Part shown: piece after piece, positions 1-64,000 of the stretch
How the letters are laid out: every line of letters begins with the position of its first letter
How positions within the stretch are numbered: the first letter of the stretch is position 1
NCBI GenBank assembly: GCA_035968315.1
Contig: JAVYIN010000005.1
Location: 806,001-870,000, forward strand
Length of the DNA stretch: 64,000 nucleotides
Reading direction: 5' to 3'
From: Nitrospira sp.
Lineage (GTDB): Bacteria > Nitrospirota > Nitrospiria > Nitrospirales > Nitrospiraceae
Made by a program: the position numbers and the translations under genes
Notes under the pieces: model-generated
Told to the model about the DNA's origin: nothing
Database searches by the model: none
The model's input: only the letters and a program-made list of their open reading frames with translations

Positions 1-79
1 GAGGATACCGGATCGCCGCATGGATCGGCGGACGCCCCGGATAGGTCTTGGTGATGTCGATGGCTACTTCTGCGGCCAT
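1..79 (-). CDS. modC: Molybdate ABC transporter ATP-binding protein ModC (N-terminal fragment)
   Basis: Only the first 26 codons are inside the window; the gene continues beyond base 1. The ATG at 77-79 lies inside the end of modB, giving a 16-base overlap that suggests translational coupling. The visible peptide begins MAAEVAIDITKTYPG, which looks like the first strand of an ABC ATPase domain. No Walker motif is visible because of the truncation, so the call rests mainly on its place after modA and modB. Its expected role is to drive molybdate (or tungstate) import through ModB. Confidence 0.6.
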   Translation of the reverse strand, partial: MAAEVAIDITKTYPGRPPIHAAIRYP

Positions 80-738
80 GCCGCCCAGACCTTTCGATTC
101 ATGGCATAGACCGTCAGCAATACGAGATACGACACCACCAGGAGAAAGAACGCCGTCTTCGCCGCCCCCGCATAATTCAGCGCCTGCACCTCGTCATAAA
201 TGTCGATCGAGACCGTCCTCGTCTCCCCGGCGATATTGCCGCCGACCATGAGGACCACACCGAACTCGCCAAGCGTATGGGCGAAGCTGAGCACCACGCC
301 CGTAATGAGCCCGGTGGCCGAGAGGGGGACAATGAGCCGAAAGAACGTCTGCACCTTGGAGCGGCCCAGCGTCCAGGAGGCTTCGAGCAAGCGGCGATCG
401 ACCTGCTCGAACGCCGACGCGAACGGCTGTACGGCAAACGGCAAGCTATACAGAATCGACGCCAACAAAAGCCCTTCGAAGGTGAATGGAAGAGGATGGC
501 CGACCAGGTCCACATAGAAGCGGCCGATGGGGCTATGAGGCCCAATGGCGACGAGGATGTAGAACCCCAGCACCGTCGGCGGGAGCACCAGCGGCAAGGC
601 GACAATCGACTCGACCAGAAATTTCCAGCGCCAGGTTGAAAACGTGACCCAATAGGCGATCGGCAACCCGATCAGCAGCAAGGAGCCAGCCGTAAGGCTG
701 GCCAATTTGACAGTGACCCAAATGGCAAGCCAGTTCAT
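64..738 (-). CDS. modB: Molybdate ABC transporter permease ModB
   Basis: This 224-residue inner-membrane permease has about five hydrophobic segments and the usual length for ModB. The EAA loop that contacts the ATPase is at about residues 119-139 (EASWTLGR...RLIVP). ModB-like signatures include LPPTVLGFYIL near residue 52 and GETRTVSIDIYDE near residue 171. It passes molybdate delivered by ModA to the cytoplasm. It follows modA and a small lipoprotein gene and overlaps modC, so the order is modA-x-modB-modC. Sulfate or tungstate specificity cannot be excluded from the permease alone, but the ModA upstream favours molybdate or tungstate. Confidence 0.9.
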   Translation of the reverse strand: MNWLAIWVTVKLASLTAGSLLLIGLPIAYWVTFSTWRWKFLVESIVALPLVLPPTVLGFYILVAIGPHSPIGRFYVDLVGHPLPFTFEGLLLASILYSLPFAVQPFASAFEQVDRRLLEASWTLGRSKVQTFFRLIVPLSATGLITGVVLSFAHTLGEFGVVLMVGGNIAGETRTVSIDIYDEVQALNYAGAAKTAFFLLVVSYLVLLTVYAMNRKVWAAWPQK

Positions 739-751
739 CTCAGAATACGTC

Positions 752-1081
752 CTACTTGCATATGAACTGCATTCCCCACCGCCGGCCGGTGACCTCCCCC
801 TCCGCCCCTTCCACGCTGGACAGGCTGCCGTACCCTTTGACTTCCCCCTCCTTCAGCACCACGTAGCCGGACGGACACTTCTGCTCCATGACCTTCAACG
901 CCTCTCTCCGATGGATTGAGCCCATCGGCCCCCCACGCTCTTCTTTAAAGAGGTAGGACACGACCCCGCTCGTCGGCGTCTCCCGCACCATCGTCACGGC
1001 ATCGGAGCATCCGGCGCTAACAGCGAACACCGCCGCACCGAACAGCGCCTTCACCGCATTATCTCGGCAATGTAAATCCAT
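752..1081 (-). CDS. Small putative lipoprotein of unknown function within the mod operon
   Basis: A 109-residue protein with a short N-terminal hydrophobic stretch (LFGAAVFAVSAGC) ending in a plausible lipobox with Cys25. After export it would be about 85 residues, with a further Cys near residue 69 and another two residues from the C-terminus. Its start lies 23 bases inside the modA reading frame and its stop is 13 bases before modB, so it is embedded in the mod transcript. I do not recognise the family. Its position suggests an envelope protein linked to molybdate uptake, but that is inference. A shorter protein starting at an internal Met would lose the signal sequence, so the long form is preferred. 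Confidence 0.6.
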   Translation of the reverse strand: MDLHCRDNAVKALFGAAVFAVSAGCSDAVTMVRETPTSGVVSYLFKEERGGPMGSIHRREALKVMEQKCPSGYVVLKEGEVKGYGSLSSVEGAEGEVTGRRWGMQFICK

Positions 1082-1820
1082 ACCGCCTCATGATGTCCTG
1101 CCCCTGCGAGCTTTGTAAGAATTCCAGGAAGCTCCGCGCCGCGGCCTGATTCTTGGATTGTTTGAGAATCACCGCCCCCTGCTCCAACGAAGGATACGCC
1201 TCAGCCGGAATCTCCCAGTAAGAGCCTTTGTCTTTCATGGCAGGGGCCATCGCAAGCGATAACGCGATGACCCCGATGTCACAAGCACCGGATTCGATAA
1301 ACTGCGCGGCCTGCGAGATATTCTCCCCCAAGATCAGTTTATCTTTGACCGATTCGTAGACCTTGGCGTACTCCATCGCCGCTACCGCCGCACGACCATA
1401 CGGGGCATGTTTGGGATTCGCAATCGCAATCTTCTTGATACCCGGCTCCCGCAGGACATCGAGCCCCTTAGATACATCCAGGCGCGATGCCGTCCCTGCC
1501 CATAAGACAATGCGCCCCACCGCGTATCGATAGAGCGACCCTGGCACCGTGAGCCCGGCCTCTTCCAGCTTCTTGGGGTACCCGCTATCGGCGGAAAAAT
1601 ACAGATCGAAGGGCGCCCCGTTCTGAATCTGCGCATAGAAATTGCCCGACGACCCCAACGACAGCTTCACATGGTTCCCCGTAGTCTTTTCATATTCGGC
1701 CACGAGTTCCTTGAACGCGAAATTCAGATCCGACGCCGCGGCAATCGTCACCTCCTCCGCGCCGGCCAGGTTTACACCTGAGAGGACAAGCATACATATG
1801 ATGGCAATGATTCGAAGCAT
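1059..1820 (-). CDS. modA: Molybdate-binding periplasmic protein ModA
   Basis: A 253-residue protein with a cleavable signal peptide (about residues 1-21, ending NLAGA) followed by EEVTIAAASDLNFAF, the typical start of mature ModA. The ligand-loop segment SSGNFYAQIQNGAPFDLYF near residues 57-75 is characteristic of the ModA/WtpA fold. It should bind molybdate or tungstate in the periplasm and deliver it to ModB/ModC encoded just downstream. It is one of three ModA-like proteins in this window. It is the one most likely to serve the dedicated transporter, because it is the only one adjacent to modB and modC. Confidence 0.92.
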   Translation of the reverse strand: MLRIIAIICMLVLSGVNLAGAEEVTIAAASDLNFAFKELVAEYEKTTGNHVKLSLGSSGNFYAQIQNGAPFDLYFSADSGYPKKLEEAGLTVPGSLYRYAVGRIVLWAGTASRLDVSKGLDVLREPGIKKIAIANPKHAPYGRAAVAAMEYAKVYESVKDKLILGENISQAAQFIESGACDIGVIALSLAMAPAMKDKGSYWEIPAEAYPSLEQGAVILKQSKNQAAARSFLEFLQSSQGQDIMRRYGFTLPR

Positions 1821-1832
1821 AGCCCGGCCTCC

Positions 1833-3548
1833 TTAAAAGAATATTTGATATTGGATGCGGACCGCATTTTCAATCAACGTCCTGGCATTCACATCCAATG
1901 CTACGGTTCCGGACGGGAAATTGGTGCCCACCGCCGGCAACGGCGCACTACGTCCAATCGCAAAGCCGCCTTGTCCCATCGCAATATTGCTATAGGTCAC
2001 CATGATCTGATGATCGTACGTCCCGCTCAGAAACCAGTTCAATGAGACATCCACTTCCTTGATCAAATCCCCGCCCGATCTGGTATCCGGATCCCACCAG
2101 GCATAACGCGCCGCGACTTCGACTTTCCGGGGAATCAGATAGTAACCCGATTGCACATACCAACCCGTCGCATTGCCGAACTGTCCCGGCGCATAGACCG
2201 TACAAGGCCCTCCCACCGTGGCCGTCTGCAAACAGGGGAGTCCTTTCTCATGCCGCGTCACGTTCCTGAACCAGTATTCTGCCTGCAGCGAGAATCCACG
2301 GTACTTGAACGCATAATCGAGGGTCCAGGTGGAAAAGTCGACGATCCCTTGCCCGAGCATTCTCCCATTTCCCAGCACGGCCAGCGACCGTCTGAGATTC
2401 AGATTTGCCAGATCGATGCCGACGAACGCATTATCGGTGCTGGTATTAAGCCCGGGGTTATACGCATAGCCACCCCCTATCGCCATTTGCGGAGTCTCGG
2501 AGTAGGCAATATCACCTTCGCCATATCCAGCCCGGCCCAAGACATTCCACTGCAACCGCGCCGTATACATGAGCTGGTTGATGCTGGTTCGGACATTGGC
2601 GTTGAGATTTCGGTTATTCGCCGGACAGCCTGTCGGAGAGGGAAAGGGATTCCCACCAGTCTGTCCTCCCGAACACCCCACCGTGGCTTCCTCGCTGCCG
2701 AATTGAGCGAACCGATTCACCAGAGGACCTTCGCCATTGAAAATGCCGAAATAGTAATTGACCGGGTATATTTCTTCATCATTCATGATCGTGATGCCGA
2801 CGTCACGCCGGTTGAGCCCGCTCGCCGCAAAGGCATCCATCGCGAGGGCTCGGTTGGCAAACTGCATCGCCGCGGTCGAATTAATCTGCGACCGATTGAA
2901 GTAGACCTTGAACTGACCGACCTGCACATTCAGCCAGGGGATATGAGTGCTGAGCACATACGCGTCAAGCATCGAAATGGAGCCAGGTGCCTGCGCATTT
3001 TCACTCGTCTCCCCTGCCAGCTGAAAGTAGTATTTCAAGTCAGGGCTGAAGAGATGTCCCATGAAATAGAGGCGGGCGGTCCGTAAATTGAATGTGGATC
3101 CATCATTGGTCGATCGATTCGCACGGTAATCACCGAACACCCCGAGCAGCTCAGGAAAATCTTTCGAATCTCCTGTCGTGCGCCAGGCATCATTCCTATA
3201 CCGCTGTGTATAGCGCGTTGCGAACCGGCCACGGATTTTGAGGAGGAAGTCATTGTCGTTCATCGAAAAGTTAAAACCCCGGTCATACCAGGCTTTGAAG
3301 CTGGGCTGTAAGAGATATGTGCGCTCCTGCGATTCCCTGACCACGTGATCGTACTCTTCCTGCGTAATCGTGCCCTGCTTGACCGCCCGCTGCAGCAAGA
3401 GCTTGGTGGCCGGATCCATGCTTTCGACAAACACGTAGCGTCCGTCTTTTTCGACGAGCTTCCCGGCATCCGCAGCCCAAGCCGGGCTCATACACAGACC
3501 CAACAGAACCATATATCCAGCAACAAACCATCGAGCGTGATGAGACAT
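1833..3548 (-). CDS. OprP-like phosphate/oxyanion-selective outer-membrane porin
   Basis: A 571-residue outer-membrane beta-barrel protein. The ATG at 3546-3548 is chosen because a GAGGAG ribosome-binding site precedes it and a normal signal peptide (ending SPAWA) follows; an upstream in-frame start at 3605 would add 19 unlikely residues. After the signal comes a short helical segment with GTITQEEYD near residue 60, then a long barrel ending in the Phe-rich terminus YQIFF expected for BAM recognition. It resembles the phosphate-selective porin O/P family. A paralogue is at 7999-9633 with the same ITQEEYD segment. The substrate is unknown; neighbouring ModA genes suggest an oxyanion such as molybdate. 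Confidence 0.85.
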   Translation of the reverse strand: MSHHARWFVAGYMVLLGLCMSPAWAADAGKLVEKDGRYVFVESMDPATKLLLQRAVKQGTITQEEYDHVVRESQERTYLLQPSFKAWYDRGFNFSMNDNDFLLKIRGRFATRYTQRYRNDAWRTTGDSKDFPELLGVFGDYRANRSTNDGSTFNLRTARLYFMGHLFSPDLKYYFQLAGETSENAQAPGSISMLDAYVLSTHIPWLNVQVGQFKVYFNRSQINSTAAMQFANRALAMDAFAASGLNRRDVGITIMNDEEIYPVNYYFGIFNGEGPLVNRFAQFGSEEATVGCSGGQTGGNPFPSPTGCPANNRNLNANVRTSINQLMYTARLQWNVLGRAGYGEGDIAYSETPQMAIGGGYAYNPGLNTSTDNAFVGIDLANLNLRRSLAVLGNGRMLGQGIVDFSTWTLDYAFKYRGFSLQAEYWFRNVTRHEKGLPCLQTATVGGPCTVYAPGQFGNATGWYVQSGYYLIPRKVEVAARYAWWDPDTRSGGDLIKEVDVSLNWFLSGTYDHQIMVTYSNIAMGQGGFAIGRSAPLPAVGTNFPSGTVALDVNARTLIENAVRIQYQIFF

Positions 3549-3620
3549 GGCAATGAGCTCCTCAATCAAAGCGAACAGACGATCGCGAATGAACGATGGC
3601 GACAAGGATGAAAATGAAGG

Positions 3621-4283
3621 TTACGACCCTGGAGACGTTCCGACTTTGGGCATTTTCAAGAACGCACGATAGTCCAGCGCTGAGACACCCTGTTGGTCGG
3701 CAGCCCAAAATCGGCCAGGCTCAAAATAGAGAAGGTACTCGGCGGGCGGTGGCGGCGGGGTGGGGTAATTGTAGTCGTAGAGATCTGATTTTCTGGTCGG
3801 GATCTGCACATGCACATGCTCAAGCGTAAGATAGAAATAGGGTTCACGAACCGCTACCCACCCGCCGACAACATCACGGAGGACACTGGGATTGAGACCC
3901 GGCGCGCGCAATTCGAAATGCACGCGCTCCTCCGGCCCGGCGGCTCGGAGGCCTTCCGAGAGGCGGACGGCCAACGCGGTCAGTTCATCCTGGCGGAACA
4001 CCGGCTTCGGAGGATTTTCTTCCGCGAACCAGCGCAACGGCATGCGCTGCTTGGGCCGGAATGAGAACCCCTGCAAGATGTCCGTTAACTCCGCCGCGGT
4101 CAGGTGTGCCGGATGTGAATAGGCCGAGGTCTCCACTTCCCGCTGAAGCGAGACAATCACACGCGCGTCTTCATGGACCATAGTCGTGGTGTACGGCAGA
4201 CGCGCACAGGAAGCGGATAGGCCCACGGCAGCCACACAGAGAACTATCCGCGGAAATATGAAGGCACGGTATTGATGACGCAT
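3621..4283 (-). CDS. Paralogous envelope lipoprotein of unknown family (copy 1)
   Basis: A 220-residue protein with a signal sequence and probable lipobox around Cys26 (GLSASC). The body contains HPAHLTAAELTDIL, then RQDELTALAVRLSEGL, then ERVHFELRAPG, and WVAVREPYFYLTLEHVHV, and ends after a proline run (TPPPPPAEYL) and ADQQGVSALDYRAFL. The same blocks in the same order occur in the lipoprotein at 10497-11222, so the two are clear paralogues. Each sits with a porin and a ModA-like protein. I do not recognise a named family. A role linking outer-membrane porin and periplasmic binding protein is inference from this repeated context. Confidence 0.75.
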   Translation of the reverse strand: MRHQYRAFIFPRIVLCVAAVGLSASCARLPYTTTMVHEDARVIVSLQREVETSAYSHPAHLTAAELTDILQGFSFRPKQRMPLRWFAEENPPKPVFRQDELTALAVRLSEGLRAAGPEERVHFELRAPGLNPSVLRDVVGGWVAVREPYFYLTLEHVHVQIPTRKSDLYDYNYPTPPPPPAEYLLYFEPGRFWAADQQGVSALDYRAFLKMPKVGTSPGS

Positions 4284-4339
4284 ACATGCTCTCCGTTGAT
4301 ATGAAAAGACGCCGCCAGGAACCTTGTCTGACCGCCCAC

Positions 4340-5188
4340 TCAGGGAATAGAAACGCGCACCGGTGATTCAGGCGTTTTCCCCGGTCCATACCCCAATCGT
4401 TTCAATACCGACTGCCCGTCCGGGCTCGTCACAAACCGCAAAAACTCTTCACAGAGCGGACGATCCGGGCAATACCGTTCCATGGCGATAGAATGCGGAA
4501 TCGGCTTGTAGAGGCCGGCTGGAGCCGTCGCCACAATGCGGACCCGCTGCTGAACCTTCATCGCATCCTGGCCGAAGAGGATGCCGACATCGGCCTGGCC
4601 GCTCAGCACATGATCAAGAATGCCCGCCTGATCGTTGGCAAGATCGAGCCTCTTCCCCTTGAGGCCCAAGGCCCTCAAGACCTGATCGGTTTCTACGCCC
4701 AGTCGCGTGGACAGGTCGGCGACAGCGATACGCACCGTCCCCATCGTCGCCAACGCCTCAAATGATTCCGGTGCTTCGCTCAAGGACTCTGGTGCAATCA
4801 GCACGAGCCGTTCCGTCGCATACAAGGCGTTCGCTTCCGGCAGCAAATAATATTTCTGTTCCATACGGGTGATGACTTCATCGCCGCCCGGCGCCACGAG
4901 GTGAATCGGGCCTGAGCCGATGAAGGACTTGCCTCGGCTCTCCATCGCGGCAACCATCCGGCGCAAATCGAGCGCTGGATCGACAGAAAGCTGGACGCGC
5001 ACCCCCGGATGGCTGACCTCGAACGCCTGGCCGAGTTGAGTCAGCGCCTCCGCCACGGCCGGTGACGTCGCAATGACCAGCACCCGAACCGCGCCTTCAT
5101 CTCGAACCGAACGTGGCACCGGCCCACAATTCACGCTGGCGGCGATACAGAGCCCCACCGTGACAACACTCATCCATCGCATAGTCAT
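4340..5188 (-). CDS. ModA-like substrate-binding protein, possibly a lipoprotein
   Basis: A 282-residue type-2 periplasmic-binding-protein relative. The ATG at 5186-5188 gives a short hydrophobic leader ending in SVNC, a weak lipobox with Cys21; starting further upstream would overlap the regulator gene. The mature region has VRVLVIATSPAVAEALTQL, comparable to the AAASDL start of ModA, and later VRIAVADLSTRLGVETDQVL and ADVGILFGQDA, matching the second lobe of molybdate-type proteins. It directly follows the XRE regulator gene (19-base gap) and precedes the lipoprotein gene. It may feed a shared ABC permease or act as a sensor. No permease of its own is adjacent. Confidence 0.8.
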   Translation of the reverse strand: MTMRWMSVVTVGLCIAASVNCGPVPRSVRDEGAVRVLVIATSPAVAEALTQLGQAFEVSHPGVRVQLSVDPALDLRRMVAAMESRGKSFIGSGPIHLVAPGGDEVITRMEQKYYLLPEANALYATERLVLIAPESLSEAPESFEALATMGTVRIAVADLSTRLGVETDQVLRALGLKGKRLDLANDQAGILDHVLSGQADVGILFGQDAMKVQQRVRIVATAPAGLYKPIPHSIAMERYCPDRPLCEEFLRFVTSPDGQSVLKRLGYGPGKTPESPVRVSIP

Positions 5189-5207
5189 CAGATTTCCGCC
5201 CTCATCA

Positions 5208-6392
5208 TTACAACGCCTGAACCTTGCCCGTGTCCGTCGTGTCATACCCGCCGATGGCGGCGATCTCCGACCGAAACGGCCGGCTGGCCAGCGTGTCGAA
5301 GAGATGGTTCAGGGAGGGATGGCTGGAGAGATAGGCTTTCGGCACCACCAAATCGTAGCGTGCCGACTGCAACGGAATGAAGTCGAGGCCATAGGACTGC
5401 GCGGCGGATCTGATGCCCACCCCCGCATCCGCCTGCCCTTCCGAGACCAGACGCGCGACATGGAGATGGGACGCCGCCGTGCGATCGTACCCGTTTACCT
5501 GCGAACCGACGAACCCTGCCGCGCGCAGCCGCTGATCAAGCAATAATCGGGCACCAGCTCCCTCCTCCCGATTGATCAGGGTCACATCCTCCCGCACCAA
5601 ATCCACAACCGATCGAAGCCCCTTGGGGTTGCCAGGCCTGACCATCAATCCTTCTTCCCAAGTAGCGAACGTAATCACCTCATAAGCACTCGCCTTCAAC
5701 TGCCGGCGGAGAAACGGGAGATTGCTCTCACCGGTCGACGCATCGGTCAGATGAATGCCGGCCACATGGACCTCGCCTCGTTGCAACGCCTGGAGCGCGG
5801 CGGTGCTCCCCATCGTCCAGCCCACCACGCTGGTCTGGTCCTTCCGCCGGCGAAGGTGTTCTCCCGCCAAAAAGATGGCGGGATCGCACCCGGCCACAGC
5901 GATTTCCTGCTCGATCGCCTGGCGGTCACGTGAAAGCCGCACCTGCACAACAGGCGCATCGACGCGCCCTCGACGAGCGATTTCCTGCGATTCAAGAAAC
6001 CCATCGGCCGCGACGGTATAGCTCAAGACTTCACCAAGACCTGCCACGGGCCGCGCATAATACCGGCCATTCACCTTCACCACCTTCACCCGAGGCAACG
6101 AAGAGACGGACGACGTCGGCCTCGGCACATCAATCAATCTGGCCTCGATCACCTCTCCCGCGGATTGCAGGGAAAACAACTCTTCCACCGAGGTATTCAG
6201 TACACGCGCGAGTTGGAGCGCCACAGCAGTGGTTGGGAGATAGCGGTTGGCTTCGATCGAAGAAATGGCCTGGCGAGTAATGTCTGCACGGGCCGCGAGC
6301 TCACCCTGCGAGAGCCCCCTGGCGACTCGCACGTCCTTGAGCCGATTCAGGAAAGTCGGTGGCACCGCGGGAGATGGATTTCGTTGAGTCAT
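5208..6392 (-). CDS. XRE-type transcriptional regulator with C-terminal substrate-binding (molybdate/PBP-like) domain
   Basis: A 394-residue one-component regulator. Residues about 17-73 form a helix-turn-helix of the XRE type (ARGLSQGELAARADITRQ, then EANRYLPTTAVALQLA). Residues about 165-375 resemble a periplasmic-binding-protein fold (VVGWTMGSTAALQALQ, INREEGAGARLLLDQRL, EGQADAGVGIRSAAQSYGL) of the kind annotated as PBP-like or molybdate-binding in regulators. It is the first gene of the leftward arm and faces the rightward arm across an AT-rich gap. Intracellular molybdate, tungstate or a sulfur compound is the likely ligand, and both arms the likely targets. That assignment is inferred from context. 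Confidence 0.85.
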   Translation of the reverse strand: MTQRNPSPAVPPTFLNRLKDVRVARGLSQGELAARADITRQAISSIEANRYLPTTAVALQLARVLNTSVEELFSLQSAGEVIEARLIDVPRPTSSVSSLPRVKVVKVNGRYYARPVAGLGEVLSYTVAADGFLESQEIARRGRVDAPVVQVRLSRDRQAIEQEIAVAGCDPAIFLAGEHLRRRKDQTSVVGWTMGSTAALQALQRGEVHVAGIHLTDASTGESNLPFLRRQLKASAYEVITFATWEEGLMVRPGNPKGLRSVVDLVREDVTLINREEGAGARLLLDQRLRAAGFVGSQVNGYDRTAASHLHVARLVSEGQADAGVGIRSAAQSYGLDFIPLQSARYDLVVPKAYLSSHPSLNHLFDTLASRPFRSEIAAIGGYDTTDTGKVQAL

Positions 6393-6424
6393 GCAAAACG
6401 AAATAGCAAATATACTTTACTTAA

Positions 6425-6440
6425 GTCAATCAAAATTGAC
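6425..6440. promoter_or_regulatory. Inverted repeat, candidate operator of the divergent uptake locus
   Basis: A perfect 6-base inverted repeat, GTCAAT-CAAA-ATTGAC, lies 33 bases upstream of the XRE regulator start in an AT-rich gap. It could be an autoregulatory site for the divergent regulator. TTGAC half-sites recur nearby at 6519-6523. The operator role is inference. Confidence 0.4.
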
Positions 6441-6518
6441 AGACCAAACATTTATTGCTCATTATTAATGACTCCACATATCAATGTTTCTGTCTTTAGC
6501 ACCCATGCAATTTACTTG

Positions 6519-6546
6519 TTGACAATGTAGCTCCACTTACTATATT
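6519..6546 (+). promoter_or_regulatory. Candidate sigma-70 type promoter for the rightward arm
   Basis: TTGACA at 6519-6524 is followed after 16 bases by TATATT at 6541-6546, a near-consensus -35/-10 pair in a region much richer in A and T than its surroundings. The first gene of the rightward arm begins 64 bases downstream. The gap 6393-6610 contains no credible reading frame. Confidence 0.5.
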
Positions 6547-6610
6547 TACATTTATCTCAATCTTGATCGGTTTACAGATATATAATTATTTATAAGAAAG
6601 ACCAGCCACC

Positions 6611-7630
6611 ATGACTCGAGTACTTGTTCTTCTCGCAGCCCTTATCTCTTCACTCTTTATTGCCCTGCTCCCCATCGTTCACGCATTCGATTGGGTGCCG
6701 ACGGATGAGGACATCAAGAAGTACCGGCAGAGCTGGAATCCCCTCTCACATGGCCCCATCCTCCTTCAGTCGGTCGATACACAGCCGAAAGGCCAGCTCT
6801 CCATCCGAGAGTTTTTCTTCTCCCAGATCAGTGAAAGCAGCTTCGGCAACCGGCTCAGCTTCGCGACCGACAGCAAGAACGGCCCCGTTCACCTCTATCA
6901 AATCTCGCCATCCGTGAATGCGGCCTACGGGCTTAGCAATCACGTCGAGGTGGGAGCCGCGCTGTCCATGAACGCCTTCTGGGCCACGCAGAATGGAACC
7001 CACACGTCCGATACCAGTTTCGGAGACGTGTCGCTTGTCATGAAATACCGTCCGATCATCCAGGATCCGGATAGCTGGAAACCGTCCATCACCCACTTTA
7101 CGCAAATCGTGCTCCCCACCAGCCGCTGGACGGGCGCCGAGCGTCCCCCCGGAGGATTTTCGCCGCTTGGCCGGCTGCCCAGCACGCGGTTCGGCGAATA
7201 CGGCATTACCCAGGGGCTCATGATGCGCAAGAACTTCGAGCCCATCCGGATCAGCGCCGCCGTGTTTTATACCTATGCGGTCCCTGGAGAAAACCAGGGG
7301 CTGACGACCTATTCAGGCGATGTCATCAACACACGCCTGATTGTCGAACATATCGTCGATGACAAACACGGGTTCGGCTACAACATCGAGATCAGCACCT
7401 TGCATGGCACCACCTGGCGCGCCGACGGACACCAGATCAATACAGGCCAGCTGAAGGGCTTCTCGATTATCGGCGTCGAGCCCGCCCTGCAATGGAACTT
7501 CTCGCAAAACTGGATGGTCGCGGCCGGCTGCCTGTTTACGGCGGCGGGACAAAATGCGAGCAATTCCATCTACCCGAACGTGTCCCTGTTCTGGTTCTGG
7601 GACCGAAGCGGCAAGATCATCATGCGATAA
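6611..7630 (+). CDS. Outer-membrane beta-barrel protein, transporter-like (MetA-pathway type)
   Basis: A 339-residue exported protein: hydrophobic signal sequence to about residue 25 (LLPIVHA), then a beta-rich body with alternating aromatic residues and a C-terminus rich in aromatic residues (SLFWFWDRSGKIIMR). Segments such as SVNAAYGLSNHVEVGAAL and FGDVSLVMKYRPI resemble the outer-membrane 'transporter' family related to phenol MetA-type proteins. It is the first gene of the rightward arm of the uptake locus. Its substrate cannot be read from sequence. It may pass an organic sulfur compound, given the YezD and SsuA-like genes downstream, but that is speculative. Confidence 0.65.
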   Translation: MTRVLVLLAALISSLFIALLPIVHAFDWVPTDEDIKKYRQSWNPLSHGPILLQSVDTQPKGQLSIREFFFSQISESSFGNRLSFATDSKNGPVHLYQISPSVNAAYGLSNHVEVGAALSMNAFWATQNGTHTSDTSFGDVSLVMKYRPIIQDPDSWKPSITHFTQIVLPTSRWTGAERPPGGFSPLGRLPSTRFGEYGITQGLMMRKNFEPIRISAAVFYTYAVPGENQGLTTYSGDVINTRLIVEHIVDDKHGFGYNIEISTLHGTTWRADGHQINTGQLKGFSIIGVEPALQWNFSQNWMVAAGCLFTAAGQNASNSIYPNVSLFWFWDRSGKIIMR

Positions 7631-7664
7631 GCGCCATGTTGCAGCGGCGACAACACATACCATC

Positions 7665-7847
7665 ATGGAACACGAAAACCGATCAGAACGAAAGAGCGAT
7701 CACGACATCGCCCAGACCATTCTGGCCGCATTGAAGGGAATCCGATTCGGCTCAGTCGAAATCGTGATCCACAACTCCAAAGTGGTCCAGATCGAACGAA
7801 AGGAAAAACTGCGTATTGGCACGGATAGCCTCTCGTCTGCGCAGTGA
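7665..7847 (+). CDS. YezD family small protein (DUF2292)
   Basis: A 60-residue cytoplasmic protein. The core ALKGIRFGSVEIVIHNSKVV followed by QIERKEKLRI is the DUF2292/YezD signature. The ATG at 7665 is the start that gives the usual family length; longer in-frame starts overlap the preceding gene. No strong ribosome-binding site precedes it, so translation may depend on the upstream gene. YezD proteins are often found next to sulfate, sulfonate or molybdate uptake genes; their biochemical role is not known to me. Here it lies between an outer-membrane protein and a porin. Confidence 0.85.
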   Translation: MEHENRSERKSDHDIAQTILAALKGIRFGSVEIVIHNSKVVQIERKEKLRIGTDSLSSAQ

Positions 7848-7894
7848 GCTGACATGAACACACAACCCTGTCTTTCCCTATAAGAAACCGGCAC

Positions 7895-7918
7895 GGGCCA
7901 TCCAGACGACTGGAGCCC
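7895..7918 (+). other. Hairpin in leader between yezD-like gene and porin gene
   Basis: GGGC and TCCAG (7895-7905, with a CA bulge) pair with CTGGA and GCCC (7910-7918) around an ACGA loop, forming a nine-pair imperfect stem. It is not followed by a T-run, so it is more likely a processing or regulatory structure than a terminator. Confidence 0.35.
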
Positions 7919-7949
7919 ACACGATATAAAACACCCTACACACATTCCG

Positions 7950-7976
7950 AAAACTGACCGGATCACCGGAAGTTTT
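7950..7976 (+). terminator. Terminator-like or attenuator-like hairpin before the second porin gene
   Basis: AAAACT (7950-7955) pairs with AGTTTT (7971-7976), and CCGG (7958-7961) with CCGG (7966-7969), around an ATCA loop. The stem ends in TTTT eight bases before the porin's AGGAGG site. It could terminate the upstream transcript or attenuate the porin. Confidence 0.4.
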
Positions 7977-7998
7977 CATGTCCAGGAGGAGCAGCGAC

Positions 7999-9633
7999 AT
8001 GAGAATTTCCGGTGTGCTTTTATTGATTCTTGGATCATTGACGATTCTGACCAATCCACCCCCTGCCCTGGCCGCCGAGGAAGGCCAACTCGTCAAGAAG
8101 GAAGGCAAGTGGGAGTACTATTCCGGCGAAGACCCTGGATTGAAGTATCTTTATCTGAAAGGGCTGATCACCCAGGAGGAGTACGACAAAGGCCTGAAGG
8201 TGATCGAAACGAAAGAACGCCTTTCACGGCTGAATTTTGGCCTCGATGTCAACAACGGCTTGAACATCCGGGTCGGAGAGAAGTTCTTTCTGAAACTTCG
8301 GCTGCTGACTCAGGTACGCTACACCCACAGTGACTACAACAGCGCCTGGGGCACGATCGGAGATTCGAGAAACCCGGAGATTCTGGGGGGCCAGGTCGAG
8401 TTTCGGGCCGTCAAGAAGCAGAGCGATTCCAATCTCTTCTCCGTCCCCCGCGCCCGCGTCCAGTTTCTGGGCTACGCCTTCGATCCGGATTTCCGTTACA
8501 ACTTTTCCTGGTCGTTCGATCAAACCTCGTGGGATCAGGAAGGGGGCAGCGGCCGGGCAAGACTGCTTGATGCCTATGTCGCCTCCTGGCACATTCCATT
8601 GGCAACGGTCCAAGTCGGCCAGCAGCGCGTCTGGTTCAACCGCGCCAATATCAGTTCCATTGCCACCTCCACGTTTGCGGACAATATGATTGTCCAGCGG
8701 GCCTTTGCCGCCAATCAAATCGACAGCCGCGACGTCGGCATCAGCATCCTCAGCGATGAGGATCAATACAAGCTGAACTATGCCGTTGGTATCTGGGGAG
8801 GGGTTGGACCGAACCTGACCAGGGAAGGCACTTCTGTCAGCCAACGGGTCCTGCCTCCTAGCGGCGGCGGCGGCCCCTCATCAGGAACGACTCGCACCTA
8901 CAACTACGACACTCGATTCATGACCGGCGAGATGTTGTACACCGCCAGGATTCTGTACAAGATTTCTGGAAATCCGGGGTATGGCCAAGGAGACATCTTG
9001 AACTCACGCACCCCACAGGCAGCCATCGCCTTCGGGTATGCCTACAATCCGGCACAAAACTACCTGAGCGCCATTCGCTCCGACATCGTCGACCGGGCCT
9101 ATCGCCAGAGTGTCACCAAAGCTTTTAATGGCCGGCTCCTCGGCGGAGGCATCTACGATTTCCAGACCTACGAGACGGACTTCATCGCCAAATACCAAGG
9201 CTGGTCCCTCCAGGCTGAAGGGTACTTCCGGCATCAGCGTGTCCGTCATAGCGACAGCGGCGCGACCCCCTTCGACCTCGCCACCATCCCGGCAGCTCAA
9301 TTCACCGGCCCCCCAGTAGCGCTGGGGCACGCCTGGGGTTGGTACACCCAAGTGGGGAAATACCTCATCCCCCGCAAACTCGAAGTGGCTGTCCGGTATG
9401 GCGTGATGGACCCCTCGACCAAACAGAAGCGCGATCTCACCAAGGAGTTCGGCTTCGCCATCAACTACAGCTTCGACGGCACCTACAACAACCGGCTTGT
9501 CATCGATTACTCCAACATCACACAAGGCAGCGGCGGGCGCGCCCCAGACCGCTATCCCTTCGAAAGCCTCCCTGGCTTCGGACAGGATCTCATCGAAAAC
9601 CGCATCAATGTGCAATACCAGTTCTACTTCTAA
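7999..9633 (+). CDS. OprP-like oxyanion-selective outer-membrane porin (paralogue)
   Basis: A 544-residue outer-membrane porin. The ATG at 7999 is chosen because AGGAGG (7984-7989) precedes it and a signal peptide (ending PALAA) follows; a start at 7978 would add seven residues that overlap the ribosome-binding site. As in the porin at 1833-3548, the mature N-terminus carries a short helix with GLITQEEYDKGL, and the barrel has matching blocks (LLDAYVASWHIPLATVQVGQ, RDVGISILSDEDQY, GNPGYGQGDI). It ends in NVQYQFYF. The two porins are clear paralogues within 10 kb. It is followed by a ModA-like gene and a lipoprotein gene, probably in one operon. Confidence 0.87.
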   Translation: MRISGVLLLILGSLTILTNPPPALAAEEGQLVKKEGKWEYYSGEDPGLKYLYLKGLITQEEYDKGLKVIETKERLSRLNFGLDVNNGLNIRVGEKFFLKLRLLTQVRYTHSDYNSAWGTIGDSRNPEILGGQVEFRAVKKQSDSNLFSVPRARVQFLGYAFDPDFRYNFSWSFDQTSWDQEGGSGRARLLDAYVASWHIPLATVQVGQQRVWFNRANISSIATSTFADNMIVQRAFAANQIDSRDVGISILSDEDQYKLNYAVGIWGGVGPNLTREGTSVSQRVLPPSGGGGPSSGTTRTYNYDTRFMTGEMLYTARILYKISGNPGYGQGDILNSRTPQAAIAFGYAYNPAQNYLSAIRSDIVDRAYRQSVTKAFNGRLLGGGIYDFQTYETDFIAKYQGWSLQAEGYFRHQRVRHSDSGATPFDLATIPAAQFTGPPVALGHAWGWYTQVGKYLIPRKLEVAVRYGVMDPSTKQKRDLTKEFGFAINYSFDGTYNNRLVIDYSNITQGSGGRAPDRYPFESLPGFGQDLIENRINVQYQFYF

Positions 9634-9675
9634 CGAAACATGCAGAACACCACACACATCACCACGAGGACGTCC

Positions 9676-10500
9676 ATGAAACACCAGGCTCAGCTCTTTC
9701 GACGATGGCTGCTGCTCAGCATCGCGGCTCTTACATTTTGGGCACCGGCCGGCGCATCAGCGCAACCGGAAACGCTCACCATTGCCGCCGCCAACAGCGT
9801 CAAGGACGCATTACGGAAAGTCTTGCCGCTGTTCGAATCCCAGCACCGTGAAGTCAACGTGCGGGTCATCTATGGCCCGTCCCAAACCCTCCGAAAGCAA
9901 ATCGAAGAAGGAGCACCCGTGGATGTGTTCCTCCCCTCCTTGTCCGAGGAAATCGATCAGCTCGAAAAAAAGGGCCTCGTCATTCAGGGCAGCAAACGTG
10001 TCTATGCCGGCACGTCGCTGGTGCTGATCACCAGCACCACGCTTCCCGCGCCCATCGCCTCGATTCAGGACCTGCACACCGTCCCGGTCCGGCGCATCGC
10101 GATCGGTGACCCCAAAGCCTCATCGGTGGGAAAAGTCGCTATGCAGTTTCTCACGCACAGCAAACTCGAACCGCAACTGAAATCGCAGTTTATTTATGGC
10201 GAACATTCGCGCGCCGTGCTGGATTTGGTCGCCAAGGGTGAGGCCGAAATCGGCATCGTCTATCGGACAGACGCCGTCGCGGACGAACACGTTCGCATTC
10301 TCGATACGGCCCCGGAAAACTCGCATACCCCGATTCGCTACGGCGTAGCCGTTGTCTGGACAGCGAAGAACCTGTCTGGAGCGGGGGACTTCATCGAGTT
10401 TCTCCTGACACCCCAGACCCAAACGCAACTCAAAGAACATGGGTTCGATCAAGCATCTCGCAATGCCGGATTGGCCCAACAGCAGGAGGGAAAACCATGA
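9676..10500 (+). CDS. ModA-family periplasmic oxyanion-binding protein
   Basis: A 274-residue protein with a signal peptide (ending GASAQP) and mature start ETLTIAAANSVKDAL, a ModA-like beginning. GPSQTLRKQIEEGAPVDVFL matches the ligand-binding loop of the molybdate-type family, and GEAEIGIVYRTDAV the second lobe. The ATG at 9676 follows GAGGA by five bases; the earlier ATG at 9640 lacks a ribosome-binding site and would place 12 polar residues before the signal. It overlaps the following lipoprotein gene by four bases (ATGA), implying translational coupling. No ModB-type permease is adjacent, so its partner is uncertain. Confidence 0.87.
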   Translation: MKHQAQLFRRWLLLSIAALTFWAPAGASAQPETLTIAAANSVKDALRKVLPLFESQHREVNVRVIYGPSQTLRKQIEEGAPVDVFLPSLSEEIDQLEKKGLVIQGSKRVYAGTSLVLITSTTLPAPIASIQDLHTVPVRRIAIGDPKASSVGKVAMQFLTHSKLEPQLKSQFIYGEHSRAVLDLVAKGEAEIGIVYRTDAVADEHVRILDTAPENSHTPIRYGVAVVWTAKNLSGAGDFIEFLLTPQTQTQLKEHGFDQASRNAGLAQQQEGKP

Positions 10501-11222
10501 ACAGCACCGCACCGTCAACACCGCACGCCTACACCTGGTCGATCACGGGGCTCCTCTTCTTCGCAGGCCTCACTATCTTGGCAGGTTGCGCCACACAGCC
10601 CGTCTCAGCGCCGAAGGCGATCTATGAATCAGGACTCAATACGATACGGCTGGAAGGAGATCCCGATTCATCGGTGAACGCACACCCGGCCGCACTCACA
10701 CCGACTGAAATCGGCACGCTCTTGCGAAACGTGCGGGTGTGGGAGCGGCGGAATGTGATCCACCGTTTATTCAGCGGTGACGCCAACAGGACCAGGGCCT
10801 TCCGGGATGAAGAAATCGTGCTGTTGGCCCCACACCTGGCAAAGGGATTGGCTCAGGCCACACCGGCTCAGCGGGTGCATTTCCGCCTGAGTCATGCCAC
10901 GGACCAGGGGGAGGAGGAAACGACGGCAGGATGGCTCTCCGTTCGTGACAATATCCTCGTCCTGACCCTCAGCGAGGTGCACGACCGGCACAGCCCCGGT
11001 CCAGACATCAGCAAATACGACCGCCAAATGCCGAATGTCCCGGAACGATCCGCCGCCTTCGATGCGGCCTTCGAGCCGGAAGAATATCTGGCCAAGGTCA
11101 GTTCAGGCGGCCGCCTATTTGCCCCGGACCAACAGGAGGAACTGCACATTCGCTATCGCGAAGCGCTGACGGCTCTCCCCGTTTATCCAGGCCTTGAGCA
11201 AGGGCGTCACCTACGCCCGTAG
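10497..11222 (+). CDS. Paralogous envelope lipoprotein of unknown family (copy 2)
   Basis: A 241-residue protein with a clear lipoprotein signal (LTILAGC, Cys31). Shared blocks with the lipoprotein at 3621-4283 are HPAALTPTEIGTLL, RDEEIVLLAPHLAKGL, QRVHFRLSHA, GWLSVRDNILVLTLSEVH and ADQQEELHIRYREAL, in the same order. Its start overlaps the ModA-like stop by four bases. The family is not one I recognise. The tight coupling to a ModA-like gene here, and the equivalent arrangement in the other arm, argue for a joint role in uptake at the envelope. Confidence 0.77.
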   Translation: MNSTAPSTPHAYTWSITGLLFFAGLTILAGCATQPVSAPKAIYESGLNTIRLEGDPDSSVNAHPAALTPTEIGTLLRNVRVWERRNVIHRLFSGDANRTRAFRDEEIVLLAPHLAKGLAQATPAQRVHFRLSHATDQGEEETTAGWLSVRDNILVLTLSEVHDRHSPGPDISKYDRQMPNVPERSAAFDAAFEPEEYLAKVSSGGRLFAPDQQEELHIRYREALTALPVYPGLEQGRHLRP

Positions 11223-11297
11223 CCAGCGCACGCATCCACCGGAATGGAGAGAGCCCCTGCTCCCAATGGGCATCACCTTGGATCAAGAGGAACCATC

Positions 11298-12281
11298 ATG
11301 AAACGATTGTCAGCGATAGCTCTCGGCTTACTCTTACTCACTGCGTCGGCCGGAATCTCTACACCTCAACAGGCGCTGGCAGCCGAAACCATTCGCGTCG
11401 GACATTTTCCGAATATCACCCACGTCCAGGGTCTGGTCGCCCAACACCTTTCTCGCACGGGACGCGGATGGTTTGAAGAGCGGCTCGGCCAAGACGTGAA
11501 GATCGAGTGGTTTATCTACAACGCCGGACCGAGCGCCATGGAAGCGATTCTGTCCGGCTCCATCGACCTCACTTACGTGGGGCCAAGCCCAGCCTTGAAT
11601 GCCTATGCGAAATCGAACGGCGAGGAAATCCGCATCATCGCCGGCGCCGCGACCGGAGGCGCCGCCTTGGTTGTCCAACCCGATTCCACATTTACGCAAC
11701 CCGCCGATTTTCGAGGAAAGACCATCGCGACTCCCCAGCTCGGGAATACGCAAGACGTGGCCTGCCGGGCCTGGCTGGCCAATGGCGGGTTGAAGATTAC
11801 GCAGACTGGCGGCGATGCCTTCATCGTCCCCACACCAAACCCCGACCAATTCGCCTTATTCCAAAGCAAGAAGCTCGATGCCGTCTGGACCGTTGAACCC
11901 TGGGTCTCCCGTCTGGAACGTGACGCCGGAGGCAAGATCCTTCTCGAACAATCGAAGGACAGCATCACAGTCCTGGTATCGAGTGTGAAGTTTCTCAAGA
12001 CCAAACGCGAACTCGCCAAGAAATTTGCACAGGCCCACCGTGAACTCACCGAGTGGATCCTCGCGCATCCGGCAGAGGCGAAGCAGATGGCGCAACAAGA
12101 ACTGGCGGCTGAAACCCACGCCGCCGTCTCAACCGAATTGATCGCCCAGGCCTGGACACGGATCGGCCTGACCACTGAAGCCTCGCCCGGCGAGTATCAG
12201 CAATTCGTCGCCAACGCGCAGCGCGCCGGATTTATTCGCACAGCCCCAGACTTGTCCCGCTTGATCGAAAGGTTGAATTGA
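11298..12281 (+). CDS. ABC transporter substrate-binding protein, nitrate/sulfonate/taurine type (SsuA/TauA-like)
   Basis: A 327-residue periplasmic protein; the ATG at 11298 follows GAGGAA and precedes a signal peptide ending ALAAE. The mature start TIRVGHFPNITHVQGLVAQ and the block IEWFIYNAGPSAMEAILSGSIDLTYVGPSPALNAY are typical of the NMT1/SsuA/TauA class. It lies one base before the ATPase gene, and with the permease completes a three-gene transporter. Sulfonate or taurine is favoured over nitrate because of the YezD gene upstream, but this cannot be decided from sequence. Unlike many SsuA operons, no monooxygenase gene is adjacent. Confidence 0.85.
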   Translation: MKRLSAIALGLLLLTASAGISTPQQALAAETIRVGHFPNITHVQGLVAQHLSRTGRGWFEERLGQDVKIEWFIYNAGPSAMEAILSGSIDLTYVGPSPALNAYAKSNGEEIRIIAGAATGGAALVVQPDSTFTQPADFRGKTIATPQLGNTQDVACRAWLANGGLKITQTGGDAFIVPTPNPDQFALFQSKKLDAVWTVEPWVSRLERDAGGKILLEQSKDSITVLVSSVKFLKTKRELAKKFAQAHRELTEWILAHPAEAKQMAQQELAAETHAAVSTELIAQAWTRIGLTTEASPGEYQQFVANAQRAGFIRTAPDLSRLIERLN

Positions 12282-12282
12282 C

Positions 12283-13089
12283 ATGCCGACACCGGAAAGC
12301 CCATCGACCACCACCGCCTCCAGCAAACTTGTGTTTGAACATATCTCGAAGTCCTTTCAGACCAGCTCGCTGCATGTTCAGGCGCTCAACGACGTGACGC
12401 TCCGTATCGCCGACGGAGAGTTCGTCTGTCTCGTCGGCCCCAGCGGCTGCGGCAAATCGACCTTGCTCAACATCATGGCCGGCCTCGACCGGCCTGATCG
12501 CGGGCTCGTTCAAGCCGACGGCCACACCATCACCGGCCCAGGCCCCCACCGTCTTATGATGTTTCAGGAAGCCGCCTTGTTCCCGTGGCTGACCGTGTTG
12601 GGCAACGTCCTCTTTGGGCTGAAACTCAGCAACGGATTGACGGCCGCGGAACGTCAGGAGAAGGCCGAATATTTCCTGGAACTCGTCGGCCTGAAGCGGT
12701 TCATGCATGCCAATGTCCATGAACTTTCCGGCGGCATGAAACAACGCGTAGCCCTGGCTAGAGCGCTGGCACCGAACCCCAGCGTGCTCTTGATGGACGA
12801 ACCATTCGGCGCCCTGGATGCTCTCACACGCGAGCAACTTTATGGCGACATTCAACGCATCTGGAGCCAGCATCGCAAGACCATCGTCTTCGTCACGCAT
12901 AACGTGCGAGAAGCGGTCTGCCTGGGAGACCGCGTGATCTTGTTTTCACCAAACCCCGGACGGATTCGCGAAGAATTTGCGATTCCTCTTCCACGCCCGC
13001 GTGACATCAACAGTGTGGACCTCGCGCGCTACGCCACGGAGATTACCCGCGTGCTGAAAGGCTACGTCAAAACGGAGGTGGCAGGATGA
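12283..13089 (+). CDS. ABC transporter ATP-binding protein, SsuB/TauB type
   Basis: A 268-residue ATPase with Walker A GPSGCGKST (residues 52-60), the Q-loop segment MMFQEAALFPW, signature LSGGMKQRVALARAL and Walker B LLMDEPFGALD, followed by the switch histidine in FVTHNVREAV. These sequences and the length fit the nitrate/sulfonate/taurine subfamily. It energises the permease encoded next; its stop overlaps that gene by four bases (ATGA). Confidence 0.93.
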   Translation: MPTPESPSTTTASSKLVFEHISKSFQTSSLHVQALNDVTLRIADGEFVCLVGPSGCGKSTLLNIMAGLDRPDRGLVQADGHTITGPGPHRLMMFQEAALFPWLTVLGNVLFGLKLSNGLTAAERQEKAEYFLELVGLKRFMHANVHELSGGMKQRVALARALAPNPSVLLMDEPFGALDALTREQLYGDIQRIWSQHRKTIVFVTHNVREAVCLGDRVILFSPNPGRIREEFAIPLPRPRDINSVDLARYATEITRVLKGYVKTEVAG

Positions 13090-13856
13090 TCGTACGATGG
13101 CTGTCCGCATCGCTATTTTTCCTGGCCCTCCTGGCTGTATGGCACCTCGCCGTGAAAGCCAAGATCTGGTCGCCGCTCCTATTGCCGTCTCCCATGAGCG
13201 TCTTCGACTATCTGCGGTCCGCCGTGGAAGACGGCACACTCTGGGAGGCCACCGTCGTCACCGTGCGACGGCTCCTTATCGGATACGGACTCGGCGTCCT
13301 TGCCGGGCTTCCTTTGGGCCTCCTCACCGCCTCGTCCCGCTGGTCTCAAGACACCATTGGAATCCTCGCACTGGGACTCCAGACGCTTCCGAGCGTCTGC
13401 TGGGTGCCGCTCGCACTCCTCTGGTTCGGGCAAACCGAATCCGCCATGCTCTTCGTCGTGGTGATGGGAACCCTCTGGTCATTGATTCTCGCCACGAACA
13501 ACGGCGTGCGGACGATCCCGCCGATCTATACCCGTGCCGCCCGCAGCATGGGGTCAACCGGCCTGCACACCTGGACACATGTGATCCTGCCGGCATCGCT
13601 GCCATTCCTTTTGAGTGGCATGAAGCAAGGCTGGGCCTTCGCCTGGCGCTCGCTGATGGCGGCGGAAATATTCGTCACGATCCTGACCGGCTTTGGCCTG
13701 GGGCATTTATTGCACTATGGACGGGAACTTAACGCAATGGATCAAGTGATCGGAGTGATGCTGGTCATCGTAGTGATCGGGCTGGCCGTAGACAAATCAC
13801 TGTTTACTCCTATAGAACAATTTCTCCATCGCCGCTGGGGAACCGCGCGCCAGTAG
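13086..13856 (+). CDS. ABC transporter permease, SsuC/TauC type
   Basis: A 256-residue inner-membrane permease with about six hydrophobic segments. The EAA-type loop RAARSMGSTGLHTWTHVILP is followed by SGMKQGWAFAWRSLMAAEIF, typical of the SsuC/TauC/NrtB group. Its start overlaps the ATPase stop (ATGA). Together with the two preceding genes it makes a complete importer for a small sulfonated or nitrate-like substrate. Confidence 0.92.
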   Translation: MIVRWLSASLFFLALLAVWHLAVKAKIWSPLLLPSPMSVFDYLRSAVEDGTLWEATVVTVRRLLIGYGLGVLAGLPLGLLTASSRWSQDTIGILALGLQTLPSVCWVPLALLWFGQTESAMLFVVVMGTLWSLILATNNGVRTIPPIYTRAARSMGSTGLHTWTHVILPASLPFLLSGMKQGWAFAWRSLMAAEIFVTILTGFGLGHLLHYGRELNAMDQVIGVMLVIVVIGLAVDKSLFTPIEQFLHRRWGTARQ

Positions 13857-13880
13857 ATTTTCCAATGGAAAGGAATTGCC

Positions 13881-14621
13881 ATGGCAACTCAGCAAAAGAC
13901 GGCCGCACCATTCCTAGTTTCAACAGCCTTATCCATGGCGCTGATATTCGTGTCCGCTGTATTTGCAGGACAATTCGGCACACCCAAAGAACACGAAGGA
14001 ACCAGGATTTTTCAAGCCACTGAACATCCATACTATACGGGCCAATTCCACCTTTCCGGCCAAAGAACCACTCTGATCGGAAGCATGAATGACCGCGCAC
14101 CCTGGGACCACCTCGATTATGCCGGCAAACACCTGACCCCGGTGCAGGGCGCCATCGAGATCGCCGTGAATGAACTCACGGATAGCGGCCAGATCACCGC
14201 CGAATTTTCCGAGGGCGCGGACCACTATCGGATCGTCTTTGACCGGTTCAGTGCGAAAGCTCCGTTTCAGAATGGCGGAATTGCCACACGATTGTATGAA
14301 CATGGGGACTCAGGCAACGGCGATCCCCTGTACCCGAAAACGTGGCTCTATCTTGGCGGATGGGGCACCGCGACCATGCATAAAAACGATCAGATCCTCT
14401 ACAAAGACTACGATGCGCATTTCATGGTAATGGAACGGTCTCGCGATCCCATAACCCATGAGGTTCGCTATCCGGTCAAGCGGACTCTGCCTGGGGGCGA
14501 AACCGATCCAGCCGGTATGGAAATCGATCTCTGGCTTAGGTCGAAGGAACAAAACAGCAATAACTTTCCTCCCTTTGAAACCTTCGTTCATCTCTGCTGG
14601 GAGGAAGTGACGTGGAAGTAA
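13881..14621 (+). CDS. Exported protein of unknown function
   Basis: A 246-residue protein with an N-terminal signal sequence (about residues 11-30, ending VSAVFAG). The mature part contains aromatic and acidic segments (DRAPWDHLDYAGKHLTPVQG, then KTWLYLGGWGTATMHKNDQ, and VHLCWEEVTWK at the C-terminus). No domain is recognisable to me and no catalytic motif stands out. It begins 24 bases after the ABC permease with an AAAGGAATTGCC leader and probably belongs to the same transcript, which would make it a periplasmic accessory of the uptake system; that is inference. Confidence 0.6.
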   Translation: MATQQKTAAPFLVSTALSMALIFVSAVFAGQFGTPKEHEGTRIFQATEHPYYTGQFHLSGQRTTLIGSMNDRAPWDHLDYAGKHLTPVQGAIEIAVNELTDSGQITAEFSEGADHYRIVFDRFSAKAPFQNGGIATRLYEHGDSGNGDPLYPKTWLYLGGWGTATMHKNDQILYKDYDAHFMVMERSRDPITHEVRYPVKRTLPGGETDPAGMEIDLWLRSKEQNSNNFPPFETFVHLCWEEVTWK

Positions 14622-14714
14622 CGTCGACACATTCGGCGGCTCCGATTGTGATGCAAGGCTCCGTCTCCACTCCCCATCACAATCCGTTCAACGCTGAAAC
14701 TGTTACACAAGGGA

Positions 14715-14751
14715 CCAGGCCTGATGCCTCACCGACTTCGGTGATCCCTGG
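14715..14751 (+). other. Stem-loop just upstream of chrA
   Basis: CCAGG (14715-14719) pairs with CCTGG (14747-14751) and an inner CACCG (14730-14734) with CGGTG (14739-14743). The stem is 14 bases before the chrA start. There is no T-run, so it may be an mRNA leader structure rather than a terminator. Confidence 0.3.
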
Positions 14752-14765
14752 CTGATGCGCTTGAA

Positions 14766-16115
14766 ATGAACCAGGACATGCCGACCAGATTGCCACCCGC
14801 GGTCTCCTTCTCCGAAGCGTTGCGCTTCTGGATCAAGCTCGGTTTCATCAGTTTCGGCGGGCCGGCCGGGCAGATCTCGGTGATGCACCAGGAACTGGTC
14901 GAACGCAAACGGTGGATCTCGGAGCGGCGATTTCTCCATGCCCTTAACTACTGCATGCTCCTGCCAGGACCGGAAGCCCAGCAGCTCGCGACCTACATCG
15001 GCTGGCTCCTGCACCGCACATGGGGCGGCATCGTGGCGGGCGGCTTGTTCGTGCTGCCATCCCTCTTCATTTTGATCGGCCTCTCGTGGATCTACATGGC
15101 CTATGGCGATCTTCCGGCCGTCGCCGGCCTCTTCTATGGCATCAAACCAGCCGTCACGGCCATCGTCGTCTTCGCCGCCTTTCGAATCGGATCGAGGGCG
15201 CTGAAGAACGCCTGGCTCTGGGCGATTGCGGGCACCTCGTTCGTCAGCATCTTCGCCATGCACGTTCCGTTTCCCGCCATTGTGCTGGCCGCAGGTGTGC
15301 TCGGCTATCTGGGCAGCCGCCTGCGCCCGGAATATTTCACACTGGGAGGCGGGCACGGCGCCACGGACACACCCCACGAGCCATCGGTGATCGATGACCA
15401 CACCCCGATCCCGGATCATGCGCGATTTTCATGGCCCTCCTTTTGGACACATCTTGGAATCGGGATCGGCTTATGGGCCGCGGCGCTCGGCGGACTTGTC
15501 GGGATCTACGGGTGGAATCATCCATTGGCACAAATGGGCTGGTTCTTTACCAAAGCCGCCCTGCTCACATTCGGCGGGGCCTACGCGGTGCTCCCCTATG
15601 TCTACCAAGGCGCCGTCGAACACTATCACTGGCTCACCCCGCTCCAAATGATCGACGGGCTCGCCCTGGGCGAAACCACGCCCGGCCCGCTCATCATGGT
15701 GGTGACCTTCGTCGGGTTCGTCGGCGGCTGGACCACCACCCTGTTCGGTCCCGACGCGCTGCTCTGGGCCGGCATCGTCGCCGCAACCGTCGTCACGTTC
15801 TTTACCTTTCTCCCCTCCTTTCTCTTCATCTTGATCGGCGGCCCCATCGTGGAATCCACCCATGGCGACCTGAAATTCACCGCGCCGCTCACCGGCATTA
15901 CGGCCGCCGTCGTTGGCGTCATTCTCAACCTGGCGCTATTCTTTGCCTATCACGTCTTATGGCCGCAGGGATTTGCCGGCCGCTTCGAGTGGATACCCGC
16001 ACTCATCGGGATCGCCGCGTTTGTAGCCCTCTATCGATTCAAAATCCCGATCATTCCTGTCGTCGGAGCCTGCGCGGCAGCGGGCTTTCTGCTCAAATTT
16101 CTCGGCATGGCCTGA
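14766..16115 (+). CDS. chrA: Chromate transporter ChrA (two CHR domains)
   Basis: A 449-residue membrane protein, the usual length of bidomain ChrA. The N-terminal CHR domain has FWIKLGFISFGGPAGQI and MLLPGPEAQQLATYIGWLLH; the C-terminal repeat has FTKAALLTFGGAYAVLPYV and LALGETTPGPLIMVVTFVGF. These paired GGP and PGP motifs are diagnostic of the CHR superfamily. The protein exports chromate from the cytoplasm. It stands alone, with a leader stem-loop upstream and a sensor kinase gene 49 bases downstream. The native role may be transport of sulfate-like oxyanions, which fits the neighbouring oxyanion uptake genes. Confidence 0.93.
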   Translation: MNQDMPTRLPPAVSFSEALRFWIKLGFISFGGPAGQISVMHQELVERKRWISERRFLHALNYCMLLPGPEAQQLATYIGWLLHRTWGGIVAGGLFVLPSLFILIGLSWIYMAYGDLPAVAGLFYGIKPAVTAIVVFAAFRIGSRALKNAWLWAIAGTSFVSIFAMHVPFPAIVLAAGVLGYLGSRLRPEYFTLGGGHGATDTPHEPSVIDDHTPIPDHARFSWPSFWTHLGIGIGLWAAALGGLVGIYGWNHPLAQMGWFFTKAALLTFGGAYAVLPYVYQGAVEHYHWLTPLQMIDGLALGETTPGPLIMVVTFVGFVGGWTTTLFGPDALLWAGIVAATVVTFFTFLPSFLFILIGGPIVESTHGDLKFTAPLTGITAAVVGVILNLALFFAYHVLWPQGFAGRFEWIPALIGIAAFVALYRFKIPIIPVVGACAAAGFLLKFLGMA

Positions 16116-16164
16116 GCACCGCCGTCCGGCTGACACTCTCCCGTGTGCTGTGCTAGGGTACATC

Positions 16165-17724
16165 ATGCCTCAGACACCCGTCGGCTGGATTGCCCGCCTC
16201 GCCATCGGCCAAAAACTCGCCGTTGCCTTTGGGCTGATCTTGCTACTGCTCGTCGTCAGCTTCTCCGCCACACTCGTCTATCTCTCCCGGGTCAATAGTT
16301 ACGTCGATCGCCACCAGCGCATTACCATCCCCGGCGTGGTCACCGCCTCGGAAATGCTGCGGAATATCAGCGATATCGAAACCGCCATGCATCACGCCCG
16401 GGAACATCTCTCCGATGCGAATCGGACCGCCGGCTTTGCCGCCATCGCTGACATCGAGCGGCGCACCCTGGCCGCGCTCGACACGTATCAGGCGGCGCAT
16501 GCCGCCCGCACCCACCCGGTGCTCTATGGCATGCTGGAGCACCATGGCCGAACCGACTTGGCCCTCCAGGAAGACCAGGCCGTCGTCGCCATCGCCGATG
16601 GCCTCACCAGCTTGCGCGCGCAGCGGGAAGACCTGGCCAGCGCCCTCGGCACGCATCCCGCCGATCGCGCCGGATCGGAAGCCGCCTACGAACAAGCCGC
16701 GACCCGCACCAAAGAAGCCATCGCCGCCTTGATCGAAGTCCATCGCAAGATCGATGTCGAAATGAAAATCGAAGGCGACCGCCTCGTCGATCAAGCCCGC
16801 ATGATGGTCATGGGCATTCTCGGCGTCCTCACGCTGCTGATCGTCGCCGTCTATGGGACCATGAAACGGCATGTGGCCAACCCGCTCACACGCCTGGCGG
16901 CCACCGCCGACCGTGTGGCACATCACGACCTCGCGGCCCAATTCGAACCCTGGCCCAGCCGTGACGAAGTCGGCGCCCTCGCCGGCTCACTCGCCACCAT
17001 GCTGGCGAGCCTGCGGGACCACAGCACCGCGCTCATGCGCAAGACCAAAGAGCTGGAAGCCTTCACCTATTCCATCGCGCACGACCTGAAAGGCCCCTTG
17101 CGCGAAATCGAAGGCTTTTCATCGATCCTCGAAAAGCAATTCGCCGAGTCGAACGACGCACCGCTGCGGCACCACATCGGCGTCATCCGGCAATCAGCCT
17201 TGCGCCTCACGCACATGATCGACGCCCTCTTGAAGTATTCCCGATTGGAGCAGCAAGACTTGCCCCGCATTCGCTTCAACGTCATGGAGCTAATCACCGG
17301 CATGGTCACGGACCGGCTGCACCCGCGCTCCGGCGCCACACCGGCCATCACCGTAAACCTGCCCTTCTCCGACCTGTACGGCGAACCGGTCAGCGTGCGC
17401 CAAGCCATCACCAATCTGCTCGATAACGCCATCAAATTTTCCGCCCGCACGGTCGCACCGGCCCTGACGATCGGCGGAGAGCAGACGCCGAAGGAGAGGA
17501 TCCTCTGGATTCGCGATAACGGCATCGGCTTCGACACACACCAAGCCGGCAAACTGTTCGGCCTCTTTGAACGGCTCCATAGCCCAGGCGAGTATGAGGG
17601 CACCGGCGTCGGACTCGCCATTGTAAAGCTGGTGATGGACAAGCACGGCGGCCGGGTGTGGGCTGAATCCACGCCCGGCCAGGGCAGCACATTCTATTTG
17701 GCATTTCCCAATCAGGTGCACTGA
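16165..17724 (+). CDS. Membrane-bound sensor histidine kinase with HAMP domain
   Basis: A 519-residue two-component kinase. The ATG at 16165 is preceded by AGGG; a GTG start at 16150 is possible but less likely. Two membrane segments (about residues 14-34 and 212-232) flank a helical periplasmic sensor region. A HAMP domain follows (NPLTRLAATADRVAHHDL). The phosphoacceptor His lies in FTYSIAHDLKGPLREIEG. The catalytic domain has NLLDNAIKF, DNGIGFD and GVGLAIVKLVMDKHGG. Its last base overlaps the regulator start (TGATG), so the two are a cognate pair. The stimulus is unknown. Confidence 0.92.
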   Translation: MPQTPVGWIARLAIGQKLAVAFGLILLLLVVSFSATLVYLSRVNSYVDRHQRITIPGVVTASEMLRNISDIETAMHHAREHLSDANRTAGFAAIADIERRTLAALDTYQAAHAARTHPVLYGMLEHHGRTDLALQEDQAVVAIADGLTSLRAQREDLASALGTHPADRAGSEAAYEQAATRTKEAIAALIEVHRKIDVEMKIEGDRLVDQARMMVMGILGVLTLLIVAVYGTMKRHVANPLTRLAATADRVAHHDLAAQFEPWPSRDEVGALAGSLATMLASLRDHSTALMRKTKELEAFTYSIAHDLKGPLREIEGFSSILEKQFAESNDAPLRHHIGVIRQSALRLTHMIDALLKYSRLEQQDLPRIRFNVMELITGMVTDRLHPRSGATPAITVNLPFSDLYGEPVSVRQAITNLLDNAIKFSARTVAPALTIGGEQTPKERILWIRDNGIGFDTHQAGKLFGLFERLHSPGEYEGTGVGLAIVKLVMDKHGGRVWAESTPGQGSTFYLAFPNQVH

Positions 17725-19112
17725 TGCGTACACTCATCATCGACGACGAAGCCTATGTCCGGCTGGTCCTGGAACAGGCCCTGCGCGAAGAGGGCTGCCA
17801 GGTCACCGCCGTCACGCATGGCCAGGCCGGTCTCGACGCCTTGCAAACGTCGCCCTTCGATTGCGTGATTACGGACCTGCGGATGCCCGGTCTAGACGGC
17901 CGCGCCGTGCTGAAATGGATTACTGAGCACCAGCCGGACGTCGATGTGCTCATGCTCACCGGACACGGCGACGTGAAAGACGCGGTCGAGGCCATGAAGC
18001 AAGGCGCCTGGGACTTCCTCATCAAGGACACGCCGTTCGATGCCGGCGTGGTGAAGGCGGCGCTGACCAAGCTCAAGACCGTCCGTGCGCTCCGCAAGGA
18101 AAACCTGGCGGCCCGCCATGGCGGATTTACGCGCGATGTGATTGTCGATGGGACCAGCCCGGCCTGGCAGAAACTCACAACCCAGATTGCCCAGGTGGCA
18201 CCGGCCAATGCGCCCGTCCTCATACAAGGAGAAACGGGCTCCGGCAAAGAAGTGGCGGCGCGGTTGCTCCACGATCTGAGCCGGCGGGCCAACGGGCCGT
18301 TCCTCGCCATCAACTGCGGCGCCGTCAGCCGGGAACTGCTCGAAAGCGAACTCTTCGGGCACGAAAAGGGCTCGTTTACCGGCGCCACCGCCGCCAAGAT
18401 CGGGCTCATCGCCGCCGCTGAAGGCGGCACGTTGTTTCTCGACGAACTGGGCGAGATGCCGGGACCGATGCAGGTGAGCCTCTTGCGGTTTCTCGACCGC
18501 AATGAATACCGCCCCGTCGGCAGCACCCGCACCCTGCACGCCGACGTACGGATCATCGGCGCCACCAATCAGGATATTCAGGAACTCGTCCATCAAGGCC
18601 GCTTCCGCGACGACCTCCTGTACCGCATCAACACCATTACCCTGCGTGTGCCGCCGCTGCGTGAGCGAACTGAGGATATCCCCGCCTTGGTCGAGCACAT
18701 CCTCCAAACATGGCCGGTGCCCGGCTCACCCAAGCGCACGCTCTCGGCGGACGCCCTCCAGCAACTGGCCACCTACCACTGGCCGGGCAATGTGCGGGAA
18801 CTGCGGAATGTGGTCGAGCGCATGGTCTTGATGCACACCGGCACGGGTCCGATCGGCCGGGACGACGTGGCGCAGAGCCTTCCCCCATCAGCGGGGCAAG
18901 AGCGCGACGGCAACCTCTCCGCCTGTTCGCTCGATGACATCGAACGGCGCCATATCCAACGCGTCCTCGATGCCAGCGGGGGCAACAAAACCCAGGCCGC
19001 CAAAACCCTCGACATCGACTACAAGACCCTGCTCGCGAAACTGAAGAAATATGGGATCGCCGCAGACCATCACGAACACCATCCCGGGGCACACAAAGCC
19101 CCCGCCCCATAG
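17724..19112 (+). CDS. NtrC-family sigma-54-dependent response regulator
   Basis: A 462-residue regulator with a receiver domain (phospho-acceptor Asp51 in CVITDLRMPG), an AAA+ domain with Walker A GETGSGKE (about 169-176) and the sigma-54 contact loop GSFTGA (about 216-221, a common variant of GAFTGA), and a C-terminal Fis-type helix-turn-helix (KTQAAKTLDIDYKTLLAKL). It activates sigma-54 promoters when phosphorylated by the kinase encoded immediately upstream. Its targets are not evident. A sigma-54 promoter match is present at 58219-58233 upstream of the chemosensory cluster, but no link between them is shown. Confidence 0.93.
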   Translation: MRTLIIDDEAYVRLVLEQALREEGCQVTAVTHGQAGLDALQTSPFDCVITDLRMPGLDGRAVLKWITEHQPDVDVLMLTGHGDVKDAVEAMKQGAWDFLIKDTPFDAGVVKAALTKLKTVRALRKENLAARHGGFTRDVIVDGTSPAWQKLTTQIAQVAPANAPVLIQGETGSGKEVAARLLHDLSRRANGPFLAINCGAVSRELLESELFGHEKGSFTGATAAKIGLIAAAEGGTLFLDELGEMPGPMQVSLLRFLDRNEYRPVGSTRTLHADVRIIGATNQDIQELVHQGRFRDDLLYRINTITLRVPPLRERTEDIPALVEHILQTWPVPGSPKRTLSADALQQLATYHWPGNVRELRNVVERMVLMHTGTGPIGRDDVAQSLPPSAGQERDGNLSACSLDDIERRHIQRVLDASGGNKTQAAKTLDIDYKTLLAKLKKYGIAADHHEHHPGAHKAPAP

Positions 19113-19126
19113 AAGGAACACCGGCT

Positions 19127-19735
19127 ATGACACAACCGGCATCATCGGGAGAACAGCAGGCCCAGCAACGGTTCGGCACCACCACGCGCGCCGCCGCCTT
19201 CTACGCCAATCAGATGCTGGACCATCTCAACCGGCCCATGCAGCAGTTCATCGCGCGGCAAGAAATGGTCTTTATCGCCACCGCCGATGCGAAGGGCGCC
19301 TGCGACAGCTCATTCCGCGCCGGCACCAGGGGATTCGTCACCGTGCTGGACGAGAAGACGCTGGTCTATCCGGAATATCGAGGCAACGGCGTGCTGGCGA
19401 GCGTCGGCAATATCTTGGAAAACCCCCACATCGGGATGATCTTCCTGGATTACTATCTGACCACGATGGGGTTGCACGTCAACGGCAAAGCGCAGGTCTT
19501 GACGCCCGGTGAGCTGGAAGGGATCCAGCAGCTTCCCGCCAGTATTCTCGAAGCCATGCAGATCAAAGGCGGCCGGCATCCGGAAGCCTGGGTCCTGGTG
19601 AACGTCGAGGAAGCCTACGTCCATTGCTCCAAACATGTGCCGCTCATGAAGCGCCTGGACAAACATATCGCCTGGGGCAGCGACGACGAGTTTGTCAAAG
19701 GCGGCGACTTCTTCAACGTGCGCGCCGAGCGGTAG
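19127..19735 (+). CDS. Pyridoxamine 5'-phosphate oxidase-related FMN-binding protein
   Basis: A 202-residue cytoplasmic protein resembling the split-barrel flavin proteins related to pyridoxamine phosphate oxidase. Typical blocks are QQFIARQEMVFIATADAKG, SSFRAGTRGFVTVLDEKT, YPEYRGNGVLASVGNILENP and HIGMIFLDYY. It is probably an FMN- or F420-type oxidoreductase of unknown substrate. It begins 14 bases after the NtrC-type regulator, so it is likely cotranscribed with the two-component pair, which hints at a stress or redox function. It is not expected to be the housekeeping PdxH. Confidence 0.78.
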   Translation: MTQPASSGEQQAQQRFGTTTRAAAFYANQMLDHLNRPMQQFIARQEMVFIATADAKGACDSSFRAGTRGFVTVLDEKTLVYPEYRGNGVLASVGNILENPHIGMIFLDYYLTTMGLHVNGKAQVLTPGELEGIQQLPASILEAMQIKGGRHPEAWVLVNVEEAYVHCSKHVPLMKRLDKHIAWGSDDEFVKGGDFFNVRAER

Positions 19736-19792
19736 CTACGAGACGGCTCGGAATGGCGGTCCTGCAAAGCCGCATTTCCGTGGCCTCCTCTC

Positions 19793-19815
19793 GTTTCACG
19801 CCTCACGTTTCACGA
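19793..19815. repeat. Short intergenic repeat, TTTCACG motif
   Basis: In the gap between two convergent genes, TTTCACG is repeated (TCGTTTCACGC-CTCACG-TTTCACG). Such motifs look like a short dispersed intergenic repeat rather than coding sequence. The convergent gap 19736-19854 has no other feature I can support. Confidence 0.4.
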
Positions 19816-19854
19816 TTTCAGGGAACGCCGCTGGCGGACATTACCAACAGCCTG

Positions 19855-22260
<2,406 letters not shown>

Positions 22261-22444
22261 AGAGTCCTCGTGTGATGCATCGGACAATGCGGCGGTGGAA
22301 TCTATCAGAAGCCCCCTGTGACTTCCAGCACGAAGGCGGGACAGGCCCATCCCCTCAGACTCCATCGGCCCTTTCAGGCTGGCACTCCGCCGGCGAGTCC
22401 GTTACACTCCGCTTCTGAGCCATTCCACCTGGGAGCCTCGCACA

Positions 22445-23311
22445 GTGACCTACTATCAGGTGCTTGAATTAAGCCCGTTGGCCACCGCCACCGATATTAA
22501 AAAGGCCTGGATTGAACAACTCCAAGTCTGGCATCCGGACCGGTTCACCCACGCCCCCGCGCTGCACAGCAAAGCGGAAGCTCGTACGCAGCTCATCAAC
22601 CAGGCCTATCAGACTCTGAGCGATCCGGTCTTGCGTCAGCGCTATGACGCCCAGACGCAACCGGCCTCGACGCGCACAACGCCCGCCGCCGCGCCCCAAC
22701 CGTCACGCCCGGCTTCGCCCGTGCGGCCTCAGCCGGCGGCCCCGCGTCACGCCAGGCAGGAGCCGCGCGGCCCGCAATTGCCCGTCACGCTCTTTCGAGA
22801 TGAACAGCCCAAGACTCCGGTGCCGGCCATTCATATCCTCGTCGATAGCCGCCAGCACCAGCCCTATGAGTTTCGCGGTCTGATTCGTATCGCCGGCACC
22901 ATGCAGCAACCGCTGGCCGCCGGAGACTATGCGATTGCCGAAGCGCCGGAACTCTTCTGCGTCGTCCGGAAACGCGTCGAAGAGTTCAATACGATTTTTT
23001 CCAATCCCGCCGATAACCGGCTGCCCTTTCTGCGCGAACTCGAACCGCTGCTCGCCATCCCCCACCGATTTCTCGTCATCGAAGGCGCCATTCAGGCGCG
23101 GATCGCCAGCGGCCGGCTCGGCCAGTATCACAAGAACGGCTTGATGGATTTTCTGGATGCCATCACGGCGCGGTATGGGATGCAGATCATCTATACCGAC
23201 AGCCGCGAAGAAGCGGAGGAGCGGATCGCCAATCTCGCCGCCCTCCACTATGCGTACTACTTCGCTCAGCGGCAGGGACTTGGCCGGTATCTCAAAAAGA
23301 ACGACCTCTAG
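22445..23311 (+). CDS. J-domain protein fused to a degenerate ERCC4-type nuclease domain
   Basis: A 288-residue protein. Residues 1-70 are a J domain with the HPD motif at 30-32 (VWHPDRF). A proline/arginine-rich linker (about 75-125) follows. Residues about 128-285 resemble the ERCC4 nuclease fold: HILVDSRQHQPYEF, then AAGDYAIAE, VVRKRVEEF, HRFLVIEGAIQ, and DAITARYGMQIIYTDSREEAEERI. Compared with the active-site pattern VDxRE...GDY...ERKxxxD, the acidic residues are altered: Gln137 for Glu, Val174 for Glu, Glu180 for Asp. Thus it may bind DNA without cleaving it, or use a modified site. It stands alone, divergent from tex. The function is unknown. Confidence 0.75.
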   Translation: MTYYQVLELSPLATATDIKKAWIEQLQVWHPDRFTHAPALHSKAEARTQLINQAYQTLSDPVLRQRYDAQTQPASTRTTPAAAPQPSRPASPVRPQPAAPRHARQEPRGPQLPVTLFRDEQPKTPVPAIHILVDSRQHQPYEFRGLIRIAGTMQQPLAAGDYAIAEAPELFCVVRKRVEEFNTIFSNPADNRLPFLRELEPLLAIPHRFLVIEGAIQARIASGRLGQYHKNGLMDFLDAITARYGMQIIYTDSREEAEERIANLAALHYAYYFAQRQGLGRYLKKNDL

Positions 23312-23325
23312 CAGAAACTCAAAGA

Positions 23326-23400
23326 GCTGATGGCGGATAGCCACAAACAAAGACCTGCTCGGTCATCTCTATTTCCTGCTATCAGCCATACGCCATACGC
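23326..23400. repeat. Imperfect inverted repeat in a convergent intergenic gap
   Basis: GCTGATGGCGGATAGC (23326-23341) faces GCTATCAGCCATACGCC (23378-23394); GATAGC pairs with GCTATC and ATGGCG with CGCCAT. The arms also share GCTGAT/ATCAGC. It lies between the convergent J-domain and trmL genes and resembles a short mobile-type intergenic repeat or bidirectional terminator. Confidence 0.4.
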
Positions 23401-23418
23401 TCTTGGATCTTCACTGCG

Positions 23419-23883
23419 TCACCGGCAAGGCCCAAATCCGACCTGACGCAAGGCTTCATACAGCACCACCGCTACGGCATTGGAGAGATTCACGCTCCGG
23501 CTCTCCGGCTTCATCGGGATGCGAATCCGCTGCCCCTCGGCGACCGATCCTAAGAGTTCTGGCGGCAAGCCACGGCTTTCCGGCCCAAAGACAAACACAT
23601 CGCCCTCGGCATAGGACACCAGATCATACCGCTGAGTGCTCTTGGTAGAGGCCGCAAACAGACGGCGATTCTTGAAATGCGCCGCACAGTCGGCCCAGGT
23701 TTCGTAGACCGCGAGGGTCGCGAATTCGTGATAGTCCAATCCAGCCCGCCGCATTTGCCGGTCGTCCAGATCAAACCCCAGCGGCTTGACCAGATGCAGC
23801 CCTGCCCCGGTATTCGCGCAGAGGCGGATGATGTTGCCGGTATTCGGGGGAATTTCAGGCTGGTAGAGAATGATGTCGAACAT
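23419..23883 (-). CDS. trmL: tRNA (cytidine/uridine-2'-O)-methyltransferase TrmL
   Basis: A 154-residue SPOUT-class methyltransferase, the usual TrmL length. It has the N-terminal YQPEIPPNTGNIIRLCANTG motif, the central FGPESRGLP motif 2 and the C-terminal RSVNLSNAVAVVLYEALRQ knot. TrmL methylates the 2'-O of the wobble base (position 34) of certain leucine tRNAs using S-adenosylmethionine. It is a single gene, convergent with the J-domain gene and divergent from the PII-like gene. Confidence 0.95.
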   Translation of the reverse strand: MFDIILYQPEIPPNTGNIIRLCANTGAGLHLVKPLGFDLDDRQMRRAGLDYHEFATLAVYETWADCAAHFKNRRLFAASTKSTQRYDLVSYAEGDVFVFGPESRGLPPELLGSVAEGQRIRIPMKPESRSVNLSNAVAVVLYEALRQVGFGPCR

Positions 23884-24042
23884 GGGGCGCGCAGTCTATC
23901 ATGGCCGCACCGGATCTCGCGATCCCGGCCTCAATGCCTCTTGTCTTTTTTCGGCCTCTCCCCTATAGATTGGCAGGGCGAGCGGCTCAATGAGGATCTC
24001 TATCCACGACTTCGCACACCAGGCTCCGGAGGAGTGTCTGCC

Positions 24043-24348
24043 ATGAAAATGCTGATGATTGTGTTTCGGGAATCGATCGTTCAACACATCCATGCGCTGC
24101 TGAAGGAACACCAGGTCACGTCCTTTAGCGAAATCCACAACGTCGAAGGCCAGGGAGAGACCGGGCCATCCGTGAAATCCTTTTTCTCCCCGGGAGCCAA
24201 CTGTATGATCCTTACGGCAGTGCAGGAGCCCGCGGCCGCTCGTCTCATCGACGCGTTCACGCGCTTCAGAGAAACGCATGGGCTGCATGAGCATGGCAAC
24301 ACCTTCCCGCTGCACGTCTTTGCCCTCCCCTGCGAAAAAGTGGTGTAA
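24043..24348 (+). CDS. PII-like signalling-type protein
   Basis: A 101-residue protein; the ATG at 24043 follows a strong GGAGGAG site (24028-24034), so the longer open frame upstream is not used. Its pattern of an initial strand (MKMLMIVF), a helix (IVQHIHALLKEHQV), a strand (FSEIHNVEGQG) and a repeat of the same layout (CMILTAVQEPAAARLIDAFTRF) fits the ferredoxin-like PII fold. It lacks the classic Tyr-bearing T-loop of GlnB. PII-like proteins of this size often accompany transporters, but none is adjacent here. The ligand is unknown. Confidence 0.65.
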   Translation: MKMLMIVFRESIVQHIHALLKEHQVTSFSEIHNVEGQGETGPSVKSFFSPGANCMILTAVQEPAAARLIDAFTRFRETHGLHEHGNTFPLHVFALPCEKVV

Positions 24349-24396
24349 TGAAGCCCCTACGAATCATCGTTGCACTTATTCACCAAGGAGGCCGTT

Positions 24397-24999
24397 ATGA
24401 TTCGACACGTGACGCTGACCATCCTCATTGCCAGTTCCCTTGCGCTGCCGGCTCTTGCCACAGCGGGAGATACACACCATAAGAAAGGGGCCACGGTCAA
24501 AGACGTGAAGGCCATGTCCGAGAAAGACCAGACGGCACTGGCCTTGAGCGCAGCCCCGGCGCATATTGCGAAAGACGCCGGCGTCATGGTCTTCGGTGCC
24601 GACGGCACATTGACCGAAACGCGGAAAAGCGCCAACGGCTTTACCTGCATCCCGACCGTGATGAATCTGCCAGATCCCGATCCCATGTGCATGGACGCCG
24701 CCTCCCAGCAATGGTTCACCGACATCATGAACAACGCCCCCAAGCCGACGAACACCGTGCCCGGCATCGCCTACATGGTGCGCGGCGGCTCCCATTTTGA
24801 AAAAGACGGGAAAGTGGTCATGTCCGGGGAGGGCGCAAAGATTGTCAAAGAACCCGCGCACTGGATGGTCATGTGGCCGTTTGACGCCGCCGCCACGAAA
24901 CTCCCGACCACCCCGAACCCCTCCGGCACCTACATCATGTTCGACGGCACCCCCTACGCCCATCTCATGGTGTACCAAGACCCCAGGAAAATGAAGTAA
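24397..24999 (+). CDS. Exported protein of unknown function
   Basis: A 200-residue protein; the ATG at 24397 follows AAGGAGG with five bases spacing. A signal peptide (about residues 1-23, ending LATAG) is followed by a hydrophilic mature part with TLTETRKSANGFTCIPTVM, PDPMCMDAASQQWF and a C-terminal TYIMFDGTPYAHLMVYQDP. Two cysteines (in FTCIP and PMCMD) might form a disulfide or bind a ligand. I do not recognise a family. It may be cotranscribed with the PII-like gene 48 bases upstream. Confidence 0.65.
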   Translation: MIRHVTLTILIASSLALPALATAGDTHHKKGATVKDVKAMSEKDQTALALSAAPAHIAKDAGVMVFGADGTLTETRKSANGFTCIPTVMNLPDPDPMCMDAASQQWFTDIMNNAPKPTNTVPGIAYMVRGGSHFEKDGKVVMSGEGAKIVKEPAHWMVMWPFDAAATKLPTTPNPSGTYIMFDGTPYAHLMVYQDPRKMK

Positions 25000-25008
25000 G
25001 CGGCCTGA

Positions 25009-25039
25009 GCCGTGCGGAGTGTGTCTGCCTTCGCACGGC
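25009..25039 (+). terminator. Perfect inverted repeat after the exported-protein gene
   Basis: GCCGTGCG (25009-25016) pairs with CGCACGGC (25032-25039), an eight-pair GC-rich stem beginning 10 bases after the stop codon. It is followed by CCTTCAT and not a T-run, so it is a weak intrinsic terminator or an mRNA 3'-end stabiliser. Confidence 0.45.
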
Positions 25040-25163
25040 CCTTCATCTCCCGCCCTCCCCTCCCACGGCCCCTCTTGCGCAGGTGCTACCACATTCCCCC
25101 GATCTCTTGGTACAGTACACATCAGCAACCACCGGACGGCTACTGGCGTACCGCCTTCTTCCT

Positions 25164-26909
25164 ATGCAGCGATTACAGATAACAGACCGGCTGCGACCTG
25201 GCACCATCGCCGGACTTTTGACGCTCCCGCTGACGCTCTTCCTCTTCATACGTCCGCTCGCCTTCGCGGAAGCCCCTCAATCTCCCCCGGCGGAGCAGAT
25301 CGCGCAACAGGCCAAAGCCCTCTGGGAAAGCGGCGCGGTATCAACTGCCCTCGACCTGCTCGATCAGGGCCTTCGCAGCCACGCACACGCCCTGCCGCTC
25401 CACAAATTGCGGGGTGACATCCTCGCCACCTCACGGGGCCCCCAAGAAGCGGTCCAGGCCTACGACGCCGTCCTCACCAAGCACCCTGCCGCCCTCGATG
25501 TCCGATGGGCGAAATGGAGCGTTCTGGTTCGATGGGGGCAGGCAGAGGAATCGCTTGCCGAATTGCAACGCATTGCTGAATTCGATGCCCAGAACCCGCT
25601 CGTGCATCTGCGGCTGGCGCAGGAACTCCGAAAACTCGACCGGCTGGAGGACTCGCTGGAATCATATAAGAAGGCCGTGGCGCTCAGGCCGGATCTGCCC
25701 GGCTGGCGGCTCGCACTGGCGCGGGGGCGATTCGATCTGCTGGATTACGACGGCGCGAATGGCGACGTGCAGGATATTCTGACACACGCGCCTCCCGGCT
25801 CTCCGCTGGAAATTCCCGCCAAAACGCTGCTGTCCCTCATCGAGGGCACCTCCACGGAGCGAGGCCGGCGCTACGAACGCGTCCTGACCCCGGACGCCAC
25901 AGAAGCACAATTGAAAGAATGGGCCTTCCTGCGAGCGGAAGCCTGGAGACTCTTCGAAGCCGGGCGCTATCAGGAGGCCGCGCCGATCTACCGTAAAATG
26001 CTGGCGCTCAATCCGATGGATCCCACGGCGACCTACCAATTGGGCCTGACACTCATGCAAGTGGGCCAATGCCAAGAAGCGCTGACGATTTTCCGCAAAC
26101 TCTCCGATCTCGATACGACCGATGAAGACTATACGGATTCCGTGTTTCGCATGGGCCAATGTCTCGTCGAGTTAGAACGCTGGGAAGACGCCTTCGTCCA
26201 TTTTCACATCCTCTACGAGACGGCCATCGAGTTTGAAGAGGCAAACAAGCAGGTAGCGCTGCCTCCGGGAACCCGTGTGCTGGATAAAGGCAAACTGGCG
26301 AAATGGCTCGACAAGGTGCGCCCTCACGTCCCTGAATTGGCGCAGCTCGCACAGAAGGCCCCGCTTCCTGCGACTCCGGCCGGCGATTCAGCTCCTGCCG
26401 GAAACGCAGCGGCCGAAGACCTGTTCGCGAACGCACTCGACCGGTTCAAACCGCAGAAGACGCTGGAGACAGGAGCCGCTCTGATGGGACGAGACGCCGA
26501 TTTCAGCTGGTTTCGGTTTGTCATTCCGGCGGCCAAAGTCATGCGGGATGATTTCCCCACCGGCGCGCATGACTTCATTCCGTTGAACCCCGGGGACAGC
26601 TTTCCCGCCACCCAGCAGGAGATCTACCTGGTATTTGGGCTGGTGGGCGCCTCGTATGATGCCGTGCCCCTGACCGCCCAGTGTTTCCTCGAAACAGCCG
26701 AATCGACCGATCGGCAACACCCGATCGTGCAGGACCACGCCATGACGACCATGAACGATCAGTCCGGCTATTTCCTGCTCTCCCGGCCCCGCACGGGATG
26801 GCTGCCGGGACTCTATCGCTGCGGCCTCTTTGCGGGGGATACCACCTCCGCCTATACCCATGTGGATGAAGTCCGCTTCCGGATTATCGAGACAAGCCCG
26901 GCGTCATAA
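25164..26909 (+). CDS. Exported tetratricopeptide-repeat protein
   Basis: A 581-residue protein. The ATG at 25164 gives a signal sequence (TIAGLLTLPLTLFLFIRPLAFA); an upstream in-frame start would precede it with 27 poorly plausible residues. Several TPR-like helices follow (ALDLLDQGLRSHAHALPLHKL, AVQAYDAVLTKHPAALDVRW, EDSLESYKKAVALRPD, AAPIYRKMLALNPMDPTATY). The C-terminal 150 residues (from about 430) form a non-TPR domain with FLETAESTDRQHP and GLYRCGLFAGD. It probably acts as a periplasmic scaffold or assembly factor. Its partner is not apparent. Confidence 0.75.
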   Translation: MQRLQITDRLRPGTIAGLLTLPLTLFLFIRPLAFAEAPQSPPAEQIAQQAKALWESGAVSTALDLLDQGLRSHAHALPLHKLRGDILATSRGPQEAVQAYDAVLTKHPAALDVRWAKWSVLVRWGQAEESLAELQRIAEFDAQNPLVHLRLAQELRKLDRLEDSLESYKKAVALRPDLPGWRLALARGRFDLLDYDGANGDVQDILTHAPPGSPLEIPAKTLLSLIEGTSTERGRRYERVLTPDATEAQLKEWAFLRAEAWRLFEAGRYQEAAPIYRKMLALNPMDPTATYQLGLTLMQVGQCQEALTIFRKLSDLDTTDEDYTDSVFRMGQCLVELERWEDAFVHFHILYETAIEFEEANKQVALPPGTRVLDKGKLAKWLDKVRPHVPELAQLAQKAPLPATPAGDSAPAGNAAAEDLFANALDRFKPQKTLETGAALMGRDADFSWFRFVIPAAKVMRDDFPTGAHDFIPLNPGDSFPATQQEIYLVFGLVGASYDAVPLTAQCFLETAESTDRQHPIVQDHAMTTMNDQSGYFLLSRPRTGWLPGLYRCGLFAGDTTSAYTHVDEVRFRIIETSPAS

Positions 26910-27872
26910 CGAAGCGGCCCGCACCAGCCGATGCCGGATCAAGTAGCGCCCGGTACAGGTCTCCCCGGGAACCAGGCGTTTCAATCCCCACTCCGGATGA
27001 TTGAAGGCATCCGTCGCGCAGGTCATCGGCTCGATGGCGAAGGCGCGGCGCGGAACCTCAGCGATCGCGTCGCCCGTGTAGACCACTACTGCGGAAAATG
27101 ACTGGTCCATGACCACCTCGACGACACGTCCGCTCGCCGAATGATGCAGGGAGGCCGTGGCCATTCCCTCCGCATCCCGTTCAAGCCGCACATAGCAGTG
27201 GTTGAAGCGGCGCGGGCCGATCGGTCGAGCCTTGCGATAATCCCACTCCGTCCCGGCTGCGTCGATGACTCGCCCAGTCGGTGCAAGCCGTTCGTTGAAT
27301 TCCAAAAACGCCGCGCCGGGAATCTTCACCTCGGCCTCATCGACCAGCTCTGTGCCGACCGTGAAGTAGGGATGAAAGCCCACCCCGACCGGCGCCGCCT
27401 GGCTCCCGGCATTCCGCACGGCGAATGAACAGGACAGGCCTTGGCGGTCCAAGGCGTACCTGACGCGACAATCGAGCGTAAACGGATAGCCCCGAGGGCC
27501 GTAGGTCGTGGCATCGAGACGGATCTCGAACGCGGCGCTCCGGGCATCGGCCTGCGCGAGGCGCCAAGGCAGCGCCCGCACAAACCCGTGGATCGCATTG
27601 GGCCCTTCCTTGTCATTCCGGTCGAGCTGTAAAACCTGTCCGTCAAACGAGTAGCGCCCCTCCGCAATACGTCCTGGAAAGGGAATGAGCACGTCCCCCT
27701 GGCCGCCCTTTTTATTGCCGCCACCCGAATAGCCCCAGACGATATCGGTTTCACCACCGCCCGGTTCCACGACACCATATTGCCGTAAAGACGCCCCCCA
27801 GGGCGACACGACCGCTCGCTGATGGTCGAATGACAGGATGATCTCAGTATCCGGCGTGCATTCGACCGTCAT
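26904..27872 (-). CDS. Aldose 1-epimerase family protein
   Basis: A 322-residue cytoplasmic protein of the galactose mutarotase fold. Family landmarks are NAIHGFVRALPW, GVGFHPYFTVG with its catalytic-type His, and FAIEPMTCATDAFN containing the likely catalytic Glu. These fit mutarotases that interconvert alpha and beta anomers of aldoses. Its stop overlaps the end of the convergent TPR gene by six bases. No sugar operon accompanies it, so the physiological substrate is open; a D-hexose-6-phosphate epimerase role is also possible. Confidence 0.88.
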   Translation of the reverse strand: MTVECTPDTEIILSFDHQRAVVSPWGASLRQYGVVEPGGGETDIVWGYSGGGNKKGGQGDVLIPFPGRIAEGRYSFDGQVLQLDRNDKEGPNAIHGFVRALPWRLAQADARSAAFEIRLDATTYGPRGYPFTLDCRVRYALDRQGLSCSFAVRNAGSQAAPVGVGFHPYFTVGTELVDEAEVKIPGAAFLEFNERLAPTGRVIDAAGTEWDYRKARPIGPRRFNHCYVRLERDAEGMATASLHHSASGRVVEVVMDQSFSAVVVYTGDAIAEVPRRAFAIEPMTCATDAFNHPEWGLKRLVPGETCTGRYLIRHRLVRAASL

Positions 27873-27884
27873 TACATCCCTCGC

Positions 27885-30221
27885 TCACGACCGGCTATCG
27901 AGCAGCCGAGTCAGCACGGCCCCCAACTCCTGCAACATGGTGGGTTTCGGAATCGTTTCCTTGACGCCGGCGGCCAGAACGGAGGCCTGCTCGGCCGGCG
28001 TGAGATACCCCGAGACCAACACCACCGGCAGCGTCGCGCAAATCTTCATCACCTCGCGCGCCACATCCAGGCCAGAGAGTTCCGGCATATTGTAATCCGT
28101 CACAACGGCATCGAAGCCGTCCGGATTGGCGCGGACCAATGCCAGCGCCTCCGCCGGCTTGGTGCAGCCGGTGACCTGATAGCCCTGCGGCTCAAAGAGC
28201 GCCCGCACCAATTCCACCAGCATCTCTTCGTCATCCAGATAGAGCAGACGGCAGGTTCGACCAGGACGGGCCGCCTGGGAGGCCTTGGCTGGTTCATGCG
28301 CCGGAGCCGGAGCCTCGACGGCCGGAAAGTACAAGTGAAAGGCCGTCCCTTGCCCCTGGGCGCTCTCGACAACAATGGTCCCGTCGTGCCCCTGCACAAT
28401 GCCATGCACAACGCTCAAGCCCAGTCCCGTGCCCTGCCCGAGCGGCTTGGTCGTAAAGAACGGATCGAAAATACGCGCCATCGTCTCGCGCGACATGCCG
28501 CAGCCGGTATCGCGCACCGAGAGGCGCGCATAGCGGCCCGGCGGCAGCGTCACATGCAGGCTGTGCAGCGGCTGAGCCAGCGTGACAGGCGCCAGGTCCA
28601 CGGTGATGCGGCCAGGATGATCCCCCAACGCATGCCAGGCGTTGGTGCAGAGGTTCATGAGGACTTGATGGAGCTGCGTGCCATTGGCCAGCACGTGCGG
28701 CGTGGCCGCATCGACCGTGCTGGTCAATTCAACGCCGGCCGGCAAGGTGGCGCGCAGCAACGCCAGCGCTTCGGTGACGACGGGGGAAAGCGGCAGCACG
28801 GTGCGGGATACGTCCTGCTGGCGCGTGAAGGTGAGGATTTGCTGCACAACATGGGAGGCCCGCTGCCCGCCTTCGATAATCCGCGCCAAGTTCGGCCTGG
28901 ACGGATGATCGTCCGCGCTCTTGGCGCAGGCGATCTCGGCGTTGCCCAGGATGGCGGTCAGGATATTATTGAAGTCGTGCGCGATGCCCCCGGCCAATTG
29001 CCCAAGCGCCTCCATTTTCTGCATCTGCTGGATCTGGTCCTGTGAGGCCTGGAGGGCCGCCTCCGCCTCCTTACGGTCAGTAATGTCGTTTCCCACCGTG
29101 ATCAGGCAGGCCACCCCGTTCAGTTCGATAAGATCCGAGGACACCAGGATGTGGCGCAGGCTCCCGGATTTCATCCGGCAAGTCATCTCGCGATTGAGCA
29201 CCGGCTTGCCGGATTGCACCTGCTCGATCAGCCGGCGGCGGTCTTCGGGATCAGGCCAGATCCCGAGCATCAGCGTCGTGCGCCCGATCACCTCTTCACG
29301 CGGATATCCAAATAGCGCCAAACAGGCGTCGTTCACGTCGATGGTGCGCCCCGTGGCGATTTCGGTGATACCGACCGGATTGGGGCTTGCACGGAACGCT
29401 TTCGCAAACTGCTCTTCGCTTTGATCCAATGCCCGTTCGGTCAGCTGACGCTCGGCAATCTCGACTTGAAGCTGTTCGACCGTGTCCCGCAACTGCCGGT
29501 CCCGCTCATGAATCTGAGCCAGCATCTCATTGAGGCCGTCCGCCAACAGGCCGATTTCGTCGTCCCCCCGCTTCACGGCTTGCACCGTATAGTCCTTGTC
29601 CTGGGACACTCGGCGGGCCACCCGCGTGAGATCCGTAATCGGGCCGGAAATCGATGCCTGCAACCGTGAGGCAATGAAAAATGCCAGGGCAAACGAGACA
29701 CCCAGTACCCCCGCGCCGATGAGCAACAACGAACGGAGACGCGTCTGCTGCTCAGTGAGATCCGCCCGAATTGCGATGTGGCCAATCACGTCGTGGTCCA
29801 GCAAGACCGGCAAATACAGGTCGATGGTGTTTCCCTCGAAGCGCACCTCTTTCTCATCGGTCCGGTACGGCGGCACAACGACATCAGGGCTTCGGCGATA
29901 CTCGGCGAACAGCAGGCCGGCCTTGTCATAAATCACGGCGGCCACCAGCCGGGGATCGGCGCGCAACGGAATCAGATTTTCCTGGGCGGCCGCGCGGTCC
30001 CGGAACGCGAGCGGCGCGGCATTATTGATTTCCAGAACCTTCAACCGAAGCAGCAGATCGCTCGCCAGCGACTGCCGGTACGTCGTCATATCGTAGGTGA
30101 GGAATGCGGCGGCGGCGAGCAGCAGGGCGCTGCCAGCAGCCAGCATCGTGATCCAGATCAGCTTCTGTTTAATGGGAAGATGCTGCCACACCTGTTTCAT
30201 CGTGCGTCCCATCACCGTCAT
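27885..30221 (-). CDS. Hybrid sensor histidine kinase with HAMP, PAS and receiver domains
   Basis: A 778-residue protein: membrane segments at about residues 19-44 and 166-188 enclosing a periplasmic sensor, a HAMP domain (LTRVARRVSQDKDYTV), a PAS domain (ATGRTIDVNDACLALFGY), a kinase core with phospho-acceptor His in QLAGGIAHDFNNILTAILG, and an ATPase domain (VRDTGCGMS, GTGLGLSVVHGIVQ). It ends in a receiver domain with Asp in AVVTDYNMPELSG. It overlaps the YfiR gene by four bases (ATGA). The TonB receptor-YfiR-kinase order suggests that an envelope signal controls the kinase. Confidence 0.92.
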   Translation of the reverse strand: MTVMGRTMKQVWQHLPIKQKLIWITMLAAGSALLLAAAAFLTYDMTTYRQSLASDLLLRLKVLEINNAAPLAFRDRAAAQENLIPLRADPRLVAAVIYDKAGLLFAEYRRSPDVVVPPYRTDEKEVRFEGNTIDLYLPVLLDHDVIGHIAIRADLTEQQTRLRSLLLIGAGVLGVSFALAFFIASRLQASISGPITDLTRVARRVSQDKDYTVQAVKRGDDEIGLLADGLNEMLAQIHERDRQLRDTVEQLQVEIAERQLTERALDQSEEQFAKAFRASPNPVGITEIATGRTIDVNDACLALFGYPREEVIGRTTLMLGIWPDPEDRRRLIEQVQSGKPVLNREMTCRMKSGSLRHILVSSDLIELNGVACLITVGNDITDRKEAEAALQASQDQIQQMQKMEALGQLAGGIAHDFNNILTAILGNAEIACAKSADDHPSRPNLARIIEGGQRASHVVQQILTFTRQQDVSRTVLPLSPVVTEALALLRATLPAGVELTSTVDAATPHVLANGTQLHQVLMNLCTNAWHALGDHPGRITVDLAPVTLAQPLHSLHVTLPPGRYARLSVRDTGCGMSRETMARIFDPFFTTKPLGQGTGLGLSVVHGIVQGHDGTIVVESAQGQGTAFHLYFPAVEAPAPAHEPAKASQAARPGRTCRLLYLDDEEMLVELVRALFEPQGYQVTGCTKPAEALALVRANPDGFDAVVTDYNMPELSGLDVAREVMKICATLPVVLVSGYLTPAEQASVLAAGVKETIPKPTMLQELGAVLTRLLDSRS

Positions 30222-30772
30222 GGCGCCTCGACGATCCGCCCAAGCTTGAGCAACTTCGAGCTGACCTTCAGCTGCGCGCGCGCCGCCGCCTGCGGGCTGA
30301 TTTCAAACCGCAGTTTGCCGTCTTCCACGAATAGCTTGATGATCCCCCCTTTTTGGATGAACCGATCCGACTCGCCCACCGTGAGAATGGGCAGCGTCTT
30401 GGCCAGACTCCCCGCCCATTCGGCCACATCGATAGCCGAGGCCTCCACGAAGAGAACCTGACAGGCACTGGCTTCATCGAGGGAGCGCAGCGACCGCGTC
30501 ACTACTGTGCGGCCCTGCACCTGCTTGTCTTGCAGCGTCAGACTCGTGGCCTGCATCATGCGCTCGTCGCCGATAACGCAAATCGTAAAGGTCTCCGCCT
30601 TACTCGGCAACGCCATTTCCGGCCATTCGACAAACTTGGAAAAATTATAGAGGAATGCTGCCTTGATCTCATACTCCTCGCCGACGGCATGGCCAGGCAC
30701 CACGGACAGCCACAGTGTGACCAGACCAGCGAACACCACTACGCGCCAGGACGGTTGACGGCCCATCACCAT
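30218..30772 (-). CDS. YfiR family periplasmic protein
   Basis: A 184-residue exported protein with a signal sequence (ending PGHAVG) and the family opening EYEIKAAFLYNFSKFVEWP. Later blocks are FTICVIGDERMM and ILTVGESDRFIQKGG. In Pseudomonas YfiR restrains the diguanylate cyclase YfiN; no cyclase gene is present here, and the downstream gene encodes a hybrid kinase instead. The gene overlaps the TonB receptor stop by seven bases and the kinase start by four, so all three are translated from one message. A role as a periplasmic regulator of the kinase is inferred. Confidence 0.9.
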   Translation of the reverse strand: MVMGRQPSWRVVVFAGLVTLWLSVVPGHAVGEEYEIKAAFLYNFSKFVEWPEMALPSKAETFTICVIGDERMMQATSLTLQDKQVQGRTVVTRSLRSLDEASACQVLFVEASAIDVAEWAGSLAKTLPILTVGESDRFIQKGGIIKLFVEDGKLRFEISPQAAARAQLKVSSKLLKLGRIVEAP

Positions 30773-32829
30773 CGCCAGGTTACTTTCCCATAGACGCCGC
30801 GCTGAATCTCCGTCGGCGTAAAAGACACGATCCTCTCCCGAAACTCCGGCCGGTGAGGATCCAGCAGGTTTTGCCCCACCAGCGAGATTTCCATTCGAGC
30901 CGTTGGTTTCCAGCCTAGCCGCGCATCAAGCGTCACATAGGATGGAATCTGAATCCCCGGCAACCGGTCCACATACCGCGCCCACAGATCGAATTCAGTT
31001 CTATGTGGGAGCGACATCAACGATCGAAGCGAGATTTGATGGGCTGGATTCTCACCTGTGGCATTGCCTGCCCCGGTGTCATTAGAACGATCGGTATACA
31101 AATGCATATAGAGATAGGTATAGGAGGGCTGAATCCGCCACCACTCGACCGGGCGCCACTCCAGCGAGGCCTCGATTCCGTATGTTTCAGCGCGCAATTT
31201 GTTGCTCACATTCAGCGGCAACACCGTGTGGCTGGGAGCTGGGGCAGTTTCTGTAAAGGTTGGTCCGGGTTCGAACGTCCTCAGGTCTTTATAGTTGTTG
31301 TAAAACGTGGCGAGGTCCAGGGATAGCGCCGGCGTGATCTGATTGCGATACCCAGCTTCGTATGCCATCATTTGTTCATTCCCGAAACCTCGATCACCCA
31401 TCACCGCAACCAACGGAGACCGCCCTGTAGGCTGGTTCACACGCACATCGTCCTCTGCCACTGACGGTGTGCGAATAGCCCGTGATACCGCAGTCCAGAC
31501 GGTTTGACGTTCCGTGGGCGTCCAACGCAATTTGATGCTGGGCTGTACGACAAAGCCGGTGAAATCGTTATGTTCCACTTTCGTGCCGAGCGTGAGCGTC
31601 ACTTGTTGGGGGATAAGAGTGATGTCATCTTGGATAAATCCGCTCCAGAGGCTAAAGAAGCGGGTTTTCGGGTTATAGCTGGAACCGAGAAGATCTGAAC
31701 TATTGTCCGTTAGGTTGTTCACAAACCGATAACCGAGCCCCCAGATGACATTTTGCCTGACGCCCAAAGCTGCATGGTGCTGGAAGTTAATATCGGCCGT
31801 GTCGGTCTTGATCCACTGACGACCATTGTCGAGCTCAAGCCGGTCGTAATAGGCTTGAAGGATCAGGCCTGACGTCGGAGAAATCTTATGGGTCCAACGC
31901 CCCAGAAGATTGCCTCCAGTTGCCAGGGCCTTGAAATCGAAGGCCTGAGTGAATGGCGTGGTAAGAATGGGCAAGGTCGTATTTTCTCGGTATCGCTCGG
32001 AATAGTAATCTCCCTGGAGAGTAAACGCATCTCCGTTGTTGGCAGTATGGTCCATCCGCATCCCCGCGCGGCCTTGCTGCCACCGGTCAGTTGCGGGGTC
32101 GCCTGTGCGTGTCGCTTGATCGTCACGCGCGAAGAATTTGCCATAGACACGGAGGTGCGTATCGTCTGATAGCGCGGCTCCATAGCGCATGCCGGTAAAA
32201 CCGCGTTCTTCGGTACCCGCGCCGCCTACAAACAGGCCACCCTGGGTATCCTTCGCCTTTTTTGTAATGACGTTGATAACCCCGTTGACGGCATTGGATC
32301 CCCAGAGTGTCGCCCCCGGTCCGCGAATGACTTCGATGCGCTCGATATCTTCGAGCAGCGTATCTTGAACGTCCCAATACACACCCGCGAATGTGGGCGT
32401 ATAGACCGTGCGGCCATCGATGAGGACGAGCAGCTTATTGGCAAATCGTCCGTTAAAACCCCTCGCGGAGATCGCCCACTTATTGCTGTCGATTTTGGCA
32501 ACCTGCAGCCCCGGCACCATCCGAAGCGCTTCGGGAATGGAGGTTGCGCCGGAACGACGGATATCCTCCTGAGTCAACACAAACAGCGCAGCGGCAGACT
32601 GTGAGAAGGGCTGCTCACGTTTGCTCACGGACGTCACCGGCAAGTCCATCAGTTCCTCGAGGCTAAGCTCGGCAAGATCGACTTGATCGGCGGCAGGTGG
32701 CACTATATTGGCCGCCAGAATGGGCAGCGGGCGCAGGAGCGCCGCGAGACCCAGAACAACCACCATAACGACACGTCCATACCTGTGGCTGTCCTGGCAT
32801 TTCCAGGGAACAATCAACCCCATTATCAA
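30766..32829 (-). CDS. TonB-dependent outer-membrane receptor
   Basis: A 687-residue receptor. A signal sequence (about residues 17-39, ending LAANI) precedes a short LSLEELMDLPVTSVSKREQ segment typical of receptors of this group. The plug domain follows (ALFVLTQEDIRRSGATSIPE, RGFNGRFANKLLVLIDGRT, RGPGATLWGSNAVNGVINV). The barrel ends in GVYGKVTWRW with a terminal aromatic residue. It resembles vitamin or siderophore-like receptors, but the ligand cannot be deduced. It leads an operon with yfiR-like and hybrid kinase genes. A remnant of a second copy lies about 0.3 kb upstream (33112-33264). Confidence 0.93.
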   Translation of the reverse strand: MIMGLIVPWKCQDSHRYGRVVMVVVLGLAALLRPLPILAANIVPPAADQVDLAELSLEELMDLPVTSVSKREQPFSQSAAALFVLTQEDIRRSGATSIPEALRMVPGLQVAKIDSNKWAISARGFNGRFANKLLVLIDGRTVYTPTFAGVYWDVQDTLLEDIERIEVIRGPGATLWGSNAVNGVINVITKKAKDTQGGLFVGGAGTEERGFTGMRYGAALSDDTHLRVYGKFFARDDQATRTGDPATDRWQQGRAGMRMDHTANNGDAFTLQGDYYSERYRENTTLPILTTPFTQAFDFKALATGGNLLGRWTHKISPTSGLILQAYYDRLELDNGRQWIKTDTADINFQHHAALGVRQNVIWGLGYRFVNNLTDNSSDLLGSSYNPKTRFFSLWSGFIQDDITLIPQQVTLTLGTKVEHNDFTGFVVQPSIKLRWTPTERQTVWTAVSRAIRTPSVAEDDVRVNQPTGRSPLVAVMGDRGFGNEQMMAYEAGYRNQITPALSLDLATFYNNYKDLRTFEPGPTFTETAPAPSHTVLPLNVSNKLRAETYGIEASLEWRPVEWWRIQPSYTYLYMHLYTDRSNDTGAGNATGENPAHQISLRSLMSLPHRTEFDLWARYVDRLPGIQIPSYVTLDARLGWKPTARMEISLVGQNLLDPHRPEFRERIVSFTPTEIQRGVYGKVTWRW

Positions 32830-33111
32830 TCTCTTATATGCTTAATCCCCGTGAGAACATTCCGATCATTCCCATGGCATGGTTTTTCGCTGGCGACACC
32901 CGCATAACAAGTCCGGAATAGTCGCGCCCACGAGTCAGGACTCGGCCAAACGCCAAAATACAGGGAGATTAATTCGTTATCAAGATTTTACCTACTTATG
33001 GCTATAGCCTTATATCCCTATTTCGACCATTCTTTCACAAGTACGCTAACCGAACCCAAACCGTATTTCGCGCATGGCGCGACGTTCAGCCGTCAACGTT
33101 TTCCCCGCTTC
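32830..33111. other. Intergenic region upstream of the TonB receptor gene
   Basis: No credible gene is visible in this stretch. It should hold the promoter of the TonB receptor operon; an AT-richer segment around 32970-33040 is the likeliest place, but no confident -35/-10 pair was found. The next 150 bases hold the TonB receptor remnant. Confidence 0.4.
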
Positions 33112-33264
33112 CTACCATCGCCAGATCACTTTTCCATAGAAGCCGCGCTGAACTTCCGTGGGACAAAAAAGACCGTTCGCTCCCGATACTCGGGCCGGCG
33201 AGGATCCAGCATGTCTTCCCCCACCAGCGACACTTCCATGCGAAATGTCGGTTTCCAGCCTAGG
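33112..33264 (-). pseudogene. Remnant of a TonB-dependent receptor C-terminus (frameshifted)
   Basis: The 153 bases match the last 50 codons of the receptor at 30766-32829. One frame reads LGWKPTFRMEVSLVG, then EDMLDPRRPEYRERTV. After a one-base deletion at a TTTTTT run the neighbouring frame continues PTEVQRGFYGKVIWRW and stops. The intact receptor has LGWKPTARMEISLVG and PTEIQRGVYGKVTWRW at the same places. Everything upstream of the segment has diverged or been lost. It is therefore the 3' scar of a duplicated receptor gene. No similar homology was seen between 33265 and 33414. Confidence 0.85.
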
Positions 33265-33414
33265 ACAACTCACGGACAAATCAGGTCATCACATACGAGA
33301 GAACGGGATGTTTGCGATCACATGGAGGGAGGCACGCGTAATCCGATAAGTACAGTGATCGACGGCCACAAGAAGGACCATCGGAGGGAAATGGCACCAT
33401 AGCGGATGCAACCG

Positions 33415-33693
33415 TTACATGGGGATGTCTCTCGTCCCATCGTAGGCGTTGTTCGACTGGAACGAGACCTTAATGGTGTCGCCGCTCTTCACGGCCGTGT
33501 CTTCGGTGCCGACTTTCTTGTTCACCGTGATGAGCGCTTCGCGGCTGGCAATAAACCGGAGCAGCGGGCCCAGTTGATCAGGATTGGCCTCGATCAATTT
33601 CCTCACCGTCGTCACTTCGCTCGTCTCAATGTAGAACTCATTCTCCCCCACGGCCTCTAGGAGCGTCCTGCCGAATACCAGTACGGTTACCAT
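33415..33693 (-). CDS. MoaD/ThiS-like beta-grasp protein lacking a C-terminal diglycine
   Basis: A 92-residue protein with the beta-grasp layout of MoaD/ThiS: MVTVLVFGRTLLEAVG, a helix (TTVRKLIEANPDQLGPLL) and the strand-turn segment ALITVNKKVGTEDTAVKSGDTIKV. Sulfur carriers of this family end in Gly-Gly; this one continues with SNNAYDGTRDIPM and has no terminal glycine pair, so conventional thiocarboxylate chemistry is unlikely. AAGGA precedes the start. It follows the FAD/Fe-S dehydrogenase and diheme cytochrome genes on the same strand across a repeat-bearing gap, so it may belong to that transcript. The function is unknown. Confidence 0.65.
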   Translation of the reverse strand: MVTVLVFGRTLLEAVGENEFYIETSEVTTVRKLIEANPDQLGPLLRFIASREALITVNKKVGTEDTAVKSGDTIKVSFQSNNAYDGTRDIPM

Positions 33694-33788
33694 ATCAATC
33701 CTTGTCGGTCGTTATATTGTCTATCTGGTCTATTCGGTCGGTCGGTCTGTCTGGTCTGTCTAGTCTTTTTCGTCTGTCTGGTTCTCTG
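33694..33788. repeat. Low-complexity tandem GTCTGTC/GGTCGGTC repeat tract
   Basis: The gap between the diheme cytochrome and MoaD-like genes is made of short variations on GGTC and GTCTGTC on the plus strand (for example GGTCGGTCGGTCTGTCTGG at 33739-33757, and GTCTGTCTGG again at 33772). Read on the gene strand it is a purine-rich GACAGACC tract. It is not coding and may be a dispersed intergenic repeat. Confidence 0.5.
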
Positions 33789-34028
33789 TCACTGGCCCCT
33801 CGCATGACACCGGAAACAATCCTGACGCTTGGGATGGCGGTCCGGAAGCGGCTTGGCGGCACCGGCCTGGTGGCACGTCACACAATCCTTTTCAACCACG
33901 ATAGCCTGATGCTCCGCATTCTTGGGAATCACGGGGTTGCGATCCTTCGGCGTCGGCAATAACGACACACCCACCACGACCGCCACGGCAAACAGCACGA
34001 ACAACCAATCGACTTTTCTCAGTTTCAT
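33789..34028 (-). CDS. Small membrane-anchored diheme cytochrome c
   Basis: A 79-residue protein with one N-terminal membrane segment (VDWLFVLFAVAVVVGVSLL) and two haem-binding motifs, CVTCH and CFRCH, in the remaining 55 residues. The anchor would hold the haems on the periplasmic side. It overlaps the preceding dehydrogenase gene by four bases (ATGA), a strong sign that it is its electron acceptor or part of the same complex. The short length and the HQAG and HPKRQ segments around the haems fit a simple electron-shuttling domain. Confidence 0.88.
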   Translation of the reverse strand: MKLRKVDWLFVLFAVAVVVGVSLLPTPKDRNPVIPKNAEHQAIVVEKDCVTCHQAGAAKPLPDRHPKRQDCFRCHARGQ

Positions 34029-36865
34029 CTCGGCGTCGCTTTCTGACCATCAGCCGCTTCGTAGGATTCTTGGAGAAGCTGTGCCACATGCTTCACGTCG
34101 GCCTTGCCCTTCAAGCCGTGCTTCAATTGAATCATGCAGGCCGGGCAGCTCGTCGCCACGACGTCAGCCCCCACCTGATCGATCGCCCGCGCTTTCCGCT
34201 CGAAGATCTTCTGCGACGTGTCGTAATCCTTCACCAGGAACGTCCCGGCCCCTCCGGCGCAGCGATCGGCATCGGGCATCTCGGCATACTGCACCCCAGG
34301 CAAGGCCGACAGAATCTTGCGCGGCTCCTTCGTCACACCCGCGGCGCGCAAATGACAGGACGAGTGGTAGGTCACACGTGTCGTCCCGCTCGCCGCCGCG
34401 GCCATGGCAGGATGTGCGGAGGAACGGCTGACAAATTCCGCGATATGCACCACTTTCTTGGCCAGTCCTTCCGCCTGCCGCCGCTCCTCCCCCTCCTCAA
34501 AGAGGGCCGGATAGTCTTTCAACATCAGCGTACAGGAGGCACAGCCTGTCACAACGGTGTCGTATGAAGCAAACGAGACGAGGTTGAACCGCGCCCCCTC
34601 CCGCGCCAGGTCCTGATGCCCGTAGGTTTGCACCGGCGTCCCCGAGCAGCGCTGCGGCGGGAGCGCCGGCTCGACGCCGTGTTTGCGCAAGACCGCAATC
34701 ACCGCATCGCCCACCCCGTCGTCGAAATAGTTCGCGGCGCAGCCGTGAAAATAGGCAACCCCACCAGCAGGCTTTGCGCCAGCCTGTGGAATGAGGTCCG
34801 CATGCCGGTCGCGCAGGTGGCGCGACGCCAGCCTGGGCAGGAGCAAGTCGTGCGGCAATTTCGCCGTCGGCGCGAGCAGTTTCATCACAGGATTCGAAAC
34901 CCATTCCAGAATCTTCCGGACCAGTGGCCGATCCCACAGCAGCTGAGTGTGCCCCAACAGCCGCAGCAAGGCCCCGAAGGGCTCCCCCTTCGCCTGCCAG
35001 CGGAAGATCCACCCGGCCAGCCGGTTGGGATGCTCAGCCCGTTTCTTCAAAATGAGGTCCGACACATCGACGCCAGCCGGACAGGCCGTGCGGCAGGACT
35101 TGCAGTTCAGACAGGATTCCACCACCCGCTTTGAGTTGAGATAGCTGTAATCCTTCGACGTGACGATCTCAAACCAGCCCCGCGAGCTCATGTCCTCCGA
35201 TTGGAACACATCGTAGACCGGGCAGACGGCATTGCACTTGGCGCAGGTCGCGCAGGACTTGGACAACCTGGTGTAATCGATGTGTTCGGTAAAGGAGGCC
35301 TCGCTGATCTTGATGCCGGGATTGAGCACGCCACTGGGATCAAAACTCTTTTTGACCTGGACAAAGAGGTTGTAGAGATCGTCGCCAAACATCTTCCTGA
35401 CATACTCGGCGCGAATCCGTCCGTCGCCATGTTCGCCGCAGATGGACCCGCCAAAGCGATTCAGAACGGCTCCATGAATCTCATGATACCCCTGAACCAT
35501 CTTTTCGAAGTCATTGGAATCATTCACATCGAGGAGAGGAACGATATGCGCGTTTCCATTGCCGATATGCCCGAAAATCGCCACCGGCACCTGCTGCCCC
35601 GCGAAGAACTCTTCCAGATAGCGGATCAATTCGCTGATCCGATCCGCCGGCACCACCACATCGTCCACGAAATTGATCGGCTTCTTGCGCGGATCGAATC
35701 GATAGAGCGTGGGATACAAGGCCTTGCGCGCCTTCCACAATTGCTCACGCTGCTCCGGATCGAATGCCAGCGTCAGGTCAGCGGCCAGGCGGAAGGGCCG
35801 GCAGACCGCCGCCATGCGTTCCGCCTGTTCCTGGAGATCAACATCCACGGAATTGGCATCCAGCTCGGCCAGCAAGGTGGCGGCCGCATCGGCGGGGATG
35901 CCGTGTTTTACCCGCCCGATCAGTTCCAGCGTATTGGCATCCATCACTTCCAGCGCGCTCGGCTCCAGCGCGAGCAACGCCGGTACCGCCGCCCCCACAT
36001 CCTCCAAATGCCGGAAATGGATGAGCGCGGTCAGCGTGGCCTTCGGCTTCTCAACCAGACGAAGAGTGGCTTCACTCACAACACCGAGCGTGCCCTCGCT
36101 GCCGACAAACAGCTTGGGCAGATCAAACTCCCCCTTTGCCAGCCCATCGACCAGCCCAAATACATTATAGCCGCAGCTATTCTTGCTGACCGTCGGGCGC
36201 TTGGCTGAAATGGCACCAGCCTGCCCCTGCACCAGGCTCAAGACCGTCCGCAACGCCGGGCTGGAGGCCAGCAGCCCCGTCAACACAGGATCGTTCAGCG
36301 CGTAGGCCTTCGCCTCCAGCCACGTGCTGGATTCGAGACAGACCCGCAGCCGGGACACATTGTCCTTCACGGCCCCATACCGCAACGTATGCGGCCCGGC
36401 TGAATTATTGGCCAGCATGCCGCCCAGCTTGCACATGTCGCCGCTGGAGGGATCAGGCCCAAAGAGCAGCCCCTGCCGCGCGAGCTGTTTATTCAACTCC
36501 GCCAGGACAATCCCCGGCTGCACCCTGGCCCAACGCTCGTCCTGATTGACTTCGAGGAGGCGATTCATGCGGGACACGTCCAGAATGATCCCGCTACCGA
36601 CCGCCGATCCGGTGAGATTGGTCCCGGCAGCGCGCGGTGTCAGAGGAATGCCGCGTGACACGGCATAGGTCACCGTCGCGGCAATATCCTCTTCCGACTC
36701 CGCCAGCACCACCGCCTTAGGCTCCATGCGATAGATGCTGGCATCCACGGCATAGGCCGTTTTGGTCGGGAAATCGTCTTTGACCTTGTCGGCTCCCAGC
36801 GCCGCGCGCAGATCGGCGGCAATGGCGTGGGAGCGGTCTGGGAGAATGAGAGTTGGTGCGCTCAT
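34025..36865 (-). CDS. FAD-linked oxidase fused to Fe-S/CCG domains (GlcD-GlcF or D-lactate dehydrogenase type)
   Basis: A 946-residue protein. The N-terminal half is an FAD-binding type-4 oxidase (LTPRAAGTNLTGSAVG, KLFVGSEGTLGVVSEATLRL, and VAIFGHIGNGNAHI, then GGSICGEHGDGRIRAEYV). Two 4Fe-4S motifs follow (CATCAKCNAVCP and CLNCKSCRTACP). Two CCG-type cysteine clusters follow (YFHGCAANYFDDGVG and the HSSCHLRAAGV...CAGGAGTF region). The layout matches glycolate oxidase or D-lactate dehydrogenase fusions that pass electrons to the respiratory chain. It is translationally coupled to the diheme cytochrome gene. The substrate, glycolate, D-lactate or another 2-hydroxyacid, is not fixed by sequence. 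A divergent 2-hydroxyacid dehydrogenase gene adjoins it. Confidence 0.92.
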   Translation of the reverse strand: MSAPTLILPDRSHAIAADLRAALGADKVKDDFPTKTAYAVDASIYRMEPKAVVLAESEEDIAATVTYAVSRGIPLTPRAAGTNLTGSAVGSGIILDVSRMNRLLEVNQDERWARVQPGIVLAELNKQLARQGLLFGPDPSSGDMCKLGGMLANNSAGPHTLRYGAVKDNVSRLRVCLESSTWLEAKAYALNDPVLTGLLASSPALRTVLSLVQGQAGAISAKRPTVSKNSCGYNVFGLVDGLAKGEFDLPKLFVGSEGTLGVVSEATLRLVEKPKATLTALIHFRHLEDVGAAVPALLALEPSALEVMDANTLELIGRVKHGIPADAAATLLAELDANSVDVDLQEQAERMAAVCRPFRLAADLTLAFDPEQREQLWKARKALYPTLYRFDPRKKPINFVDDVVVPADRISELIRYLEEFFAGQQVPVAIFGHIGNGNAHIVPLLDVNDSNDFEKMVQGYHEIHGAVLNRFGGSICGEHGDGRIRAEYVRKMFGDDLYNLFVQVKKSFDPSGVLNPGIKISEASFTEHIDYTRLSKSCATCAKCNAVCPVYDVFQSEDMSSRGWFEIVTSKDYSYLNSKRVVESCLNCKSCRTACPAGVDVSDLILKKRAEHPNRLAGWIFRWQAKGEPFGALLRLLGHTQLLWDRPLVRKILEWVSNPVMKLLAPTAKLPHDLLLPRLASRHLRDRHADLIPQAGAKPAGGVAYFHGCAANYFDDGVGDAVIAVLRKHGVEPALPPQRCSGTPVQTYGHQDLAREGARFNLVSFASYDTVVTGCASCTLMLKDYPALFEEGEERRQAEGLAKKVVHIAEFVSRSSAHPAMAAAASGTTRVTYHSSCHLRAAGVTKEPRKILSALPGVQYAEMPDADRCAGGAGTFLVKDYDTSQKIFERKARAIDQVGADVVATSCPACMIQLKHGLKGKADVKHVAQLLQESYEAADGQKATPR

Positions 36866-36971
36866 AAAAGATCGTGGCGCATTCTAGACGGTCCCAGAGA
36901 GAGAGAACAAGTCAGCGGTTGTTGCGGGAACCACGATTCCCGTACAATGCGGCCTCGCTCACGAGGACACG

Positions 36972-37934
36972 ATGCCGCTTCCCTCACTGTATATCACTCG
37001 ACTGCTCCCTGCACCTATCATGGAGGCGATCCGTACCCGCTATGCGCTGGTCTCGGAACCGCGCGAGGGTGACATTCCCACCGCCGAGGCCATGCGGCGC
37101 GGGTTTGCTGATGCCGATGCGGTCATCTGCACGCTGGCGGACCCGATCACCGACGAGCTGTTCGCCGCAGCGCCACGGCTCAAGATCGTGGCGAACTATG
37201 CTGTCGGCTATAACAACATCGACGTCGCCACCGCCACGCGGCGCGGCATCGTGGTGACAAACACCCCGGAGGTGCTGACCGATGCGACCGCCGATCTGGT
37301 CTGGGCCTTGATGCTCGCCGTGGCCAGGCGCGTGGTCGAAGGCGATCGCTGGGTCCGCACAGGGCAATGGCCAGGCTGGGCTCCGACTCAAATGCTGGGC
37401 ACCGAGGTTGCCGGAAAAACGCTGGGCATCATCGGGATGGGGCGCATCGGCCAGGCCGTGGCACGGCGGGCGTCTGGATTTGACATGCCGGTGCTCTATG
37501 CGAGCAGACACAAGCTGCCTCACAGCGCGCTCTATACCGGATGGACACGGGCTTCGATTCGGCAGGTCTTTGAACGGTCAGACTTCTTGTCGCTGCACGT
37601 GCCCCTTACCGAATCGACCCGCCATCTGATCGGCGCCAAGGAGCTGGCCCTCATGAAACCCGGTGCCATCCTCATCAACACGGCGCGCGGCCCGGTGGTC
37701 GATGAGGCCGCACTGCTGGCGGCGCTGCAACAAGGAACGATTGCTGGTGCCGGACTGGATGTGTATGAGCGGGAACCCACCCTACAGGCTGGACTCGAAC
37801 AACTGCCGAACGTGGTACTGCTGCCCCATTTGGGGTCTGCGACACAGGACACCCGGATCAAGATGGGACTGATCTGTTTGGAGAATATTGCCGCAGTGCT
37901 GAGCGGATGCGCACCGATCAACCCGGTGCACTAG
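36972..37934 (+). CDS. D-2-hydroxyacid dehydrogenase (glyoxylate/hydroxypyruvate reductase-like)
   Basis: A 320-residue NAD(P)-dependent enzyme. The Rossmann nucleotide-binding motif is GMGRIGQAVA, and the catalytic residues appear in order: Arg in NTARGPVVDE, Glu in VYEREPTL and His in LLPHLGSAT. The substrate loop near the N-terminus reads VANYAVGYNNIDV. This resembles glyoxylate reductase or hydroxypyruvate reductase. GAGG precedes the start. It is divergent from the FAD/Fe-S dehydrogenase gene with 106 bases between, so the two may interconvert related hydroxy- and keto-acids, for example glycolate and glyoxylate. Confidence 0.9.
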   Translation: MPLPSLYITRLLPAPIMEAIRTRYALVSEPREGDIPTAEAMRRGFADADAVICTLADPITDELFAAAPRLKIVANYAVGYNNIDVATATRRGIVVTNTPEVLTDATADLVWALMLAVARRVVEGDRWVRTGQWPGWAPTQMLGTEVAGKTLGIIGMGRIGQAVARRASGFDMPVLYASRHKLPHSALYTGWTRASIRQVFERSDFLSLHVPLTESTRHLIGAKELALMKPGAILINTARGPVVDEAALLAALQQGTIAGAGLDVYEREPTLQAGLEQLPNVVLLPHLGSATQDTRIKMGLICLENIAAVLSGCAPINPVH

Positions 37935-37944
37935 ACGCTCTCAA

Positions 37945-39888
37945 CTAGCTCGCGATACGAAATTCGGCAGGGGCCTGGAGACACTTTTCCCGAAGCGATT
38001 CCAACCGCTTGGGAACATCGTGGAAGGAGGGGATCGTCTCGTAGGTCTGCGCAGCCTGTTCCCACAGTGACTCCACTTCATACAACCGGCCGAGCTCATA
38101 CCGAATCGCTTGGCCCTTCGCCCCCTGACAGCGCGGATCCGAAAGGGCCGCCTCCAGCCCTCGAATCGCCTGGCGATACTGCCGCTGCTCCTTCATGCAG
38201 ACGGCCGTCATGAGACAGGCGTCGAGATAAAAGGAATCGGAGGCTTTCGCGATGTACAACTCGTCCAGGGCGTCATCGTAGAGCCCCATGTTCTTATAGG
38301 CCACCCCCAGGGTGTAGTGCGCCTCGTAGTCCGGCTCGCTCTGCGGCGGCGCGGCGGCCTCAGCCGACACAACAGCGAGGGACACCGGTTCCACAACTGA
38401 AATCACCGACAGCTCCTCGACAGGTGGCACCACAAGAACTGCTTCTTCTAACGCCTGTGCCACGACTGGCGCAACCGTATCGGTCGCGGCCAGCGTCTCG
38501 CATTCAATGGGATCGGGAGGAGGCGCCAGATGATCGAACGAAGGCGCCGCAACGCCCCGCGCATCAACGACCGCATCAGGAACGGCCCCAACGAGGGAGA
38601 AGGTCGATTCATCCGAAGCGGCCGCTGACACGGGAACACTTGAACAAGGCTCCGGTTCGGTTCCGGCCGCGGCGGCCTCCGTCGGTTGAACGGCGGATTC
38701 AGCCACAGGCTCGCCCGCTATCTTCGCCGACAACCGGGCCACCAGCGCCGATCCTGGGGCGAGGGCTTTGACCTTCTCAAACAACTCCTCATGCAAACTC
38801 TCCATCCCCGGCTCGGGATGGGCCAAGAGCAATTCGACGGCCTTGGCATATTGCTCCGCCGCGGCTGCCGCCTCCCCTTTTTCCTCGCACAACTCCGCAT
38901 AGAGCTCCAGCAAGGGAACCGAATTGGGCTCGGCCGCGAGAAACTCCGCGATCAGGGCTTCGGCCAGGGGATACTCTTGCGCGCGCAACGCGGCCCCGGC
39001 CAGAAACCGATATTCACCGAGCGCCACCTGAATATCGCCGCGCAGCAAATGCAGCCGGGCGAGCAGCTGGCAGACTTGCGGATTCCCCGGTTCTCTGGTG
39101 AGCAACTGATTCAGAATCGCCTCGGCCCCGGCATATTGCTGTTCATCCATCCGGCGGGTCGCTTCGGCCAGTAGATCCAACGGCTCCGTCGACTTAGCCG
39201 CCAAGGTCACCGGCCGGCCGGAAGCCTCCGCCTGCAACGATGGCGCCCCGCCCTTGGCCGCACTTTCCACAAATTGCGCGGCTTCGCTATTCTTCGGATC
39301 GATCCGCAACACGGCCAAGTAGGCATCTTTCGCCTCATTGTACAGTCCCTGGGCGGATCGCTCCCGGCCCAGCTGGAGATACACCTTGGTGGCTTCATCC
39401 TGCAGATTTTCCTGCAGACAGAGTTCGGCCACACGCTGTTGCGCATCCAGATTGGAGGGATCCTGGCTCACGATTTTCTTGTAGATGTCGAGCGCGTCCT
39501 TGCTCTTCTGCGCCTTGAGGTAATGCTTCCCCAAGGTCTGATAGTCCTGGACCGCGCTGCTGATCAAACCCCGTTCGGCATTGAGATCGCCCAGATGACG
39601 ATAGACCTCATAACAGGTGGGATCGACTTTGAGGACCTTCTTGTAGGTGGCGATCGCTTTTAGGGTGGCGCCTTCGGCTCGGAATGCCGCGGCCGCCTGG
39701 AGAAAGGCCGTCACGGCTTCGGCAACGCCGTTTCGCTTGAGATAGAGATCGCCGATGGAGTTGTGCACACTCCCGTCGTTTGGCACCTCCTGTGCGAGCT
39801 TTTTCCACTCGGCAATAGCCGCATCAAACTGGCCGCGAGCGGCCAGCGATTGTGCGCTGTGCAATACCTTGCTACGGTCGAGAGCCAA
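37945..39888 (-). CDS. Cytoplasmic tetratricopeptide-repeat protein
   Basis: A 647-residue protein built largely of TPR units (FDAAIAEWKKLAQEVPNDGS, GVAEAVTAFLQAAAAFR, AIATYKKVLKVDPTCYEVY, ALDIYKKIVSQDPSNLDAQ, and again DEATKVYLQLGR). The middle section (about 410-520) is low-complexity, rich in Ala, Pro and Val. The C-terminus again has TPRs (YEAHYTLGVAYKNMGLYDDAL). The likely start is a TTG at 39886-39888, because AAGGAG precedes it at a six-base spacing; ATG-initiated longer forms add 37 odd residues. No signal peptide is visible. The role is not recognisable. Confidence 0.8.
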   Translation of the reverse strand: MALDRSKVLHSAQSLAARGQFDAAIAEWKKLAQEVPNDGSVHNSIGDLYLKRNGVAEAVTAFLQAAAAFRAEGATLKAIATYKKVLKVDPTCYEVYRHLGDLNAERGLISSAVQDYQTLGKHYLKAQKSKDALDIYKKIVSQDPSNLDAQQRVAELCLQENLQDEATKVYLQLGRERSAQGLYNEAKDAYLAVLRIDPKNSEAAQFVESAAKGGAPSLQAEASGRPVTLAAKSTEPLDLLAEATRRMDEQQYAGAEAILNQLLTREPGNPQVCQLLARLHLLRGDIQVALGEYRFLAGAALRAQEYPLAEALIAEFLAAEPNSVPLLELYAELCEEKGEAAAAAEQYAKAVELLLAHPEPGMESLHEELFEKVKALAPGSALVARLSAKIAGEPVAESAVQPTEAAAAGTEPEPCSSVPVSAAASDESTFSLVGAVPDAVVDARGVAAPSFDHLAPPPDPIECETLAATDTVAPVVAQALEEAVLVVPPVEELSVISVVEPVSLAVVSAEAAAPPQSEPDYEAHYTLGVAYKNMGLYDDALDELYIAKASDSFYLDACLMTAVCMKEQRQYRQAIRGLEAALSDPRCQGAKGQAIRYELGRLYEVESLWEQAAQTYETIPSFHDVPKRLESLREKCLQAPAEFRIAS

Positions 39889-39954
39889 ATGTCGCTCCTT
39901 AGACAGGAATACGCAAACGCTAACAGTCTCCCCCCAGTTTGTAAACGAAAATGG

Positions 39955-39997
39955 CAAAAACAAAGGGCCTGCCTCCCCCAAGGGAAAGACAGGCCCC
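39955..39997 (-). terminator. Rho-independent terminator of the cold-shock gene
   Basis: On the minus strand GGGCCTG and CAGGCCC (plus-strand arms 39990-39996 and 39965-39971) form a GC-rich stem with an inner loop containing TCCCTTGGGGGA, followed directly by TTTGTTTTT. It lies 30 bases downstream of the cold-shock gene. Confidence 0.85.
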
Positions 39998-40026
39998 ATG
40001 AAATTCCGGCACTGCGCAGGGCGGGA

Positions 40027-40245
40027 TTACGATGCCGCCACGGCAGCCTTCAGCACATTGGCGGCTTGCGGCCCCTTGGCGCCTTGGACGATATCAAATT
40101 CGACGTTCTCGCCTTCCTTCAGCGTCTTGAACCCATCGCCTTGCAAGGCCGAATAATGGACAAACACATCGTCGCCGCTATCGAGGCGGATAAATCCAAA
40201 CCCCTTCCGGTCGTTGAACCACTTCACCGTTCCTTTTGTCTTCAC
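40027..40245 (-). CDS. Cold-shock domain protein of the CspA family
   Basis: A 72-residue nucleic-acid-binding protein with the RNP1 motif KGFGFIR (residues 14-20) and RNP2 VFVHYSAL (residues 27-34). The family functions as an RNA chaperone. It is followed by a good intrinsic terminator and is a single-gene unit. The 5' side (40246-40536) holds no other gene; it should contain the promoter and a long leader, but no specific cold-shock box can be claimed. Confidence 0.95.
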
Positions 40246-40536
40246 AATGCCCCCCTTTCCTCAATGACCACGCATAGTTGCGCAGCCGGCCGGATAAGCC
40301 GTAGATGGACTCGAACACAGGCGATGAAATGTAATGGCAATTCGAGGAGAAGACTGGACGGGACCCTGCAGGAAAAAATACATCACTCGCGGAACCCATC
40401 GGTAAAATGAAAATCGCGCTGGAAGTAACATAGCAATTCACCCTTGTCAAGCAATTCTTCCGCGCGCATAAGATTTCCCCTGCGGTTTACAAGGCTGGGC
40501 GACTTCCCTATAGTGACGGAACAGTTCCCATTGACG
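40246..40536. other. Divergent intergenic region between cspA-like gene and lptF
   Basis: No gene is supported in this stretch. It separates the leftward cold-shock gene from the rightward lptF and should hold the promoters of both. GC content falls toward 40370-40450. The longer open frame of lptF upstream of 40537 has no good ribosome-binding site. Confidence 0.4.
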
Positions 40537-41637
40537 ATGACACCTGTGATTCTACGAACCCTGCTCGACCGCTATATTTTCACCGAACTGCTCTCCCCCT
40601 TTGGGCTGAGCCTCGGCGCCCTGTGCTTCGTCATGCTCACCAGAGAGCTGCTCCGCCTCGTCGAACTCCTGGTGTCCAAGGGAGTCGGCCTTTGGGCGGT
40701 CATGAAAGTCTTCGCCACGCTGCTGCCGTCCTTCTTGGTCCTGACGCTGCCCATTGCCGGCATCATTGCCTCGATTACGGCCTTTGGACGCCTCTCCTTC
40801 GACAAGGAGCTCGTCGCCATGCGCGCGGCGGGATTGAGCCTCTTCCGCCTGACCCAGCCGGTCCTCCTGTTCGCCATCTCCGTGTTTGGCTTGACCCTGC
40901 TGCTCTCTCAATGGGGGCAGCCCTGGAGCTCGCTCAATCTCAAGAAGGTCGCGCTGAACCTCTTGCGCGATCAACTCGTGCTGGCGCTCGAACGCGGCAC
41001 GTTCAACGAACCGATCCCGAATGTGATGATCTATATCCCCGACAGCCAATCAGGGCAGCCCGCTCCGGGCATTTTCGTCTCGGACGAACGGGTGCGCGAT
41101 GAACCGCGCATCATTGTCGCCGAACACTACGAGGTCCTCATGGACGCCGAGCACGAGCAAGTCGCGCTCCGGCTAGTCAATGGGGTGATTCATAGCCGTC
41201 CGGATGTCGTCGATCAATACCAGCAAGTCTCGTTTACGAATTACGATTTGAAGATGAACCTGAGTCAAAGCGGCTATGCCGCGACCGAAGAACGCCCCAC
41301 CTACGCCAGCATTCTGGCAACATTGAATGCGACCCAATGGAAGGATCAACAGGCCTTGCGCCGCCTGATGGAGCACTATAAAGATCTCGCCTTCCCGACG
41401 GCGTCGCTGGTCTTCTGCCTGATGGGCGTGCCTGTCGGCATTGTCTCCAAACGCTCGGGCCGCATGGGGGGATTTGCCGTCGGCGTCCTGATTGTCGTGG
41501 CCTATTATATTTTGAACATCGCCTGCGAATTTCTCGTGACCACGCTTTGGATCTCCCCGTTTGCCGGCGCCTGGCTGCCGAACGGGCTGTTCACGCTGCT
41601 CACGATCGGACTCTTCTGGAACATGAGCCGCCAATAG
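40537..41637 (+). CDS. lptF: LPS export permease LptF (YjgP/YjgQ family)
   Basis: A 366-residue inner-membrane protein. The ATG at 40537 begins MTPVILRTLLDRYIFTELLSP, typical of the family; the longer frame to 40444 would add 31 residues with no leader function. Membrane segments are at about residues 20-40, 55-75, 100-120 and in the last 100 residues, enclosing a periplasmic beta-jellyroll. FTELLSPFGLSLGALCFVM and SFDKELVAMRAAGLS are hallmark segments. LptF joins LptB2 and LptG in extracting LPS from the inner membrane. lptG starts 5 bases after its stop. Confidence 0.9.
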   Translation: MTPVILRTLLDRYIFTELLSPFGLSLGALCFVMLTRELLRLVELLVSKGVGLWAVMKVFATLLPSFLVLTLPIAGIIASITAFGRLSFDKELVAMRAAGLSLFRLTQPVLLFAISVFGLTLLLSQWGQPWSSLNLKKVALNLLRDQLVLALERGTFNEPIPNVMIYIPDSQSGQPAPGIFVSDERVRDEPRIIVAEHYEVLMDAEHEQVALRLVNGVIHSRPDVVDQYQQVSFTNYDLKMNLSQSGYAATEERPTYASILATLNATQWKDQQALRRLMEHYKDLAFPTASLVFCLMGVPVGIVSKRSGRMGGFAVGVLIVVAYYILNIACEFLVTTLWISPFAGAWLPNGLFTLLTIGLFWNMSRQ

Positions 41638-41642
41638 CCGTT

Positions 41643-42734
41643 ATGACGATTCTCTTCCGCTATATTCTCCGCGAATACGCCAAGATTTTCCTCATGTGTT
41701 TCTCCGGATTGATGACCATCTATCTCGTCATCGACTTTTTCGAAAAAGTCCGCCGGTTCCTGCGCTATGACGCCAACATGCTCGACGTGCTGACTTACTT
41801 CGCGCTCAAAACGCCGGCCATCTCGTTCCAAATCTCGCCGCTGGCCATCTTGATGGCCACACTCCTGACACTGGGCCTCTTCTCCCGCAACAATGAAATC
41901 ACCGCCATGCGCAGTTGCGGCATCAGCCTGCCGTGGATCGCCTCTCCGTTCCTGATCTTTGCCACGGTCATCTCCCTCATCCTGCTCAGCTTCAGCTCGA
42001 CCGTCATCCCGCTGGCATCCGAAAAAGCGGAACAGATTCGCCTGGTCAACATCGAGAAAAAGCCCGCGCCCTCGACGGTCAAACCGGCACATCCATGGGC
42101 GAGAACCGACGCCAACACCTTGATGCATATCTCCGAGATCGAAATCGGCGGGGCTATCCTCCACAACGTCCATCTCTACCACTTGCAGAATGGATTCCGG
42201 CTGGACCGGATGACGGAAGCCGCCACGGCGCAATACGGTCCGGAGGGGTGGATGCTCTCACAGGGCAATCAACGCCGCTTCAATCCGAACGGCACGGTGG
42301 CGCTGATCGAGTTCACGCAACAGCCCATCGATCTCTCCCTGATTCCCGACGACTTTACGACCTGGCTCGCGGGAGAGTCCGACACGATGACGGTCCGGGA
42401 AATCCGGCACTACCTTGCCCGCTTCAAAGACGAGGGGTTCTCCTTCGCCCGTCTCCGCACGGACTATTACGGACGCCTGGCCTTCCCCTTCGTCGCCATC
42501 ATTATGGTGATCGTCGGGATCGCCTTGAGTCTGCGCCGGAGCGGCGTGCGCGGAGGCAGCATGGCCATGGGCATCGGCCAGGCCTTCGTGGTCGGCTTCT
42601 GCTACTGGACGACCCATTCCATCGCCATCGCCTTGGGCCGGGGCGGCGCGCTGGAGCCCATGCTCGCCGGATGGATGGCCAATCTCCTGTTCGCCAGCTT
42701 CGGCCTCTATCTCCTGCTCAAAGTTCGCTATTAA
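41643..42734 (+). CDS. lptG: LPS export permease LptG
   Basis: A 363-residue inner-membrane protein. The ATG at 41643 gives the typical opening MTILFRYILREYAKIFLM; earlier in-frame codons would overlap lptF. It carries FFEKVRRFLRYDANMLDV and the conserved NNEITAMRSCGISLPW segment, and four to six membrane spans at both ends around a periplasmic domain. Together with LptF it forms the heterodimeric permease of the LPS transport machine. LptB, LptC and LptA are not encoded in this window. Confidence 0.9.
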   Translation: MTILFRYILREYAKIFLMCFSGLMTIYLVIDFFEKVRRFLRYDANMLDVLTYFALKTPAISFQISPLAILMATLLTLGLFSRNNEITAMRSCGISLPWIASPFLIFATVISLILLSFSSTVIPLASEKAEQIRLVNIEKKPAPSTVKPAHPWARTDANTLMHISEIEIGGAILHNVHLYHLQNGFRLDRMTEAATAQYGPEGWMLSQGNQRRFNPNGTVALIEFTQQPIDLSLIPDDFTTWLAGESDTMTVREIRHYLARFKDEGFSFARLRTDYYGRLAFPFVAIIMVIVGIALSLRRSGVRGGSMAMGIGQAFVVGFCYWTTHSIAIALGRGGALEPMLAGWMANLLFASFGLYLLLKVRY

Positions 42735-42814
42735 GGGCGGGGGAATCGGTTGACTGCGTGCGGACCTTCCGGTAAGTAAAGACTGGTGGCTATGTCTCAC
42801 AAGGAGCTCATCGC

Positions 42815-44071
42815 GTGGCCGTTCGTGTGGTAATTACCGGGCTTGGAATCGTCTCCCCTATTGGAATCGGCGTGAGCGCCTTTTGGAAAGCCGCATTGGC
42901 CGGCCAATCGGGCATTTCGGCGATCACCTCGTTCGACCCGTTTCCCATGGATGGCTATCGCTCAAAGGTGGCCGGACAAATCCATGACTTTTCCCCTGCA
43001 CTCCATATCGGCTCGCAACAGGGCGACCGCGTGGACCGCTATGCCCAGTTTGCCCTCGCGGCCAGCCGCGAAGCCATTGCCGACTCCAAGCTGCGCATCG
43101 ACAAAGAGCCGCCGCACCGTGTCGGCGTGATCGTCGGAGCCGGGATGGGCGGAATGGTCATGGGCGAGCGCGAGATCACCCAACTCTACGAGACTCACAA
43201 GCCACACCGCGTGCACCCCAACTTCATTCCGACGATTACCTTGAATTCCGCCTCGGGGATTGTGGCGATGGCCTCCGGTGCGAAAGGGCCAAATCTCACG
43301 ATTTCAACGGCCTGCTCATCCAGCGCCCATGCCCTGGGCCAGGCGCTGCAATGCATTCGCGCCGGCCAAGCCGATGTCGTCATTACCGTCGGCGCCGATG
43401 CCAGCATTACCCCCCTTGTTTTTGCCGGCTTTTGCTCGATGCGCGCCCTATCCAGCAAGTTCAATGACCAGCCGCAACGCGCCTCCCGTCCATTCGACCG
43501 GGGGCGGGACGGATTCGTGATGGGCGAAGGCGCAGGCGCACTGATTGTCGAATCACTGGCCCACGCGAAGAAACGGAAAGCGGCCATCTATGCCGAACTC
43601 TCCGGTTACGCCGCCACGAGTGAGGCGTACCACATGGTCATTCCCCGTGAAGACGGCGAAGAAGTAGCCACGACCATGAAGCTGGCCTTGAAGGCCGCCG
43701 ACGTGAGCCCTTCAGAAGTGGACTACATCAACGCCCATGCCACGTCGACCACTATCGGCGATGCCGTCGAAGCGAAGGCCATCCGCAGCCTCTTCAAGAG
43801 TCGAGCGGATAAGATTGCCATCAGTGCCACAAAATCCCTGGTCGGACATACCTTGGGCGCGGCCGGCGCCATTGGCGCCATCGCGACGACCTTGGCGATT
43901 CAGTCAGGCCACATTCATCCCACGGCGAACTATGATGACCCCGACCCAGACTGCCAACTAAGCGGCATCAGCCGCTCACCCCAAGAGCGCACGATCAGAG
44001 CCGCGTTGCTCAATGCCTTTGGGTTCGGCAGCAACAACGCCGCCGTGGTGCTCAAATCATTCAAAGCCTAG
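42815..44071 (+). CDS. 3-oxoacyl-ACP synthase, FabF-type (KS II)
   Basis: A 418-residue condensing enzyme starting at GTG, with AAGGAG eight bases before it. The catalytic triad is Cys167 (TISTACSSSAH), His308 (NAHATSTT) and His345 (GHTLGAAGA), with Lys340. The N-terminal RVVITGLGIVSPIGIG is typical. It elongates acyl-ACP with malonyl-ACP in fatty acid synthesis. It is followed at 32 bases by a gene for a dedicated acyl carrier protein and then lpxD, and not by the usual fab genes. A role in making the acyl chain for lipid A is therefore inferred. Confidence 0.9.
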   Translation: MAVRVVITGLGIVSPIGIGVSAFWKAALAGQSGISAITSFDPFPMDGYRSKVAGQIHDFSPALHIGSQQGDRVDRYAQFALAASREAIADSKLRIDKEPPHRVGVIVGAGMGGMVMGEREITQLYETHKPHRVHPNFIPTITLNSASGIVAMASGAKGPNLTISTACSSSAHALGQALQCIRAGQADVVITVGADASITPLVFAGFCSMRALSSKFNDQPQRASRPFDRGRDGFVMGEGAGALIVESLAHAKKRKAAIYAELSGYAATSEAYHMVIPREDGEEVATTMKLALKAADVSPSEVDYINAHATSTTIGDAVEAKAIRSLFKSRADKIAISATKSLVGHTLGAAGAIGAIATTLAIQSGHIHPTANYDDPDPDCQLSGISRSPQERTIRAALLNAFGFGSNNAAVVLKSFKA

Positions 44072-44103
44072 CAAGCCCCTGCGGCGAAGAAGGAACCACC
44101 ACC

Positions 44104-44532
44104 ATGGCCGACCAGACGATCGTTGACAAGATCACGCAGGCTCTCGCAGCCTACCTGAAACGGGATGCCGCCACGATTCACGCCGCTCACCATTTGCGCG
44201 ACGACCTTGGGCTCGACTCGATGGCGGTGATCGAACTCCTCTACAAAATCGAAGAGACCTTCGACCTCCAAATCCCTGACCAGGATCTTTCGGCCATGAC
44301 AACCGTGGGATCGGTCGCGGCCTATGTGGAGAAGCGTCTGGCTCCAGCCTCCAGTACTCCGGCAGCCTCCCCCAAACCGGCTCCGACCAAACGCACTCCG
44401 GCAGCCAAACCCACATCATCCTCGACCAAGAAGACTCCGGCGGCCAAGCCCACATCTTCCAAGGCCAAGAACGCTCCGTCCGCCAAACCGAAACACGCAC
44501 CGGCTAAACCCGCATCGAAAAGGAAGGTCTGA
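44104..44532 (+). CDS. Acyl carrier protein with a long lysine/proline/alanine-rich C-terminal tail
   Basis: A 142-residue protein. Residues 1-80 are an acyl carrier domain with the phosphopantetheine serine Ser39 in LGLDSMAVIELL, followed by DLQIPDQDLSAMTTVGSVA. Residues 81-142 form a basic low-complexity tail of repeated TPAAKP, KPTSS and AKN units with 15 or so Lys/Arg and no acidic residues. Ordinary ACPs are about 80 residues and acidic. The tail resembles histone H1-like tails and makes the protein a charge mosaic. AAGGAA precedes the start. It lies between the FabF-type gene and lpxD. Confidence 0.85.
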   Translation: MADQTIVDKITQALAAYLKRDAATIHAAHHLRDDLGLDSMAVIELLYKIEETFDLQIPDQDLSAMTTVGSVAAYVEKRLAPASSTPAASPKPAPTKRTPAAKPTSSSTKKTPAAKPTSSKAKNAPSAKPKHAPAKPASKRKV

Positions 44533-44535
44533 CCG

Positions 44536-45633
44536 ATGGCTGCCTCAACTCCATCGATTCAGCTGACACTCGCGCAAGTCCATCAACTGGTGGGTGGCGA
44601 ATTACACGGCGATGGGAATACCAGGCTCACCGGCCTCGCCGGCCTGGGCGAAGCCACTGCACACTCGTTATCCTTCGTGGCCAACGATAAAGCCGGCAAA
44701 ACACCCGGCGCGAGCCACGCCGGCGCCCTCTTAGTCCATCGCCATCTCGCAGAGCTTCCTGTGCCTCAGATCGTGGTCGCCAATCCTCAGCTGGCGTTTG
44801 CGCAGACGGCTCAAACCTTCTTCGTCCCTTCTGCCCCCCCGCGAGGCATTGCCGCGGATCTGGTGCGTGGTACAGCGGTTGAGCTCGGCGCCGACGTCTC
44901 CATCTGGCCCTTCGTCTCGCTGGGAGATCGTGTCAGGATTGGAGCCAGAGTGACCCTCTATCCGGGCGTCTTTGTCGGCTCGGATTCGACCATCGGCGAC
45001 GATACGATTCTCTACCCCAATGTCGTTGTGCGTGAAGGCTGTTCGATCGGCGCCCGAGTCATTGTCCACAGCGGAACGGTCATTGGATCGGATGGATTTG
45101 GCTACGTCCAGCATCAAGGACGCCACCATAAGATCCCACAACTGGGCGGCGTGACGATCGAAGATGATGTGGAATTGGGCGCGAACGTCACGATCGACCG
45201 GGCGACCCTGGGACAGACCGTGATTCAAACCGGCACCAAGGTCGATAACCTCGTGCAGATCGCCCATAACGTCACGGTGGGCGCGCACTCCATCGTCGTG
45301 GCACAGGTCGGGATTGCCGGCAGCACGACGATCGGCCGGCATGTGATGATCGGTGGACAAGCAGGCCTGGCGGATCATTTATCGATCGGCGATCAAGTGA
45401 TGATTGCGGCGCGCGCAGGAGTGAACCGCAGCTTGGAGCCGAATCAGATCGTTTCCGGCGCGCCGGTGATGCCGCATGAAACCTGGATGAAGGCCCAGGC
45501 CGTGATTCCCCGGCTTCCCGAACTCCGGCAGTTGGTGAGAAATCTGGAGCAGCGTGTCGCAGAGCTGGAAGGAAAACTCGCGCTGGCCACGCAGCCGGCG
45601 CCGAAAAAGCCCGCTCGCCGATCACCGCGATAA
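44536..45633 (+). CDS. lpxD: UDP-3-O-(3-hydroxyacyl)glucosamine N-acyltransferase LpxD
   Basis: A 365-residue enzyme of lipid A biosynthesis. After an N-terminal uridine-binding domain ([19 protein letters not shown], then [10 protein letters not shown]) comes the left-handed beta-helix with hexapeptide repeats ([36 protein letters not shown]) and the catalytic-type His in [18 protein letters not shown]. It transfers a 3-hydroxyacyl group from ACP to the UDP-glucosamine intermediate. The C-terminal extension ([19 protein letters not shown]) is basic. It follows a dedicated acyl carrier protein gene by 3 bases. Confidence 0.94.
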
Positions 45634-45647
45634 GAATGTCGCGCCAC

Positions 45648-46166
45648 TCAGACTCGGCCACGCCAGAAAAACAGCCTCGCCCAATAGAACCCCGCCCATG
45701 GCAGGAGCAAGGCCGGTACCGCATCCACCTGGCCCATCATGGCCGCAAACCAGGATGATCCCAAGATCATGCCCGTTCCAACTGTGTACGCAACGGGAAT
45801 GAGCTGCCGGCCCTGATGGTCGATGACCGGAAGATCCGGATCTTTTTTAACCTTACTCCCCTTCTTCGCCGTAGCCGACCGCATCCTGGCCGCCAGCACC
45901 TCGGGAAATTGCGCCAGCAAGAACTGGTGATAGCGTGTCTGCACGATGCCCATCACCACGCCGAGAACAATCAGCCCCGTACTCTGGTAAAACGTGCCCC
46001 ACGTATAATTGTCTGTCGCAAGCAGCTGGTATCCCAGCCCGCCCACGCCTCCGACCATGCAAATCAATCCCACAATCCCAGACGGAAGGAGAATGTAGGA
46101 CTTCACATAATCCTGCGCGTGCTGCGCAATCTGTTCAGGCCGCGGCCTGGCAATCAATTTCGACAC
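45648..46166 (-). CDS. Predicted four-helix membrane protein of unknown function
   Basis: A 172-residue protein starting at GTG 46164-46166, with GAGGA a few bases before it; the longer frame to 46583 is the shadow of another gene. It has hydrophobic segments at about residues 26-52, 56-82, 128-148 and 152-170, with a lysine-rich loop (SATAKKGSKVKKDPDLPV). I do not recognise the family. It is the last gene of the leftward chemosensory strand and convergent with lpxD, with 14 bases between stops. Whether it belongs to the chemosensory system is uncertain. Confidence 0.6.
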   Translation of the reverse strand: MSKLIARPRPEQIAQHAQDYVKSYILLPSGIVGLICMVGGVGGLGYQLLATDNYTWGTFYQSTGLIVLGVVMGIVQTRYHQFLLAQFPEVLAARMRSATAKKGSKVKKDPDLPVIDHQGRQLIPVAYTVGTGMILGSSWFAAMMGQVDAVPALLLPWAGFYWARLFFWRGRV

Positions 46167-46347
46167 AATATCCTCACTGCAAGACGATACCGATAAGGGA
46201 ATTGGGACGGGCCTGATTATAACGATCCTGAGACGATCTTGAAACCGTTCATCTTGAAGAGTTCGGAAGGCTGGACTGGAGAGGGAGAAAAGATCTGACC
46301 TGACGGGTATTCCGTCGATGAGTACAAGGATAGGTACGGGAAAAGAC

Positions 46348-47448
46348 TCAGAACACCGTGGAGCCTTCCTGGCTGAGCGGTTCCTGAACCGGCTCCGCAA
46401 TAGGCTGGTCCGGCTCCTCCTGCGCACACGCCTCTTGGGTTTCCACGGCACCCTGAATGGCCGACGCAATGATATCGAGACTCTCCAGCAACGCAGTAAA
46501 CCGATCCGAACCCATGCCAGGCTGGACAGAATCTCCCCCATCGACAGCATGAGGCTCCGGGGCAAAGGTAACACGTCCAACAACGGGAAAGCTCAGCGCT
46601 TCAATGACCCCCACGAGCGGGGTCAAACTCAAATCAACCTGACGGTTCGCCGCGCCATCTTCCGACCCAGCTTCATCTACCTTTACAATTGGCCGTAGCG
46701 GATAGCGCGGGTTGACGCCCACAACCAACCCGGTTTCTCCGGTCGTCAATCGAACCGTAGTGCCCAGCGGGTAGACCGATAACTGTTCGACCAGGGCTTT
46801 CACGATCTCTCTCGGGAACGTCATCCGCTCTGCCACCATCAACTCTTGAATCGCCACGTGCGGAAGCATGCGGCGCCGATAGGGCCGCTCGCTGATCAGC
46901 GCATCGAAGACATCCGCGACTCCAATGATCTGCGCCATTTCGCTGATTTGCCGGCCTCTCAGCCTATTGGGATACCCTAAACCGTTCGAACGTTCATGCG
47001 CCTCTCGAACCACCTGCGCCAGCCACAGATACTCAGGGCCGGCCCGCTTGATGACCTCGTAACCCAGTTCCGGATGCTGTTCGATCAGCATCCGTTCATC
47101 CGGCGTCAGACGCCCCTCCTTCGTGACAAGTGACTGCGGCACAGCACACAACCCGATATCGTGAACAAGCCCGGCCACGGCCAGACGCTCCAACTCTGTA
47201 CCGAAATATCCCAGCCGCATGCCCATTTTGGTGGCCACAATGGCCACATTCAGCAGATTCGTCAGGACGGGATCACCGGAAGGGCTTGATAACGCCACCA
47301 CCGTCAATGCCTCGTTCCGCTTCAGCGACACCACCAACTCCGTCGCCAGCGACGTCACGCGATCAAGACACACGACCTCCTGGCGTTGAATCGCCAACGC
47401 CAATCGCCCCAATTCATCTTCGGCTTCGCGATACCACGACATCAACAT
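46348..47448 (-). CDS. HD-GYP domain protein, probable cyclic-di-GMP phosphodiesterase
   Basis: A 366-residue cytoplasmic protein. The ATG at 47446-47448 is preceded by AGAAGG and is preferred over one at 47464-47466. The HD-GYP core shows LVHDIGLCAVP, EQHPELGYEVIKRAG, HERSNGLGYPNRLRG and IIGVADVFDALISERPYR. The final third (YPLGTTVRLTTGETGLVVG) is a segment often found after HD-GYP. The family hydrolyses cyclic di-GMP. It closes the chemosensory operon, so the array may modulate cyclic di-GMP, which would affect motility or attachment rather than only swimming direction. Confidence 0.9.
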   Translation of the reverse strand: MLMSWYREAEDELGRLALAIQRQEVVCLDRVTSLATELVVSLKRNEALTVVALSSPSGDPVLTNLLNVAIVATKMGMRLGYFGTELERLAVAGLVHDIGLCAVPQSLVTKEGRLTPDERMLIEQHPELGYEVIKRAGPEYLWLAQVVREAHERSNGLGYPNRLRGRQISEMAQIIGVADVFDALISERPYRRRMLPHVAIQELMVAERMTFPREIVKALVEQLSVYPLGTTVRLTTGETGLVVGVNPRYPLRPIVKVDEAGSEDGAANRQVDLSLTPLVGVIEALSFPVVGRVTFAPEPHAVDGGDSVQPGMGSDRFTALLESLDIIASAIQGAVETQEACAQEEPDQPIAEPVQEPLSQEGSTVF

Positions 47449-47493
47449 CCGATCCCTTCTCTCCATGCTCTTGCCAGCGGACAGGCTGGCTGT

Positions 47494-48435
47494 CTAGGCG
47501 GCTGGCAACAGCGCGTTGATCGCTCCCCGCTCAGCACGCCCGGCCTCCACCCATTCCTGCATGGCGCCTAACATGCTCCGAAGCCGCTGCTCCACCGTCT
47601 CAAACTGCCTGGGATTCGGCAACACACGCCGCTCCATCACAATCGTCAGAAAACTCTTCAAACCCAGGAAAAACGTCATTGCCTGAACGGCATTGACCTG
47701 CTGCGAAGCCGACCACAGCGCACCCACCCGGTCAACTAACGCCTGCCATTCGCTGACGGGATTCTGGCCTGGCCCCCTCAACTCTCGATTCATCTGTGCC
47801 ACACCCTCGGCCACCATCGGCCCCTGTTGCTGGACCACGCCCAAAAACATCTGCTCCGCATCGGCCACGCGTGTAAGGAACTCCCGCAGGGAGTTCGTAT
47901 CGCATTGCGACACGCCCGTATTGACCAACCCTTCGACCTGCGCAATGACTGTCCGCGTCACGTTACGCGCCACCTCATCCGCCCCGGTCTGGCCTGACAG
48001 CAAGCCTTGCAGCGCCGCCAATAAATCCGACGTGGCCATCGTAGAGGGAACCGCCTCCGCGCTCGCGGAGGACTCGGCATCGAAGGTGACTCCGGTCGCA
48101 TGAGTGAGCGCACCGTGAATCTGTCCGAGTTGTTTACAGAGAGCCAGGAACGCACTGGCAGATAACGCTACCGCGGGATTCTCGACCGCCTCGACAAAGG
48201 GCAAGGCAGAAAAACTCGCCTGTTCGACCCCTGTGAGATTGATGGTGGCAGCCGACCCTCCCAGATTGGTGAGGCCGGCCTTGATCGTTTGGGCCAGTTT
48301 TATATGCCGGTCTGCCGGCGGCCCTTGCTGCAACTCATCCAGCGCGACATGAATTTGCTGCAACCACTCTTGCGCTTCCTGCACAAAAAGGGTGATCAGC
48401 TCCTTCTGAAACTCATCGTCTGCATCGACGGACAT
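47494..48435 (-). CDS. Degenerate Hpt-like chemosensory protein
   Basis: A 313-residue protein starting at ATG 48433-48435 (AAGGA upstream; the GTG at 48459 is less likely). The N-terminal ~110 residues have the helical pattern of an Hpt domain (FVQEAQEWLQQIHVALDEL and then KAGLTNLGGSAATINL), but the phospho-acceptor His of HxLKGS is replaced: the equivalent segment reads LTNLGGSA. The remainder is helical and of unknown fold (FLGLKSFLTIVMERR near the end). It sits between the receiver-coiled-coil gene and the HD-GYP gene and may be a structural part of the CheA complex. Confidence 0.65.
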   Translation of the reverse strand: MSVDADDEFQKELITLFVQEAQEWLQQIHVALDELQQGPPADRHIKLAQTIKAGLTNLGGSAATINLTGVEQASFSALPFVEAVENPAVALSASAFLALCKQLGQIHGALTHATGVTFDAESSASAEAVPSTMATSDLLAALQGLLSGQTGADEVARNVTRTVIAQVEGLVNTGVSQCDTNSLREFLTRVADAEQMFLGVVQQQGPMVAEGVAQMNRELRGPGQNPVSEWQALVDRVGALWSASQQVNAVQAMTFFLGLKSFLTIVMERRVLPNPRQFETVEQRLRSMLGAMQEWVEAGRAERGAINALLPAA

Positions 48436-48483
48436 CGTGCACAGTTCCTTGCGACGCACAACTAGACTGACAGGCGCAGCTGC

Positions 48484-49851
48484 TCAGGACCGCCCTTTGC
48501 CATGGCCCAACTGTGAAGCCAACCCTGCGATCTCACCGAGTTTTCTGGCCATGTCTTCAAATCGTTTTGTTGCCTGCTCAGCGGCATGTTCGGCTTCCGC
48601 CACTCGCCGGGTCAGCAACCCGTTCCGGTCCCGCTCCGTCGAAAGAAGCCCTTCGACCTCCTGCATCTTGGCCGCAGCCTTTTCCAGCTCCTGAATTTTT
48701 GCAGCCCCCGCGCTGACCTTCTGATTCGTGTCCGCCACAACCTGCTCAAGCTCCGCAACCCGCGCAATACTGCGTTCAGCCGTCGCCAACCGAGCACTTA
48801 ACTCCCCGACACGCGCGCGCTCAGTCGTCAACGCGGTCTCCGCGGCTTTCGCCTGCAATTCACAGTCCGTTGCGCGATGTTCCTCGCGAGCCAGGCGGGT
48901 TTCCAGCTCCTTGGCACGAGCGGCCCCTTTTTCCAGGGTCGTTAATTGCTGCACCAATTGCGCCGCCGCTTCACGTTCGGCATGCAGCGCTGCTTCCAGC
49001 TCCGCGACCTTGGCCGTCGTCTTTTGAAAGTCAGCCAACTGCTGGCGATATTGCTGCGCCGCCGCCTGTTCATCTTTCAATGCCGATTGCAGCTCCTCCA
49101 CCTTTGTCCGGACTTGCTCGCCCGCCGCCACCTGCTCCTGCAAATTGGCAATCTGCTGTTGCGCCTGGAGCAAGGCCGCCTCCAGCGATGCGGCCCGCTC
49201 AGACAGCACACTCAGTTCAGACGCTTGCTGCCGCTCAACCTGCACCGACCCTTCCAACTCCCGGACACGTCCTGCCACAGCCTCCAGTTCAGCCACCCGC
49301 CTGGCGAGTTGCTCTGCCCGATCCCGCTCGGCCGACAACTGCGCATCAACTTGCTGCGCTTGAGCCACGGCTTCCTGATACGCAGCCAATCGCTCAGGGG
49401 TAATCCAGGGAGTCCTTCCGGATTCTACCGGAGCGGCCGCGCTTGCCTCAGAAACAGAGGCAACCGGCGCGGCGGCCTGTGCGTGACGTTTGGCAATGAG
49501 TTCCAGCACCCGATCTTTGAGCGAGGTGCCCTGAAAGGGCTTCTTGAGCACGCCATTGGCATGGCAGGACTCGGCCTGCCTTGTGACTTCCTCGTTGACA
49601 ATACCTGAAATCAAGAGAACCGGCGTCTCTGCCAACGCGGCATTCCCCCGGACAAACGCGCACACTTCGTATCCGCTCTTATCCGGCATGATGACGTCCG
49701 ACACAATGACATCCGGCAGCTCTTTCGCGAGAAACGCCAATGCCTCTTCTCCATTCGCGGCCAAGGTGACCCCCAACCCGGCCTCAGTCAGCAGCCGCTC
49801 CGCGACTTTCCTGACTGCGATACTATCGTCCGCCACAAGAATCTTCGGCAT
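48484..49851 (-). CDS. Receiver domain protein with long coiled coil
   Basis: A 455-residue protein. The N-terminal receiver (residues 1-120) has the acidic pair in LVADDSIAV, phospho-acceptor Asp52 in VIVSDVIMPDKSG and Lys in NGVLKKPFQG. From about residue 160 to 445 it is an uninterrupted Ala/Glu/Gln/Arg-rich coiled coil with repeated heptads (ELEAALHAEREAAAQLVQQL and similar). AGAAGGGAG precedes the start. Such receiver-rod proteins might localise or stabilise a chemosensory array. It lies directly after the CheW-like genes. Confidence 0.85.
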   Translation of the reverse strand: MPKILVADDSIAVRKVAERLLTEAGLGVTLAANGEEALAFLAKELPDVIVSDVIMPDKSGYEVCAFVRGNAALAETPVLLISGIVNEEVTRQAESCHANGVLKKPFQGTSLKDRVLELIAKRHAQAAAPVASVSEASAAAPVESGRTPWITPERLAAYQEAVAQAQQVDAQLSAERDRAEQLARRVAELEAVAGRVRELEGSVQVERQQASELSVLSERAASLEAALLQAQQQIANLQEQVAAGEQVRTKVEELQSALKDEQAAAQQYRQQLADFQKTTAKVAELEAALHAEREAAAQLVQQLTTLEKGAARAKELETRLAREEHRATDCELQAKAAETALTTERARVGELSARLATAERSIARVAELEQVVADTNQKVSAGAAKIQELEKAAAKMQEVEGLLSTERDRNGLLTRRVAEAEHAAEQATKRFEDMARKLGEIAGLASQLGHGKGRS

Positions 49852-49890
49852 ACCGACTCCCTTCTACCGCCATCCCGCATTCAATTCGGC

Positions 49891-50334
49891 TTATGCATTG
49901 CCCAATCGCGCAAGAGAAATAATGGGAACCTCTTCGAACCCCACGAACACGCTCTCCACGGCTGGGACATCCTGCCCCCGATACGGATGCACTGTTCCCG
50001 TATCAGGCATATGGAGACTGGGCATTTCCTCATCGATGCAAATCGCCATGGCGCCTCCCGGCTGTTTCGCCAGTAAACACAGGGCCTGCTCTCCTTGCAC
50101 CGTCACACGCAGCAATTGCGCGAGATCGAATACCGGAAACACCCCACGGTCCTGCCGTACCACCGCCGACACAAACGGGGTCAGACTGGGAATCGGGAAA
50201 CTCCCCTTCCAAGCTGAGATACCGCCAATTTCCTCGGTCTTGACCGCCAGCCGGCGTCCGCCTACGGTAAACATCAGGAGGTGACAAGAACGGGAGGCCG
50301 CCTTCTGTTGCCGCCCAACCGCGCCCCTTAGCAT
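49891..50334 (-). CDS. CheW-like protein
   Basis: A 147-residue protein. The ATG at 50332-50334 follows GGAGG and is preferred over the frame to 50445. The CheW fold is seen in CHLLMFTVGGRRLAVKTEEI, GSFPIPSLTPFVSAVVRQDRGVFPVFDLAQLL and QALCLLAKQPGGAMAICIDEEM. It lacks the usual NLRG of strong CheW proteins. It would link receptor and kinase in the array. Its start overlaps the stop of the preceding CheW-like gene by seven bases. Confidence 0.75.
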   Translation of the reverse strand: MLRGAVGRQQKAASRSCHLLMFTVGGRRLAVKTEEIGGISAWKGSFPIPSLTPFVSAVVRQDRGVFPVFDLAQLLRVTVQGEQALCLLAKQPGGAMAICIDEEMPSLHMPDTGTVHPYRGQDVPAVESVFVGFEEVPIISLARLGNA

Positions 50335-50864
50335 GACGGGCCTCCTCCAATCGCCAGCGATGCCGCCTTCGACATGAGTGGCTGCCGATGCCCCTGGGAC
50401 ACACTCTCCGGATACGCCACGGCATACGCCCCATCCAAGAGCCACTGCGTATGAAGCACAACGGACACGCCCTCACTCAATGGCAGCAGCCCTACATACC
50501 AGCTCCGCTCCGGTCCACGAAACTGATGGGGAAGGGGAAGCACGTGTCTGCGCTCGCACTCGACAAGGCCGTGAACACAAGCCACTCGCACGCTGGCGCG
50601 CACGGTGCCCTGGGACAGCAAGATCACTCTCGTATCCGGACTATCGGCCTCGCGTGAAAGCCCCAGCCGGCTGGCCAAATCCATTGGTGCGTACACCTGG
50701 CCTTGAACCGTCAGCGGCCCATCCGATCCACCCTCCGCCATCGTCAGCAGGCCTTCAATCGTTTCCGCAGAGACGGCAACCTGCACCCCGCCAAGCGTCG
50801 CGATGAGATAGCGATCCAACGCCACCCGCGAGCGAGCACCCGCTTGACGCCCCCGCAAACTCAT
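50328..50864 (-). CDS. Divergent CheW-like protein
   Basis: A 178-residue protein with a degenerate CheW fold: YLIATLGGVQVAVSAETIEGLL, GQVYAPMDLASRLGLS and RVILLSQGTVRASVRVACVHGLVE. GAGGCGG precedes the start. It is 73 bases downstream of cheA and overlaps the next CheW-like gene. Two divergent CheW-like proteins in tandem suggest that the array has a fixed place for each. The alternative is that one has become a regulator or competitor. Confidence 0.65.
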   Translation of the reverse strand: MSLRGRQAGARSRVALDRYLIATLGGVQVAVSAETIEGLLTMAEGGSDGPLTVQGQVYAPMDLASRLGLSREADSPDTRVILLSQGTVRASVRVACVHGLVECERRHVLPLPHQFRGPERSWYVGLLPLSEGVSVVLHTQWLLDGAYAVAYPESVSQGHRQPLMSKAASLAIGGGPSC

Positions 50865-50937
50865 GACGCCGCCTCATTGGCCATCTCTCTTCGCCTCTCT
50901 GTCCGGACCAGATGATACCGTGGCATCTTGCACCCTG

Positions 50938-53900
50938 CTAGCGGACAATCTGCGCCTGCCCCACCCATCGCTCGACCTCTTGCAGCAACGCTCGTTCTTC
51001 CACCGGCTTGGCAATGTAGGCGCTGGCCCCGATATTGATCGCCATCTGACGGTGTTTGTCGCCCGCACGCGTGGTCATCACGACCACCGGCGTTTGTTGA
51101 GTCTGCGCCCGGCTCCGCAAGGCCTGGATCACTTCAAAGCCGTTCAGCTTCGGCATTTCAAGATCGGTAATAATTAGCCGGTAGAACTGTGCAGAGGCCT
51201 TCCTCAAGCCATCCTCGCCATCCACCGCCGTGTCTACCTGATAGCCGGCATTTTCCAGCATGCGGCCCACGAATTTGCGAATACTGAGCGAGTCGTCGAT
51301 CAGCAGAATCGGCGCCACGGCCTTCTCGTCGGACGCCGCGGCCTCCCTGCTCTCATACTCCTCGAGCAAGGCCGTTTCTGCCGCCGTCGTCACCGCAAGC
51401 GATTCTTTCGTTTCACGGGCAAACAGGCGGCCCGGATCGATCACCAAGACAACCCGCCCTTCCGGATCGATCGTCGCGCCGCCAAAGAACGAACGTTCCA
51501 TCGGCTTCAACGAGCCCAGCGTCTTGATGACGATTTCCTGGCGTCCCAGCAACTCATCGACGGCCAGCCCAACCGGACCCGCCATCGTCCGGACCACGAC
51601 CACGGGCATGCTGCTGTCCACCGTTCCGGCCTCACGGCGCAGCAGATGGCGCAGCGCATAGAGATCCACCGCTTCGTCACCGATATGCAACATGGCGCGG
51701 TCGCCCATATGCTGGAGTGATGTGGCGGTCGGCATCGTCACTTCCCGCACATTCGGCAACGGAATCGCATACCGCTCGGATCCCGCGCGCACCAGCAATG
51801 CCGTGGCAATGAGAAGGGTCAGCGGCAAATCGAGCGTGAATTTAGTTCCGACGCCGGGAAGCGATTCGACATCGATATGCCCGTTCATGCCTTCGATCAC
51901 ACGCTTGACCACATCAAGCCCTACGCCGCGTCCGGCCTGATCGCCCACTTTGTCGGCGGTGGAGAATCCAGGGGCGAAAATGCACTTTAAGACTTCGCCG
52001 TCCGGCATGGATGACGCCTGCTCAGCCCGCACTAACCCCAGCTTCACCGCTTTATCCCGAATCTTTTTGAGATCGAGCCCCGCGCCGTCATCTTCCACTT
52101 CGATGATGATCGAGTTTCCGCGATGGGCCGCGTGCAAATACACCGTCCCGACCGCCGGCTTGCCCTTGGCCAGACGGTCCGCCGCAGACTCGATGCCGTG
52201 ATACACAGCATTGCGCACGAGATGCACCAAGGGATCAACCAGCCGCTCCACAATTCCGGTGTCCACTTCAGTGTGTTCACCCGACGTCACTAAGGAGACC
52301 TCTTTCCCGGATGCCCTGGCGATTTCACGAATCGCGCGACGGAATCGGGTGAACGGCGTGCCAACCGGCACCATACGGGCACGAGCGATTTCATCCCGCA
52401 TGCCCAAAGTCAGCTGTTGCAGCTGGCTCATGTCGTCGTGCGACCGGCGAATCGATCCGCTCAATTGCGACATCGACTCGGTAATATCCGCGGTCACCTC
52501 GCTGATCCGGCGAGCCAGGATGTTGAAATCATCGTATTTATCGAGCTCCAAACTCCCGAAATCGCTCAGCCCTGGAATCCCTGGCTCGCCCGACACGGCT
52601 GGATAGGTGGGTGCCGTGGGAAACGTAAACGTATGCTTTTCTTCGAACGATTGGACAGCATCGACCAGCCGGTTCTTACAGCCCAAGACCTGTTGAGACA
52701 ATTGCTCTAACACTCGCAATCGCTGCTCTAACCGGCCGCGTCCGATCACCAGCTCGCCAACCAGATTCAACAGCCGCTCCAACCGTTCCCGGCTGACACG
52801 AATGACTTCACGATCCTCCGCCGTCTTCCCATCGGCCGCCTTGCCCTGCGATGGCCCCTCCTGGGATCCCGTGGGCTGGGGCGTTGGGAGCACGAGCGAT
52901 TCAACCGCCGCCGGCTGCACCGCTCCGGTTGGAAGTTCGCCCTGATGAAGGTATTTCAATTCGGCCAAAGCCTTGGCAAACCGCTGTTGCGTCGTGGCCA
53001 GCATCGACGGATCACGCCGCATGAGCACGCGCACCACGTCGATCGAACGGAGCAGGAGATCCGTGTGGCCCGGCAAGACCGCCATTTGCCCGTCACGCAC
53101 CGCTCCCATGAAGTCTTCCACATGATGCACAAGATCGCCGATCGATTGAAAACCGACGGTATAGGCGGACCCTTTTAAGGTATGGGCGGTGCGGAACAAT
53201 TGGTTGATAAGTTCCGCATTTTGAGGATCCTTATCAAGCTGGAGGAAATTGGCTTCGAGCGATTCCAAATATTCTTGGGCTTCCGGCGCAAAATACGACA
53301 AGACTTCGGAGTCCAGCTGGGGAATCAAATACTCCGCTGACAGGGCCGGTGGGGGATTCTCCGGCATCGTCACAGGCGACAGCGCCGGCTTCTCCGTAAC
53401 AGACGAGGCCGCGACGGCGGGTGCGATCGGAAGAGCCATCACTACCGCTTCCCCATCGCGAATCTGCCGCAACAGGGTGATGGTCGACGGGACCTCCTGC
53501 TGAAGCCGTTCAAGCTGGCTGGGGTCCCGGCGAAGCAATACACGAATCGTGTTCACCGCGCGCGTCATCCCCTCAAAGAGTTCATCATTCAGCTGGCGCC
53601 GTTGCTCCCGCACCGCGCCCATGCATTCTTCCATGGGATGCGACAAATCACCGATCACGGTAAAGCCGACCGTATATCCGGACCCCTTGAGGGTATGGGC
53701 CGTCCTGAAGAACCGGTAAATGGCCTCCTCGTCAGCCGGACGCGCCTGCAATCCACGGATCAAGCTGTCGATCGTGTCGAGATACTCCACGGCCTCCGGC
53801 ACAAAATATGACAAGACCTCCTCATCCAAATCGGGAATCAAATACTGCCGGGACAGTGGCGAGGCCTCGCTACTCGCAACGGGTTCAGACACCGACTGAG

Positions 53901-54321
53901 GCGCGGAGACCCCTTGCACAATGGCATCATCAGGAAGAAATCCTGAGGACACGGCCAAACAGCGTTCAACCGTGACCTGATCCTCTCCCCCGCCTTGCCC
54001 AATCACGTCGAGCTGCAACTGCACCCCTTGCACAATCTCCCGCATCGCCCCCACGGCCCGGACCCACTCGGCCTCCAGGATGGACCCTGCCTGCTCGCAG
54101 AGGGATTCAAGCCGTTCGCCCAACTGAGCGATTCCCGCATACCCGTAGAGTGCAGCCGCACCGCGAATACGATGCGCCACGATATATTGTTCCTGAAGCT
54201 GCTGCGGGGTGGGAACCGTTCCGTCTGCGGGATGGAGCGCGGCCTTGAGCATGGCCATTCCATCCGACGCTTCAGCCAGAAAGATGCCGATCAGATTCTC
54301 TTGATCGAATTCCGCGCTCAT
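50938..54321 (-). CDS. cheA: Large chemosensory histidine kinase CheA with three Hpt domains and a C-terminal receiver
   Basis: An 1127-residue kinase. Hpt1 has His50 (AHRIRGAAALYGY), Hpt2 has His209 and Hpt3 His380 (both AHTLKGS). Dimerisation (ERLERLLNLVGELVIGRGRL) and ATP-binding regions follow (LVRNAVYHGIESAADRLAKG, VEDDGAGLDLKKIRD). A CheW-type domain (LLIATALLVRAGSERYAIPL, then VVVVRTMAGPVGLAVDELLG) and a receiver (ILLIDDSLSIRKFVG, IITDLEMPKLNGF) complete it. This arrangement resembles ChpA/PilL-type kinases that control type IV pili or alternative functions. Hpt2 and Hpt3 are nearly duplicated. GAGGGGG precedes the start. Confidence 0.95.
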   Translation of the reverse strand: MSAEFDQENLIGIFLAEASDGMAMLKAALHPADGTVPTPQQLQEQYIVAHRIRGAAALYGYAGIAQLGERLESLCEQAGSILEAEWVRAVGAMREIVQGVQLQLDVIGQGGGEDQVTVERCLAVSSGFLPDDAIVQGVSAPQSVSEPVASSEASPLSRQYLIPDLDEEVLSYFVPEAVEYLDTIDSLIRGLQARPADEEAIYRFFRTAHTLKGSGYTVGFTVIGDLSHPMEECMGAVREQRRQLNDELFEGMTRAVNTIRVLLRRDPSQLERLQQEVPSTITLLRQIRDGEAVVMALPIAPAVAASSVTEKPALSPVTMPENPPPALSAEYLIPQLDSEVLSYFAPEAQEYLESLEANFLQLDKDPQNAELINQLFRTAHTLKGSAYTVGFQSIGDLVHHVEDFMGAVRDGQMAVLPGHTDLLLRSIDVVRVLMRRDPSMLATTQQRFAKALAELKYLHQGELPTGAVQPAAVESLVLPTPQPTGSQEGPSQGKAADGKTAEDREVIRVSRERLERLLNLVGELVIGRGRLEQRLRVLEQLSQQVLGCKNRLVDAVQSFEEKHTFTFPTAPTYPAVSGEPGIPGLSDFGSLELDKYDDFNILARRISEVTADITESMSQLSGSIRRSHDDMSQLQQLTLGMRDEIARARMVPVGTPFTRFRRAIREIARASGKEVSLVTSGEHTEVDTGIVERLVDPLVHLVRNAVYHGIESAADRLAKGKPAVGTVYLHAAHRGNSIIIEVEDDGAGLDLKKIRDKAVKLGLVRAEQASSMPDGEVLKCIFAPGFSTADKVGDQAGRGVGLDVVKRVIEGMNGHIDVESLPGVGTKFTLDLPLTLLIATALLVRAGSERYAIPLPNVREVTMPTATSLQHMGDRAMLHIGDEAVDLYALRHLLRREAGTVDSSMPVVVVRTMAGPVGLAVDELLGRQEIVIKTLGSLKPMERSFFGGATIDPEGRVVLVIDPGRLFARETKESLAVTTAAETALLEEYESREAAASDEKAVAPILLIDDSLSIRKFVGRMLENAGYQVDTAVDGEDGLRKASAQFYRLIITDLEMPKLNGFEVIQALRSRAQTQQTPVVVMTTRAGDKHRQMAINIGASAYIAKPVEERALLQEVERWVGQAQIVR

Positions 54322-54372
54322 CCGAGTCCCCCTCTTACCCGGAGAACCGTGGCAGTTCTCCGGGTCGCCGGC

Positions 54373-56277
54373 TTAAGCCAGTTTGAATTGCGATACGGAG
54401 GCCGTCAGACTTTCGGCCAGCTTGGCCATGTCCTCAACGGTCAGACGCGCCGAGTCCGTGGCTTTTTGCGTGGCCACGGCGCCGCCGGTAAAGTCCTTGA
54501 TCGATCGGCCCACTTTATCCGTAGACGCCGTCTGTTCGGCGGCTGACGACGCAATGCTCTGGGCCAATTCTGCGGACCGTTGCGCAATCGTGGAAATTTC
54601 TTTGAACACGTCACCCGTGCGCAACGCCGAAGCGGATCCCGCTTCCACGGCCTGCGTTTCATGTTCCATAGCCACCACGGCATCCTGCGTTTCACCCTGA
54701 ATGACCTTCACCAGATCGGCGATTTCGCGCGTCGCTTGCGTCGAACTTTCGGCTAGTTTTCTGACCTGGTCGGCGACGACGGCGAATCGGGCTCCGGCCT
54801 CTCCGGCACCCGCGGCTTCGATGGCGGCGTTGAGCGCCAGGAGGTTGGTCTGATTCGCGATATCGCGGATCGTGGACACGATTTGTGAAATCTCCAAAGA
54901 CCGGTCGCCGAGCGCCTTCACCTGTTTCGACATGCGTTGCACCGCCGCCCGGATGCTCTGCATATCCTGCACAGTCTCTTGCACCGCGACACGTCCACGT
55001 TCCGTCGCTTGCAGCACTTGCCGCGCCGATTCGGACGAGGCGCCGGCCGTTTCCGACACCTGCCGCATCGAAGCCGCCAATTGTTCGACCGCGCCCATGG
55101 CCTTGACCGACTCGTCGGCCTGATGCTTGGCCGTCCCGGCCATCTGTCCGGCGTTATCACGCAACGTCCCCGCTGACTTGTTGACGCGTTCCGCGGCCTC
55201 TCGCACCTGGCGCATCAACTGCGCGAACCGCTGAATCATGAGGTTGAAACCGTCGGCCAAATTTCCGAACATGTCGGCCGTCACTTCGCCGCGCTTCGTC
55301 AAATCTCCCTTACCGACGTCGGACACCAAGACAAGAAACTGCATCAGGCGCTTCTGCATGATGTCTCGCTCTTCCTCCGTGGACACCAGGGCCGTAATAC
55401 GATCCAACATCGAGTTGAACGCTTTGGCCATGTGCCCCACCTCGTCGTCGCTTTCGAGCTTCGCGCGGGCCTGCAGATTGCCCGCCGCGGCTTGCTCCGC
55501 CACGTCGGCCACATGCACGATGTTCCGCGCGATATAACGGGCCAGGAAGTAGCCGATCGCGCCTCCCAAGACGAGCGCCAACAGCCCTCCGAGCAGCACG
55601 ACGTTCGTGCGATAGGTGGCCTCGGCCTGCCCGTTGTCGTTCAGATCCTTCGCGACATCTCGAATGGTCGTCATCAGCTCTCGTACGCGCAATGTCGCCG
55701 TACTGTACTTGTTCGCGACTTCGACGTTGAGCGCCAAGTTACCCAACTCACGCATGCTCTGCTTCTGATCTTCGGACAATGCGGAGGAAAAACTGTCGGC
55801 GAAGGCGCTCACCGCGCCGTCGGTTGAGGCAAAGTATTCAGTCAAAGCCGTACGCAGCGCGGCAACATCTTTAGCCTCATTGCGCCCCGAAGACGACTCA
55901 TGCGCCTCATTCGCCTGATAAGCTGACAGAGGGCTTAACGTTTCCTTCTTCAAGTCGGCCAGCGGCGCGATGGCGTCCTCGAAATCGCTCTTGCGTGTTT
56001 GCCGGCCTGCGTTCAGCAACGCGTCGTGGTAGAGGCCCAAGTTGGTACTGCTCACTCCGGTATTCGACAGCGCCAGCGTTGATCCGTCGTAAATGTTCTG
56101 CAACTCACCCTTCAGCCGATTGAGGCCGATCAGACCGACCAGGCCGACCGCGATCATGATCGCGCCGACGGCCGAAAATCCGATAATGAGCTTGGGGAGC
56201 GTCTTGAGGTTTTGGAACCATGTCTGCACCGACCATCCTGTTTTCTCTGACTTCTCCACCTTCCCGTTCCTCGCCAT
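54373..56277 (-). CDS. Methyl-accepting chemotaxis protein
   Basis: A 634-residue transmembrane receptor. It has membrane segments at about residues 29-51 and 226-247 around a four-helix periplasmic sensor, HAMP domains ([16 protein letters not shown] and the following helical stretch), and a signalling hairpin with the conserved tip [20 protein letters not shown], followed by [19 protein letters not shown]. The C-terminus (SVSQFKLA) lacks the pentapeptide that recruits CheR. GAGGAGG precedes the start. It feeds the CheA encoded next. Without CheR or CheB in the cluster its adaptation mode is unclear. Confidence 0.93.
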
Positions 56278-56364
56278 ACCATCCTCCTCTCACCCCTCAA
56301 GGTGATCCTTCCCGACCATAGCATTGTACTCGTTCGCGCCTGCTCGTCCGCGCCTCAGGCCCGC

Positions 56365-56868
56365 CTATACCGCCGTACCCTCCACGCAGGCCAACAGTTT
56401 GGACACATCCATCACACTGCTCATGCGTTCCTCGACTTTTACCAGGCCTGAAACAAACGGCCTGGTTTCTGCCAGCCCGCGCGACGCGGCACTCACAAGA
56501 TCGTCCGAATGTATCGTCCGAATCTCCGGTACAGTATCGATCAAGATCCCTACCTGCTGGGATCCATGCCGTACGACAACCGCATATTTCTGATCTCCTG
56601 ACGACGGGACGCCCAGCGACGGACGCAAATCCGCCAAGGGCATTACCGTTCCGCGAAGGTTCGCCACGCCGACCAGCATCGCCGGCATGCCAGGCACAGG
56701 CGTCACGGATTCAAGTTCGAAGACTTCTCGGACTTGGCGAAGATCGACGGCAAAGAGTTCCCCTCCGAGGCTCATGAGGCAGATACGAGAAGAGGCCGAG
56801 GCCTTGGCTCGTCCGGTCCGGTCTGGAGCTATGGATGGCAACTGTACGAGTTCGAGAGCTGGTTCCAT
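56365..56868 (-). CDS. cheW: CheW coupling protein
   Basis: A 167-residue CheW. The ATG at 56866-56868 follows AAGGAAG and is preferred over the longer frame. The fold is seen in RICLMSLGGELFAVDLRQVREVFE, VPGMPAMLVGVANLRGTVMPLADLRPSLG and VGILIDTVPEIRTI. The canonical NLRG motif is present, unlike in the two CheW-like proteins farther downstream. It couples the MCP to CheA. It lies between the CheY-like and MCP genes. Confidence 0.92.
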   Translation of the reverse strand: MEPALELVQLPSIAPDRTGRAKASASSRICLMSLGGELFAVDLRQVREVFELESVTPVPGMPAMLVGVANLRGTVMPLADLRPSLGVPSSGDQKYAVVVRHGSQQVGILIDTVPEIRTIHSDDLVSAASRGLAETRPFVSGLVKVEERMSSVMDVSKLLACVEGTAV

Positions 56869-56913
56869 ATCGCTTCCTTCATGAACGCCCGATGCACACA
56901 CTCACTCCAAGAG

Positions 56914-57276
56914 CTAACCTAACGCCCGCTTCACGGCGGCCAACAGATCCTCCGCCTTGAAGGGCTTCACAACGTGACCGTTGGCCCCTTGCTGCTGTCC
57001 CCAAAACTTGTCGCTCTCCTGGCCTTTTGAGGTGCAGAGCACCACGGGAATCCCCTTGAACCGATCGTCATTTTTCAAGTCACGGCAGGCCTGAAATCCG
57101 TTGCGGCCTGGCATGACCACGTCCATCACAATAAGATCGGGCTTCTCTGCCACGATTTTATCTTCCAATTTGTCGGTGTTCGGAAACGACACGACCGTAT
57201 GGTTGGCCGCCTTCAGATAGCCTTCAATCATCTGCAACTCGGCATACGAATCGTCAACGACAACAATCTTGCTCAT
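56914..57276 (-). CDS. CheY-like single-domain response regulator (PilG/PilH type)
   Basis: A 120-residue receiver with VVVDDSYAEL, phospho-acceptor Asp52 (LIVMDVVMPGRNG), Thr/Ser in LCTSKG and Lys in HVVKPFKAEDLL. GGAGGAAGGG precedes the start. Its MDVVMPGRNGFQACRDLK run resembles PilH-type regulators. It would be phosphorylated by the CheA of this cluster. No other output domain is attached, so its target must be a separate protein. Confidence 0.93.
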   Translation of the reverse strand: MSKIVVVDDSYAELQMIEGYLKAANHTVVSFPNTDKLEDKIVAEKPDLIVMDVVMPGRNGFQACRDLKNDDRFKGIPVVLCTSKGQESDKFWGQQQGANGHVVKPFKAEDLLAAVKRALG

Positions 57277-57314
57277 AATTCCCTTCCTCCGCCTCCATCG
57301 TTAATAAACACACC

Positions 57315-58049
57315 CTATTTCATCGGGATGACCACGCTGATAGCTCCAGCAAGATCTCCCTCTTTCCAACCTTCCTTTTTCGTTCCCGTAATATCGCGTT
57401 CACCCTTGGGCCCGCCGTGGCAGGTCAAGCAGGTGGCGCCGGCGTACTCAGGATCCATCACCCGCATTACCGGCTTTCCGCCCACCATCGTGGCCTTCGC
57501 ATACTGCTGGCCCTTAGGATGCCGCGCATCGGCGAACATGCGCAGCACTTCCGATTCGAAATCATCCGGCTTATTGCCCGGGTACCGATAGTCAATCCCG
57601 GTCAGCTTCAAGCGAATGCCGGTCTTCTTGTAGAATTTTTCTCCCGCCTTCCGTCCGAACACGGCGGGAATAAATCCCTTGAAGGTCACGCCTTGCTTAT
57701 TGATCACCGGCTGCCCTTCGAGCACCACTTCGCGCTCCGCTTCCAACAGCGCCAAGAGGACTCCGCTTTGGGGCACGCCACTCGGCCGGCTCAAATCCAC
57801 GCGCGTTTTGGCTTTGAATTTCTCGATCACTTGCTGCGCGAGAAACTCGTCGGTAAATCCCTTGTTGCCCTTGCTGGAATCATTGATCAACGCCTGATGT
57901 TCCGAAACGACCGCTCGTCCGGCCTTCAGTAAATCAATCAGCAATTCCGCCGTTTCGGCTTCATCGCCTGCGCGGACAGACGACGGCATTCCCATCACCG
58001 TGACACAGAGCCCCGCCCCAAGAATGAGTGCCGCTATCTTCACATTCAT
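57315..58049 (-). CDS. Periplasmic DUF3365 (Tll0287-like) haem-c protein
   Basis: A 244-residue exported protein; the ATG at 58047-58049 follows AAGGAGG. After a signal peptide (ending SSVRAG) comes a helical region and a DUF3365/Tll0287-type domain with GNKPDDFESEVLRMFADARH and one haem c motif, CLTCHGGP, near the C-terminus. DUF3365 domains are often the sensor part of kinases and receptors. Here the domain is a free protein at the head of a chemosensory operon. It might serve as a redox or gas sensor delivering a signal to the MCP; that link is inference. Confidence 0.85.
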   Translation of the reverse strand: MNVKIAALILGAGLCVTVMGMPSSVRAGDEAETAELLIDLLKAGRAVVSEHQALINDSSKGNKGFTDEFLAQQVIEKFKAKTRVDLSRPSGVPQSGVLLALLEAEREVVLEGQPVINKQGVTFKGFIPAVFGRKAGEKFYKKTGIRLKLTGIDYRYPGNKPDDFESEVLRMFADARHPKGQQYAKATMVGGKPVMRVMDPEYAGATCLTCHGGPKGERDITGTKKEGWKEGDLAGAISVVIPMK

Positions 58050-58480
58050 AATGCCCCTCCTTCGAGACCTCACCACCATTGTTCATGAGCAAGTGTAGCT
58101 GCTTATGCGCCATTGGCAAGAAAACGATGGGTTTTCCACAACCCTGTCCTTGCTCCGTTTTGCCGCCAATTTGCGCACGGCCGGATCTCAGGCGCACACA
58201 TGGAACACCTCTACAATGGCAACTATTGTGCCGCCATTGTACCGAGACGATCCCCATTGAGCGTCTCTGCACCGAATGCTAGCAAATGCTGCGAAAATGA
58301 CCCACATTGCTATTCATATCGGCAGGAACAGCCAAATGCTGAAGATCCGTATTTTCCGTGCACTGTTGCGCGCCAGGTGACAATTCTTGGCACTATTGTG
58401 GATGGCACCAGTAGATGAGTGCGAATGGTGTAAGGAGAAAGGATCGAACGGCCGGCGGAATAGAATGGCGATAATACCGG
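58050..58480. other. Regulatory intergenic region upstream of the chemosensory operon
   Basis: No gene is supported here. The stretch lies between cobQ (which ends at 58481) and the DUF3365 gene. It contains a sigma-54-like element and an eight-base inverted repeat at 58213-58240. A second copy of GGCACTATTGTG is at 58389-58400. The remainder is without recognisable features. Confidence 0.5.
58213..58240 (-). promoter_or_regulatory. Candidate sigma-54 promoter inside an inverted repeat
   Basis: On the minus strand CGGCACAATAGTTGC (plus 58219-58233) matches the -24/-12 pattern TGGCAC-N5-TTGC, with only the first base different. It is framed by ACAATGGC (58213-58220) and GCCATTGT (58233-58240), a perfect inverted repeat. 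It is placed to drive the DUF3365 gene about 160 bases away. Function is not shown. Confidence 0.55.
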
Positions 58481-60013
58481 CTAGGACAACGATTGGATCT
58501 GCAGCACGTCGATCCGTGGAAGATGGGTGCGCAAATGATCGGCCCACCGATCAAGCTCATGATCGAACCGTCGTGACACCCGTTCAGAAACCTGAGGATC
58601 GATCGGCAGCCATCCCTTCCGCAACCGAACCTGGTTCAGCCAGGCCCGCCGAAAACCTGGCCGATCGAACACCCCATGGATATAGGTACCCCAGACGAGA
58701 CCGTGGTGGCCCACAGCCCCATCCAGATCATCCGGCCCTGTTCGACCGTTTGCGTCTTGCGTTCCTGCGAGGCGCACCTGGAAACAGGGGCGATCCGTTC
58801 CGCGATGCGTCTCGCCCATGTGAATGTAGTACCCCGTGACGGCACCGGCTGGGCCGCCATCGACATGCAGCGCGTGCGCCTCGACCAATTGGGTGACTTT
58901 CGTCGGCTGCATCCTCGTCGTCACATCCAGCCAGCCAAGGCCCTCCACCACACCACCGGACTCCACTCCTTCGGGATCGGCAATGCTGCGCCCCAGCATT
59001 TGATAGCCCCCGCAAAGACCAAGCAACTCACGCCCTTGTTCCACATGCTCCCGGAAGGCTTCCGGGAACCCGGCCTCCCGAAGATAGCGCAAATCACCGA
59101 TCGTATTTTTGGTCCCTGGAATCACGATAATATCGGCTCCGCCCAGATCACGTGGCTCGGCGACATAACGAAGGGTCACGTCATCTTCGGCGGCCAGCCG
59201 GCGAACATCGGTAAAATTGCTCATGCGCGGCAGCAGGACCACGGCAATGTTGATCCGATCCGGGGCAAATGGAGCCTGACGGGCGCGGTCGATCTCAAGG
59301 CTATCCTCTTGATCCAGGACAAGATCACGTAACATCGGCACCACCCCGAGAACAGGAAGGCCGGTTCGTTGCTCGATGAACCGCACCCCATCCTCAAACA
59401 AGGTGGCATCGCCTCGAAATTTATTGATAATAATGCCGATCACCCGCGCCCGCTCGGAAGGGGCCAGCAGATCCAGCGTGCCGATGACCTGCGCGAAGAC
59501 CCCGCCGCGATCAATGTCGGCCACCAGCACGACACGCGCATCGGCCATGTCCACCGCGGACCAATTGGCCAAATCGCGGTCGCGCAAATTCATTTCGGCG
59601 GCACTCCCCGCCCCCTCGATGACGATCAGGTCATACTGATCCGCCAGCCGCTCATAGCTCTCCCGCACCCGTTCAGCGAGTTCAGCACGCCGCTCAAAAT
59701 AGGTTCTGGCTTCCGCCTTGCCCCACACCTTGCCCTGCACCACGATCTGCGCGCTGCGATCCGACTCCGGCTTCATCAGGATCGGATTCATGTCCGCATC
59801 GGGGTCAAGCCCGCAGGCCTGTGCTTGCAGCGCCTGCGCCCGTCCGATCTCTTTTCCGTCCGGCGTGACATATGAATTGTTCGACATGTTCTGCGCCTTA
59901 AATGGCGCGACTCGGACTCTGGCCCGAAGAAAAAGACGGCACAACCCGGCCGTGATCAAACTCTTGCCGACATCCGATCCCGTTCCCAACACGGCCAATG
60001 CGCGCGCCTTCAT
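58481..60013 (-). CDS. cobQ: Cobyric acid synthase CobQ/CbiP
   Basis: A 510-residue amidotransferase. The ATG at 60011-60013 begins MKARALAVLGTGSDVGKSL, the normal start; the frame extends further but is then the shadow of cbiZ. N-terminal motifs are the P-loop GTGSDVGKS and FKAQNMSNNS. The C-terminal GATase has the nucleophile Cys in LLGLCGGYQMLG and His in WGTYIHGVF. It amidates four side chains of adenosylcobyrinic a,c-diamide using glutamine. It is the last gene of the cobalamin operon and overlaps cbiZ by four bases. Confidence 0.95.
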   Translation of the reverse strand: MKARALAVLGTGSDVGKSLITAGLCRLFLRARVRVAPFKAQNMSNNSYVTPDGKEIGRAQALQAQACGLDPDADMNPILMKPESDRSAQIVVQGKVWGKAEARTYFERRAELAERVRESYERLADQYDLIVIEGAGSAAEMNLRDRDLANWSAVDMADARVVLVADIDRGGVFAQVIGTLDLLAPSERARVIGIIINKFRGDATLFEDGVRFIEQRTGLPVLGVVPMLRDLVLDQEDSLEIDRARQAPFAPDRINIAVVLLPRMSNFTDVRRLAAEDDVTLRYVAEPRDLGGADIIVIPGTKNTIGDLRYLREAGFPEAFREHVEQGRELLGLCGGYQMLGRSIADPEGVESGGVVEGLGWLDVTTRMQPTKVTQLVEAHALHVDGGPAGAVTGYYIHMGETHRGTDRPCFQVRLAGTQDANGRTGPDDLDGAVGHHGLVWGTYIHGVFDRPGFRRAWLNQVRLRKGWLPIDPQVSERVSRRFDHELDRWADHLRTHLPRIDVLQIQSLS

Positions 60014-60744
60014 CTGTGCCGCTCCCGCCACTGTTTCTCCTTGGCTAAACCACGGGCCACACATCGGGCCACGACACGGCCGATCAGTGCCCCGATGACC
60101 GTATGGGTGCCGCTGTAGGCCAGCCACGGCCCCTTCCCCCGCAACCGGCAGGCCACCACCACGGCATCGGTCCCGGTCCCGGTCGCGCCAGACTCCCCCG
60201 TCCAACTCGGCACAGCGTGATCTCGCAACACCCCGGTTTTGCTCTCCGTCGCAACTTGCACCGCGCCGACCATCGCCGCACTCGACAGGCTGGCATTCGT
60301 CACCAGGATAAGATTGATTGTTCCCGGTCCCGCAGCCCGGTTGCGACGGGCGCTCGTTTCAGGCCATGCCCCCGCCCGTACGGCATTCGCCACCCCGATG
60401 GTGGCGAAACACTCGACCCAAACCGCCCCCGACATGCCCCGTGCGGTTACTACCTGCTTCATCGGGACGGCGGTCATCAGCCCGACTGTTCCCTGCTTCG
60501 CTCCCAGCGTGACGGCCAACCGCCGGAGATACCGGGCAGGATCCCCCCAGCGCGCTACGGGATGAGGCCTGTTCGTAACCGGATTCGACTGGACTTGGTG
60601 ATTTAGGATATGCGCCGCCGTGGTGAACCCGCCTCCTTGCGGAGCGGACGAGAGCACACGCCGTCGTCCTCCAAGGTCAATAATCAGGGTCTGTTCCACA
60701 ACTCGATACCGGGTCTGAACGCGAGACGAGCCTTCGTTCGTCAT
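60010..60744 (-). CDS. cbiZ: Adenosylcobinamide amidohydrolase CbiZ
   Basis: A 244-residue enzyme starting at ATG 60742-60744, overlapping the cobD stop (ATGA) with GAGGGAG upstream. The family motif QGGGFTTAAHILNHQV (the N-H-x-V) and the later GTINLILVTNASLS are present. CbiZ cleaves the aminopropanol group from adenosylcobinamide, yielding adenosylcobyric acid and so allowing salvage or remodelling of corrinoids. In the same operon cobD and cbiB would re-attach the correct linker. Bacterial cbiZ genes are thought to have been gained from archaea; I have not tested this case. Confidence 0.9.
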   Translation of the reverse strand: MTNEGSSRVQTRYRVVEQTLIIDLGGRRRVLSSAPQGGGFTTAAHILNHQVQSNPVTNRPHPVARWGDPARYLRRLAVTLGAKQGTVGLMTAVPMKQVVTARGMSGAVWVECFATIGVANAVRAGAWPETSARRNRAAGPGTINLILVTNASLSSAAMVGAVQVATESKTGVLRDHAVPSWTGESGATGTGTDAVVVACRLRGKGPWLAYSGTHTVIGALIGRVVARCVARGLAKEKQWRERHR

Positions 60745-61853
60745 GATCGGCGCTCCCTCAGACATCGTGAAAGCGCCAAAAGCAGCCGGTCGTTGTCTCG
60801 CCGCTGCCGCACGGCAATCCTGATCGAGCGCGCGTTCGCGCCGGGCACTCTGGAGCAGTCCCGGATCAGCAATCCGTCCCGTCGCAGGCGTTCCGTCATC
60901 TGCCTCGCCTGCCAGCCACGGGGCAATTCCATGAAAATGTAATTGGCATGCGCTGGAAATACCCTGCACCCCGGCAACTCCGCAAGCAGCCCGGCCAATC
61001 GCGTGCGCTCTGTGATCACGTACTGGAGACTCTTCCGGGCATGCGCCGTATCCTGCAGCGCAGCCAAGGCGGCCACCTGCCCCATCGCATTCACTGACCA
61101 GGGCGGCAATGCGCCCCGCAGCGTCCGCGCCACGGAAGCCCTCGCGACCGCGTACCCGACCCGCAATCCAGGCAAACCATAGAATTTCGTCAGGCTCCGC
61201 AACACCACGACGCGCGACAACGACGCAGCCAGGGACAAGATCGATCGTTCCGGACAGTAGTCGGCAAATGTTTCATCGACGATCAACCAGACACCCCGCC
61301 GCTGCGCCATGCGCGCCAGCTCCAGTACAGCCTCGGCACCACAGGCCTGCCCCGTTGGACTGTTGGGATTGCAGAACATCACCCCGTCGATCGCCCGAGG
61401 CCCGTTCTTCTGCCGGTGCAGCAAGCCGCACAGGCGCTCGACCGGCAAGGCATACTGTTCGTTGCGATCAGCACAGACCTGCGACACGTGCCCGCCATGG
61501 CGCACCATGGACGCGGCATACTCGGAGAACGTGGGCTGCACCACCAACAGATGATCGATCTTGAGCGCGTGCGGCAGGGCATAGATCAATTCCATCGAGC
61601 CGTTTCCCACCACGATCTGTGCTGATTCACACTGCCATTGCGTGGCCAGCGCCTGGCGCAGTGCCCAACAGTCAGGATCGGGATAGTGGGACAACACATG
61701 ACGAGCGCCGGTGATCGCCCGCCAGACCCGTGGCGACGGACCCAGCGGATTGATGCTGGCGCTGAAATCGAGCACCTCCGTCACATCGCACTGCAACTCG
61801 CGCGACGCGGCATAGACATCGCCGCCATGCGAGCGGGCCTTCAGACGAGCCAT
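60741..61853 (-). CDS. cobD: Threonine-phosphate decarboxylase CobD
   Basis: A 370-residue PLP-dependent enzyme of the aspartate aminotransferase fold. LDFSASINPLGPSPRVW is the characteristic N-terminal segment and the lysine that binds PLP is in LRSLTKFYGLPGLRVGYAV. Other fold residues are FCNPNSPTGQACG and LIVDETFADYCP. It decarboxylates L-threonine O-3-phosphate to (R)-1-amino-2-propanol phosphate, the linker of the nucleotide loop. GGAGGG precedes the start, which overlaps cbiB by 13 bases. Histidinol-phosphate aminotransferase is a related alternative, but the operon favours CobD. Confidence 0.9.
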   Translation of the reverse strand: MARLKARSHGGDVYAASRELQCDVTEVLDFSASINPLGPSPRVWRAITGARHVLSHYPDPDCWALRQALATQWQCESAQIVVGNGSMELIYALPHALKIDHLLVVQPTFSEYAASMVRHGGHVSQVCADRNEQYALPVERLCGLLHRQKNGPRAIDGVMFCNPNSPTGQACGAEAVLELARMAQRRGVWLIVDETFADYCPERSILSLAASLSRVVVLRSLTKFYGLPGLRVGYAVARASVARTLRGALPPWSVNAMGQVAALAALQDTAHARKSLQYVITERTRLAGLLAELPGCRVFPAHANYIFMELPRGWQARQMTERLRRDGLLIRDCSRVPGANARSIRIAVRQRRDNDRLLLALSRCLRERRS

Positions 61854-62797
61854 CGCATCCCTCCGGCCATGGCCAAGCCCAACACACAGGCCATGACCAT
61901 CATCCGCATCGCAAGAGAGATATCCTCGACAACCAGCGCCCTAGCGGCCTCGCCAATGAATGGCCGCTCATGAGGCACGCCGTCATAGTAATTGAGCCCT
62001 CCCAGCTGCACACCGAGAACACCGGCCAACGCCGCTTCCGGCCTTCCGCTATTCGGACTGGGATGGTTGCCGCCATCCCGCCAGAATATGCGCCACCCGT
62101 TTCTCATCGGATCAATTTGTCCTGTGACCAGGCCAGACGCAAAGACCAGCAGCACAGCCGTCAGCCTGGCCGGAACCCAATTCGCAATGTCGTCAAGCCT
62201 GGCGGAGGCCCACCCGAAATCGAGATGCCACTCATCCCGATGGCCGACCATCGAATCCAGCGTATTCACCGCTTTATACGCCAGCGCCAGCGGCGCGCCA
62301 CCGATGGCCAGGTAGAAGAGCGGCGCGATCACCCCATCGGCGGTGCTCTCCGCCACCGTTTCCACCGCCGCGCGCACCACGCCGGATTCGGACAGCGGCT
62401 CGGTGTCACGCCCGACGATCATCGCCACGGCCTGTCGGGCAGCGGGAAGATTGCCCTGCTGCAACGCGTCACGCACCGCCCGCACATGGTCCCATAAATC
62501 CCGTCCCGCGAGTGTGGTGGAGGCCAGGACAATAGACACGGCCGTCCCACACCACAGGGATAGATCCGAGGCGGCGTCAATTGCCGCATACCCGACCGCA
62601 TAGACAGCTCCGGGTAAACCAACGGCCAGCCCGATCCCGGCCAGACGAAGACCAGCCGGACTCTGGCACATCCCTCTGACATGCGCATCGCACCAGGCAA
62701 TGACAGCCCCCATTCCGCGAACGGGATGCGGCAGCCATCGGGGATCACCGACAAGCGTATCAAGGCAGGCTGCCAGCAGGAGTTCGCGTCCCGTCAT
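61841..62797 (-). CDS. cbiB: Adenosylcobinamide-phosphate synthase CbiB
   Basis: A 318-residue membrane protein of the usual CbiB length. The ATG at 62795-62797 overlaps the cobS stop (ATGA). It has DTLVGDPRWLPHPVRGMG near the N-terminus, ESTADGVIAPLFYLAIGGAP and YKAVNTLDSMVGHRDE, all characteristic. It condenses adenosylcobyric acid with aminopropanol phosphate to make adenosylcobinamide phosphate. It lies between cobS and cobD. Confidence 0.95.
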   Translation of the reverse strand: MTGRELLLAACLDTLVGDPRWLPHPVRGMGAVIAWCDAHVRGMCQSPAGLRLAGIGLAVGLPGAVYAVGYAAIDAASDLSLWCGTAVSIVLASTTLAGRDLWDHVRAVRDALQQGNLPAARQAVAMIVGRDTEPLSESGVVRAAVETVAESTADGVIAPLFYLAIGGAPLALAYKAVNTLDSMVGHRDEWHLDFGWASARLDDIANWVPARLTAVLLVFASGLVTGQIDPMRNGWRIFWRDGGNHPSPNSGRPEAALAGVLGVQLGGLNYYDGVPHERPFIGEAARALVVEDISLAMRMMVMACVLGLAMAGGMRWLV

Positions 62798-63558
62798 AGG
62801 AACCACAGCAGCAACGGCACGAGGAGCAGAAAGACGATTTCGATAAGTTCATTCGTGGCACCCAGCGTGTCTCCCGTAATGCCGCCGAACCAATGGCGGC
62901 AACCGGCCCATACGGCGGCGACCAGCGCCGCCGCGCACAGCAGAACGACGAATGCGCTCTGTACGCCAAACGCCAAGCCCAGCCCGACGGAAAGCACCGC
63001 CGTCGAAATCAGCACTTGGAGGGACGACAGGTGCGTAAGAAATGGGGCAGCCAAGCCTCCCTCCGCCCGTGCGTAGGGTGAGGCCCAGGCCAGGGTCACC
63101 ATCGCCCACCGTCCAACCGCCGGCATACAGAGCAGGGCGGGCAGCCTGAGCGCCTGTGGCAAGGCCATCAGCCCGGCATAGCGCAACAGCAAGGAGAGAT
63201 ACAGTCCCGTGGCACCGACCGCGCCGATGCGCGGATCGCGCATGATCGGCAGCCGCTCCGCCGGCGTCCGGCCGCCGGCCAATCCATCCAGCGTGTCCGC
63301 CAACCCATCCTGATGCAACCCGCGCGTCACCAGCACCAGCAGCATGATCAACAGTGCATTCACTACGGTGGGGGCAAAGAGATGTGTCAGTGCCATGTCA
63401 ACAAGGGCGAGTCCGCCGCCGATGACCATCCCGACGAGAGGATACCAGGCCATCGACGCCGCCAATTCCGAGGCAGTCGGTTCATGATGCGCCCGGCTCA
63501 ACGGAATGGCTGTCAAAAAATGCCACGCAAAGACGAATGGACGGACAACCGCTCCCAT
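62794..63558 (-). CDS. cobS: Cobalamin (5'-phosphate) synthase CobS
   Basis: A 254-residue inner-membrane enzyme with about six hydrophobic segments. The signature LHQDGLADTLDGLAGG is followed by IMRDPRIGAVGATGL. It joins adenosylcobinamide-GDP with alpha-ribazole (or its phosphate) to give adenosylcobalamin (or its phosphate). It starts 3 bases after the cobT stop, with AGGA near the start codon, and overlaps cbiB by four bases. This tight spacing continues through the operon. Confidence 0.94.
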   Translation of the reverse strand: MGAVVRPFVFAWHFLTAIPLSRAHHEPTASELAASMAWYPLVGMVIGGGLALVDMALTHLFAPTVVNALLIMLLVLVTRGLHQDGLADTLDGLAGGRTPAERLPIMRDPRIGAVGATGLYLSLLLRYAGLMALPQALRLPALLCMPAVGRWAMVTLAWASPYARAEGGLAAPFLTHLSSLQVLISTAVLSVGLGLAFGVQSAFVVLLCAAALVAAVWAGCRHWFGGITGDTLGATNELIEIVFLLLVPLLLWFL

Positions 63559-63561
63559 ATC

Positions 63562-64000
63562 CTAGGCTTTCTCCGCCACCCCGGCTTCATCAAATGTCGC
63601 CATCTCATTGTAGATCTTGATCGCGGCGCACACGAGACTCATGCCCAGACAAGCGCCCGTTCCCTCTCCAAGACGCAGATCCAGGTCCAGGAGCGGCTTG
63701 GCCCCCACATGATCCAAGATGGCTTGATGCCCGCGCTCAACCGAGCGATGCGAGGCGATGAGATACTCCCGGCACCGCGGCTGGAGACCGACCGCGATCA
63801 ATGCCGCAGCTCCGGCAATAAACCCATCCAAGACCACCGGCACTCGAGCCGCAGCCGCGCCGAGAATCAAACCGGCCAGCCCCCCGATTTCCAGCCCGCC
63901 CACTTTGGCCAAGACGTCGAGCGCGTCGGTTCGATCGGGACGGTGCAGATCCAGCGCGTGCTGGATCACGGTCACCTTCCGCGCATGTCCCGCCTCGTCG
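63562..64000 (-). CDS. cobT: Nicotinate-nucleotide:dimethylbenzimidazole phosphoribosyltransferase CobT (C-terminal part)
   Basis: The last 145 or so codons are inside the window; the reading frame stays open to base 64000 and the start is outside. Family landmarks are [49 protein letters not shown] and [15 protein letters not shown], with a final [10 protein letters not shown]. It activates the lower-ligand base as alpha-ribazole phosphate. It is the most upstream cobalamin gene visible, so the operon probably extends beyond the window. Confidence 0.94.

Follow-up and report, generated by a model that had tools for sequence, protein, structure and literature searches.

The closest described relatives of the porins in this locus are the phosphate-selective porins OprP and OprO (PF07396); porin A matches the profile, and the predicted barrel of porin B is nearest to these proteins. 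In SusCD-type pairs, a lipoprotein and an outer-membrane barrel cooperate in nutrient uptake. By our proposal, the Nitrospira locus resembles these pairs in joining a lipoprotein to an outer-membrane barrel for uptake, but its barrel is a porin without a TonB plug, and its lipoprotein, which belongs to a family we call LIP, has a fold unmatched to solved structures and presumably lies on the periplasmic side. In Geobacter, the reduction of selenite and tellurite declines when the outer-membrane porin ExtI is lost (PMC5877670). Unlike OprP and ExtI, the Nitrospira porin comes with two partners in its molybdate or sulfur importer operon, a lipoprotein and an additional ModA-like protein, and the literature consulted records no LIP-like partner for either of those porins. 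The importers themselves are of familiar types, with modA, modB, and modC in arm A and an SsuABC-like system in arm B that is replaced by CysPTWA in relatives, whereas standard ModABC, CysPTWA, and SsuABC operons contain neither such a porin nor LIP, and no second binding protein. Comammox Nitrospira are reported to carry a short-chain amide/urea porin (FmdC type) beside a urea ABC importer (PMC7078480, PMC6311188). These urea loci are similar in placing a porin beside a single-nutrient ABC importer, and a LIP paralog is divergent from such a porin-like gene and UrtA. However, no extra binding protein was seen there, and LIP lies outside the operon. Searches of the literature, both for a porin/molybdate/lipoprotein system in Nitrospira and for complexes of a porin with a lipoprotein and a binding protein, returned nothing relevant.

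Here we analysed a window of 64,000 nucleotides from a Nitrospira sp. genome, in which two arms diverge around a single regulator gene. Arm A, on the minus strand, contains the extra binding protein A1, a divergent ModA-like protein (4340..5245, ATG start 5188; PF13531, 93.9 bits), lipoprotein A (3621..4283), and porin A (1833..3605, ATG start 3548). Porin A scores 50.1 bits against a PF07396 gathering score of 20.9 and also matches ExtI, weakly. With gaps of 12–14 bp or overlapping genes, the arm continues into the canonical molybdate-binding protein gene modA (1059..1820), a small predicted lipoprotein (752..1081) that matches no Pfam family, and the molybdate ABC permease gene modB (64..738; TIGR02141, 226.8 bits against a cut-off of 182.6), with modC just past the window edge. 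The small lipoprotein has a paralog at a phosphate locus (L022:6729-7100; 41% identity, 87 aa, E=4e-21).

Arm B, on the plus strand, begins with a predicted outer-membrane protein without a Pfam or NCBIfam family (6611..7630), followed by porin B (7978..9633, ATG start 7999), the ModA-like extra binding protein B (9640..10500, ATG start 9676), and lipoprotein B (10497..11222). It then encodes an SsuA-like binding protein (11244..12281), which exceeds the curated TIGR01728 cut-off (168.9 vs 163.5 bits), an ABC ATPase (12283..13089; PF00005, E=5.5e-33), and an SaoP/SsuC-like ABC permease (13086..13856; NF040733, E=1.1e-42, under the curated cut-off). All six porin, ModA-like, and lipoprotein genes of the initial annotation were thus found where it had placed them on the divergent arms, its starts being internal ATG codons within slightly longer open reading frames. 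Its statement that the ModA-like proteins have no permease of their own does not hold, as each arm runs into an importer. Nor is the lipoprotein an orphan: the genome holds seven LIP paralogs, and at a distance of 340 kb there is a third set of porin, ModA-like, and lipoprotein genes.

The two arms are paralogous. Porins A and B are 38% identical across 556 aligned columns (E=1e-113), and both contain the ITQEEYD segment. For lipoproteins A and B the identity is 29% across 208 aligned columns (E=4e-22), and the lipobox Cys is invariant. A1 and extra binding protein B share 27% (E=6e-22), so the proposed duplication of the module is borne out for each component. Porin B is unmatched by PF07396 at E<=0.1. 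In structural comparisons of its model (pLDDT 70, with low loop confidence), OprP was the top Foldseek match (E=3.9e-16) and OprP/OprO the nearest fold, though the Z score of 25.8 was tied with those of VhChiP (25.7) and PorB (25.1).

The extra binding proteins differ from canonical ModA and from each other. Against a TIGR01256 cut-off of 62.5 bits, canonical ModA scores 218.3 and protein B 167.3, while A1 falls just below at 58.0; protein B belongs to a clade apart from canonical ModA. We take Ser12 and Ser39 to be the ligand positions of E. coli ModA, as in the 1AMF structure. Equivalents of both are retained in the canonical ModA of arm A, and the canonical group has Ser at the first position in 34/35 members and at the second in 35/35. 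The protein B group has Asn at the first (44/50) and Ser at the second (46/50). In the A1 group, Pro occupies the first position in 38 of 39 members, and Gly or Ala the second in 28 of 39. Since the canonical Ser is lost at the first position and mostly at the second, A1 may not bind molybdate.

Named genomes were scanned with the porin alignment, the diverse LIP alignment being too variable. Each of the 35 close relatives of these porins in 22 genomes is accompanied by a LIP gene no more than 1 kb away on the same strand, and the arrangement takes one of two fixed layouts. The genome of Nitrospira defluvii, for one, has both arms (L157). Arm A in relatives ends in ModABC, in many cases with a molbindin. 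Arm B in relatives carries sulfate CysP/CysT/CysW/CysA genes in most cases, or SsuABC. In many relatives a DUF2292 protein holds the first gene position of arm B; only a Bacillus genome note turned up when the literature was searched for DUF2292 and sulfate, and the connection of this domain to sulfur is therefore drawn from its gene context here. Arm A near the regulator shows all-or-none inheritance of LIP and the extra binding protein, with both present at 39 loci, both absent at 8, and none split. The 8 loci without them hold another porin instead and contain two separate ModA lineages, which indicates that there were probably at least two events. One relic locus, L126, has the porin and LIP with the binding protein missing. 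An apparent loss of LIP at L119, L123, L136, L145, L159, and L161 was a gene-caller artefact, as LIP was regained there among stop-to-stop open reading frames. Overall, these patterns support a trio of porin, extra binding protein, and LIP that is inherited whole within molybdate (A) and sulfate/sulfonate (B) uptake operons.

In both arms, LIP distances best follow those of the same-arm extra binding protein, with mirror-tree partial correlations of 0.56 in arm A and 0.62 in arm B. The corresponding values for LIP and porin were 0.44 and -0.04, and the arm A LIP gave 0.06 with canonical ModA and -0.01 with ModB. Adjacent-gene controls gave 0.23 (regulator/A1) and 0.17 (porin A/ModA). Because the strongest correlations follow gene adjacency too, linked inheritance accounts for part of them. 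The 0.44 in arm A would also fit a LIP that assists channels in their assembly, stability, or gating, with the extra binding proteins acting as independent scavengers from the same operon that do not contact it, and this role would suit the LIP clades that adjoin unrelated channel families (OprP-like, BBP2, DUF6733, and one unassigned porin). However, LIP follows the extra binding protein over the porin in both arms, and the arm B porin is not followed. Arm A loses LIP and the extra binding protein jointly while a porin is kept, and the channel gene is absent near several LIP clades. We therefore regard a pure channel partner as unlikely.

The LIP family is found in 116/117 genomes of the taxonomic family, at 4–11 copies per Nitrospiraceae genome. 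Deeper lineages of the class have single copies in housekeeping neighbourhoods. LIP is not exclusive to ModA/porin modules, as members occur in other contexts. Whether the family lies mostly away from porin or ModA genes has a divided answer: only 35 of 150 LIPs in 22 genomes adjoin this porin family, but approximately 54% of 111 sampled LIPs have a porin-like gene within three genes. Another 44 of the 111 (approximately 40%) occupy housekeeping loci; they include Tat-linked, MiaB-like, and deep-branching members, among others, with neither a porin nor a binding protein within that distance. Other porins adjoin other LIP clades, at 18/19 phosphate loci and 10/16 urea/ammonium loci. Since the deepest-branching members have no porin or binding protein nearby, the family cannot have started out by coupling the two, although such coupling may hold for the clades of arms A and B.

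The lipobox Cys is invariant (75/75), and Asp occurs at +2 in one of the 75. By the E. coli rule, the absence of Asp at +2 directs sorting to the outer membrane, and we presume that this applies to Nitrospira; the +2 residues of LIP are consistent with such sorting. The family also has one invariant Gly and a near-invariant His-Pro. Neither LIP matched a Pfam or NCBIfam family at E<=0.1. For the AF2 model of LIP-B (pLDDT 88.8), Foldseek gave no PDB match at E<=0.001, and the best VIA Z was 3.3, though a weak match is not proof of a new fold. An unmatched fold with these conserved residues, together with the near-universal occurrence and the housekeeping contexts of the deeper lineages, could describe a general Nitrospirales envelope lipoprotein with one conserved non-transport function (e.g., a periplasmic enzyme, peptidoglycan, or stress protein) that was duplicated and captured by operons, its link to porins being co-regulation only. 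Conversely, the arm A and arm B clades are distinct (support 100 and 99) and tied to a porin and binding protein, and the pattern recurs in other clades at phosphate and nitrogen loci. This makes a shared non-transport role quite unlikely.

We instead favor, at a probability of roughly 0.45, an add-on in which a dedicated porin, LIP, and an extra binding protein would serve the ABC importer of each arm. The OprP-type porin would admit the nutrient anion to the periplasm, and LIP, anchored in the outer membrane, would cooperate with the extra, non-ABC binding protein. At the mouth of the porin, the latter would catch the anion, to hand it over to the importer's own binding protein. In arm A the substrate would be molybdate, given ModABC here and molbindin in relatives; in arm B it would be a sulfur oxyanion, given CysPTWA in most relatives and the SsuABC-like system here. 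The initial annotation had read the module as an uptake unit in which the lipoprotein couples porin to binding protein. The three-gene unit in molybdenum and sulfur operons and the co-variation of LIP with its own extra binding protein agree with that reading, while the missing permease and a coupling role original to the whole family are not retained. A more specific version is possible but somewhat unlikely: LIP, of unrecognised fold, would define a new kind of outer-membrane uptake unit by docking the extra binding protein where the porin opens into the periplasm, for channel-to-protein hand-over of scarce anions, and paralogs would do likewise at loci for molybdate, sulfur, and phosphate, and perhaps for nitrogen.

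The lone regulator between the arms (5208..6392, minus strand) contains HTH_3 (PF01381, E=2.3e-14) and PBP_like (PF12727, E=1.5e-63) domains. Upstream of arm B is an operator-like palindrome, CTTGTTGACAAT (6515..6526, plus strand), that contains a -35 TTGACA facing arm B, with a TATATT -10 box ending at 6546. The motif is present in 37/41 regulator/arm B intergenic regions, and the promoter in 11 of 12. At one mismatch, genome G000 has ten sites, of which just one falls between the arms, and the motif therefore defines no regulon here. The HTH-PBP regulator probably controls arm B via the ATTGTTGACAAT site, which covers its -35 box. The position of the regulator beside a conserved palindrome, the overlap of its gene with that of A1, and the loss of canonical molybdate ligands in A1 could also suggest that the extra binding proteins and LIP form a periplasmic nutrient-sensing branch feeding the regulator rather than a transport unit. 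However, the regulator has a PBP domain of its own, a periplasmic signal would have no known inner-membrane route here, and arm B has the same trio without its own regulator gene. A sensing branch is thus very improbable.

The transport reading suggests a recurring outer-membrane add-on to nutrient importers in nitrite-oxidising Nitrospira. Nitrite oxidoreductase is a molybdenum enzyme, and molybdenum supply therefore matters directly to these organisms. The analysis also brings to notice a large uncharacterised lipoprotein family, with several copies per genome, at molybdenum, sulfur, phosphorus, and nitrogen uptake loci. Passage of a substrate from porin to binding protein is usually taken as free diffusion. 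The conserved trio, passed on together in nitrifiers of global importance, offers a specific example in which possible channelling can be put to the test.

Two divergent gene sets extend from a single HTH-PBP regulator. Arm A, on the reverse strand, is headed by this regulator (5208-6392) and continues through the ModA-like binding protein A1 (4340-5245), lipoprotein A (LIP-A, 3621-4283), porin A (1833-3605), a canonical modA (1059-1820), a small lipoprotein (752-1081) and modB (64-738), with modC just beyond the window (L024:4995-6080, numbered within that fetched locus). Arm B, on the forward strand, begins with an outer-membrane-like gene (6611-7630), followed after about 350 bp by porin B (7978-9633), ModA-like protein B (9640-10500), lipoprotein B (LIP-B, 10497-11222), and an SsuA-like protein, an ATPase and a permease running to 13856. 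Spacing inside each arm is operon-like, with genes mostly 4-60 bp apart or overlapping. The initial annotation proposed that the two sets are duplicates, and sequence comparison upholds a paralogy beyond chance for the porins (38%, E=1e-113), lipoproteins (29%, E=4e-22) and ModA-like proteins (27%, E=6e-22). Its description of the modules as lacking a permease was wrong, since both arms contain one. The product of 6611-7630 matches no Pfam or NCBIfam family and, in the window and some other genomes, replaces the DUF2292 gene upstream of porin B. A gene of about 270 aa (cluster c60) lies between porin A and modA in loci L128, L130, L135, L163, L170 and L180. Elsewhere in the window, a single ORF (22445-23311) joins a DnaJ domain to an ERCC4 nuclease domain, an unusual pairing.

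Arm A terminates in ModB and ModC, accompanied in many relatives by a TOBE-domain molbindin-like gene. In relatives, the DUF2292 gene stands ahead of arm B, and sulfate-binding proteins (TIGR00971, 430 and 487 bits), CysT (TIGR02139, 433.7 bits) and CysW come after it. Counted over loci, with a few genomes included twice, a sulfate-binding protein gene lies downstream in about 28, an SsuABC-like transporter in about 9 (the window's type), and signalling genes in about 12. Genomic context alone, namely these downstream transporter genes, assigns molybdate to arm A and a sulfur oxyanion to arm B. The extra binding proteins form their own clades, separate from ModA. At the equivalents of Ser12 and Ser39, which we take from published structures to be ligand positions of E. 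coli ModA, the canonical ModA of arm A has Ser in 34/35 and 35/35 sequences. Protein B has Asn (44/50) and Ser (46/50), and in A1 the first position is Pro (38/39) and the second usually Gly, Ser or Ala. Based on these residues, protein B may retain oxyanion binding, and molybdate binding of the usual kind is unlikely for A1.

A site resembling ATTGTTGACAAT (at most two mismatches) is found in 37 of 41 regions between the regulator and arm B, and 41 of the 61 such sites over 634 kb sit within the 17.7 kb of regulator/arm B regions. Its inverted half-sites, ATTGT-2-ACAAT, are exact in 15 loci, versus at most 3 in simple shuffles. The site includes the -35 hexamer of a promoter facing arm B; the window has TTGACA at 6519 and TATATT ending at 6546. 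Because the left half-site lies beyond the -35 box, a putative operator is suggested, which we infer the neighbouring HTH-PBP regulator would bind.

Beside the regulator, 39 arm A loci carry the full trio of porin A, LIP and extra binding protein; in another 8, canonical ModA stands with a different porin, and both LIP and the extra binding protein are missing. None of these loci, among which two genomes were entered twice, splits LIP from the binding protein. The arm A trio is thus passed down as a unit. The ModA proteins of the 8 loci occupy two separate positions in the tree, so there were probably two or more events. Protein distances were also compared by partial correlation over the 21-22 loci with both arms complete, with entries that are non-independent and gene linkage that may account for part of the values: A1/LIP-A gave 0.56 and LIP-A/porin A 0.44, and in arm B protein B/LIP-B gave 0.62 and porin B/protein B 0.44. 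LIP-A scored 0.06 with canonical ModA, -0.01 with ModB, -0.01 with protein B and 0.21 with porin B, and the adjacent-gene controls (regulator/A1 0.23, porin A/ModA 0.17) stayed below the four within-arm values of 0.44-0.62. This co-variation shows genes of common history, not physical contact. Away from the regulator, L126 pairs a porin with a LIP and lacks a binding protein. A possible though doubtful reading is that LIP serves the assembly, stability or gating of the channel and the extra binding proteins are independent scavengers.

LIP-B was predicted confidently (pLDDT 88.8, pTM 0.81), with a lipidated N-terminus, a mixed alpha/beta core, a long helix (104-120) and strands (125-165). Foldseek returned no solved fold at E<=0.001, the best VIA hit had a Z of 3.3, and a LIP-B profile gave no convincing match among PDB sequences. 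The porin B model (pLDDT 70) is a porin barrel nearest OprP/OprO.

The window's genome (3.11 Mb) encodes seven LIP members, all on one contig (C5), and three porins of the porin A/B family, each adjoining a LIP and a ModA-like gene. The third set (C5:466271-469363; L021:5272-8376) has the gene order of arm B; sensor and response-regulator genes come next, with no ABC transporter behind. The remaining four LIPs lie at phosphate (pst), ammonium-transporter, Tat/RND and MiaB-like loci. The phosphate locus (L022:4533-10442) holds a LIP, a Slp-type lipoprotein, an OprP-like porin and an extra PstS-like protein alongside pstS and pst transport genes, and thereby repeats the arm plan for a third nutrient; it also has a paralog of the small lipoprotein at 752-1081. 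A C-terminal coiled-coil-like tail is present on phosphate, MiaB-like and nitrogen LIPs (L022, L023, L026) and absent from arm A, arm B and Tat-context LIPs.

Of 117 genomes in the taxonomic family to which the window's genome belongs, 116 contain LIP. It also occurs in other families of the order, at one to five copies, and singly in some deeper families of the class; searches of genomes from the phylum's other classes found none. Among named organisms, porin relatives come from Nitrospira, Candidatus Nitrospira defluvii included. The expected pairing of LIP with such porins holds from the porin side, where all 35 close porin relatives (22 contiguous genomes) have a same-strand LIP gene within 1 kb. 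That gene sits immediately upstream in the arm A layout, and in the arm B layout about 0.9 kb downstream, with the ModA-like gene in between. The pairing does not hold from the LIP side, where only 35 of 150 LIPs among the matches listed (about 150 of 169) adjoin the porin A/B family. Contexts were surveyed by calling and clustering genes, and identifying the main clusters, in a further 79 Nitrospiraceae loci and 20 deeper ones. A quick LIP tree (n=110) sorts by context (10 label changes vs 75 in shuffles), and arm A and arm B LIPs each form a clade of their own (support 100 and 99, respectively). A porin-like gene occurs no more than three genes away from LIP in arm A (16/16), arm B (16/16), phosphate-type (18/19) and nitrogen-type (10/16) contexts, the labels being derived from the neighbouring clusters themselves and the last two counts descriptive. 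The figure is 0/44 for Tat, MiaB-like, deep and other-class LIPs. It is rather unlikely, slightly more so than a channel partner, that LIP is a general envelope lipoprotein of Nitrospirales with a function unrelated to transport, linked to porins only by co-regulation. Since the deepest-branching single-copy LIPs occupy housekeeping neighbourhoods, the porin association was probably gained within the order. In a related family, the HTH-PBP regulator adjoins a Tat-context LIP where porin and ModA-like genes are lacking (L200:4635-6699), an arrangement that may preserve a hint of the arms' origin.

Our literature search found no published description of the two-arm porin/binding-protein/lipoprotein system; of the parts already described, ExtI (PMC5877670) and the Nitrospira amide porin (PMC7078480) come closest. 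The two-arm system is real and conserved, and it includes an undescribed lipoprotein family. The leading candidate role for LIP is that of an outer-membrane accessory for molybdate and sulfur oxyanions, which would bring a porin together with an extra binding protein.

Follow-up and report, generated by a model that had tools for sequence, protein, structure and literature searches.

Why should a bacterium that already has a standard acyl carrier protein (ACP) and a standard FabF keep another FabF-type beta-ketoacyl-ACP synthase (KS) and another ACP directly in front of lpxD, and why should this second carrier end in a long basic tail? The question is raised by a stretch of 64,000 nucleotides (the window, G000:C5:806001-870000) within a 3.11 Mb genome of 11 contigs, whose nearest named relatives are Nitrospira, including N. 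moscoviensis and Ca. N. defluvii. The original prediction, made from the letters of the window, placed KS, ACP and lpxD downstream of lptF-lptG at 42815-45633, an arrangement that is confirmed here by open reading frames (ORFs) and profile scores. It also proposed that the special ACP carries hydroxyacyl chains to LpxD, perhaps anchored by its tail.

The locus and its standard counterparts

All five genes from lptF to lpxD lie on the same strand (Table 1), with gaps of 80 bases between lptG and KS, 32 between KS and ACP and 3 between ACP and lpxD. A search for terminator-like sites gave two matches on the + strand, inside lptF and beyond lpxD, and none from lptG to lpxD. The real starts of lptF and lptG may each lie inside the ORF listed. 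Taken more widely, the neighbours of lpxD in the window run in the order TPR, csp, lptF, lptG, KS, ACP, lpxD, a gene at 45648 and HD. The gene at 45648-46583 (- strand) faces lpxD, has no Pfam or NCBIfam match and is present in 36/40 neighbourhoods of the family and in most loci of the sister family (f2). Elsewhere in the window, positions 33719-33782 hold a short 9-base tandem repeat of 7.2 copies.

Table 1. Features of the lpxD locus, in window positions
Feature	Position	Strand	Evidence or remark
lptF, LPS export permease	40444..41637	+	PF03739 247 bits; TIGR04407 227.1, slightly below cut-off 230
lptG, LPS export permease	41547..42734	+	TIGR04408 266.7, cut-off 240
FabF-type beta-ketoacyl-ACP synthase (KS), 418 aa, GTG start	42815..44071	+	TIGR03150, motifs
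Special ACP, 142 aa, attachment site Ser39	44104..44532	+	PF00550, AlphaFold2 model, fold search
Disordered basic tail of ACP, residues 81-142	44344..44529	+	AlphaFold2 pLDDT block means 51-67
39-base tandem repeat, 2.4 copies, under ACP tail	44395..44489	+	Repeat finding
lpxD, 365 aa	44536..45633	+	TIGR01853 and NF002060 above cut-off
LpxD basic C-terminal tail, about residues 347-365	45574..45630	+	Past end of solved LpxD chains

The synthase scores 512.3 bits with the FabF / KAS II model TIGR03150 (cut-off 493.75), and its Cys, His and Lys-His motifs (TACSSS, NAHAT, KSLVGH) are intact, as they are in 39 relatives. The carrier scores 52.3 bits with PF00550 (cut-off 20.8) and falls below the cut-off of the general AcpP equivalog (TIGR00517, 60.7 against 70.45). 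As predicted, its Ser39 stands in a normal motif, DDLGLDS, and this serine is present in 40/40 family rows. The AlphaFold2 model has a confident four-helix ACP core followed by an unstructured tail, and the best 50 matches in a fold search with the model are all ACPs, alone or in complexes. LpxD scores 373.8 with TIGR01853 (cut-off 242.5), and its His244 aligns with the catalytic His239 of E. coli LpxD.

A separate standard cluster, fabD-fabG-acpP-fabF (C11, L001; gene names assigned by reading its ORFs), is present in the same genome, and its ACP is the only other PF00550 match above the cut-off. The two pairs have ACP and FabF families and motifs in common; the standard ACP is 28-29% identical to the window ACP, and the standard FabF 47% identical to the window KS. 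The window ACP had been called very unlike acidic standard ACPs. This holds for the tail of 62 residues (close to the 60 predicted), which has 13 Lys, two Arg, no Asp or Glu and a net charge of +15, whereas the core is itself acidic, with a net charge of -6 compared with -17 for the standard AcpP, which has no tail.

Other parts of the pathway are found away from the locus. lpxA and the sole fabZ of the genome are together on another contig, beside ORFs resembling lpxI and ompH. No reductase or dehydratase dedicated to the pair was found in the locus with Pfam and NCBIfam profiles or in the neighbourhoods. One PF01648 phosphopantetheinyl transferase was found in the genome, and it would thus have to serve both ACPs. 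An LpxA homologue is present in the lpxD locus of 11/11 class- and phylum-level outgroup loci (L082-L092), so lpxD has moved away from that site in the Nitrospira lineage. We also observed that lpxD accompanies lptF-lptG in the Nitrospira family and in part of f2.

Conservation of the trio and a proposed acyl supply to LpxD

Within the family, the ACP query matches 97/98 genomes at E 0.001 or better and 89/98 at 8.8e-22 or better (window's genome counted). Neighbourhoods were drawn from all 22 genera, 40 in total, with two lpxD copies cut by contig ends; KS, ACP and lpxD are contiguous in 39/40 of them and in 21/22 genera. The exception is G006 (L044), a 1.7 Mb genome in which KS is missing and a damaged ACP frame lies between lptG and an intact lpxD. 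A strong ACP match is absent in nine family genomes (G006, G026, G037, G050, G094, G095, G076, G027 and G097). A search for lpxD in six of these returned none in G026, G037, G050, G094 and G095 and a partial match in G076. KS is still present in G037 and G094, where assembly gaps are possible. G050 is 1.8 Mb in size and rated 99% complete, and neither lpxD, KS nor ACP was found there, assembly gaps again being possible; this may point to a member of the family that lacks ordinary lipid A.

Beyond the family, strong ACP matches occur in only 3/10 genomes of f2 (198 genomes of the phylum searched). The lpxD loci of nine of these ten genomes were read, all except G249. KS-ACP-lpxD is present in G197, G234 and G244, and the other six have lpxD with neither KS nor ACP; five of the six keep the order lptF-lptG-lpxD, while G206 is without lptF or lptG homologues nearby. 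With both genes in three genomes and neither in six, KS and ACP are present or missing as a pair. That LpxD persists without them in 6/9 f2 genomes, and likewise in G006, which has lost KS and has a damaged ACP frame, indicates that LpxD does not require the pair.

The trio also occurs on contig L140, which is titled Candidatus Anaeroferrophillacea and which the NCBI taxonomy places among deltaproteobacteria; its KS, ACP and LpxD share 62, 60 and 57% identity with their window counterparts. In a tree that does not fix its placement inside the clade, the L140 LpxD groups with those of Nitrospirales to the exclusion of the 11 outgroup sequences (30/41 rows, support 100/99); because of this grouping, the trio looks like a unit. 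The contig may be a binning error. Its ACP has no basic tail, and the end of its LpxD has a charge of -3. Weaker ACP matches in Alphaproteobacteria and others (L142-L172) were set aside, as none of them adjoins a KS/lpxD unit of the window type; in L153, genes resembling lpxD and lpxA are close to a distant ACP, and L144 has an ACP-FabF pair of the standard type. At L145:2739-6183 and comparable loci in Rhodobacteraceae, ORFs that appear to resemble parts of a 2-oxoacid dehydrogenase are followed by a small, distant ACP.

The predicted tie between a special pair and lpxD is borne out by its retention across genera next to a separate standard acpP-fabF, and by its presence on a contig outside the phylum. 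Against a strong version of the predicted donor role stand the f2 genomes that keep LpxD without the pair.

Helix II of the carrier differs from that of AcpP at two positions: position 41 is Ala in 36/40 rows and Asp in AcpP, and at position 47 the carrier has Tyr or Phe (40/40 rows) in place of the Met of AcpP. Glu44, in the same helix, is retained in 40/40 rows. According to the review PMC6286764, a basic patch of LpxD binds an acidic patch of ACP, and ACP Glu41 takes part in an ion pair. In our alignment, Glu44 of the window ACP corresponds to this E. coli ACP Glu41 that pairs with LpxD. With Glu44 kept and helix II otherwise altered, the carrier looks fit for LpxD and may be changed for some general partners. 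The same review places the end of the LpxD acyl pocket at Met290 in E. coli and at Gly298 in C. trachomatis, where the chain transferred is hydroxyarachidoyl. Met290 aligns with Gly295 of the window LpxD, which suggests space for a longer chain. We rejected the pocket-end Gly as a mark of the pair: it is found in holders of the pair and also in most f2 LpxDs without it. Across f2 and the family, no LpxD column convincingly separates holders from non-holders, residue 335 being the only one listed, and weak.

The reading that we favour, with a probability of roughly 0.5, is that KS and ACP would form a dedicated acyl-supply unit for LpxD. Its basis is the conserved trio, the finding that KS and ACP are either both there or both missing, the intact motifs and the altered surface of helix II. 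Because LpxD manages without the pair in relatives, we can only infer that the supply is dedicated to it. In outline, the ACP would receive phosphopantetheine and KS would partner with its own ACP; for malonyl loading, ketoreduction and dehydration the unit would presumably rely on the general fatty acid synthase; and a 3-hydroxyacyl chain loaded on the special ACP would be handed to LpxD as the N-acyl donor. The N-linked lipid A chain would thereby be kept apart from the bulk AcpP pool.

The main rival is that the pair supplies a different envelope step, whether a secondary acylation of lipid A, a lipoprotein or some other lipid of the outer membrane, and adjoins lpxD only by way of an envelope operon with lptF-lptG. 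That LpxD functions in relatives lacking the pair, and that lptF-lptG-lpxD stands without it in five f2 genomes, is what this alternative would lead one to expect. On the other hand, L140 and L075 (G244) keep KS-ACP-lpxD with no lptF or lptG homologues adjoining it; thus, lpxD, and not the lpt genes, seems to be what the pair is linked to, and we hold supply of another envelope step to be possible, though doubtful.

Basic tails on the carrier and on unrelated enzymes

The breadth of the tail can be judged from several sets of loci. In 39 intact family ACPs the tails are 18-72 residues long, with a net charge of +5 to +18, 0-2 acidic residues and little shared sequence; a basic tail is present in 39/40 family loci, G006 again being the exception. 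Among 48 loci in named Nitrospirota records, one ACP is cut off and all 47 complete ones have a net charge of at least +5 in the last 20 residues. A tail unique to one strain, which would have counted against the original prediction, is thereby ruled out.

The carrier is not alone in this respect. PDB alignments to the window LpxD stop at residues 342-346, and its last 20 residues have a net charge of +6. At the same loci, a charge of at least +5 in the last 20 residues is found in 39/40 ACPs and 35/38 LpxDs (the two truncated copies dropped), in 3/28 TPR proteins (three truncated dropped), in 2/36 products of the 45648 gene, and in none of the KS (0/39), LptF (0/40), LptG (0/40), cold-shock (0/37) or HD (0/22) proteins. 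In f2, LpxD ends have charges of +7, +5 and +5 with the pair and +2, +4, 0, +2, +5 and +4 without it, a weak difference. The C-terminus of LpxA in the window's genome is an acidic stretch.

In a sample of 864 kb of the window's genome, 22 of the 715 called genes have strongly basic last 25 residues. They include lumazine synthase (RibH, L178:4895-5563) and pyruvate phosphate dikinase (PPDK, L181:11749-14589), both on contig C5, Lon and a GlmU-like protein (by Pfam; L351:2667-5081 and L346:15702-17348) and adenylosuccinate lyase (PurB, L178:6165-7502), as well as ordinary basic proteins such as ribosomal S9. The ends of Lon, GlmU-like and PurB are often Ala/Pro/Lys-rich, as are those of L188:9878-10321 and L191:2725-3141, each of which has one basic-ended relative in another genome. 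For PurB, Lon and GlmU the tail was observed in a single genome each: the PurB copies in the loci examined are truncated ahead of the C-terminus, and those loci yielded no relative of Lon or GlmU from a different genome. The RibH tail is basic in 26/26 family loci and in 1/27 outside the family. The PPDK tail is basic in 29/29 complete family loci (30 with one cut off; L290 and L292 are one gene, giving 28 distinct genomes) and in 13/24 outside the family, nine of which are nine f2 genomes (9/9).

We considered and rejected a proteome-wide rise of basic C-termini. They are no commoner in two family samples (9/339 and 7/272) than in the f2 sample (11/269), in counts that, like those of the 864 kb sample, are of called genes from an ORF caller that misses the ACP itself. 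What is notable is thus which genes have basic ends, not how many. The same counts speak against regarding the tails as nearly neutral low-complexity extensions arising from base composition and repeat slippage. Such an origin would suit the wide variation in tail sequence and length and the DNA tandem repeat beneath the window ACP tail; however, charge is kept where sequence is not (39/40), and KS, LptF and LptG at the same loci are free of tails, so we think neutral extension unlikely.

In the form given by the original prediction, the tail would be an anchor, to the membrane or to a partner, that is peculiar to the synthesis of lipid A. In its favour, the adjoining LpxD has a basic tail as well, and LpxA, the other first-stage user of ACP, has an acidic end. 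Against it, the RibH and PPDK tails are conserved in the family just as those of ACP and LpxD are, and to our knowledge neither RibH nor PPDK has a role in lipid A. The tails of RibH, PPDK and LpxD mean that the ACP tail needs a more general explanation; a tail specific to lipid A is quite improbable, and the ACP tail is probably not a lipid A device. From the distribution of these sequences, the basic tail is a conserved lineage trait of selected genes, with lipid A only one of its settings.

The tail is a separate matter from acyl supply: a conserved disordered polycation, found also on LpxD, RibH and PPDK. Its most likely role would be weak electrostatic tethering of selected enzymes to a shared polyanionic surface, with ACP and LpxD perhaps brought together as a by-product; the membrane, polyphosphate and nucleic acid are possible partners. 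More generally, and as a tentative suggestion, Nitrospirales may add disordered tails, conserved in charge and free in sequence, to unrelated enzymes (ACP, LpxD, RibH, PPDK and perhaps Lon, GlmU and adenylosuccinate lyase) as a shared address to one polyanionic surface or condensate, such as the membrane, a polyphosphate granule or the nucleoid. The tails would have been gained gene by gene, that of PPDK being present in both families and that of RibH in one only, with KS-ACP-LpxD tail-less outside the phylum. The broader question that they raise is why unrelated soluble enzymes of one family hold positive charge, rather than sequence, at the C-terminus.

Comparison with known systems

A literature search, mostly without subscription journals, found no paper on a KS-ACP-lpxD unit or on the tails. 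The closest likeness is to the cluster of rhizobia and Agrobacterium, acpXL-fabZXL-fabF2XL-fabF1XL-adhlA2XL-lpxXL (PMC11901934), in which a special ACP and a FabF-type synthase are likewise separate from general synthesis and associated with an acyltransferase of lipid A. That the window pair is a variant of this AcpXL system, supplying lipid A with very long chain fatty acids, is very improbable in spite of that likeness: the gene content differs from the known cluster, with one KS and no fabZ, second fabF, alcohol dehydrogenase or lpxXL among the identified neighbours (the sole fabZ being on another contig), the partner is LpxD, a primary acyltransferase, and the ACP has a basic disordered tail. 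If supply to LpxD is the true function, bacteria that are central to nitrification would have a second way, besides AcpXL, of separating lipid A chains from bulk synthesis: a carrier and a synthase set aside for the N-linked chain.

An ACP with a C-terminal extension is also known from mycobacterial AcpM (NF040636; PDB 1klp), a system in which lipid A is not known to play a part. The window ACP scores 45.6 with NF040636, far below the cut-off of 146, and the 115-residue chain of 1klp matches only over residues 27-79, the rest of that chain being what we take to be a flexible extension. The E. coli LpxD-ACP complex (PDB 4IHF; PMC6286764) is alike in its aligned catalytic His and in the ACP Glu kept for pairing with LpxD. 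It differs in that the general AcpP is used there, and the solved LpxDs stop short of the basic tail.
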